DNA of 34,123 bases from a virus. The notes beneath the pieces are model-generated. The model was not told where the DNA came from. It did not search any database and saw only the letters and a list, made by a program, of their open reading frames with translations. The stretch spans positions 1 through 34,123 of IMG/VR virus record IMGVR_UViG_3300033149_001263; one strand, given 5' to 3'. A program made the translations under genes and the position numbers. The number at the start of each line of letters is the position of its first letter. The first letter of the stretch is position 1. Positions 1-34,123 of the stretch are shown piece by piece.

Positions 1-621
1 AAATACCTCGGAATTTTTGACAATATTATCCACAATGAGCCGCACGCATTGGTTGTTGTTGACTCTTTCTCTGCATTGGCGGCAGAATCAGAACTGGTCG
101 GAGACATCAGCGACCACCAAGTAGCTGCCATGAACCGCTATCTTGCCAAGTTTACCAGAAGATTCGCTAATGTTTTGCCAATCAATCGGGTTACATTGGT
201 AGGTATCACACACTTGATGGCGAACATCCAAAAATTTGGAGCAGGAAAAAGTAAAATAGAGAAGTCAGGAAGTGCATTAAAGTATGCACAAGATGTGAAG
301 TTATGGGCAACTCATAAACAGCCCCTGCTGCAAGGCGAAACACAAATCGGGCAAAAGGTGAATTGGATCGTAGAAAATTCTGCGATTGGACCGCCTGGCC
401 AAAAGGTTACTAGCTACATCAAATATGGTCATGGCCTGTGGAATGAGTATGAAGTCGCAGAACTAGCAAAAGACTTTGGAATTGTAGAAGGAAAAACTTG
501 GATTACGCTTCCCAATGGCGAGAAGCTTCAGGGGATGGTAAACTTTGCCAAGTATCTAGAAGAAAACGACAATGCTTATTCTGATATCAAATCTCAAGTA
601 TTTGAAATGCTAGGAATGTAA
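1..621 (+). CDS. RecA/UvsX-like recombinase, C-terminal part (cut by window edge)
   Basis: The reading frame is open from base 1, so this is the C-terminal 206 residues of a longer protein; the start lies outside the window. The hydrophobic strand ending in Asp-Ser (ALVVVDS, visible residues 16-22) fits a RecA-family Walker B. The following helix and the THLMANI segment fit the part of the core that holds the DNA-binding loops. RecA/UvsX proteins form filaments on single-stranded DNA and drive strand exchange, in phages mainly for recombination-dependent replication and repair. The next gene begins at the stop codon (1-base overlap) and encodes a nuclease, so this looks like a recombination operon. 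The Walker A motif cannot be checked. The family is fairly sure; RecA versus UvsX is not resolved. Confidence 0.82.
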   Translation, partial: KYLGIFDNIIHNEPHALVVVDSFSALAAESELVGDISDHQVAAMNRYLAKFTRRFANVLPINRVTLVGITHLMANIQKFGAGKSKIEKSGSALKYAQDVKLWATHKQPLLQGETQIGQKVNWIVENSAIGPPGQKVTSYIKYGHGLWNEYEVAELAKDFGIVEGKTWITLPNGEKLQGMVNFAKYLEENDNAYSDIKSQVFEMLGM

Positions 622-1028
622 TGAAAGTTAGAGATCTTGAAGGAAATCTGTCCAGCTTTAAGCTAAAGGGGAGTATAATTACAGCGGCAGACAATCGGGC
701 AAGATCCAAGCTTCATATACAAGCAAGGGAAATATTGTATGAATTGTTCCCCACAATGCAGATACTAGAAGAAGTCCCAATCAAAACCAGACCGAATCAG
801 AACCAGTTCCTTGATTTCTACATTAACAAAATCAAGTTAGCTGTTGAAGTTCACGGTCAGCAGCACTACAAATTTAATAGTCTATTCCATGCGTCAGCGC
901 AGGACTTTTTAAAACAAAAGAAAATGGATCAAGACAAAAAAGAGTGGTGCGAACTAAACAACATTACATATATAGAACTTCCGTTTAACGAGGTTAAGGA
1001 ATGGAAAAAAACGATAATACAGCGTTAA
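621..1028 (+). CDS. Vsr/DUF559-like PD-(D/E)XK endonuclease
   Basis: This 135-residue protein carries the pattern of the very short patch repair/DUF559 endonuclease fold: Asp65 in LDFYI, then Glu76 and His78 in AVEVHGQQHY. It has a basic, helical N-terminus. Such proteins cut DNA or branched DNA, and in phages they often sit beside recombination genes as repair or resolvase-type enzymes. The start ATG overlaps the recombinase stop by one base. The 3' end overlaps the next gene by 28 bases, so the two are probably translationally coupled. It could also be a free-standing homing endonuclease, but no NUMOD or HNH motif is visible. The fold assignment is good; the substrate is unknown. Confidence 0.7.
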   Translation: MKVRDLEGNLSSFKLKGSIITAADNRARSKLHIQAREILYELFPTMQILEEVPIKTRPNQNQFLDFYINKIKLAVEVHGQQHYKFNSLFHASAQDFLKQKKMDQDKKEWCELNNITYIELPFNEVKEWKKTIIQR

Positions 1029-1486
1029 GCAGAATGCGTCATGTTGATGATGCATTAGATCAATATGAAAAAAGCATTGGTCTTCCTGAGTTCTCTGAGG
1101 ATGCAAGCAATGAAGATGTAAAAAAATATCTGGAAATGACAAGAGAGCAAATGGAATTGCTCAGTATTGAAGATTGCGCCCAAGCAGCTTTGATGCTTTC
1201 TGGGTATTGCTTTTATTTACAGAGATGCTACAATAGAGAAATCTCTAGAATCAATTGGGCCAAAGGGGTTTTGAATAAGCTTATATCTGGAACAGAAGCT
1301 CAGTACAGAGGTTCTTGGGATAGTCAATACCACCAAGCTATAAACAATAATGATTATGCAAAGAAAGTTCTAACACTAAAAAATTATGCCCAGCAAAGGG
1401 CTGATAGGTTGACATTTCTGGCAACTTCTGTTAGAAACATCTCTGACCTATTAGTAAACTTACAAAGAGCAAAGGCGATGAAATGA
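1001..1486 (+). CDS. Unknown helical protein; candidate recombination mediator (UvsY-like role)
   Basis: The 161-residue protein appears mostly alpha-helical: an acidic N-terminal region, a central segment rich in Tyr, Gln and Arg (FYLQRCYNREISRINWAK), then a C-terminal helix with heptad-like hydrophobics ending in basic residues. No catalytic motif is visible. Size, helix content and position right after the recombinase recall the phage recombination mediator UvsY, which loads UvsX onto SSB-coated DNA. The resemblance is one of layout and length, not a clear sequence match, so the role is inference. The start follows GAGG with 7-base spacing inside the preceding gene, and its stop overlaps the next start by four bases. 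Confidence 0.5.
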   Translation: MEKNDNTALSRMRHVDDALDQYEKSIGLPEFSEDASNEDVKKYLEMTREQMELLSIEDCAQAALMLSGYCFYLQRCYNREISRINWAKGVLNKLISGTEAQYRGSWDSQYHQAINNNDYAKKVLTLKNYAQQRADRLTFLATSVRNISDLLVNLQRAKAMK

Positions 1487-1920
1487 ATAAAAAAGAATTG
1501 ATAGCTAGAATACTTGAAAAGATGGATGAATCTGATCTTCAAGAAATTTTAGGTGTTGAAGAAGAAGATAAGGTCTCGCAGCACGAAATAAAACCAAAAA
1601 GGCGAGGCAACGGATATAATAAAAAAAATAAAAGACCAAGAGGAGAACGAAAAGAACAAAGTAAAATAGAAGAAGGAGGAACCAAGTTTGTCAATAAGTT
1701 TGACGACATGTTGAAGAACATGCAACTAACCTCCGCTGAAAAGGAAGAGTTCAAAACTCTTGAAAAAATAGACGACGCTCCTGCGAGACAGAAACCAAAA
1801 AGAGAATCTTCATTAGTAGAAGCTCAATGTACGGTCTGCAATAAGAAGGAGACAGTTTCACGAAGTTTGATAGTTGGCGACCGTTACAGATGTAATAGTT
1901 GCTGTTGCAATGCGAGGTAA
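1483..1920 (+). CDS. Basic linker protein with C-terminal zinc ribbon
   Basis: 145 residues. The N-terminal 30 residues form an acidic helix, followed by a strongly basic stretch (about residues 37-60, Lys/Arg/Asn-rich) that probably contacts nucleic acid or is disordered. The C-terminus has CTVC followed about 20 residues later by CNSC, a zinc-ribbon pattern. The gene overlaps its predecessor by ATGA, so it belongs to the recombinase operon. I do not recognise a named family. A role in binding DNA or recruiting a replication or recombination partner is plausible but not shown. Confidence 0.6.
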   Translation: MNKKELIARILEKMDESDLQEILGVEEEDKVSQHEIKPKRRGNGYNKKNKRPRGERKEQSKIEEGGTKFVNKFDDMLKNMQLTSAEKEEFKTLEKIDDAPARQKPKRESSLVEAQCTVCNKKETVSRSLIVGDRYRCNSCCCNAR

Positions 1921-1922
1921 TT

Positions 1923-2249
1923 ATGAAATTTATACAAGAAATTAGAGAATACTACCCACACTATTTGAGCCTGCACCAAAACCCTATTTGCAGACTTCTA
2001 CATGTGGCTGGGCAATTAGCTACACTGGCTACGATAGCTTTGATTATTTACGGCTGTATTTATTGGTCATTGTTTTTTCTTCTGCTAGTCCCAGTGGTCC
2101 CATTTGTAGTATACCCATTTGCTTGGAGCGGCCATTTCTATTTTGAGAAAAATAAACCTGCCGCTTTTAGTAAGCCGATATATGCTAAAATCTGTGATTG
2201 GATTATGTTTTTTGAAATCTTGACATTTAGAATTAAGTTTTGGAGGTAG
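1923..2249 (+). CDS. Mpo1/DUF962-like membrane protein (putative 2-hydroxy fatty acid dioxygenase family)
   Basis: 108 residues from ATG 1923, chosen over an upstream in-frame start because GAGG lies about six bases before it and the frame then just follows the previous stop. The sequence fits the DUF962/Mpo1 family: an N-terminal LHQNP (His18), LLHVAG (His27), a hydrophobic hairpin at residues 32-64, then the C-terminal signature SGHFYFEKNKPAAF with His71, Glu75, Asn77 and Pro79. Yeast Mpo1 is an iron(II)-dependent dioxygenase that degrades 2-hydroxy fatty acids at the ER membrane, and the conserved histidines are thought to bind the metal. All three are present, so the phage copy may be active on membrane lipids. 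It sits oddly between a zinc-ribbon gene and the replicative helicase. Confidence 0.78.
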   Translation: MKFIQEIREYYPHYLSLHQNPICRLLHVAGQLATLATIALIIYGCIYWSLFFLLLVPVVPFVVYPFAWSGHFYFEKNKPAAFSKPIYAKICDWIMFFEILTFRIKFWR

Positions 2250-2252
2250 GAA

Positions 2253-3707
2253 GTGGTATTATCAGATCAAGTAGCAGAGAAAGCAGTCTTAGCTGGCATA
2301 TGTAAATATGGGGTTGAGGCTTATTATGATGTTTCTGATCTGATTAGCTCTTCTACTTTTACTTCGGATTCTAACTCGGTTATTTATAGCTGTGCAAAGA
2401 AGCTACTAGAAGAAGACGAAGCAAGAAAGATAGATCTTGCGTCTATTATGTCTGTGGCTAAAGAGCTTAATTTGCAAGACTTCTTTAACAACAATAATCA
2501 AATTAGCCATCTTTCTACAGTAATAAAATTCCCAGTCCTGCATGAAAACGTAAGACAGTTTGCTGCTAAAATTCGCAAGCTAGAAATAGCTAGGATGATG
2601 CATCAGCAACTCGGAGACACGCAGAAAAAATATACTGATATAAAAGGCGATGAGCCTATCTCTTACATCCTTGGCTTGGCAGAAGAATCAATATTTGACT
2701 TTACCTCTCTATTGAATGACCAAGGTGATGAGCCAGAACTTCTATTCGGAGACTTGGATGATTATCTAAAAGATAGAGAAGAAAATCAAGTGGATCAGAT
2801 TGGCATCCCTACAGGCTTTCCAAAATACGATTATGCTATTGGAGGAGGTCTGCGTAGAGGTACTGTGAATGTGATCGGCGCAAGAACAAAGGTTGGTAAG
2901 AGCTTGATTGGTCTTAACTGCGGGGCAGACATTGCCAAGCGAGGAGTTCCTATTCTTTATCTAGATACGGAAATGACCAAGCAAGACCAGCAGAATCGTG
3001 GTGGCTCAATGGCTTCATATGGCACAAATGCCAAATCCACAATCAATGATATTGAAACGGGTAAATTTTCGCATAATGACTTTAGAAAAAATGCGATGTA
3101 TGAACTTGCCGATGAATATAAAGGTATTCCATTCTATCATAAAAACATTGGCGGCAAACCATTTGAGGATCAGCTTTCCATCATGAGACGATGGATTGCT
3201 AGAACTGTTGGTTTGAATAGCATGGGCAAAGCCAAAGACTGCGTTATTATCTATGACTATCTCAAATTAATGGAAGCCTCAGAACTAGCAAAAAGCGACC
3301 TAAAAGAATTCCAGCTTTTAGGATTCATGATGACTGCGTTGCATAACTTTGCGTTGAAATACGAAGTTCCTATCCTTAGTTTTATTCAGCTAAATAGGGA
3401 TGGTATAGATAAAGAGTCTACATCTGCGGCAAGTGGCTCCGACAGAATCATGTGGCTATGTTCTAATTTCACTATCTATAAACCTAAAAGTGATGAAGAA
3501 ATAGCTCAGGACGGTCCAGAGAATGGCAATAGAAAGCTTGTTCCTATTATCGCTCGTCATGGCGAAGGGCTTGAAAGCGGAGATTATATCAATGTTCTAA
3601 TGAAAGGCAATTATGCAAAGCTCATAGAAGGGCAAACAGCATTTGAGCTTGATCAAGGAGGTTCCTACACTGAAGAAGGTGGGGACGAAGAAGATGTCGC
3701 ATTCTAA
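2253..3707 (+). CDS. DnaB-like replicative DNA helicase
   Basis: 484 residues with a GTG start, supported by GGAGG seven bases upstream. The N-terminal helical domain (about residues 1-130) resembles the DnaB N-domain. The RecA-like motor follows: Walker A GARTKVGKS at residues 209-217, a DTEM segment after the next strand, and Walker B VIIYD ending at Asp335. DnaB-family helicases form hexameric rings that unwind the fork 5'-3' on the lagging strand and contact the primase, whose gene overlaps the end of this one. The C-terminal tail is acidic and Gly-rich. Length is close to cellular DnaB. Confidence in family and role is high. Confidence 0.9.
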   Translation: MVLSDQVAEKAVLAGICKYGVEAYYDVSDLISSSTFTSDSNSVIYSCAKKLLEEDEARKIDLASIMSVAKELNLQDFFNNNNQISHLSTVIKFPVLHENVRQFAAKIRKLEIARMMHQQLGDTQKKYTDIKGDEPISYILGLAEESIFDFTSLLNDQGDEPELLFGDLDDYLKDREENQVDQIGIPTGFPKYDYAIGGGLRRGTVNVIGARTKVGKSLIGLNCGADIAKRGVPILYLDTEMTKQDQQNRGGSMASYGTNAKSTINDIETGKFSHNDFRKNAMYELADEYKGIPFYHKNIGGKPFEDQLSIMRRWIARTVGLNSMGKAKDCVIIYDYLKLMEASELAKSDLKEFQLLGFMMTALHNFALKYEVPILSFIQLNRDGIDKESTSAASGSDRIMWLCSNFTIYKPKSDEEIAQDGPENGNRKLVPIIARHGEGLESGDYINVLMKGNYAKLIEGQTAFELDQGGSYTEEGGDEEDVAF

Positions 3708-4857
3708 ATGGAAATATGGTGATTATACTAAGCTAAATTATCTAGCTAAATTAGTAGCCGACAACATTGAAGAACTGTATGAATACTTCAATGTCAAATA
3801 TTACGTGAATGAAAAGATGATCATATCTAATTGCTTCATTCATGGGGGCGATAACATGACTGCCCTCAACTTCTACCATAATTCAGAATATAAATTTCAT
3901 TTCGCTTGCAGAACTCATGGTTGTGAAAATCATTTTAAAAACACAGCGATTGGTTTTATTCGTGGCGCTTTGTCTAATGTTAGGCATGGATGGGAAAAAG
4001 TTGGCGATAAAGAAGTGACATTCAATGAGACTATTGAATTTTTGTTAGAGCAATTTGATCTAACTTGGGATAGCATAGACACTAGTAAAGATCTTAACCT
4101 TGACATACCTACTGAAAAAAAGATTGAGCGACAATCTCAACAAATACAAGAAGCTCCTGTGCCTAAGTTTGAAAGAAGTTATTATAGAAGCAAGGTGCAG
4201 ATACCTTCAGATTATTATCTTAAAAGAGGGTATAGTATAGAAGTATTGGACGATTATGACATTGGAACTTGTAAAAGTTGGGGTAAACCACTATACAATC
4301 GTGCAGTAGTTCCTGTATATGATGATAAGGGCGAATTTATCATCGGTTTTTCTGGTAGGAGTATATTTGATAAGCAATGTTCTAAGTGTAAAAATTGGCA
4401 CGACCCTGATAAAAAGTGTCATTTTTTTCCAAAATGGCGTCATTCTAAAGGCTTTAGAAAAGATAAATCGTTGTATAATTATCATAAGGCCAAAAAACAT
4501 ATTAAAGAAACTGGTATTGCTATTTTAGTTGAGTCGCCAGGCAACGTCTGGAGATTAGAAGAAGCAGGTATCCATAATTCTATGGCTATTTTTGGAACCT
4601 ACTTTTCAACTTATCAAAAACAATTAATAGATGCCACTGGAGCTTTGACCCTTGTTCTCTTGATGGACAATGATGAAAACGGAGCAGGGCAAGAAGCAGC
4701 AGAAAGAATCAAGAGTCAGTGTGAAAATACATATAGAGTGTTTATTATAACACCAGATAAAAATGATATAGGTGATATGAGTACAAACCAAATATCAAAA
4801 GACATAGAACCATTAATAAATAAAACTATAAAGGTATATGGAGAAATTACATAATGA
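3694..4857 (+). CDS. DnaG-like primase with zinc-finger and TOPRIM domain
   Basis: About 387 residues from ATG 3694, preferred to a TTG at 3643 because it is ATG and has a GGTGGGGA stretch upstream. The N-terminal part has a Cys/His cluster, SNCFIHGG then about 30 residues later CRTHGCE, resembling the DnaG zinc-binding domain. A TOPRIM core lies near residues 265-330: ILVESPGN with the catalytic Glu, and LLMDNDENG with the acidic Asp-x-Asp. A second Cys cluster (QCSKCKNW) precedes the core. The enzyme makes RNA primers for lagging-strand synthesis. The gene begins inside the end of the helicase gene, as expected for a primosome pair. The frame closes at TAA just before the next start at 4854. 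Confidence 0.85.
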
Positions 4858-5606
4858 CACAGATCGTAGGATTTTTAGGAAGAAAGCAAAGCGGCAAAGA
4901 TACTTCGTGTAATTTTTTGACTATGCTTAAACTATTGGAGCATGGAGTATGCAAAAACGCCAAAATAAATGATGATGGGCGTATTGAAGTAAGCGATATA
5001 TTCGGAGAGACTGTTGAGGGTCAAACATGGATGACATTCCAAAAACCTATGGTAAATACCAAAGCAGTGCTGTCTGATCTCGGCGCTATTAAAAGTTATA
5101 GTTTCGCCAAGCCGCTCAAAAAAGACATTTGTATAAATCTATTGGGCCTTACCAAAGCGCAGTGCTACGGAACAGATGAAGAAAAAAATACAGAAACACA
5201 TTTGCGTTGGGAGGAAATGCCCCTTAACGGAGGGCGTAAAGGCAATATGACAGCCCGTGAAGTAATGCAGCATGTTGGAACAGATATATTCAGATCAATG
5301 TATCGTAATATATGGGTTGATTGCCTCCTGAGAGAAATAGAAAAGGATGGCTACAAAATGGCGGTCTTGTCAGATGTCCGTTTTGACAATGAAATAAAAG
5401 CAATTCAAGCACAGGGAGGCATAATTATTGGTCTTACTAGAGACAAGCTAGAAAAATCAGATGGGCATTCTAGTGAGCAGCCTAACTTTGATTTATGCGA
5501 TCATGTTATTGACAATAACGACATGTCAATACCAGATCAGAATAAAGAAATTTATTTTGCATTAAAGAACCTAGATTGTCAGCACTTAACTGATTTAGGA
5601 GTATAA
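4854..5606 (+). CDS. Deoxynucleoside monophosphate kinase
   Basis: 250 residues. The P-loop GRKQSGKDT occupies residues 9-17, directly after the first beta strand (IVGFL), as in T4 gene 1-type dNMP kinases. Further along are the SFAKPLK segment, the REVMQHVGTDIFR segment and LSDVRFDNE, all typical of that family. It phosphorylates dTMP, dGMP or hydroxymethyl-dCMP-type nucleotides to diphosphates, so it would feed the phage polymerase together with ThyX encoded further right. An insertion of about 50 residues after the P-loop helix (residues 35-85) is longer than in compact NMP kinases. It overlaps the primase end and abuts the next gene with no gap. Confidence 0.85.
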   Translation: MTQIVGFLGRKQSGKDTSCNFLTMLKLLEHGVCKNAKINDDGRIEVSDIFGETVEGQTWMTFQKPMVNTKAVLSDLGAIKSYSFAKPLKKDICINLLGLTKAQCYGTDEEKNTETHLRWEEMPLNGGRKGNMTAREVMQHVGTDIFRSMYRNIWVDCLLREIEKDGYKMAVLSDVRFDNEIKAIQAQGGIIIGLTRDKLEKSDGHSSEQPNFDLCDHVIDNNDMSIPDQNKEIYFALKNLDCQHLTDLGV

Positions 5607-6677
5607 ATGGGAATCCCAATCGTATATTTTAGAAGTAGTTCTTTCAATACACATAGAACATGTCCTATGCAATTCTATGCGGAATACACTTTAGGATTAA
5701 GAGGCAAGGGAGGAAAAAAAGCAGACAAGGGGACGATTACTCATAAAATATTGGAAATATGCGCCCTCTCAAAGAAAGCAGAGCAAGATGGTGTCACAGT
5801 AATAAATGATTCGGAAATAGGCGAAGTTATAACTAATAATTATGACGAAGACTATCTTGCAAGCATAGGGACCAGAGTTTATGAATATTACACATCAAAC
5901 TTTTCACACCATACTTGGACGGACAGAGATTTTAAAGACTGCCTAAGCTGGGCTTGGAAGGCTCTTAAATATAAAGACGGTCTATACGATCCTAGAAATA
6001 GAAATATAGTAGAAGCAGAGCCTCATTTTGATTTTCAAATCCCTCACGATTGGGCCGCTTATGAATATCCAGAACACGATTTAAAAGGAAATCTAGCATT
6101 AAAGGGAACTATTGACCTTATTACAGATGTCGGAGATGGTGTCTATGAAGTAATAGATTGGAAGACAGGCATGAGAAAGGACTGGGCCACAGGTAAAGAG
6201 TATACTCAAGAGAACCTGTTCAATAATCCCCAGTTAAGATTGTACCATTATGCTTGTAAAAACCTGTACCCCGACGTACATACCTTCCTGATTACTATAT
6301 ATTTCATTAATACAGGAGGTCCGTTTACGGTTCATTTCCAAGATTCAGATCTAGAGAAAACAGAAGAAATGATTCGTAAAAGGTTTGAAACAATTAAAGA
6401 AACTAAAATGCCCCTAACCATCAAAGAGACAGACAGAAAAAGCTGTTGGAAATGCAGTAAGATTTGTCATGCGGGCAAAAACACCTTTGAAGATACGCAT
6501 GTCGAGCCTTTAGTTGAAAAAAGATTTAATCAATTTACTAAATATGGCGATACTATGACACAATGCGAACAGCTTAGGTATATGATAAAGAAGAAGGGCA
6601 TTGACTGGGTGACTAAACATTACAAGCACCCAGATCATGTTCATGGTAAATACAAGGCGCCTGGGAGTACAGAATAA
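5607..6677 (+). CDS. Cas4/RecB-like PD-(D/E)XK exonuclease with Fe-S cysteines
   Basis: 356 residues. Motifs occur in the order of Cas4/AddB/RecB-type nucleases: an early cysteine in RTCPMQF (Cys19), GTITHKILE with the first-motif His, LKGTIDLI with the metal-binding Asp, and YEVIDWKTG with Asp-x-Lys. Near the C-terminus CWKCSKIC supplies Cys280, Cys283 and Cys287. One N-terminal plus three C-terminal cysteines is the pattern that clamps a 4Fe-4S cluster in this family. The enzyme probably resects DNA ends, producing single strands for the recombinase encoded upstream. There is no helicase domain, and no CRISPR array or other cas gene is in the window, so a CRISPR role is not supported. Confidence 0.82.
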   Translation: MGIPIVYFRSSSFNTHRTCPMQFYAEYTLGLRGKGGKKADKGTITHKILEICALSKKAEQDGVTVINDSEIGEVITNNYDEDYLASIGTRVYEYYTSNFSHHTWTDRDFKDCLSWAWKALKYKDGLYDPRNRNIVEAEPHFDFQIPHDWAAYEYPEHDLKGNLALKGTIDLITDVGDGVYEVIDWKTGMRKDWATGKEYTQENLFNNPQLRLYHYACKNLYPDVHTFLITIYFINTGGPFTVHFQDSDLEKTEEMIRKRFETIKETKMPLTIKETDRKSCWKCSKICHAGKNTFEDTHVEPLVEKRFNQFTKYGDTMTQCEQLRYMIKKKGIDWVTKHYKHPDHVHGKYKAPGSTE

Positions 6678-7045
6678 TGCGTGTTATTATAGCTGGTGGA
6701 AGTACATTTGATTCCTTAGACTATATGAACAGATGTTTAACTACCGTAAAGAATGAAATTGATGCGGTAATTGCGGGCCGTGGATATGGGGCCGATAATT
6801 TAGCAGAAATATTTGCAGTGCAGAATGGACTTGATTTAGAACTTTTTCCTGCGAATTGGGGTAGATACGGCAAGGAAGCTGGCTATAGAAGATGGTTGAA
6901 AGTATTTGAAGACCAGAACATAGACAGAGTATTTTTGTTTTGGAATGGGAAAAGTAAAGGGACAAAAGTCCTGAAAGATTTAGCTAAAATGCTTGACATT
7001 CCTTGTGATATGTTTTATTATGAAGATTCACTTTTGGAGTTTTAA
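6677..7045 (+). CDS. DUF2493/SLOG-family Rossmann protein
   Basis: 122 residues. The start MRVIIAGGSTF, the central AVIAGRGYGADNLAE and the segment FPANWGRYGKEAGYRR match the DUF2493 (YspA-like) branch of the SLOG superfamily. These are small Rossmann-fold proteins thought to bind nucleotides or nucleotide-derived ligands and related to DprA/LOG enzymes. The biochemical role in phages is not established; proposals include nucleotide metabolism and ligand sensing. The start codon overlaps the nuclease stop by one base (TAATG). Cys113 and the acidic C-terminus are not part of a known motif. The family call is good; the function is open. Confidence 0.78.
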   Translation: MRVIIAGGSTFDSLDYMNRCLTTVKNEIDAVIAGRGYGADNLAEIFAVQNGLDLELFPANWGRYGKEAGYRRWLKVFEDQNIDRVFLFWNGKSKGTKVLKDLAKMLDIPCDMFYYEDSLLEF

Positions 7046-7186
7046 ATGAAAAAAATATTTGCTATTCTGTCAATTGTTTGTATAATGGTATGTAATTCTG
7101 GTTGTATGATTGTAGTGCATAGGCATCAGCAAAAAGATATAGAACAGCCTATTCCTAATAAAATTCATGGTGGTGTGTCCACCTAA
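7046..7186 (+). CDS. Small lipoprotein-like peptide (46 aa)
   Basis: The ATG directly follows the previous stop and is preceded by TTTTGGAG at good spacing. The 46-residue product starts MKKIFAILSIVCIMVC, a lysine-led hydrophobic signal, then NSGC with Cys20 as the likely lipidated residue. Gly at -1 and Ser at -2 fit a lipobox; Asn at -3 is less usual. The mature part would be only about 27 residues with several His, Gln and Pro. Small phage lipoproteins can be outer spanins (Rz1) or superinfection factors, but no partner Rz gene is nearby, so no function is assigned. The stop codon ends one base before the first paired base of the tmRNA acceptor piece. Confidence 0.65.
   Translation: MKKIFAILSIVCIMVCNSGCMIVVHRHQQKDIEQPIPNKIHGGVST
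7059..7086 (+). promoter_or_regulatory. Possible sigma-70-like promoter for the tmRNA
   Basis: A perfect TATAAT at 7081-7086 lies 16 bases after TTGCTA (7059-7064, four of six matches to TTGACA). Transcription would start near 7093 inside the lipoprotein gene and give the tmRNA precursor a short 5' leader to be trimmed. In an AT-rich genome such matches arise by chance, and the tmRNA may simply be cut from operon transcripts. Confidence 0.25.
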
Positions 7187-7311
7187 ACTTGTAGACATTA
7201 TTGTTGATGTCGTGATGGACATCGGGGCAGTACCGATCACGTCCACTCCCAGTCAGACGCAAAGGGGCGTGAACTAGATTCGACATGCGATATGATATAA
7301 TAATTGCAAGT

Positions 7312-7348
7312 GTTGGTTGATCTAAGGGCCAACTAAAAAATAGATCAA
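7312..7348 (+). other. tmRNA pseudoknot PK1
   Basis: H-type pseudoknot. Stem 1 is GUUGG (7312-7316) with CCAAC (7329-7333). Stem 2 is UUGAUCUA (7317-7324) with UAGAUCAA (7341-7348), all 8 pairs Watson-Crick. Loops are AGGG and UAAAAAA. It starts at the base after helix P2 and ends 10 bases before the resume codon, as PK1 does in known tmRNAs (11 bases in E. coli). Confidence 0.9.
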
Positions 7349-7358
7349 AACTTTAAAT

Positions 7359-7388
7359 GCTGAACCTTGTTTAGCTTTGGCAGCTTAG
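7359..7388 (+). other. tmRNA tag reading frame, AEPCLALAA-stop
   Basis: Resume codon GCU (7359-7361) starts a frame encoding Ala-Glu-Pro-Cys-Leu-Ala-Leu-Ala-Ala and UAG (7386-7388). The C-terminal ALAA is the ClpXP/ClpAP degradation signal of bacterial tags. Bases -5 U and -4 A before the resume codon match E. coli. An in-frame start further left (AAA 7347) would give a 13-residue tag but falls inside PK1 stem 2, so GCU is preferred. A cysteine in a tag is unusual. Confidence 0.85.
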
Positions 7389-7404
7389 TGTTGTCTGGGG
7401 AGTT

Positions 7405-7436
7405 GCCCGTCCTTATTACCCAAACGGGCTTATTTA
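7405..7436 (+). terminator. Rho-independent terminator after the tmRNA coding piece
   Basis: GCCCGT (7405-7410) pairs with ACGGGC (7424-7429) around a 13-base loop and is followed by TTATTTA. It closes the tmRNA gene before the RBS of the beta-helix gene. The hairpin could also stay as a 3' stem of the mature coding piece. Confidence 0.7.
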
Positions 7437-7457
7437 TTATAATTAATGGAGTGTCAA

Positions 7458-9485
7458 ATGAATATTATTATTGATCAACAATGGTTGGATGAAAATCAAG
7501 AAGAATGGGGCGGCTGGAGATTGGGTGAAGAAGGAGCTACATACATTCTTGAGACGGACGTAGCTGCTCCACGAACCGCCTTTGCTATTGGTGCGGACAA
7601 TATCACATTAGACATTCAAGATAAAATTGTAAAGTTCGGATGCGAAGCTGAAATCAGAGTTCCTAATTTTGATTTTGAAAATCGTATTAGGGGTTGGAGA
7701 GACATTAATGGTGAAGATCCGATATGGCACACTAATTGCGAATACATAAAGCAAGAGTGTCAAACTGGAGATTCCGCAATAACAATTCCAGAAGTTGAAG
7801 CCGGTAAAGAATATAGGATTAGAACTCAGCAATCATTTGAATTAAAAGCTGGAAATTACTACGCTTTAAATCATTGGGACATAAGAAGGCCAGCAAATAC
7901 AAAACTTCCCAAGTGCCAAGTTCGTGTGCAAATCGGAGACTTAGATCCTGCTGTTGGACCGAAGAGAGACAAGCCCGGCACTACTAATTACTCTATCTTC
8001 ACCCCTTCTGAAGATATGGTTGGTAGGATCAGCTTTTTTATAACAGTTCCAGAAGATGCAGAAGAAGCAGGCTTCTATAGAATGGACAATGTTTTACTTT
8101 CTCATAGTCGCTGTCACGGGATCACAGGGAGAGGAAGCAGCAACCATTGGAATAATAAAGCCCCAGACTTGCCAATTGACACTGACTATAAAAGAGCGCT
8201 ATACGGATTCACTCTAAAGTCTTCTGCTGGAAGCAAAATCGTTCAAGGTGGCGCTGGATTTGGTGGGTGTTGTATTAATCTTAGATCATCTAAACAATGT
8301 AACATAACTGGCCCTGTATATTTAGCAACACACCCAAGAAGTGTCAATGAACATATGGGAAAATGTATGCAGGCTATGTATGCTACAGATTTGACCATTA
8401 GCCCAGAAGTAAAAACAAACAATCAAGCTATTGCTAATTGTAACAGGCAACAGCATTGGGGGTTCAATACACAAGCAAAAGTGATGCAGGGCAATTGTAG
8501 TATCGGGATCAATTCTATTAGTTCTAATCAAGGCGCTGCTAGTGTTGGTCTAAAAAAAGATAGCGACGGAACATTGATTGTAACAGGAAACGGAAAAGCA
8601 GAAACAAGATTTACTAATGGTTTTTTCTTGATGGTTCAAGAAGGCGGTCCTGACAGTAGCATAATTGTAGAAGATATAACTGTTCGTAATGGTGGTAAAC
8701 ATGGCGGCAGAGGCATCCATTGGCAAGGATATGGGACAGAATCTTATGGAGTTAATACAATTAGAAATTGTAAAATCACCACCCAAGAACTTGCTCTAAA
8801 TCAAGAATATGGCGTTAATAATAATGGCTACACTTTAGGAGGCTGTTATGGTATACAAGTAGAGAAGATAGCCCACAATTTAGTTATAGACAATAATGTT
8901 ATTTCCGTTAGGGGCTTGAGTGAATCTTCCGCATATCGCCTATCCACCCACAAAGATCAAATTTATACATTATCATGTACGGCAACAAACAATACTTTTG
9001 AAGCGATGCACAGTGATGTTGCTAACATAAAAGAACATATCGGAGGCAAACGGGCTGCTGTATTCAAACCATATGGGATCAATGGCGATACTTTAGGTCC
9101 ACAAAAAGGAAATAAATTTGTATTCAATGATTGCTTAATTAATTTTGAAGGTTATAATACTGGTACAATTTTGTTTGAAGATACAACGATAGAATATGTA
9201 AACGAAGGATCTCCAAACGAAAGCGCGTATCATTTGTCATATAAAGGTGGCGGCTCGGTTGAATTCAGGAACACAACATTTGTCGGCCCTGACACGCTTG
9301 AAAAACTAACAAAGAAAGTAGATATCACTCCGAATTTGAATCATATCGGATCAGATATTACAGTAAAATTCACAAATGCAGATGGTGAACCCATATATAT
9401 GCTTCATATAGATGCCGAGACAAAAGTAACAACACATACATATTATGATCTTTCAGGGAATCCACATTATACGTGGAACAGGTAA
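7458..9485 (+). CDS. Right-handed beta-helix protein (pectate-lyase-like), possible tail spike or fibre
   Basis: 675 residues from ATG 7458; GGAG six bases upstream decides this start over ATG 7446. From about residue 230 to 620 the sequence is a chain of short beta-strand repeats rich in Asn, Gly, Thr and Ile (SIIVEDITVRNGG, VNTIRNCKIT, LVIDNNVISVRG, KFVFNDCLINFEG, TILFEDTTIEY, SVEFRNTTFVG), typical of parallel beta-helix domains. The N-terminal 230 residues look like a separate beta-sandwich. There is no signal peptide. In phages such folds occur in tail spikes and fibres that bind or cut surface polysaccharide. No catalytic residues can be assigned. It lies right after the tmRNA terminator and opens a new transcription unit. 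Confidence 0.68.
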   Translation: MNIIIDQQWLDENQEEWGGWRLGEEGATYILETDVAAPRTAFAIGADNITLDIQDKIVKFGCEAEIRVPNFDFENRIRGWRDINGEDPIWHTNCEYIKQECQTGDSAITIPEVEAGKEYRIRTQQSFELKAGNYYALNHWDIRRPANTKLPKCQVRVQIGDLDPAVGPKRDKPGTTNYSIFTPSEDMVGRISFFITVPEDAEEAGFYRMDNVLLSHSRCHGITGRGSSNHWNNKAPDLPIDTDYKRALYGFTLKSSAGSKIVQGGAGFGGCCINLRSSKQCNITGPVYLATHPRSVNEHMGKCMQAMYATDLTISPEVKTNNQAIANCNRQQHWGFNTQAKVMQGNCSIGINSISSNQGAASVGLKKDSDGTLIVTGNGKAETRFTNGFFLMVQEGGPDSSIIVEDITVRNGGKHGGRGIHWQGYGTESYGVNTIRNCKITTQELALNQEYGVNNNGYTLGGCYGIQVEKIAHNLVIDNNVISVRGLSESSAYRLSTHKDQIYTLSCTATNNTFEAMHSDVANIKEHIGGKRAAVFKPYGINGDTLGPQKGNKFVFNDCLINFEGYNTGTILFEDTTIEYVNEGSPNESAYHLSYKGGGSVEFRNTTFVGPDTLEKLTKKVDITPNLNHIGSDITVKFTNADGEPIYMLHIDAETKVTTHTYYDLSGNPHYTWNR

Positions 9486-9976
9486 TGATAGAAATTGAAA
9501 TCAAACCCGAATGGGTTCATAGGGCTTGGGACAAGGCGAGGAAGATGGGTCGTATTCGCCATTCTATTACTGGCGGCAATGGTAATTTTGCAGGATTTCT
9601 AGGAGAAGAGATAGCAAGAGATTATCTAGGTGTTGAAAGCACAAACACTTACGATTATGATCTGATTGCTGATGGTCTTAAATATGACGTTAAAACAAAA
9701 AGATGTACGTCTCCTCCGTCACCCAGATACGATTGCTCCATCTATGCATACAATACTAAACAAAAATGCGATAGATATTTATTTGTTAGAATCCAATTCG
9801 TAGATAAAGAATGGGAAGAGCTAACTGGCAAAGCATGGATATTGGGATATTACGAAAAAGAAGATTTCTTAGCGAACGCTAGATTCTTAAAAAAGGGATC
9901 TCTAGACGGTTTCAATAAATTTAAAGTGATGGGCGATTGCTACAATATGAAAATATCGGAGTTGAAAACACTATGA
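9485..9976 (+). CDS. PD-(D/E)XK-type nuclease, phage
   Basis: 163 residues from ATG 9485, which overlaps the preceding stop by one base (TAATG) and is preferred over an upstream in-frame start inside the beta-helix gene. The motifs are GFLGEEIARDYLG (helix with Glu), TYDYDLIADG (Asp) and KYDVKTKR (Asp-x-Lys), the order expected of a restriction-endonuclease-like core. After that comes a Cys/Tyr-rich segment and a beta-rich C-terminus. Similar small phage nucleases are annotated as Holliday-junction or homing-type enzymes, but the substrate cannot be read from the sequence. It overlaps the next gene by ATGA. Confidence 0.62.
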   Translation: MIEIEIKPEWVHRAWDKARKMGRIRHSITGGNGNFAGFLGEEIARDYLGVESTNTYDYDLIADGLKYDVKTKRCTSPPSPRYDCSIYAYNTKQKCDRYLFVRIQFVDKEWEELTGKAWILGYYEKEDFLANARFLKKGSLDGFNKFKVMGDCYNMKISELKTL

Positions 9977-10161
9977 AACATTTAAAAGATCATAATATGA
10001 GCTATTGTCAGCATCTAAAATTTGCTTTTTTTGTAGGATTTTCCATGACGGTTAGTGGATTTTGTTGTATAATTCATGGACTGTTTCCTTGTGTCTTTCA
10101 AACAGCAGCGTCAGACACAATTTCACGTTTACATGAATTATTTAAGTCAAGGTTAAAATGA
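9973..10161 (+). CDS. DUF6356-like small membrane-associated protein
   Basis: 62 residues from ATG 9973, chosen because it forms the ATGA overlap usual in this operon. The pattern is SYCQHLKFAFFVGFSMTVSG, then CIIHGLFPCVFQTAASDTI and a basic amphipathic end (SRLHELFKSRLK). It resembles DUF6356, short proteins with one conserved His-Gly-x-x-Pro segment, mostly from Proteobacteria and of unknown function. One hydrophobic stretch (about residues 17-40) suggests membrane contact. It overlaps the start of the polymerase N-half by four bases, so the two are likely co-translated. The family call is moderate and made from memory of the pattern. Confidence 0.6.
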   Translation: MKHLKDHNMSYCQHLKFAFFVGFSMTVSGFCCIIHGLFPCVFQTAASDTISRLHELFKSRLK

Positions 10162-12050
10162 GAAACTACACTCCGCTACATGTACATTCTGAATACAGCT
10201 TGCTTGATGGTCTAAGCAAATGCAGCCAAATTGCAGAAAGAACTATAGAAATAGGATCAAGCGCTTGTGCTTTAACAGATCACGGCAGCGTGTCTGGTGC
10301 TGTTGACTTTTCTAGCGAAATGAAATCCAGAGGACTCAAGCCAATCTTAGGCTGCGAACTTTATCTTGTCAAAGGCGATGCCACTGAAAAGAACAAAGAG
10401 AGCGCCAAGAAAATGAGCCATCAAGTAGTTCTTGCAAAAAACTTAGAAGGTTGGAAGAATCTTTTAAACTTGGTATCGCAAGCCAATCATGAAGAGCATT
10501 TTTATCACAAGCCAAGAATTGACCTTGAAATACTAGACAAGATGGCGTCTAGAGGCAATCTAATATCTTTTAGCGGACATCTAGGATCGTATCTAGCAAA
10601 AGCAATATCTACGGAAGACGATAGGCTTGATCCAGATTGGATGAAGAAAGGTGTGCATACTGCAAAAACATTGCAAGATATATTTGGCAAAGGTAATTTC
10701 TTTATTGAGATCCAGTTGATGGATCAGAACATCAATAAATTTGCAGGGATGGTTGGAAAATGTCTGCGTCAAATCGCCAAAGCCGCTGATATCCCATGCG
10801 TGGCTACTGCTGACGCTCATTATTGCAGAAAAGAAGATGCTGACGACCAGCGAGTATTGCTTTCTATGGCTTACAAAAAGACCATCGGAGAAATCCAAAG
10901 AGCAATCAACAATGGGACAAAAACAAAGGGTCTTGATACGTTCTTTAATTCAGATAATTATCACATACCAGACCTGTCTGAAATGCAATCTCACAACACA
11001 GAAGAAGAGCTTGCAAACACAAATTTAATCTGCGACATGTGCGAAGACTATTCTATTTTGCAACCACCGCAGCCTCCAGAATTTAAATGTCCAGACGGTC
11101 AATCTCCAGAAGAATACCTTAGAAAGCTTTGCAGAGACGGCTGGAAGAACAAGATGGGTGATATTCCAAAGCATACAGAACTATTCAACGAATATGGATC
11201 TAGAGTAAATAAAGAGCTTGATATCTTTACGTCTATTGGTCTCTCTAGCTACTTCCTTATCGTTGACGATATCTTGAATTTTGTAAGAGATAAGGGGTAT
11301 ATTACGGGGCCAGGTAGGGGTTCAGCCGCAGGATGTATGGTGTCAAACCTATTGGGTATCACGCAAGTAGATCCAATACCATATAATTTGATCTTTGAAA
11401 GATTTTATAATGCAGGGCGTAATGCGCCTGGCAAAATATCTTGGCCTGATATTGACTTTGATATTCCTAAAGCTGCTAGAGAAGAGACTATTGAATATAT
11501 CAAAAATAGATATGGAGAAAACAATGTAGGTCAAATCATTACATTCCAAACCCTAAAGGGCAAAGCTGCTCTTACCAGAGTTATGAGTGCCAGAGGCAAT
11601 ATTAGTTTTGCAGAACAAAAAGCAATCACTAAATGCCTACAAGACGAAGCCAAAGTCAGTGATGAATTAAAAGATATTGAAGAAGAATATGGATATTCCT
11701 CTAGTATCTTATGGGCTTTGGAAAACACCCCACAAAAATTAAAACAGTGGTGCTACATTGGCAAGGATGGAAAATTAGAAGGTAGAATGTCAAAGATATT
11801 TGAACAAGCTATCAGAATTGAACACACAAAAGTTTCTGCTGGCAAGCACGCTGCTGGTATCGTTATTTCAAATAATCCGATTAGTGATTCATGCCCTATG
11901 GTTATGGACAAAGATAGAAAACATTATTTGGCTGGGTTTGAAGGACCAAGCTGTGAAGAGGTTGGACTTCTGAAGCTAGACTGTCTAGCAATTAGGGGAT
12001 TAGATAAAGTTATGGACGTAGTTAATATAGTAGGAGGAGAACATGCTTAA
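10158..12050 (+). CDS. dnaE: DNA polymerase III alpha (family C), N-terminal half: PHP and palm
   Basis: 630 residues. Residues 1-260 form the PHP domain with its metal ligands in view: HVHSEYS (residues 8-14), LTDHGSV, GCELY and ATADAHY. That set is far more complete than in E. coli DnaE, so the PHP site could be an active 3'-5' exonuclease. The palm follows, with GPGRGSAAG, the catalytic pair Asp431 and Asp433 in WPDIDFD, and the third catalytic Asp608 in LLKLDCL. The protein stops 22 residues later, just where the fingers should begin. The fingers, HhH and OB parts are encoded 2.8 kb downstream. Together the halves total 1170 residues, the length of a whole DnaE. No intein motif is seen at the break. 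Confidence 0.9.
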   Translation: MRNYTPLHVHSEYSLLDGLSKCSQIAERTIEIGSSACALTDHGSVSGAVDFSSEMKSRGLKPILGCELYLVKGDATEKNKESAKKMSHQVVLAKNLEGWKNLLNLVSQANHEEHFYHKPRIDLEILDKMASRGNLISFSGHLGSYLAKAISTEDDRLDPDWMKKGVHTAKTLQDIFGKGNFFIEIQLMDQNINKFAGMVGKCLRQIAKAADIPCVATADAHYCRKEDADDQRVLLSMAYKKTIGEIQRAINNGTKTKGLDTFFNSDNYHIPDLSEMQSHNTEEELANTNLICDMCEDYSILQPPQPPEFKCPDGQSPEEYLRKLCRDGWKNKMGDIPKHTELFNEYGSRVNKELDIFTSIGLSSYFLIVDDILNFVRDKGYITGPGRGSAAGCMVSNLLGITQVDPIPYNLIFERFYNAGRNAPGKISWPDIDFDIPKAAREETIEYIKNRYGENNVGQIITFQTLKGKAALTRVMSARGNISFAEQKAITKCLQDEAKVSDELKDIEEEYGYSSSILWALENTPQKLKQWCYIGKDGKLEGRMSKIFEQAIRIEHTKVSAGKHAAGIVISNNPISDSCPMVMDKDRKHYLAGFEGPSCEEVGLLKLDCLAIRGLDKVMDVVNIVGGEHA

Positions 12051-12255
12051 TTTCAGAGAAGAGATGGTGCAGCTTTCTCTTAAATATCCGTTTATCAAGA
12101 AGGTTGTTATATCACAAGAAGGCTGGTCCGATATGTGTAAAAGCTTTGATAAAATGCTAGAAAGAGAAGCGGGAGAAACAGAAGCTCATATTAAAGAAAT
12201 GAACGGGTCTATGAAGTTTGAAGAATTATTTGTGGAGCCTGAAAATGAAGAATAG
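12043..12255 (+). CDS. Small acidic protein of unknown function
   Basis: 70 residues. The start ATG overlaps the polymerase half by eight bases and has a very strong RBS (AGGAGGAG). The C-terminal half is highly acidic (Glu-rich, ending FVEPENEE). A central WSDMCKSFDKMLERE segment probably forms a helix. No family is recognised. Its place immediately after the truncated polymerase half and before the exonuclease makes a replisome-associated role possible, but nothing in the sequence proves it. Confidence 0.6.
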   Translation: MLNFREEMVQLSLKYPFIKKVVISQEGWSDMCKSFDKMLEREAGETEAHIKEMNGSMKFEELFVEPENEE

Positions 12256-12934
12256 TAGATGGATTATATGCTTTGATTTTGAGACTGATTCTCCAAACCA
12301 AGATACTTGCAACCCAGTCCAATTGGCTGCGGTTCCAATTGACCCTGTGACTTTGGAAGTTAAAAAAGACCAATCTTTCAATGTTACTATAAAGCCAGAA
12401 GGGATCAATAAAAAAGATTATTTCACTCCAGAAAGAGAAAAAACTATCAACTGGCACGCACAAATTCATGAAACATCTTATGAGGATATTATCTCTCGTT
12501 GGAAACAGGGTGTTAGCGAGAAGGTTGCTTGGAAGAATTTCTGCACTTATTGTAGTAAATATGTGGTTGACAAGAAGCCTGGCCAGTGGTTTCCAGAGCC
12601 AATACCAGCAGGATATAACATTGTAGGATTTGACATTCCCATCGCCAAACGGCTGTCAGAAAAACATAAAACTAAACTCCCATTCTCTTCTGTCAATAAG
12701 CTTGACGCTATGGATAATCTGTTCTGGTGGTTTGAGAGTTTGGAAGAACCATATGATTATAAGATGGATACTTGGAGAAAGTTTTTTGGTATCAAGAACG
12801 AAGGAGGTGTAGCTCATGACGCATTAACAGATGTTTATGAAGAAGCAGCGATTATCACAAGATTCTTGAAATTTCACAGAAAACAAGCGTCAGTCTCAAA
12901 ATTTAAGAATAGTTTTGCAAATGTAGAAGTATAA
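12245..12934 (+). CDS. DnaQ-like DEDDh 3'-5' exonuclease
   Basis: 229 residues from ATG 12245, which has TGGAG at good spacing; a longer in-frame start at 12218 lacks this. Exo motifs are clear: I FDFETDS (Asp11, Glu13), II around NIVGFDIPIA (Asp130), III HDALTDVYEEA (His191, Asp196), making it a DEDDh enzyme. This is the fold of the Pol III epsilon proofreading subunit. Encoded between the two halves of the polymerase, it very likely proofreads for that enzyme. The start lies inside the preceding gene. Family and residues are certain; partnership is inferred from position. Confidence 0.88.
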   Translation: MKNSRWIICFDFETDSPNQDTCNPVQLAAVPIDPVTLEVKKDQSFNVTIKPEGINKKDYFTPEREKTINWHAQIHETSYEDIISRWKQGVSEKVAWKNFCTYCSKYVVDKKPGQWFPEPIPAGYNIVGFDIPIAKRLSEKHKTKLPFSSVNKLDAMDNLFWWFESLEEPYDYKMDTWRKFFGIKNEGGVAHDALTDVYEEAAIITRFLKFHRKQASVSKFKNSFANVEV

Positions 12935-13146
12935 TGTTATGTACAGAATGCCAAAAAGAACTAACAGAATCTAATACATATAGATGTAGAATATGTAACG
13001 AAAGATTTTGTGAAAGTTGCTCTTTGAAACATTTTGGATTATACGTAAATAAAAATGGCGATGTCCGCTATAGAAATCCTTTGAAAAGCGCATTGTGGAT
13101 TTTATTTAAAAAAACTTTTCTTAACTTTTCTAAAAAGGATAAATGA
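12934..13146 (+). CDS. Small zinc-finger protein
   Basis: 70 residues. The N-terminus carries CTECQ, CRICN, then FCESC and KHF, seven metal-binding-type Cys/His residues in 35, similar in spacing to a treble-clef or B-box/RING-like double zinc site. The C-terminal 25 residues are basic and aromatic (LWILFKKTFLNFSKKDK), perhaps a nucleic-acid or membrane contact. The start overlaps the exonuclease stop. No specific family is recognised, and its role beside the polymerase is unknown. Confidence 0.6.
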   Translation: MLCTECQKELTESNTYRCRICNERFCESCSLKHFGLYVNKNGDVRYRNPLKSALWILFKKTFLNFSKKDK

Positions 13147-14153
13147 TGAAAAACTTTTTGTGTTGGGCGTTCGCCCTTTTGTTTCTTTCTACTTCTGCTT
13201 ATGCTGAAATTGTTACAGTACAGACAGAAGATGAAAGCGGTGTTGTTTGTTTTGACTTGATTGCTGGTCAAAATATTGTTGCCGGTGAAGTTTGTGTTAG
13301 TATGGAAGGCGATGATGTATGCTTTCTGTACAAGGTGTACGATGGATGGCGTATCAATGAGACACATCTTTGGGTTGGTCTAAGTATTGGAGATATGCCC
13401 GCAGCTAAAAATGGGAATCCCAAAATTGGGCTTTTCCCTTATGGGCGTACCGCTCGGCCTCGGCTTCATGAGAAAATATGTGTTCCTTTGTCAGATTTGG
13501 GCCTAACTAAAGAAATGATTTGTGAGGCAGACCAGCAAGTATTGTTTGCTGCTCACGCTGCATTGTCGCGGGTTGTTGATGGAGAAGTAGTGCAAACCGA
13601 AACTGGATGGGCTGAAGGGGAACGAATTGTAGACAAAGGTAGCTGGGCTATGTTTGGAACCTTTACTTTGACGTGTAGTCCAGAACCTCCAGTATTGGGA
13701 GAATGTGAAACAGCATTTGCATTTGGCGAAACTCAATTGAATGAGCTTCCAGACCCAGCTTGTCCGTGGATGCCTTTGACTGAGCGATGGGGATGGCAGA
13801 TTGGTCCAGTTAGTTCTTGCCCTGACCATTCTAATGATATGGTTTATTCCACGCCTATTTATGCTGGCGCTGGACAAAATGATATTAGTAAAGGAACTCA
13901 TGTAGGAGATCTTTACTATTTTTACAACGGCACACAAGTAGTTGTTACTTATGTTATGTTTGAAGGATATGTGATGACTGAAACACATTTGTATGTCGGA
14001 CATGAAAACATTCGTACAGCGGCACCTGGTCAGTTCGGAAACACGCATGAAAACCTTACTGCCACAACGGATCAGTTTGTTATAGAAGTAGAAGAACCAG
14101 ATGTGGACGTATATATCGTCGCGCACGCTGTTGTTTGTGAAATCTTACCATAA
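13143..14153 (+). CDS. Secreted protein with a duplicated beta-rich domain
   Basis: 336 residues. The N-terminus (about 20 residues, ending STSAYA before Glu) is a classical signal peptide with an Ala-x-Ala cleavage site. The mature protein holds two related modules: one with YDGWRINETHLWVG, GNPKIGLFPYG and FAAHAALS, one with FEGYVMTETHLYVG, GQFGNTHE and IVAHAVVC. So a domain of about 120-140 residues is duplicated. The ETHL-W/Y-VG...AHA pattern is shared by bacterial secreted proteins of unknown function. Several cysteines (near residue 182 onward) may form disulfides. It is odd to find an exported protein between the two polymerase halves. The start overlaps the previous stop (ATGATGA); the second ATG at 13146 is also possible. 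Confidence 0.7.
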   Translation: MMKNFLCWAFALLFLSTSAYAEIVTVQTEDESGVVCFDLIAGQNIVAGEVCVSMEGDDVCFLYKVYDGWRINETHLWVGLSIGDMPAAKNGNPKIGLFPYGRTARPRLHEKICVPLSDLGLTKEMICEADQQVLFAAHAALSRVVDGEVVQTETGWAEGERIVDKGSWAMFGTFTLTCSPEPPVLGECETAFAFGETQLNELPDPACPWMPLTERWGWQIGPVSSCPDHSNDMVYSTPIYAGAGQNDISKGTHVGDLYYFYNGTQVVVTYVMFEGYVMTETHLYVGHENIRTAAPGQFGNTHENLTATTDQFVIEVEEPDVDVYIVAHAVVCEILP

Positions 14154-14166
14154 GGTATTGAGTTTC

Positions 14167-14198
14167 GTGCGGTTCTCATTAAAAACCGTACATTTTTT
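14167..14198 (+). terminator. Rho-independent terminator
   Basis: GTGCGGTT (14167-14174) pairs with AACCGTAC (14184-14191), eight pairs including one G-U, around a 9-base loop, followed by ATTTTTTAT. It separates the exported-protein gene from thyX, so thyX and the polymerase C-half may have their own promoter or rely on read-through. Confidence 0.75.
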
Positions 14199-14215
14199 AT
14201 AGAGGACGGAGATAT

Positions 14216-14893
14216 ATGAAAAACACAGTAGAATTATTAGGATATTACGGGAGCGATGAAGTTATTGCCTGCTCCGCATGGACTAGCACCAGTCGTAATT
14301 TGACTGAAGAAAAAAGGGCAAGAATTAGTAAATTAATTAATATGTTATGGAAAGAGGGGCATGAAACACCATTTGAAAAGGGCATGGTTCATTTTCTCGT
14401 GGATACTGATATTGCTAGCCATATACACCTGCTCAAGCACCGTATTAGCTCTTTAAATGCTGAGTCAGCACGATACAAAGAACTAAAAGAAGATAAGTAT
14501 TACCTGCCAGAAGACTGGGGCGATACCAAGGTAGGAAGATCAACCTATAATTCAGAAACCAGATTCAAAACTTCTGAAGAACATAAATGGGTTGATATAC
14601 TTTCAGAGTATACTTCTATAGGGAACAGCCTTTATCATCAATGTATTGAAGATTTGACGCCGACGCTGGGGCGCAAGCGAGCAAAAGAGTCGGCACGATT
14701 CTTCAAGACGTACAACTCACAGATACAGGCAGACGTTATGTTTAACATGCGTAGTTTCGCAAACTTCCAAAAACTAAGAAATAGCGAACATGCACAATTA
14801 GAGATCAGAGAAATAGCACAAGAAATGCTAGACTTGGTTAAAAACATTGAAGGTAATCCATTCAAACATACTTTAGAGGCTTGGGAATTTTAA
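14216..14893 (+). CDS. thyX: Flavin-dependent thymidylate synthase ThyX
   Basis: 225 residues. The ThyX signature RHRxxSxNxxSxRY is present at residues 74-87 as KHRISSLNAESARY, with only the first Arg replaced by Lys. The N-terminal CSAWTSTSRN and the C-terminal NMRSFANFQKLRNSEHAQLEIR, with the substrate-binding Arg/His/Gln cluster, also fit. ThyX makes dTMP from dUMP using methylene-tetrahydrofolate and FAD, independent of dihydrofolate reductase. A GGAG site precedes the ATG. The stop codon is followed at once by the start of the polymerase C-half. With the dNMP kinase it supplies dTTP for phage replication. Confidence 0.93.
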   Translation: MKNTVELLGYYGSDEVIACSAWTSTSRNLTEEKRARISKLINMLWKEGHETPFEKGMVHFLVDTDIASHIHLLKHRISSLNAESARYKELKEDKYYLPEDWGDTKVGRSTYNSETRFKTSEEHKWVDILSEYTSIGNSLYHQCIEDLTPTLGRKRAKESARFFKTYNSQIQADVMFNMRSFANFQKLRNSEHAQLEIREIAQEMLDLVKNIEGNPFKHTLEAWEF

Positions 14894-16516
14894 ATGATTG
14901 AATATCCATGTGGTTGTAAATTTGAAGAAAACGAAGAAGGATTTCCTATCTTCAATCCTAATGTTGAAGCATTACCTCTTGAGTGTACTGCTACATGGGA
15001 CATGATTTGCGAAGGAAATACCAAAGGTGTTTTCCAACTAGAATCTCAGCTAGGACAAAGTAAGGCTAGAGAAGTAAAACCTAAAAGTGTTGAAGAACTT
15101 TCTGACTTGATTGCTATCATTCGTCCGGGTTGTGGTGATGCTATAGTAGATGGAAAGTCTCTTACCCAGCACTATATTGACCGTAAAGCCGGTAGGGACG
15201 AAGTTGTATACTTTCACCCGCTTCTAAAAGAAATCCTAGAAAGCACGCAAGGGATTTTAGTGTATCAAGAACAGGCTATGCAAATAGCTCAGAAGGTTGC
15301 GGGTTTCACATTACAGCAAGCAGATGCACTAAGAAAGGCTATCGGTAAAAAGAAGGTAGAGCTTATGGCTCAAGTTAAGCAGGAGTTCCTTGACGGAGCA
15401 GAGGCTCTTGGCGAAGTTACTAAGAAAGATGCAGAAGAAATTTTCTCTTGGATTGAGAAGTCTCAAAAGTATTCTTTCAACAAATCCCACTCTATTAGCT
15501 ATGCTATGAACGGATATCAGACAGCATATGCGAAAGCGCATTTCCCCAGAGAATTTTTTACATCCTACTTGATGCATTCTGATGGCAAGCCGAAGCCATT
15601 TCTAGAAATATCAGACTTGGTAAATAATGCAAGGGCGATGGATATAGATGTCCTTCCTCCTAACTTCTTGAATATGAATTCTAATTTTAGACTGATAAAT
15701 AACAACCCCACTTTTGGGCTAGTAAATATTAAGAGTGTCGGCCAGTCTGTGTACGACAAGATCGTTAAAATGTTAGAAGAAAAGAATATAGATCCTTCAA
15801 CGCTTAATTGGGATCAATTCTTAATGCGTCTTGGATTAATTATTAAGAAAGATTCATTTACTAACATGATCAAGGCTGGAGCTTTAGATTATTTAAAAGT
15901 GCATAGAAACAAAATGCTTTACGACTTTTCTATATACGAACAGTTCAGCAACAAGCATCATATATTCCTATCCGAGAATTCATTTGATACTCTAGAGGAA
16001 GGGATTCTGGCTTTGATTGAGCATGTAAAAACGTCAAAGAAACATGCTCATACTGCGAAGCATATAGAAATGCTTGAGTCCTCTATCACTTCTTTGAAGA
16101 ACCCTCCATTCAAATTGGTAGACTTTCCTTCTTGGAGAGCCAAGCAGGAGAGAGATCTTTTAGGTATTGAAATTACTTGCCACGATGTTGACGAATATGA
16201 CCTTGGAAACGCGAACTGTACGTGTAGAGAATACGTCAAAGGATTTGATAGCAAGATTATTTCTATCGCCGCGAAAGTTGATGACATTAGAGAATGGAAG
16301 ATCAGAGGAGGTCAAAATAAGGGTCAGGTTATGGCATTTCTAAAGATTGGAGACGGTTCGTCAGCTTTAGATAGTGCTACCATATTTGCTGATGATTATA
16401 AAAGATACAAAGATAAATTAGCCATAGATAAAATATTTTTGTTTAAAGGCGAAAGAGATAAAAAACGTGGAAGTTTTTTGATAAAAAAAATCCAAAAACT
16501 AGAACGATGTATATAA
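14894..16516 (+). CDS. dnaE: DNA polymerase III alpha (family C), C-terminal half: fingers, HhH and OB-fold
   Basis: 540 residues. From residue 30 it matches the DnaE region after the third catalytic Asp: TKGVFQLES, DLIAIIRPG, then the fingers segment FNKSHSISYAMNGYQTAYAK. A helix-hairpin-helix follows (FGLVNIKSVGQSV), then an OB-fold-like end (GQVMAFLKIGDGSSALDSAT). The first 25 residues (YPCGCKFEENEEGF) have no E. coli DnaE counterpart and look like an added cap with a Cys-x-Cys. This protein lacks all three catalytic aspartates, so it must assemble with the 630-residue half to work. No intein C-terminal His-Asn-Cys is present. A clear beta-clamp peptide was not found. The start follows the thyX stop with no gap. 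Confidence 0.9.
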   Translation: MIEYPCGCKFEENEEGFPIFNPNVEALPLECTATWDMICEGNTKGVFQLESQLGQSKAREVKPKSVEELSDLIAIIRPGCGDAIVDGKSLTQHYIDRKAGRDEVVYFHPLLKEILESTQGILVYQEQAMQIAQKVAGFTLQQADALRKAIGKKKVELMAQVKQEFLDGAEALGEVTKKDAEEIFSWIEKSQKYSFNKSHSISYAMNGYQTAYAKAHFPREFFTSYLMHSDGKPKPFLEISDLVNNARAMDIDVLPPNFLNMNSNFRLINNNPTFGLVNIKSVGQSVYDKIVKMLEEKNIDPSTLNWDQFLMRLGLIIKKDSFTNMIKAGALDYLKVHRNKMLYDFSIYEQFSNKHHIFLSENSFDTLEEGILALIEHVKTSKKHAHTAKHIEMLESSITSLKNPPFKLVDFPSWRAKQERDLLGIEITCHDVDEYDLGNANCTCREYVKGFDSKIISIAAKVDDIREWKIRGGQNKGQVMAFLKIGDGSSALDSATIFADDYKRYKDKLAIDKIFLFKGERDKKRGSFLIKKIQKLERCI

Positions 16517-16535
16517 TATAATAAGGATATTGGTA

Positions 16536-16991
16536 ATGATGGATGAACTAATTGAGGAGAATATGGGTTTAGTTATATCCATAGTCAACTCATTCAAACC
16601 TAAAAATCATACTGAAAGACAGGACTTAATTGATGCCGGAAGAATTGGGTTGTGGAAGGCATTAAAAAAATACGACACAGAAAAAGATTGTAAAATCTCT
16701 ACATATGCATGGCGACCAATCCGCTGGTCAATTATAAAAGAAATAAAAAATAAGAAGAAATCTACTTCAATTAATAATATTCCTGCTCCAACAGTTCAAA
16801 ACAAAGAACAAATATGGGAGTCTCTACCTTCTGACCTTACAGAAGAAGAACGTCTATTAATAGAATTGCGATGTGAAGGATACAAGCTAAGGGAAATTTG
16901 TATTATACTAAACGAAAGATCATCAGTAATTAAAAATAGATTCTATAAACTAATCAAGAGATTAAAAGAAGACCATGCAAAAAACCAATAG
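16536..16991 (+). CDS. Small RNA polymerase sigma factor (regions 2 and 4)
   Basis: 151 residues from ATG 16536; AAGGA eight bases upstream fits this start better than the in-frame TTG at 16530. Region 2 is clear: ENMGLVISIVNSF, then DLIDAGRIGLWKALKKYD and KISTYAWRPIRWSI, the core-binding and -10-recognition helices of sigma-70. A linker follows, then a region 4-like helix-turn-helix (TEEERLLIELRCEGYKLREIC...). Region 1 and most of region 3 are missing, as in small phage and ECF-type factors. It probably directs host RNA polymerase to phage middle or late promoters. Its target promoters are not identified here. Its end overlaps the first glycosyltransferase gene by 17 bases. Confidence 0.82.
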   Translation: MMDELIEENMGLVISIVNSFKPKNHTERQDLIDAGRIGLWKALKKYDTEKDCKISTYAWRPIRWSIIKEIKNKKKSTSINNIPAPTVQNKEQIWESLPSDLTEEERLLIELRCEGYKLREICIILNERSSVIKNRFYKLIKRLKEDHAKNQ

Positions 16992-18621
16992 AAAAAAACG
17001 AATTTTATTTGTAACCGAATCACACAAACTAGCTTCTGGATTTGGTACATATGCAAAAGAGATTATTCCTAGATTATATGCTACTGGGAAGTATGAAATA
17101 GCACAATTGGTATGTTATGGAAGACCAGAAGAGTTCCAAGATACTCCTTGGTTGATGTACGGTGTTGTACCCATGAAAGGAGAAACCGAATACCAAAAAG
17201 GATATGAGAACCCAAATGTTCAATGGGGTATGGCTAGATTTGAACATGCGTGTCTTGATTTTAAACCAGATGTTGTGATATGCTGGAGAGACCCGTGGAT
17301 GGATGCTTATATAGCAGACAGTCCGTTCTTGCCATTTTTTCATTGGATCTGGATGCCGACAGTAGATAGCGCCCCGCAAAAACTTCAATGGGTTTATAAT
17401 TATTTTAGTAAGTGCGATACTCTTTTGGCATACTCTGAATATGGAATAAGAACTCTTAGCGATCAAACACAAGGAAGAGTATGTCCTGTTGGAATTGCAC
17501 CGCCTGGCACGAACCCTTCCCTCTTTGATATTGTGCCAAATAAGAACGAGCATAAAAAGAAATATGGAATCCCAGAAAACAGCTTTGTGGTGGGAACAAT
17601 CATGAGAAATCAGAAACGCAAAATGTTTCCAGAGCTTATGAAAGCTTTCAAAGAATTCTCAGAACAATCACCATTAGATTCTTATTTGTACATACACACG
17701 AGTTATCCAGAAAAGTCAGGCTGGAACATAACAGACTTAATGCATGAATTTGATTTAGGTTCTAGGTTATTGGTTACATATGTTTGTAGAAACTGTAAAA
17801 AGTTTTTTATTGACCACTACAGAGATGCGATTACTAAGTGTAATCATTGTAACGGTCTATCAGCCGTCATGCCTGGCGTGACGCAGGGCGTTGAGCGAAC
17901 AGACCTGAAAGATATTTATAACCTTATGGACATATATGTTCAATATGCGATTTGCGAAGGTTTTGGAATGCCTCAAGTGGAAGCCGCTGCGTGCGGAGTG
18001 CCTTTAGCTTCTATTAATTATAGCGCTATGGAGGATGTAGTAAAAACTGTAAACGGGTATCCTATACCTCCAAATCTACAAAGAGAAATTGAAACAAACG
18101 CAGATCGGTCCTTTTCAAACAATGATGCTTTGGTAGAAATCTTAAACAAGCACTCAAAACTAAGCCTGCAACAATTTAACGACAAAAGACTTGAGACAAG
18201 ACAGAAATGCATAGAAAAATATACTTGGGATAATGCATGTAAGTCTTGGGAGCAAGCGATAGATAATGTTGAGCTTGGCAAAAAGCTTGATTGGAATCAT
18301 CCCAGACTTTTAAGAAATTTGCCGGAAGACGCACCACAAGGAATGGACAACAGACAATTTGCAGAATGGATCGCTTTAGCATTGCTTCAAGACGAAAGCA
18401 GAGTAGCAAATTATCAAATGATGAATGATATCAAACATTTAAATTTTGGAAGCAAAGTTGACTTTGGACTAATGGGACAGTATAATCAAGAGTCGCTGTA
18501 CAAAGAGACTAGACCTGTAGCAGAAAGAAGAGTGTTCTTTGACGCTGTAAGGTCCGGAGATCAACAAATTAGCCCTCAACCATTTGTAGTAGAAGCCCAC
18601 AGGAGACTGAAAAGATCATGA
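16975..18621 (+). CDS. GT-B glycosyltransferase (GT4-like) with inserted zinc ribbon
   Basis: 548 residues. The N-terminal Rossmann half begins ILFVTESHKLASGFGTYA and contains PDVVICWRDPW. The C-terminal half has the GT4 nucleotide-sugar motif CEGFGMPQVEAAACGVP with the Glu-x7-Glu pair. Between strands of the C-terminal domain an insertion carries Cys271, Cys274, Cys289 and Cys292 in two CxxC pairs, a zinc-ribbon layout not usual for GT4. About 120 residues extend beyond the GT core. It would transfer a sugar from a nucleotide donor to a glycan, lipid or protein; the acceptor is unknown. It opens the glycan block and overlaps both neighbours. Confidence 0.82.
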   Translation: MQKTNRKKRILFVTESHKLASGFGTYAKEIIPRLYATGKYEIAQLVCYGRPEEFQDTPWLMYGVVPMKGETEYQKGYENPNVQWGMARFEHACLDFKPDVVICWRDPWMDAYIADSPFLPFFHWIWMPTVDSAPQKLQWVYNYFSKCDTLLAYSEYGIRTLSDQTQGRVCPVGIAPPGTNPSLFDIVPNKNEHKKKYGIPENSFVVGTIMRNQKRKMFPELMKAFKEFSEQSPLDSYLYIHTSYPEKSGWNITDLMHEFDLGSRLLVTYVCRNCKKFFIDHYRDAITKCNHCNGLSAVMPGVTQGVERTDLKDIYNLMDIYVQYAICEGFGMPQVEAAACGVPLASINYSAMEDVVKTVNGYPIPPNLQREIETNADRSFSNNDALVEILNKHSKLSLQQFNDKRLETRQKCIEKYTWDNACKSWEQAIDNVELGKKLDWNHPRLLRNLPEDAPQGMDNRQFAEWIALALLQDESRVANYQMMNDIKHLNFGSKVDFGLMGQYNQESLYKETRPVAERRVFFDAVRSGDQQISPQPFVVEAHRRLKRS

Positions 18622-19664
18622 AAAATGTTTTGTACATAGGTCCATATAGGCAAAATGATGAATGGGGATTTACTAGCAGAGCGCTTGTCAATCTGCTAGC
18701 ACAACAAGATATTAATTTGCACATCAAACCAGTTTGGTTCAATCAAGATTATGAATATGTAAACATGGAAGAGTTTTCAGAATATGAAAATAAAAAACTA
18801 CACTCTGACCAGAAAGATGTTTTAATCCAACATGGCATTCCTTCTTACTTGAACTACAACGGAAACTTTAAAGAAAACATTATAGTTCTAAGTCTGGATT
18901 GCGAAATAGACAATACAGATTGGGTGGATCATATAAATGTGTTTGATAAGGTGGTAGTATTCTCAGAATATGAAAAAGAACTGCTTGAAAAATCAAAAGT
19001 AACAACGCCTATTTTTAACTTTAGCGCGCCTCCAGTTCTAGAAGATTATGAAGTTGAAACATTCCCATTTGATATTGATGGCACAAAATTCTACTGCCAA
19101 GCCTCGTTAGATAAAAAATCAGGTCTTGATGAAATAATCAGTGCCTACCTTTCTGCGTTTAGTATTGACGACAATGTTATGTTGGCATTATGTGTGTCTC
19201 CAGAGACTGCGCAAACGGTAGAAGAACTTATAGTACATATAAAGAGGAGATTGGGTATTTATGCCGAAGCTTCCTACTATGCCCCGATAGCGGTATGCCC
19301 AATTAATAATCAAAGGCTCATGAACCATGTGCATATGCAGTCAGATTATTTTATAGACGCATCGTATAATTGTAGAATTAGTCAGAATATATTGAAAGCG
19401 ATTAATTTAAAATCAACTCCGATAGTTCTGGATACTTGCTACTCATTGTTTAAAGATGATTATAAATACTTGATTAAGTCGCATGACGAAACATGCCTAT
19501 ATGAATCAAGACCTATCAAGGGGCTGTATACAGGGTCTTGGAGAGTCCCCAGTATTGAACATCTAAAATCTCTTATGCTGCAAGCCGTTGAAGAAGAAAG
19601 CAGAGAGCAAGTAGAAATTAATCAAAATTCAAATCAAAGAGCGAAAGAACTTCTATGTATTTAA
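18618..19664 (+). CDS. GT-B-like glycosyltransferase
   Basis: 348 residues. It starts NVLYIGPYRQNDEWGFTSRAL, like the first strand and acceptor loop of GT4-type enzymes. It continues with VFDKVVVFSEYEKELLEKS, as in GT-B proteins that probe the donor site, and a second Rossmann half (KFYCQASLDKKSGLDEIISAY, then FIDASYNCRISQNILKAINLKSTPIVLDT). The usual Glu-x7-Glu is not obvious; the region SYNCRISQNILKAI stands in its place, so activity is uncertain. It overlaps the preceding gene by ATGA. Probably it works with the neighbouring GTs on one glycan. Confidence 0.65.
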   Translation: MKNVLYIGPYRQNDEWGFTSRALVNLLAQQDINLHIKPVWFNQDYEYVNMEEFSEYENKKLHSDQKDVLIQHGIPSYLNYNGNFKENIIVLSLDCEIDNTDWVDHINVFDKVVVFSEYEKELLEKSKVTTPIFNFSAPPVLEDYEVETFPFDIDGTKFYCQASLDKKSGLDEIISAYLSAFSIDDNVMLALCVSPETAQTVEELIVHIKRRLGIYAEASYYAPIAVCPINNQRLMNHVHMQSDYFIDASYNCRISQNILKAINLKSTPIVLDTCYSLFKDDYKYLIKSHDETCLYESRPIKGLYTGSWRVPSIEHLKSLMLQAVEEESREQVEINQNSNQRAKELLCI

Positions 19665-20599
19665 CTGAAAATATCATCAGATCAGCTACCAGAAAGCAAG
19701 ATGACAATCTATCTATCATTGTAGTAAATGATGCACAATCTGATTATGTTGAAAGGCTCGCGCTTGCTTTCCCCAATCATAATTTTTATATAGTTCAACA
19801 ACTCACCGGACAAAGCCAACAGTGGGACAGACCAATTTCATTTGAAAACATTAAGTATTATCTCTATCTTGATGATCTTCCAATAAAATATGTAGATCTT
19901 GTAATTTGTTTTAACAGAATGAATGCTTTTGATGGCGCTCTGCATATAAATCATGACTATCATGTACCAATGGCTAATATTGACATGGCTTCTAGAAATC
20001 TAAAACATCAAATACCATTAAAAGCGAATTTAAATATTGAAGATCCAGCGGTTTTAGATAGAAGATTCGGAAATGTCGCTGTAGGATCATCAGATTTTAT
20101 TACAGAGTCATGGAGAGCTACAAACCAAAAACTCAATGCGACTATTGATCTACCATATAAATTAATAAACAGAAAACCAGACGCAAACAAAATATTGATA
20201 GACAAAGCGATCCCTCAAGAATTTGTAGGAGAACTAGGTATACATCTTGATAATAGGTTCACTCATGATCCCGCTGAGGCTGCTGTGTACTGTCATTTGT
20301 TTATGTCCCCTTCATGTTTAATGATAGATTGCATGGCTTCTGAAATACCTGTCTTTGCTTTTGATAGTATTGATATGTCAGATTATTATCAAAAAGAATT
20401 GTGCTATATGGTCAAAGAAGTGAACAGTGTTAATTCACCCACTTTCTTACAAGAAATTTTGGCAATGGAAGATAGAATGAAAATTGCTCCTAGAGCCAGA
20501 GACTATGTATTAAAAAAGAACTCACACGAGCAGTTCAAAAATAAATGGGAAAATATACTAAGATATCTATCAAATAGTTTTTATCAAAGAGGAATATAA
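19655..20599 (+). CDS. Divergent glycosyltransferase-like protein
   Basis: 314 residues. A Rossmann-like start (LSIIVVNDAQSDYVERLALAFPNHNFYIV) is followed by KYVDLVICFNRM, then VAVGSSDFITESW, and a second half with FMSPSCLMIDCMASEIPVFAFDSIDM, which resembles the donor-site loop of GT-B enzymes. The C-terminus has the helical pattern RDYVLKKNSHEQFKNKWENIL often found at the end of GT4 proteins. Classical catalytic residues are not evident. It overlaps the previous gene by 10 bases and the next by one, so it belongs to the same transcript. Confidence 0.55.
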   Translation: MYLTENIIRSATRKQDDNLSIIVVNDAQSDYVERLALAFPNHNFYIVQQLTGQSQQWDRPISFENIKYYLYLDDLPIKYVDLVICFNRMNAFDGALHINHDYHVPMANIDMASRNLKHQIPLKANLNIEDPAVLDRRFGNVAVGSSDFITESWRATNQKLNATIDLPYKLINRKPDANKILIDKAIPQEFVGELGIHLDNRFTHDPAEAAVYCHLFMSPSCLMIDCMASEIPVFAFDSIDMSDYYQKELCYMVKEVNSVNSPTFLQEILAMEDRMKIAPRARDYVLKKNSHEQFKNKWENILRYLSNSFYQRGI

Positions 20600-20994
20600 T
20601 GATCAATAAATCTATTAATTTAGTTCAAAACAAAGTAAACCAAAACGACATGACAGAACAAGAACTGTTGATGGCTCCTGATCATTTCTTTGATGAAATT
20701 TCTGTTTCTAGGGTCTTTGAGACTTCCGAAGATAAAGACTTGTTTATGAAGGTTTGTCAAAAACTAACACAGGGCGGTAAGCTATCTATATTAGGGATAG
20801 ACGGAGTTTCTTTGTGTAGGAAAGTCGGTGCAGGAGAAATTAAACTATCTGATTTGAATGAGCTTTTTCTTGCAAACAAAAGACTGAATTCATTGATTGA
20901 CTTTAAAAAATATTTTATGGAAAATAATTGGAAAATTAAATTCGCCGGAATGAAACCAAGTTCAAGATATTTTATTGAGGCTATTAGACCATGA
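20599..20994 (+). CDS. Truncated SAM methyltransferase-like protein
   Basis: 131 residues. The segment DHFFDEISVSRVFETSEDKDLFMKV, then LTQGGKLSILGIDG, looks like motifs 4-6 of a class I SAM methyltransferase (post-motif helix, then LKPGGxLxIxEPDG). The glycine-rich SAM-binding loop and first strands that should precede it are absent, and the gene starts cleanly with TAATG overlap. So it is either a degenerate non-catalytic remnant kept as a partner or a non-SAM protein with this half-fold. Its place within the glycan block suggests a link to sugar or peptide modification, not demonstrated. Confidence 0.5.
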   Translation: MINKSINLVQNKVNQNDMTEQELLMAPDHFFDEISVSRVFETSEDKDLFMKVCQKLTQGGKLSILGIDGVSLCRKVGAGEIKLSDLNELFLANKRLNSLIDFKKYFMENNWKIKFAGMKPSSRYFIEAIRP

Positions 20995-21842
20995 GCAAAG
21001 AAGAAGAGTTGACCATCAGCCAAATCCATACTGTTTGTAAAACATGCGTATTTGCAGAGAATGTTATGGATGGAAAGAAAAAAATCCAAACAGGCTGTAG
21101 ACTAGGAAAGCTAGAGCAATACGAAGCGGCCAATATCACAATACACGAAGCTCATGATGAACATGACAATGAGTTTAAGCTGATTGATGGAAGACTATGC
21201 ATGTTCCACAGAAACGAAGAAATCATGGAGCAGTTCCCTCCAGATTCTTGGGAGGAAATTGTTAATGCGCAAACTAAAGTACCATACCAATTAGTTATAT
21301 TCATTGAACCGAAAATGACAATGAGAGAAGTGAAGAAAACGATTAACTATATCAAGGATCAAAAATCACAACCCAATTATGTTACTTTCGTTAATTATTC
21401 GTATAATGAATACACTAAAGACCCAGACAATAATATCAAACCATCAGAACTTTTAGAGCTTCTGCAAGGATCAGAATTCCACAAGTTCAGTCTTAAAAAT
21501 ATGTATGACGAAAGTACAGACTATAGGACGGCTATTGATTTTGTTATGGATTCAACAAACAGATATCCATATCCATTTTATGCTTGTTTTCAGGCAGGGT
21601 TTCCTATACCAAAATCGTTTAGTGAAGATTTGAACAATGCTATCTTTATTAAGATGCTTCAAATAGGATTTGCAAAACCAATTGACGAAATAAACGGTAT
21701 GATAGTTAATAAGACCGCACACAAAAAACACGGAGGTAATAGTTTCTTTATTGATTTAGAAAAGAAGCTAGAGAGATATGAAGACAATTTTCACAAATTT
21801 TTATTTGAGGCCACTGATATATGTCCAAGCTTAAAAAATTAG
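20991..21842 (+). CDS. Glycosyltransferase-like protein with N-terminal Cys cluster
   Basis: 283 residues. The N-terminus has CKTCVFAE, then TGCRLG and GRLCMFHRN, a four-cysteine set that could bind zinc or an Fe-S cluster. Then comes a domain starting YQLVIFIEPKMTMREVKKTINYI, like the beta-alpha start of a GT-A fold, but the DxD metal site expected next is not visible. The C-terminus is helical and charged. The domain order (Cys cluster then GT-A-like) recalls phage glycan-cluster proteins, but I cannot name a family. Its tail overlaps the next gene, which holds what looks like a further GT-A piece, so the two may be one enzyme in two chains. Confidence 0.5.
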   Translation: MSKEEELTISQIHTVCKTCVFAENVMDGKKKIQTGCRLGKLEQYEAANITIHEAHDEHDNEFKLIDGRLCMFHRNEEIMEQFPPDSWEEIVNAQTKVPYQLVIFIEPKMTMREVKKTINYIKDQKSQPNYVTFVNYSYNEYTKDPDNNIKPSELLELLQGSEFHKFSLKNMYDESTDYRTAIDFVMDSTNRYPYPFYACFQAGFPIPKSFSEDLNNAIFIKMLQIGFAKPIDEINGMIVNKTAHKKHGGNSFFIDLEKKLERYEDNFHKFLFEATDICPSLKN

Positions 21843-22180
21843 ATCTTACTGAAAAAATTGTTTTTGTTCATTATGAACTGGCAAATCATCCAGCTATTAA
21901 TGAATGGACAAGAGATCAGTTGTCACGAATATTTGAAGATCCTTCTATAGGGTTTGTATATACAGATGCTTTAATGCATAGACAAAATTCTGAAAACGAA
22001 GCCTTTATACAGCATTATACGTATGGGGATTCAATACCGAAAGTGCCATTTTATACAAGAAAAGAATTATTTGAATTTATAGAAGACATGGATATGGAAG
22101 AGGCAATGAAATTTATAATAAGCAAGAGGTATAGATTTCAACATGTTGCAGAGATAGGATGCATTATAAATGTCGCTTAG
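21821..22180 (+). CDS. Small GT-A-like fragment protein
   Basis: 119 residues. The pattern IVFVHYELANHPAINEWTRDQLSRIFEDPSIGFVYTDA resembles the middle of a GT2-type domain, where a strand ending in Tyr-x-Asp carries the metal-site acid. The rest is helical and aromatic, ending IGCIINVA. On its own it is too short for a complete transferase. It overlaps the preceding gene by 22 bases and may be its separated second half. No function is assigned beyond the context. Confidence 0.45.
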   Translation: MSKLKKLDLTEKIVFVHYELANHPAINEWTRDQLSRIFEDPSIGFVYTDALMHRQNSENEAFIQHYTYGDSIPKVPFYTRKELFEFIEDMDMEEAMKFIISKRYRFQHVAEIGCIINVA

Positions 22181-22874
22181 ATATATTAAATCAATTGATC
22201 AACAAACGTCAATTGATATTATAATACCTGCCGCAGGTCTAGGAAAAAGGATGAAATCCTATGGCCCAAAACCACTAATAAATATCAAGAAAAACTTAAC
22301 GATTATTGATAATCAACTAAGACTATTTAAAAAATATTTACCTGAAGCTAGAATCATTTTAGTTTCTGGATTTCAATCTGACTTATTAATGAATCAAACC
22401 CCAGACGACATAATAAAAATAGAAAACGAAAAATATGATAGAACCAATGTGGTAAGATCTATCGGAATGGGACTCAGGGCTTCAACACAAGATGTTCTGA
22501 TTGTATACGGAGATTTGATATTTAATCATCACTGTATAAATAGTATGGATTATAATAATTCCTCTGTCCTGATAGGAAACGGGATCATGAAAACCAACGA
22601 AATAGGTTGCATCGCAAACAATAAAGGAATGCTAGAAAATATGATGTACGATCTCCCCAGCAAGTGGGGCCAAATAGCTTTCTTTAAAGGAAGAGAATTA
22701 GATATGCTAAAGCGCGTATGTTGGAATGAAAACAATTACAAGATGTTTGGTTTTGAAGCAATAAATAAAATCATAGATGATGGCGGTAAATTTAAGTGTG
22801 TACAAAATCCCGCTTGTAAATGTATTGATATAGACAACTCTAAGGATTTAAACTCTATAGGAGATATAATATGA
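22170..22874 (+). CDS. Sugar/choline-phosphate nucleotidyltransferase
   Basis: 234 residues. The NTP-binding loop IIPAAGLGKRMKSYGPKPLI is at about residues 18-37 and LIVYGDLIF (about 110-118) supplies the metal-binding Asp, the pattern of NTP_transferase enzymes such as glucose-1-phosphate or LicC-like choline-phosphate cytidylyltransferases. The C-terminus ends with the short CKCIDIDNSKDLNSI seen in that group. It would make the activated donor for the neighbouring glycosyltransferases. The substrate cannot be read from the motifs alone. It overlaps both neighbours by 4-11 bases. Confidence 0.8.
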   Translation: MSLRYIKSIDQQTSIDIIIPAAGLGKRMKSYGPKPLINIKKNLTIIDNQLRLFKKYLPEARIILVSGFQSDLLMNQTPDDIIKIENEKYDRTNVVRSIGMGLRASTQDVLIVYGDLIFNHHCINSMDYNNSSVLIGNGIMKTNEIGCIANNKGMLENMMYDLPSKWGQIAFFKGRELDMLKRVCWNENNYKMFGFEAINKIIDDGGKFKCVQNPACKCIDIDNSKDLNSIGDII

Positions 22875-23410
22875 AAATTTGTGTGACTAGATCACCAAAT
22901 CCAAGAATTGTTGGAATGGCACAGGCTTTGTCATCAATAATTAATAACTCAGCACAATTCCTATATTGGGACTCTAACGCTCCGATATTTAAAGTATTAA
23001 AGGAAGTGGCTCCAGATGTTGTATTCTTCACCCCTGATGATATAGCAGAGCAACATTTAGTTTACTGCAAAGCAGAATCTCCAAATACAAAATTTGTTTT
23101 GATAGAAGATAAAGAACCAGTACAATATGAACATATAGATTTTAAAATAAGTTTGATTAATCAAAATGAAAAATATTATTTAGATTATTTGGCAGATCCA
23201 ACCCTATTTAGCAACGGGGAACGCAACAGTCAGTTTTTATGTGATTTTCTTATATTCTCCAGCCCAGTAATGCAAGATAAGAATATTAATGGATGGATTA
23301 ACACTATATGTAGCAACTATAATGTAAAAATATTTGGGAATGCTTTCTCTAGCCCTTATTATTTATGTAAAACACGCAATAAAATCATGCAAAGGCTTGA
23401 TAGCATTTGA
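22871..23410 (+). CDS. GT-B-like glycosyltransferase, N-terminal part (frame interrupted)
   Basis: 179 residues. It starts KICVTRSPNPRIVGMAQALSS and has EVAPDVVFFTP, then NYNVKIFGNAFSSPYYL, which would begin the second GT-B half. Right after this the frame runs into TGA at 23408. The next frame (23334-23633) carries on in the expected way with SCKGLIAFDNEWYFNTLMNKKIPMCLGS. A one-base shift near 23375-23395, around AATAAAATC, would join them into about 253 residues. So the gene is either broken, shifted by slippage, or carries an assembly error. Confidence 0.6.
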   Translation: MKICVTRSPNPRIVGMAQALSSIINNSAQFLYWDSNAPIFKVLKEVAPDVVFFTPDDIAEQHLVYCKAESPNTKFVLIEDKEPVQYEHIDFKISLINQNEKYYLDYLADPTLFSNGERNSQFLCDFLIFSSPVMQDKNINGWINTICSNYNVKIFGNAFSSPYYLCKTRNKIMQRLDSI

Positions 23411-23633
23411 CAATGAATGGTACTTCAATACATTGATGAATAAAAAAATTCCCATGTGCTTAGGAAGTAATTCAAATAACAATACAAAATTTATCTTTAA
23501 TAATTTTACAGAGCTAAAGGAAATGTGCGATAAAGTAATTGCTGGAGACATACAGATAGCGAACGAAGATTTTGGTGTTGAGAATACGCATATCGCATTT
23601 GCAAATAAAGTAAAGGAGGGGTTGGGAATATGA
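23334..23633 (+). pseudogene. C-terminal part of the interrupted GT-B-like gene
   Basis: An open frame of 99 codons in the frame +1 to the upstream gene. The homologous part seems to start near 23385 (SCKGLIAFDNEWYFNTLMNKKIPM), which reads as the donor-site segment of a GT-B protein. The frame before that point is probably out-of-frame noise. Only a TTG (23334) or ATG (23340) with no good RBS could start it independently. It ends by overlapping the next ATG (TATGATA), after a strong AGGAGGGG that serves the following gene. Confidence 0.5.
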
Positions 23634-24076
23634 TAGGTGTAATTCTGGAAAACGTAAATAACGACCCTATTACTTATGACGTGTTTAAATGCTTAAACCA
23701 ATTGTCTAGGAAGCATAGTTGTTACTTATTTACAGATAGTATTGTAGCTATGCCTGTTAAGAATAAATTTTCAATATTACAGTCAGCATCTGCTTTTGAA
23801 CACAGAGGGGTCTTGATAGGAACCACTTTGATCAATGCGCAAATGGTAAACAATAGCCTTCTTGCAAAAGAAAAATATTTGTACTTGCAGAATATAGATT
23901 GGATGAATATCAACAACCTTCGTTTTAATCAATTAAGACGTGTCATGCACCATCCAGAATTAAAGATAATAGCAAGAGGCTCTAATCATTATGACATAAT
24001 CAAAAAAGCATTCAAAGAACCTGAGCATACAATAATAAATTGGGATGCGGAAGAATTAGAAAGAGCGATACTATGA
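23630..24076 (+). CDS. Small glycan-cluster protein, GT-B-like fragment
   Basis: 148 residues. MIGVILENVNNDPITYDVFKCL looks like the first strand and helix of a Rossmann half. The middle (HRGVLIGTTLINAQMVNNSLLAKEKYLYLQNIDWM) matches the strand-helix pattern where GT-B proteins bind the acceptor. No donor-site half is present. A strong RBS (AGGAGGGG) precedes the start. Alone it is unlikely to be an active transferase; it may be a partner of a neighbouring chain. I cannot name a family. Confidence 0.48.
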   Translation: MIGVILENVNNDPITYDVFKCLNQLSRKHSCYLFTDSIVAMPVKNKFSILQSASAFEHRGVLIGTTLINAQMVNNSLLAKEKYLYLQNIDWMNINNLRFNQLRRVMHHPELKIIARGSNHYDIIKKAFKEPEHTIINWDAEELERAIL

Positions 24077-24867
24077 ATACGAAATCATTCTTTTCTCAAT
24101 CAGATAATAAAAGATTGGCATTCTACAATAAACATTATCTCAAGGAGAGCAAAAGCTGGAAAGAGATAGCTAGTATCCTAGATACATATAGCAATAAAGT
24201 GAGAAGAGACGCCGCTAAACTTGGAATAAAGTCTAGAGATAAGTCACAAGCTCAAAAAGTTGCTATTTCATCAGGCAGAAGTGAACACCCAACACAGGGC
24301 AAGAAGAGGTCTGAAGAGACAAAAATAAAGATCAGCGAAAGCCAAGGTAAAATATGGGATGATCTTTCTGACGAGGAACGCGAATACAGGTCTCAGATAG
24401 GCCGAGAATCGTGGGATAAAAAAACAGACAGGGAGAAAGACGAATTTTTTAAAAAGAGCGTTGACGCGATCCAGAAAGCCTCTAGAGAGGGTTCAAAAAT
24501 GGAGGGTGAATTATTTGAATTTTTAACGCGACAAGGATATAAAGTGTGGAGACACAGAGAGCAAGTCCTTAAAAATGAGAAATTTCACATTGATTTGTAT
24601 ATTCCTTCTTGCAGGACTGCAATAGAAGTAGATGGGCCTGTGCATTTTGAGCCAGTTTACGGGCAAGAAAAGCTGATGAAAAGACAAGCGGCAGATTTAT
24701 CCAAAAATGGATTGATTTTATCCTCTGGTATGGCATTAATCAGAGTAAAATTGAACAAGAGGATGTCGCAAAGATATTTAAGAACCGTAAAAGAACAGAT
24801 TCTAGATATCCTTCACCAATTAGAAACTAAATTTCCTAGTAAGAATGCGAGGTATTTTGAGATATGA
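24073..24867 (+). CDS. NUMOD3-containing Vsr-like endonuclease (probable homing endonuclease)
   Basis: 264 residues from ATG 24073 (ATGA overlap). The N-terminus is a helix-turn-helix-like segment (KSWKEIASILDTYSNKVRRDAAKLGI). A NUMOD3-type DNA-binding motif follows (HPTQGKKRSEETKIKISES). The catalytic domain is of the Vsr/EDxHD kind: EGELFEFLTRQGYKVWRH, then Asp174 in FHIDLYI, and Glu185 and Asp187 with His191 in IEVDGPVHF. That combination is typical of free-standing phage homing endonucleases such as the I-Bth0305I group. No intron or intein is seen next to it, so it would spread with flanking DNA. A repair role is the alternative. Confidence 0.72.
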   Translation: MNTKSFFSQSDNKRLAFYNKHYLKESKSWKEIASILDTYSNKVRRDAAKLGIKSRDKSQAQKVAISSGRSEHPTQGKKRSEETKIKISESQGKIWDDLSDEEREYRSQIGRESWDKKTDREKDEFFKKSVDAIQKASREGSKMEGELFEFLTRQGYKVWRHREQVLKNEKFHIDLYIPSCRTAIEVDGPVHFEPVYGQEKLMKRQAADLSKNGLILSSGMALIRVKLNKRMSQRYLRTVKEQILDILHQLETKFPSKNARYFEI

Positions 24868-25574
24868 GTAAAGATACTATTGAAAGTTTTGTTGACGAAA
24901 TCGTTGAAGACCAGCCAGTAGAAGAATCAACAGGGCAAGTCGTCCCTAGACAAACAGATCCTGAGTGGGTTGATTATGTAATTGACCAATTAGCAGATCA
25001 TGAATTGAGTCAGGGCAATCCAACCACTGATGGTCTTAGGAGAGTAACTGAAAAAATCTTTGGTGAGATTATTGAATCAGATACAGAATTGTTAGAAGTG
25101 CCAAAAGGCGTTAACGGTAGGACTTCAGCAAAACACACTTTGGTAATTGCAAAGTATAACGGCAATACGATTAAAGTTAGTGCTTGTGTTGATGTGCTTG
25201 GTGACAAGTTGCCATACCCATTTAACCAACACTTAGTATCTACAGTATGCACTAGAGCGGAAGGTAAAGCTCTTAGACGAGCATTGAAGATTCGTGTAGT
25301 AACTGCTGAAGAACTCTCAAATACAGAAGAGGACGTTGTGGACAGTAACGAAAGTATTAACGACCAACAAATTGCAGCAATCAAAACACTTGCAAAGAGA
25401 ATGGATGTTGACGTTGAAAAGTTCGTCAAGTCTAGCAATAAAAAAGTAAAAACATTAAAAGAAATAACTAACGTGCAGGGAAGAATGATGATTAATACAT
25501 TGTCTTCCTATCAAAGAGAAGGCACTCCTGATGAGTTTAAAGGTCATAAGGAAGGTGCGAAGTTTTTTAGCTAG
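24864..25574 (+). CDS. Possible single-strand annealing/recombination protein
   Basis: 236 residues. An acidic N-terminal 35 residues is followed by a core with HTLVIAKYNGNTIKVSACVDVLGDKLPYPF and STVCTRAEGKALRRALKI, where the Arg-Ala-x-Gly-x-Ala-Leu-Arg segment resembles the helix near the DNA site in Rad52/ERF-like annealing proteins. The C-terminal third has an acidic linker and helix (NDQQIAAIKTLAKRMDVDVEKF) like DNA-end-binding tails. A stronger name is not justified. The next gene is a zinc-ribbon protein, and the pair lies between the endonuclease and the methyltransferase. It overlaps the endonuclease end by four bases. Confidence 0.45.
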   Translation: MSKDTIESFVDEIVEDQPVEESTGQVVPRQTDPEWVDYVIDQLADHELSQGNPTTDGLRRVTEKIFGEIIESDTELLEVPKGVNGRTSAKHTLVIAKYNGNTIKVSACVDVLGDKLPYPFNQHLVSTVCTRAEGKALRRALKIRVVTAEELSNTEEDVVDSNESINDQQIAAIKTLAKRMDVDVEKFVKSSNKKVKTLKEITNVQGRMMINTLSSYQREGTPDEFKGHKEGAKFFS

Positions 25575-25585
25575 AAAGGTAAATC

Positions 25586-25978
25586 ATGTCTATAAAGGCA
25601 ATCATTAAAGGTAGTAGTAATCTTTCATTTGAAGTTACCGCTGATACAGAGCCAGAACTTTTTAAACAAGTCGCTAGAGTTCAAGAAGTGCTGGCAGTAG
25701 ACTGCTGTGGAAAATGCAAGAATAAGAACATAAAATTTGTCGTTAGAGCAGCCGCTAAAAAGAGCAAATGGATGGAGATTGTATGCCAAGACTTTGACTG
25801 TAGAGCAAAGCTTGTGTATAGTTCCACCGAAGATGGCTCTATGGTCTATCCTAAAAAGAGATGGGATCATTTGTCAGAAGCTCAAAAAGAGCAGCGTGCG
25901 AAAGAAAAAGAGTACGCAGATTCGCACAATGGCTGGTTGCCAAATGACGGATGGTTTACCTATAATGTTTCAAAATAG
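25586..25978 (+). CDS. Phage zinc-ribbon protein
   Basis: 130 residues. VDCCGKCKNKNIKF supplies the first CxxC, and EIVCQDFDCRAKL the second pair, a zinc-ribbon layout. After it comes a basic segment and a C-terminal HNGWLPNDGWFTYN. Similar short phage proteins are found next to recombination genes, but no activity is known. A spaced AAAGG precedes the start. Its last bases overlap the start of the methyltransferase gene by 14 bases. Confidence 0.6.
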   Translation: MSIKAIIKGSSNLSFEVTADTEPELFKQVARVQEVLAVDCCGKCKNKNIKFVVRAAAKKSKWMEIVCQDFDCRAKLVYSSTEDGSMVYPKKRWDHLSEAQKEQRAKEKEYADSHNGWLPNDGWFTYNVSK

Positions 25979-27077
25979 AACCTCTTTAGCTCAATATTTT
26001 TCAGGCATAGGCGCAGAACTAGGAGTCCAAAAGGGCGACTACTCTGCGTCTATTTTAGATAGGTCTCGCTGCAAGAAATTATATTCCATAGATTGGTGGA
26101 ATGGAGACAGGGGTCATGACGACTCTGAGCATAAAGCAACGATTTCAAAATTGCGAAAATATCGTGAGCGAAGCGTCATAATAAAGAAAAGTTTTGACGA
26201 AGCTCTTCCCATGTTTGAAGATGAATATTTTGATTTTATTTATATAGATGGGTATGCTCATACAGGGCAAAATAATGGAAAAACAATCCACGATTGGTGG
26301 ACAAAAGTAAAAAAGGGCGGTATCTTTGGAGGCCATGATTACTCACCCCAATTCCCGCTTACAGTTCAACATGTAGACGAGTTTGTAGAAAAACATAATC
26401 TAACTCTTTATACCACAAAAGAAAAACCATATCCTTCTTGGTTTGTATTGAAGCCAGAAGAAAATAAAGATTACAATGAAACATTATGGCAAAGTATCCA
26501 CCAAAATTTTGAATTAAGATATCATCAAAGCAGGAACATGAGATGGAATGAAGAAACTTGGGACGAGCAGTGGACCAAGGTCATGCATCAATTTGGAGGC
26601 ATGGGTAAATATCATTTTGAAGAAGATCAAGTTTTGCTTGATTTAGGATGTGGTTCTCGTCCAGCTTTAGATTGGTTTTTACGAGTTGAATCTCATCATT
26701 TAGACCCGTTGCTGGATGATTATTTGAAAATTGAGGCAATGAAACCCCACTGGGAAAATAAAAAATATCTTTATTCACAACCAGCAGAAATTATGGTAGA
26801 TGAATTGGCTGGCAAATGTGACTATGTGCAATGCTGGAATGTTCTAGACCACACATATGATTGGAAGGCTATATTAGAGAATATAGTGTCTTATTTAAAA
26901 CCTAGTGGTAAATGCTTGTTAGGAACAGATGTTATAGATAGAGTCAGCGAGGGGCATGGATCAATTGATTATAATGAGTTCTGGGAATTTATCAATGAGA
27001 ACTTCTCCATACTAAAACATGAAAAAGACTTCCATTATAGAACCGATGCATTAATTCTTAAATTAAAAGATGAATAA
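25965..27077 (+). CDS. Fused double class I SAM methyltransferase
   Basis: 370 residues from ATG 25965, preferred because further upstream the frame overlaps the zinc-ribbon gene and reads as non-homologous. The first domain starts with GAELGVQKGDYSASILD and YSIDWW and has FDFIYIDGYAHTG, then KKGGIFGGHDY, like the Methyltransf_24/macrocin O-methyltransferase group. The second has its own glycine-rich SAM loop VLLDLGCGSRPALDW and YVQCWNVLDH, a normal class I domain. Two complete methyltransferases in one chain is unusual in a phage. The first is most like sugar O-methyltransferases, which fits the glycan block. It overlaps the sialyltransferase-like gene by eight bases. Confidence 0.75.
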   Translation: MFQNRTSLAQYFSGIGAELGVQKGDYSASILDRSRCKKLYSIDWWNGDRGHDDSEHKATISKLRKYRERSVIIKKSFDEALPMFEDEYFDFIYIDGYAHTGQNNGKTIHDWWTKVKKGGIFGGHDYSPQFPLTVQHVDEFVEKHNLTLYTTKEKPYPSWFVLKPEENKDYNETLWQSIHQNFELRYHQSRNMRWNEETWDEQWTKVMHQFGGMGKYHFEEDQVLLDLGCGSRPALDWFLRVESHHLDPLLDDYLKIEAMKPHWENKKYLYSQPAEIMVDELAGKCDYVQCWNVLDHTYDWKAILENIVSYLKPSGKCLLGTDVIDRVSEGHGSIDYNEFWEFINENFSILKHEKDFHYRTDALILKLKDE

Positions 27078-27588
27078 AGATATCATTATAGTAGGAAATG
27101 GTAGCTCCCTATTAGACGGGGAATTTGGCAAATTAATTGATAGTTTTAAAACCGTTGTAAGATTCAATAGTTTTAAAATTAGAGGCTACGAGAAGCATGT
27201 GGGGTCTAAAACAGATGTCTGGTTTACTGTTAATAGAAAACATATATCAGATATTCATAAATTCAAAGATGTTATCTGTCATTCTTGGGAGCCAAGCGAA
27301 GAAAAGTGCAAGCTATTCCAAGACCTTAAATCTGTTAGAAAATCTACAACAAAAATAAGTAAAGATATATACAAGGAAATACCGCTTGAATATCCTAGTA
27401 GCGGGATAATCGCTATATTTTTCTTCCTACAACACTTTAAATCGGTAAGTATTATAGGATTTGACTGGTGGTCTCGTGAAATCCATCATTATGCAGACAA
27501 TGAAGTTAGAGGCAAAATACACGAGCCTAACAAAGAGTTTGATATTCTAAATGACTTAAACAAGGAAAATAAATTGTTCTTTGCTTAA
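27070..27588 (+). CDS. GT29 sialyltransferase-like glycosyltransferase
   Basis: 172 residues, short for the family. Four motifs of GT29 sialyltransferases are visible in order: the L motif at residues 8-51 (VGNGSSLLDGEFG, then VVRFNSFKIRGYEKHVGSKTD), the S motif at 109-133 (PSSGIIAIFFFLQHF...IIGFD), motif III as HHYAD (139-143), and the VS motif His-x4-Glu as HEPNKE (151-156). GT29 enzymes use CMP-sialic acid, but viral and bacterial relatives may use other donors. No CMP-sialate synthetase is in the window; the nearby nucleotidyltransferase lacks its signature. The end converges with the minus-strand gene, sharing stop bases. Confidence in the superfamily is good; the donor is unknown. Confidence 0.75.
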   Translation: MNKDIIIVGNGSSLLDGEFGKLIDSFKTVVRFNSFKIRGYEKHVGSKTDVWFTVNRKHISDIHKFKDVICHSWEPSEEKCKLFQDLKSVRKSTTKISKDIYKEIPLEYPSSGIIAIFFFLQHFKSVSIIGFDWWSREIHHYADNEVRGKIHEPNKEFDILNDLNKENKLFFA

Positions 27589-27845
27589 TCTTCTTTTTTC
27601 TTGCGATAAGGGAAAATCTTATTCAAGAATTTCTTTCTTTCTTGACAACCACAGCCGCCAATGCCCATATATTTACTGATTCTATCCTCAGTAATTCCAA
27701 ACTTAGCAAAGACTCTTTCTAAGCTATCACCCAATCCTTCTGGATCTTTGTTAGCATAGTTAGATAGATCAACACCCTCTTTGTGTTTCAAGTCGTGGAT
27801 TACTTGATCTAATTCTTTTTTCATCTCTTGCTGTTCGTTACTCAT
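27585..27845 (-). CDS. Small conserved-looking phage protein with Cys-Gly-Cys
   Basis: 86 residues. The N-terminal 35 residues form a charged helix, the middle has GLGDSLERVFAKFGITEDRISKYMGI, then GGCGCQERKKFLNKIFPYRKKKED. The GCGC-x-x-Arg-x-x-x-Leu-Asn end is seen in small phage proteins located near tail genes, but no function is known to me. Two cysteines spaced by one residue could bind metal. It follows the GT2 gene by 10 bases on the same strand and converges with the sialyltransferase-like gene. Confidence 0.58.
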   Translation of the reverse strand: MSNEQQEMKKELDQVIHDLKHKEGVDLSNYANKDPEGLGDSLERVFAKFGITEDRISKYMGIGGCGCQERKKFLNKIFPYRKKKED

Positions 27846-27855
27846 TAATCTTCCT

Positions 27856-29040
27856 TTATATGACTTTCATAGTTTTTGTTCTAACACCCTTTGGGATGTT
27901 TTTAAATCTTACTGTTTCTGTGGTAGTTCCATCTGCATTTTTTGTTCTAATTCTTTCGTAAGCTTCTCTAGGCGCATCCATCAACATAGCAAAATGTTCT
28001 GGCATTTCCTCGCATTGTAAAACTAAGTAATCCCATCTTTCTTGATCTATCATTTCTAATTGGTCCATAAAATGAAACCTAATAGATTCTAAATTTAAGC
28101 CAAGTTCTTGAAATCCAAAAATATAATTCTTTAGCTTACTATCTAATGATCTCAAATATTTTACACCATCCGGTCTTCCAAATCTATGCCACCAGCGTAA
28201 GTATGGTAAACAGATAGTTTTGTATCCAGCTTTAGCATACTTTATGTGGATATATCCCTCTTCCCCGCCGAATTCTTTAAAATTTTCATTAAATCCTAGC
28301 CAAGCATGTTTCATACAACTAAATACACCAAGTCCATTCGCTGGGATTTGAAAAGGTTCAGAATTTTCACTTATAACAGAAATATTGTTTTTAGATTTTT
28401 TTAACTCTGATCCACACCTTTCGCATTTTCCATTCAATTGTTTTTGAAAAGATGACATGTTTAAATACATATCTTTTTGTGGATATAAATGGGTATTAGT
28501 AGTTTTAGAACCCCAACTGTCATTTCCCCATTCATTTGATCCTATGAAAGAAAATTTATGACCGCAGTCTAGGCATTCTCTTGCCATTCCCCAAATACCC
28601 CACATTTGCCCGCGCCATTGTAAATTAAACTGCGTAGCCTGTACTTCATTGTTGTCTCCAAGAAGCGGGCCTGAATATAAATTTTTTGTATCTGGATTTT
28701 CTTTATAGAAATTAAATAGTTTTTCTATAGCGCCTTCTTGGAAAACTACATGGCAGTCCATACATATAACAGCATCACCAGAAGCCTCTTTGAAAATCAA
28801 CTCTCTAGTCTGAGTAGTTCCGGTTGATTCGCTGAAAGGTATAAGATTGATATTTTCTTTAGAATTCTCAACAAAAGTTTTTAAAGCTTCTGAATGCTTT
28901 GATCCTGTAGAGTTATCAACTATGATAAATTCAATTTTATCTTTGTTTTCCTGATAAAATTTACTGGTCCTAATAGCTTGTATGCTAAATATAGCACCAT
29001 GATAGTCCTCGTGGTGCGCCATTCCTATTGTCAATTTCAT
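27856..29040 (-). CDS. GT2-family glycosyltransferase with inserted zinc ribbon
   Basis: 394 residues from the ATG complementary to 29038-29040; a longer in-frame start at 29223 would lie inside the giant gene and has no homologous N-terminus. An AAGGA precedes the chosen start. The GT-A fold shows in LTIGMAHHEDYHG, FIIVDNSTG and the metal-site strand CMDCHVVF, where Asp95-Cys-His97 replaces a plain DxD. Two CxxC pairs (156/159 and 206/209) form an inserted zinc site, echoing the insert in the GT4 enzyme at 16975. Its location directly behind the structural-type gene suggests it may glycosylate a virion protein. Confidence 0.78.
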   Translation of the reverse strand: MKLTIGMAHHEDYHGAIFSIQAIRTSKFYQENKDKIEFIIVDNSTGSKHSEALKTFVENSKENINLIPFSESTGTTQTRELIFKEASGDAVICMDCHVVFQEGAIEKLFNFYKENPDTKNLYSGPLLGDNNEVQATQFNLQWRGQMWGIWGMARECLDCGHKFSFIGSNEWGNDSWGSKTTNTHLYPQKDMYLNMSSFQKQLNGKCERCGSELKKSKNNISVISENSEPFQIPANGLGVFSCMKHAWLGFNENFKEFGGEEGYIHIKYAKAGYKTICLPYLRWWHRFGRPDGVKYLRSLDSKLKNYIFGFQELGLNLESIRFHFMDQLEMIDQERWDYLVLQCEEMPEHFAMLMDAPREAYERIRTKNADGTTTETVRFKNIPKGVRTKTMKVI

Positions 29041-29050
29041 ATAAATTCCT

Positions 29051-32000
29051 TTATGGAGGTCCGGTGCTGGTAGCTGGAGGAACTTGCGTAGTTGTTGTTT
29101 CACAATCACAACCAGCCCCTGTACATCTAGCACAACTATAACATTTAATTGGTTTTTGTGTCCAGAACCAATGGCTTGGGCTTTCGCTACAGTTTGGAGA
29201 AATCTTAAATTCATAACATTCACACACTAGCGATACTATTGCAGGGGCAGTTACGGTACAAGTGGCATTTTTACAAAAAGTATCTTGAGTACATGTTATT
29301 TCTCCAATATACCAATGCGTTTCTTCATCCGTTGTATGTATTTGAAGTGCGACTTGGACCTCTCTCCAGTGATCTGGGTCGCAATTCTTACGTTTGCCCG
29401 GCACACAAGCTACTGCGTCCCCACCCGTTAGGTAGAAATCAGTTTTATTGAAAGTAATATTGTCAACCCAACCCCAACTTTCTTCATTAACACAGTCTCC
29501 CACAGTTGGCGAGCCATTGTAACAAACATCCTGATATATAATAACTTCACAAAGATCACAGCCCGCTGTTATACCAATACCTCTACCACCTATCAATCTG
29601 TCTATTCTAACAGGTTCGCCATCGGCGTTAGGGCTACAATACGAGCCTTGATAAGTTGCGTTACTATCTCCACTAGACCAAGCAGGTCCAGTATTTAAAA
29701 TACAAACAGGGTCGTTGTTTCCGGTAGGTAATATTTCAATATTTCTACTAAAACCACTAACTTCTATAACGCAGTCCCCAGGATCTCTTACGCTTAAATC
29801 TCCAATAAAGTTAATTCTAGTAAATATTTTAGCGGCAGGCTGGCCCCCTTGATTACCTAAGTTGTTATTCTCACACTTATCAATCCATTCGGTTGACCAG
29901 TTAGTACCCGATCCGATCAGCATAAGATCAACTCTGTTGCTACACAACGGATTAGCGCCACTATCCGGCACAGTCTGGTATAAAAATCCAGAACCAAAAG
30001 TTAGACCATAAGCTCTTGTTGGAGGTGTTGTACCATTGTAACTTTCTGGTACACCCATAAGGCCGTCTTCGTACGCAACGGGGTCAGGACCACACAAATT
30101 TTCACTATCTATTTCAAAATCCAATGAGAGCATTTGGATACATGGATCGCCCGGCTGGTTCTGTCCTGAAGCTGTGACATATCCTGATATAGTTGTGGAC
30201 AATCCAGTGCCAATAACTAATTCATTGATAAAAGTTTGACCCTGATTCGTAGCCTGTTCGCTTGAACTTTCTGAACAGCCTGGAAGCTGTTGTATATAAA
30301 AACCGCCATTGGATTCTATATCAAGCTCACATTCAACCGACTGAGTACCACGAATAGCAGGACCAGAAAAATTAATTGTATCTATAGGACCGTAGGCTAC
30401 TTCCGAACCAGGCTCCGTAAAACATATACCCTCACTAGCACCGATGTTAATGTTGATGCCGGGGCCGCCACCAGTAAATTCACCAGTAATTTGTACAAAT
30501 AGTTGCTTGTTATTACACGCATCTGTGTATGGTGTAAGTACAAATCTTAAAGGATTCCCTCCGTCATTAGCACCGCCTTCGCAAACGCCAGTATTAGGTT
30601 GGCCTTGACCATTATTTCTGCCTGTAGTATCAAATATTAAAGTCTTTAAATCTTGTGTTAAGCTTGTCAAATTGGTAGGGTCGTCAGGGGTTCCTTCTGC
30701 GTGATCAAGTCTATTTGTAGGAATTATGTAATGCTTGCAGTCTATTTCATCAAAGTATATAGGAAGTTTGCCAATACCCGAAGGCATTTGGATATCCCAA
30801 GGCCAATATCCAGTACCGATAGTAGGAGCAGCGACATTACTACCAGCAGAATCTTGTACGCCGCCTTTATTATCATTTTCAATTGTTATATCATTAATAT
30901 TCTCCTCATCACAGCCTGGAACGTCGCCTATCACCATTCTAGGAGGCTGGGGCATAGTCCAGACTCTTCGCTCTCTATCAAATCTAAAATCAATAGGAGC
31001 CATAGGCCAAGCGGCAGGCTCGGCAAGAAAATTATCTAAGAATTTATCTGAGAGATTGCTATCGCTAAATGTTCCGGCTTTTGCACTAGATAAAGTATCT
31101 CCTGCATTAGGTATGGGTTTATTGTTTATATCATAACCCCAAGACTTTAATAGTATTGGACCTCTCATTGATAAAAACTTTACATCGTCAGATTCAGCCT
31201 GTGATTCTGTATCAATCGCAGTATTAGGAGCGCCGCCAGCACGACTTGCAACCATAATAGTATGCCCGCTACCGCCACCGTCATCTCTGTCTGTTACTAT
31301 AGTGCTAGTTCCAATAGAGTATGGATCTAGGTAATTAACATTAACATTGATCGGATCATATTCAGCAAACGGAGGGTTTGAAGACCTGCTGTATTTAGAA
31401 TCGCAATTTGTTTCTGAGGGTGACGACACCATTTGAGGCAGTCCACCAGCACCTTGTTTAGAAGAAGGAAGGTAAAATGCGTCAGGACTAGATATCGCAG
31501 TAGAATCCCAAGTGGTATCGTTGGGAATACTAGTCTTCATGTCGTCGTAACTACCACCTTGTACTAAAGCTTTGTTTTCATTAGCGTTGTATTTACCAGC
31601 CAATAAACCCATTTGCCTTTTGTCGGCTCTATTGTTCTGAGTTTCTTTAACACCCAGAGTTGTATTACTGCCACCGCCAGCACCGCCACCGCCATTCGCA
31701 CTATTCCCTGCAAATGTAGCAATGCCAATATTAGAATTTTTCAATAATTTCTGGAACGCTCTTAATTGTCTTTGATTAGCAAGATTTTGCTGCCCAACGC
31801 GCTTTAATCTTTCAGCATTTTCTTTTTGTAAATTACCAAATCTAGGAACATAAGTGCTAAATTCATAAGAAGTAGTAAACCCGTTTGCGCCTACTGTAAC
31901 ATTGATACTAGTAACATTAGGACCAAACTCTCCAGTCCATGCATTCATATCACAATAATAATAACTAATTGTATTAAAAGGATGACATTCAGCCACATCC

Positions 32001-34123
32001 AATACTCTTGTATCTAGATATTTTTGAGCGCCCATAGCTTTAGGCACAGAAGCAGCATCAGCAGAAAAAAGTTCTGCGCCTAAAGGAAGATTCGGGAATC
32101 CTGCAACTGAAATCGCACCCCTTTCTCCCTTTCTCATATTAGTTGCTGAAGTACCCGCTTCTTCAGCGGCGGCTAGATTCATGAATGTATCGCTTCCAAA
32201 TTCCCAAGGAACATAGGAATCATCAAAACTTTTGGGAAGCACCGAGCCTGGCAAACCGGCCACACCCCAAGGGCCATAAGTCTCGGTATTGTTTAAGATA
32301 GGACACATCCCAGCTTCTGGCATCAAAGCTGGTGTTGGAGCAGCTAAATCCAAATCAGAAGTATAAAAATTATTTTGATTGGTTAGATCGGCAGAGGTGA
32401 GACTTAAAGCGGCAACTTCATTTATAATATCAAAACCTGCCTGCTCGTCTGTCAAGCCCAAATCTTCGGTTTTATGAGCCATATAAGGAGCGTCAATAGT
32501 TACCAAAAAACTTGTAGTAGAAGCGCTTGGAACAAGATTGGTCCCTCTGATCCAGTTTGCATTTACATCGGCTTTAACCCAAACCTTTCCACCCAAAGAA
32601 CTTATATTCTCTGAATTCATTGTTTTTGTAGAACCAATCACCAAAGAACCGGCTTTACTAAGTTTATATGCTGTTGAACCAAATTGAAGGTAAGCAGAAT
32701 ATTTTCCTTGCGCGTCTCTAAATATATCTGACTCTGATGTATTATGAAGCAATGAGGTACTACCAATAGGCAATCCGTTTTGCGCATCTCTTACCCAGCA
32801 GCCTTCAGTAGAAGGTTCATAATTGAATTTATAATTGTTTGAAAAATTAGGAGTTGATGTATCTCTAGCAAAACATACAACATTGCTAGCATTTACTAAA
32901 AATTGTCTACCGTAAAAATTTGAAGCAAAAGTTCTAACGAATTCATAAACTATCTTAGCATCTTTGGCAGCGGCATCTTCAATAGACCTACCTTTGGTAT
33001 CCCAACCAATAGCAGCTTCTGGACCTAATTTATTGTTATTAGTAATAACATCTGATATGGTTGACCAATCAACTTCTGAATATTGCTCAATACCATCAAG
33101 CCAAGTGCCGAGAGGACCACCTCTTACAGTGCAGACCTCTCTAAATGTATCAAAGCTACCTAAAGCCGCTCGCATTTCAAGCTCATGAACTGCAACGAAT
33201 TGAGAAATTGGATTAGTTAAACTACCACTGACTTTTAAGAAGTCCATAGTAACTATATACCAATCTCCAGAAATAGTAGCAGCCTGCAAAGTTCCGTCTG
33301 CATTGAAACCCCAGAACGGCAAAATATCACCAGCACCAACAGAAAAAGGATCTCTAATCTTACCGCCAGCTATAAACGTAGAAGTATGCTCACTTCTTAA
33401 TTCTTCCCCCTCTGTATAGCTAATAATAGAATTGTCTGCTTTTCTAGCAGCAACATAAGCGTCTACAAAAATGGTCTCTGGCTGCTGGGTTCTGTCTGCA
33501 ACACGAACCTTAATAATTTTTTCAACTTTGCCAGCAACCTTGGCAGGTAATAATTCAAGATAATAATCACAACCTGCCGCTGTGCAAACTTCAGATATCA
33601 AATCAGCAAGACTTGCAGTTGGGCCTTGAACTCTATAATGTAAGGGCGCGAATGGAATTTCTGTTAAATCTAAGAGGTAAGCATGAACATTAATATTAGG
33701 ATCACCAGGCAGTCCCACATAATTAGGATCACCAGGCAGTCCCACATAATTGGCATCCGTAATACTTCCGTCCTGTTTTATTATACCGTATCCAGTTTTA
33801 CCTGTCTGGGGGCCAACCCCAACAAGCCTAGCATCTCTGCAATATCTACCATAAAGATTATCAGCTAATGTTTGATTCGTACTAGAAATTAAGGTATGTA
33901 AAGCGCATTTCACGTCATTCCATACCATGCCTCTTTCATTGGCAAAGAAGCCGGGTGCATTATCATCCGTCGTACCTCCAATACCGCCAGCGGGAGATAC
34001 GGGACAGTTTAAAGCTAAACCCTCTACATAGCCATATACATTAATAAGATTCCATACGCCTTGTGTATTTTCAACATAATCATTTGTTATGACTTTAGCA
34101 TTAGATAGAAGAGTTCTAGGATC
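29051..34123 (-). CDS. Giant virion-type protein, C-terminal 1690 residues (cut by window edge)
   Basis: The frame is open to the right edge, 65 codons beyond the last Met, so the N-terminus is outside the window. The 1690 visible residues are rich in Gly, Asn, Ser, Thr and Asp with many beta-turn patterns, suggesting successive beta domains. There is a perfect tandem YVGLPGDPN pair near the left of the visible N-terminus, a Gly-rich linker (NSANGGGGAGGGSN), a helical segment (ENAERLKRVGQQNLANQRQLRAFQKLLK) and Cys-rich C-terminal modules ending with a Pro/Thr tail. That is how large phage tail or baseplate proteins look. No enzymatic motif is recognised. It leads the minus-strand unit with the GT2 and the small protein. 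Confidence 0.6.
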   Translation of the reverse strand, partial: DPRTLLSNAKVITNDYVENTQGVWNLINVYGYVEGLALNCPVSPAGGIGGTTDDNAPGFFANERGMVWNDVKCALHTLISSTNQTLADNLYGRYCRDARLVGVGPQTGKTGYGIIKQDGSITDANYVGLPGDPNYVGLPGDPNINVHAYLLDLTEIPFAPLHYRVQGPTASLADLISEVCTAAGCDYYLELLPAKVAGKVEKIIKVRVADRTQQPETIFVDAYVAARKADNSIISYTEGEELRSEHTSTFIAGGKIRDPFSVGAGDILPFWGFNADGTLQAATISGDWYIVTMDFLKVSGSLTNPISQFVAVHELEMRAALGSFDTFREVCTVRGGPLGTWLDGIEQYSEVDWSTISDVITNNNKLGPEAAIGWDTKGRSIEDAAAKDAKIVYEFVRTFASNFYGRQFLVNASNVVCFARDTSTPNFSNNYKFNYEPSTEGCWVRDAQNGLPIGSTSLLHNTSESDIFRDAQGKYSAYLQFGSTAYKLSKAGSLVIGSTKTMNSENISSLGGKVWVKADVNANWIRGTNLVPSASTTSFLVTIDAPYMAHKTEDLGLTDEQAGFDIINEVAALSLTSADLTNQNNFYTSDLDLAAPTPALMPEAGMCPILNNTETYGPWGVAGLPGSVLPKSFDDSYVPWEFGSDTFMNLAAAEEAGTSATNMRKGERGAISVAGFPNLPLGAELFSADAASVPKAMGAQKYLDTRVLDVAECHPFNTISYYYCDMNAWTGEFGPNVTSINVTVGANGFTTSYEFSTYVPRFGNLQKENAERLKRVGQQNLANQRQLRAFQKLLKNSNIGIATFAGNSANGGGGAGGGSNTTLGVKETQNNRADKRQMGLLAGKYNANENKALVQGGSYDDMKTSIPNDTTWDSTAISSPDAFYLPSSKQGAGGLPQMVSSPSETNCDSKYSRSSNPPFAEYDPINVNVNYLDPYSIGTSTIVTDRDDGGGSGHTIMVASRAGGAPNTAIDTESQAESDDVKFLSMRGPILLKSWGYDINNKPIPNAGDTLSSAKAGTFSDSNLSDKFLDNFLAEPAAWPMAPIDFRFDRERRVWTMPQPPRMVIGDVPGCDEENINDITIENDNKGGVQDSAGSNVAAPTIGTGYWPWDIQMPSGIGKLPIYFDEIDCKHYIIPTNRLDHAEGTPDDPTNLTSLTQDLKTLIFDTTGRNNGQGQPNTGVCEGGANDGGNPLRFVLTPYTDACNNKQLFVQITGEFTGGGPGININIGASEGICFTEPGSEVAYGPIDTINFSGPAIRGTQSVECELDIESNGGFYIQQLPGCSESSSEQATNQGQTFINELVIGTGLSTTISGYVTASGQNQPGDPCIQMLSLDFEIDSENLCGPDPVAYEDGLMGVPESYNGTTPPTRAYGLTFGSGFLYQTVPDSGANPLCSNRVDLMLIGSGTNWSTEWIDKCENNNLGNQGGQPAAKIFTRINFIGDLSVRDPGDCVIEVSGFSRNIEILPTGNNDPVCILNTGPAWSSGDSNATYQGSYCSPNADGEPVRIDRLIGGRGIGITAGCDLCEVIIYQDVCYNGSPTVGDCVNEESWGWVDNITFNKTDFYLTGGDAVACVPGKRKNCDPDHWREVQVALQIHTTDEETHWYIGEITCTQDTFCKNATCTVTAPAIVSLVCECYEFKISPNCSESPSHWFWTQKPIKCYSCARCTGAGCDCETTTTQVPPATSTGPP
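33695..33748 (-). repeat. Perfect 27-bp tandem duplication inside the giant gene
   Basis: Two identical 27-bp units, 33695-33721 and 33722-33748, encode two copies of the nonapeptide YVGLPGDPN without breaking the frame. The following bases match the unit only for the first few positions. Perfect DNA identity points to a recent duplication or slippage. Confidence 0.9.

Follow-up and report, generated by a model that had tools for sequence, protein, structure and literature searches.

The window analysed here is the whole stretch of 34,123 bp from IMG/VR virus record IMGVR_UViG_3300033149_001263, and its segment 7187–7429 is identified as a circularly permuted tmRNA by both ARAGORN and Rfam. 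ARAGORN places a permuted tmRNA with the tag AEPCLALAA* at 7153–7479, and the tmRNA_permuted model of Rfam 15 (RF04321; gathering score 47) is matched over its full length at 7187–7388 with 87.8 bits (E = 9.3e-16). The alpha_tmRNA model (RF01849) aligns at 7169–7397 with 54.5 bits, just above its gathering score of 50, and covers positions 40–278 of the 355 in the model. Neither the beta and cyano permuted models of Rfam 15 nor, at its gathering threshold, the one-piece model RF00023 was reported for the window. The half carrying the acceptor and T-arm lies upstream of the tag-coding half, to which it is joined via the acceptor stem and P2, and the order of the acceptor strands around the tag is reversed with respect to a one-piece gene (Table 1).

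Table 1. Features of the permuted tmRNA gene in the window
Feature	Position	Strand	Remarks
Upstream hairpin GGTGG/CCACC	7169–7183	+	Aligned by the alpha_tmRNA model; just 5' of the acceptor half
Acceptor half	7187–7245	+	From RF04321 alignment and covariation
P2 3' strands (three)	7187–7193, 7197–7204, 7210–7217	+	Within the acceptor half
GGAC	7217–7220	+	Within the acceptor half
T-arm	7221–7237	+	Within the acceptor half
Acceptor 3' strand CACGTCC and discriminator A7245	7238–7244, 7245	+	Within the acceptor half
Intervening sequence (IVS) CTCCCAGTCAGACGCAAAG	7246–7264	+	19 nt; predicted to be removed by tRNA-processing enzymes
Coding half	7265–7429	+	Ends at the 3' structural element
Acceptor 5' strand GGGCGTG	7265–7271	+	First part of the coding half (7265–7358)
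D-loop GATTCGAC	7277–7284	+	First part of the coding half
P2 5' strands (three)	7284–7290, 7297–7304, 7305–7311	+	First part of the coding half
Pseudoknot PK1	7312–7348	+	Stem 1, 7312–7316/7329–7333; stem 2, 7317–7323/7342–7348
Resume region	First part of the coding half (to 7358)	+	Between PK1 and the tag frame
Tag frame GCT GAA CCT TGT TTA GCT TTG GCA GCT TAG (AEPCLALAA*)	7359–7388	+	From ARAGORN; kept in relatives
3' structural element	7389–7429	+	Helix GCCCGT (7405–7410)/ACGGGC (7424–7429), compensated in relatives

The tRNA-like domain contains the elements of alanine identity, with G3–U70 in the acceptor stem GGGCGTG/CACGTCC, the GGAC segment and the T-arm. PK1 lies upstream of the resume codon, which is followed by a hydrophobic, AA-ending tag. 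The CCA terminus is not encoded after A7245, where CTC is found instead. An earlier note, made from the DNA letters alone, had proposed a phage-encoded permuted tmRNA with an upstream acceptor half, three P2 segments, an acceptor stem with G3–U70, PK1 and an ALAA tag, and had suggested the Rfam models as a check; every element lies where it had been placed, in agreement with the ARAGORN and RF04321 matches and with the phage gene context. Its assignment of a terminator at 7405–7429 does not hold, as the helix there has no clear T-run and a terminator scan found no intrinsic terminator on the + strand of this segment. Since relatives keep this helix with compensating changes (GCCAGT/ACTGGC and GCCTCGT/ACGGGGC), segment 7389–7429 is better described as a structural 3' element, probably a terminal pseudoknot, and the coding half probably ends at 7429. 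The upstream hairpin overlaps the end of an ORF (7046–7186) and may be incidental. The automatic stem finder often chose other stems for the 3' element and for this hairpin, and both were read from the aligned sequences.

Replication genes flank the tmRNA on both sides (DnaB, primase, dNMP kinase, exonuclease, DnaE-type polymerase and ThyX). Its immediate neighbours are the 46-residue ORF at 7046–7186, which has a lipoprotein-like start and is preceded by an ORF of the SLOG family (SLOG/YspA-like; 6677–7045), and a 679-residue ORF (7446–9485) whose protein had no match in Pfam or PHROG. The neighbouring exonuclease, used as a query, retrieved 43 viral loci; these relatives are viral contigs of up to 162,690 bp, with terminase, and by its gene content the window's contig is that of a phage. 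Because homologues of the exonuclease and of the ORF at 9473–9976 lie side by side, with no tmRNA, in the related contig L003, we place the tmRNA in an inserted cargo block. At this position the tmRNA is missing from most relatives; searches of whole records found a permuted tmRNA in five of 27, of which one duplicates the window almost exactly and four have the gene elsewhere in the genome. No SmpB gene was found in 26 related contigs, which are fragments, by a search that recovered SmpB from ten of 14 control genomes, so that the phage would have to use the SmpB of its host. Annotated phages gave no match to window positions 1–12000 in a near-identity search, nor to the 679-residue ORF or the exonuclease by tblastn; a distant DNA search with the tmRNA returned only pieces of 27–31 nt, among them the SsrA of phage Melnitz. 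The terminase of one relative (G028) was considered as a pointer to the host, but its identity to Bacillus phages is only ∼27% and no host was inferred from it.

Several other features of these genomes were observed. The DnaE-type polymerase is split into two parts (10158–12050 and 14894–16516) with several ORFs, including ThyX, between them, an arrangement conserved across at least 21 related contigs. In contig L038 (6001–7983; also in L039–L041) the exonuclease gene contains an in-frame insert of ∼950 bp that is intein-like, with THN at its end, but starts with Gly (GLPTDTPIPT) where Cys or Ser is usual. The protein encoded at 27070–27588 resembles glycosyltransferase family 29 (sialyltransferase; E = 5e-20) and lies downstream of other sugar-transfer-like genes (16975–18621 and 22170–22874).

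The conservation of the RNA was assessed in an alignment (A3) of ten related phage copies with the IVS excised and L045 left out; the copies are related to one another, and most of them also served to build the model R1 described below. The fold was read from the window and then scored on A3, in which 96.3% of 459 pair cells are standard. Changes on both sides, which the earlier note had named as a test of its proposal, occur in 27 of the 46 pairs, compared with 1–6 when the partner strand is slid; the corresponding cells number 77, compared with 23 in shuffles and 1–7 with slid partners, and the covariation score is 0.549, compared with 0.204 and 0.035–0.086, respectively. Six of the seven helices show compensatory change, P2b varying mainly on one side, and the PK1 stems are 100% paired, with compensations. 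The P2 segment adjoining the tRNA-like domain alternates between CAT/ATG, TCC/GGA, CTC/GAG and CTG/CAG across copies. P2 helix 1 has a lower proportion of paired cells (78.6%), probably because in some rows of A3 MAFFT places it roughly two columns off. Acceptor 5' strands in relatives (GGGCGTG, GGGGGTG, GGGGATG and GGGGGCG) each have a matching 3' strand, and G3–U70 is invariant in all ten copies of A3. The tag frame, a second test in the earlier note, is likewise kept: the relatives' tags ADESLALAA, ADENLALAA, ADASLALAA and AEPSFALAA have intact frames with synonymous codon changes, and tags near that of the window retain an LALAA or FALAA end. As the helices are compensated and the frame is intact across the lineage, this pattern shows, at the level of sequence, that the whole RNA has been kept under selection in phages.

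The covariance model R1, built from ten A3 copies, scores phage members with a compact IVS at 158–203 bits, including four outside its building set (L206, L214, L045 and L231); scores are lower for copies with a 605-nt IVS, in which the match is broken by the insert. Of 398 Pseudomonadota genomes, 90 match R1, one match being the phage contig L231; the highest score outside this contig is 69 bits, and the window's tmRNA does not fall among the bacterial alpha tmRNAs. The five best bacterial matches are full alpha_tmRNAs that score 216–265 bits on RF01849, on which the related phage copies L045 and L046 score 85.7 and 75.8 bits; L048 passes RF04321 only. CCA is encoded in nine of ten parsed bacterial copies; in the phage lineage CTC or CTT stands in its place in most copies, and L045 keeps CCA. 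Judged by model scores rather than by a tree, the window's tmRNA thus belongs, within the alphaproteobacterial type, to a divergent branch found only in phages. No near match to it was found in bacterial chromosomes. A search of bacterial genomes with the tag pattern gave a single match, L231, a 6.6 kb contig (GTDB contig JAAGZR010000117.1) from an Aliivibrio MAG; it carries the tmRNA, a ThyX of the window's type and two tRNA genes, and we read it as a phage contig, and neither as a bacterial copy nor as a pointer to the host, because of this ThyX and because the MAG has its own one-piece tmRNA. A DNA pattern for the tag region led to further members of the window's own lineage.

tmRNA frees stuck ribosomes and tags half-made proteins for destruction. 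The window very probably holds a functional two-piece gene for such an RNA, belonging to the phage-only branch and carried by a large uncultured, probably aquatic, phage. Transcription would take in the neighbouring genes as well; cleavage after A7245 would fall to host RNase Z (or exonucleases) and that before G7265 to host RNase P, the missing CCA would be added by the host CCA-adding enzyme and host AlaRS would charge the RNA through G3–U70. As CCA is not encoded, maturation would depend on the host. Host SmpB and EF-Tu would then deliver the RNA to ribosomes that have stalled on broken mRNAs, where the unfinished protein would receive the tag (A)AEPCLALAA and be passed to ClpXP-type proteases for degradation. 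For the phage the benefit would most likely be the recycling of ribosomes during mRNA degradation in infection, independently of the host ssrA; retagging of host proteins is possible.

That a true tmRNA would serve mainly to compete with the host system, or to retag through it, with an altered, short tag that shifts the choice of proteins for degradation, instead of recycling ribosomes appears unlikely. Selective tagging of host proteins has been raised as an idea (PMC9004378), tags within the phage lineage vary little from ADESLALAA and the window's tag has nine residues, without the longer N-terminal part of some bacterial alpha tags (ANDNSEVLAVAA and ANENRKPVLAMAA); however, bacterial tags can be short as well (ANESYAIAA in L266), an ALAA-type end is a usual signal for degradation and nothing points to an altered protease choice. 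The variable cargo block, the lack of a tmRNA at this place in L003 and most relatives, and a chimeric copy (L225) with mismatched P2 ends would also fit a host ssrA that was captured or belongs to an attachment site and persists in the phage without function, as a passenger or in decay. This is very improbable given the compensated helices and intact tag frame across the lineage, the completeness of the copy, in contrast to the 3' fragments at attachment sites, and the lack of a near match in bacterial chromosomes. Permuted alpha-type tmRNAs are normal bacterial genes, but the idea that the contig is a chromosome fragment with the host's own tmRNA is in practice refuted by the phage replication genes on both sides, the viral relatives (the longest of 163 kb, with terminase) and a score on R1 ∼100 bits above any sampled bacterial copy.

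A permuted tmRNA in a phage is not in itself new, and the rarity of the two-piece form implied by the earlier note is not borne out: examples from phages, most of them aquatic, appeared in print in 2022, and in a 2021 survey the two-piece form accounted for 53 of 133 unique structures of phage tmRNAs, 50 of these being from marine or aquatic phages (PMC9004378). Another survey lists only 79 unique tmRNA sequences from phages, all forms included (PMC11915505), and among the matches listed for two DNA patterns, including the T-arm, more than 100 permuted tmRNAs lie on IMG/VR viral contigs. What is new is the divergent phage-only branch with its unusually plastic IVS. The ssrA of phage Melnitz (MZ577097), a permuted form also found in 17 of the 47 contigs of its cluster (PMC9004378), is likewise a complete two-piece tmRNA of an aquatic phage and related to the alphaproteobacterial type. 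It differs from that of the window, which lacks an encoded CCA and has a 19-nt IVS, in encoding CCA, in its IVS of 145 nt and in a glutamine riboswitch that has been reported for Melnitz; by blastn the two share no more than a 31-nt aligned stretch, and Melnitz is a T4-like member of the Kyanoviridae, whereas the window's phage has a DnaE-type polymerase. With the alphaproteobacterial tmRNAs (RF01849, e.g. Caulobacter) the window shares the permuted order, three-part P2, PK1, G3–U70, GGAC, the resume region and an AA-ending tag, and it differs from them in its much lower and partial RF01849 match, its unencoded CCA, its short tag and its different 3' element. No difference from tmRNA_permuted (RF04321; PMC11915505) was found in the modelled core.

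The IVS of the window's lineage measures 5 (CTTAC), 13, 18–19, 40, 112 or ∼605 nt, a range which shows that the gap between the halves is loosely constrained. The 112-nt IVS (L046, 1613–1730) holds a hairpin resembling a T-arm, GATAGGGTTCGATTCCCTATC, which may be left over from a tRNA. The IVS of ∼605 nt contains a complete HNH/EndoVII-like ORF (phrog_3322, E = 2e-28) that starts ∼70 nt past the acceptor end; in L225–L227 and L229 its stop codon coincides with the end of the acceptor 5' strand. The acceptor half of L225 is of one P2 type and its coding half of another; this chimera looks like a recombinant, though it may be a misassembly. With the endonuclease protein as query 17 loci were found. 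Seven (L232–L238) place it in the IVS of a permuted tmRNA, the halves being read from the sequence, as the long insert keeps covariance models from joining them; the window's 19-nt IVS has no ORF. At six further loci (L239–L243 and L245) the endonuclease starts 70–86 nt downstream of a one-piece RF00023 tmRNA, so that its position relative to the acceptor 3' end is the same in permuted and one-piece phage genes. The remainder comprise one locus cut by a contig end (L244), one near a tmRNA in the opposite orientation (L246) and two weak endonuclease matches without a tmRNA. Both the endonuclease-bearing IVS and the 40-nt IVS of L045 contain CCACCTCCACCGTTTTTTGTGTATAA, and the short one has the look of a remnant.

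A common position directly 3' of the acceptor end would be expected of an endonuclease that targets this end. We lean towards the reading, with some reserve, that the tmRNA acceptor end is the homing site of one HNH/EndoVII-like lineage, the permuted IVS acting as a splicing-free `intron' that tRNA-processing enzymes would excise. The window would then be an endonuclease-free allele with an endonuclease-bearing counterpart in L237, which has the window's acceptor stem and the tag AEPSFALAA. The wider endonuclease family is not bound to tmRNA, as three crAss-like phage relatives have none nearby; a group I intron is present in two of them. The endonucleases described for tmRNA genes are LAGLIDADG enzymes in self-splicing group I introns in the T-loop (PMC11915505); L232–L238 resemble these in having an endonuclease inside an intact tmRNA gene, and differ in that it is HNH/EndoVII-like and lies in the IVS of a permuted gene. 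Rfam found no intron at the tmRNA of the endonuclease-bearing relatives, and the literature searched contained no description of an HNH/EndoVII-like endonuclease at a tmRNA end. Selection on the whole RNA in phages makes its use in infection testable, and homing in both gene forms, if true, would provide a route for moving or swapping the tRNA-like domains of tmRNAs between phages.
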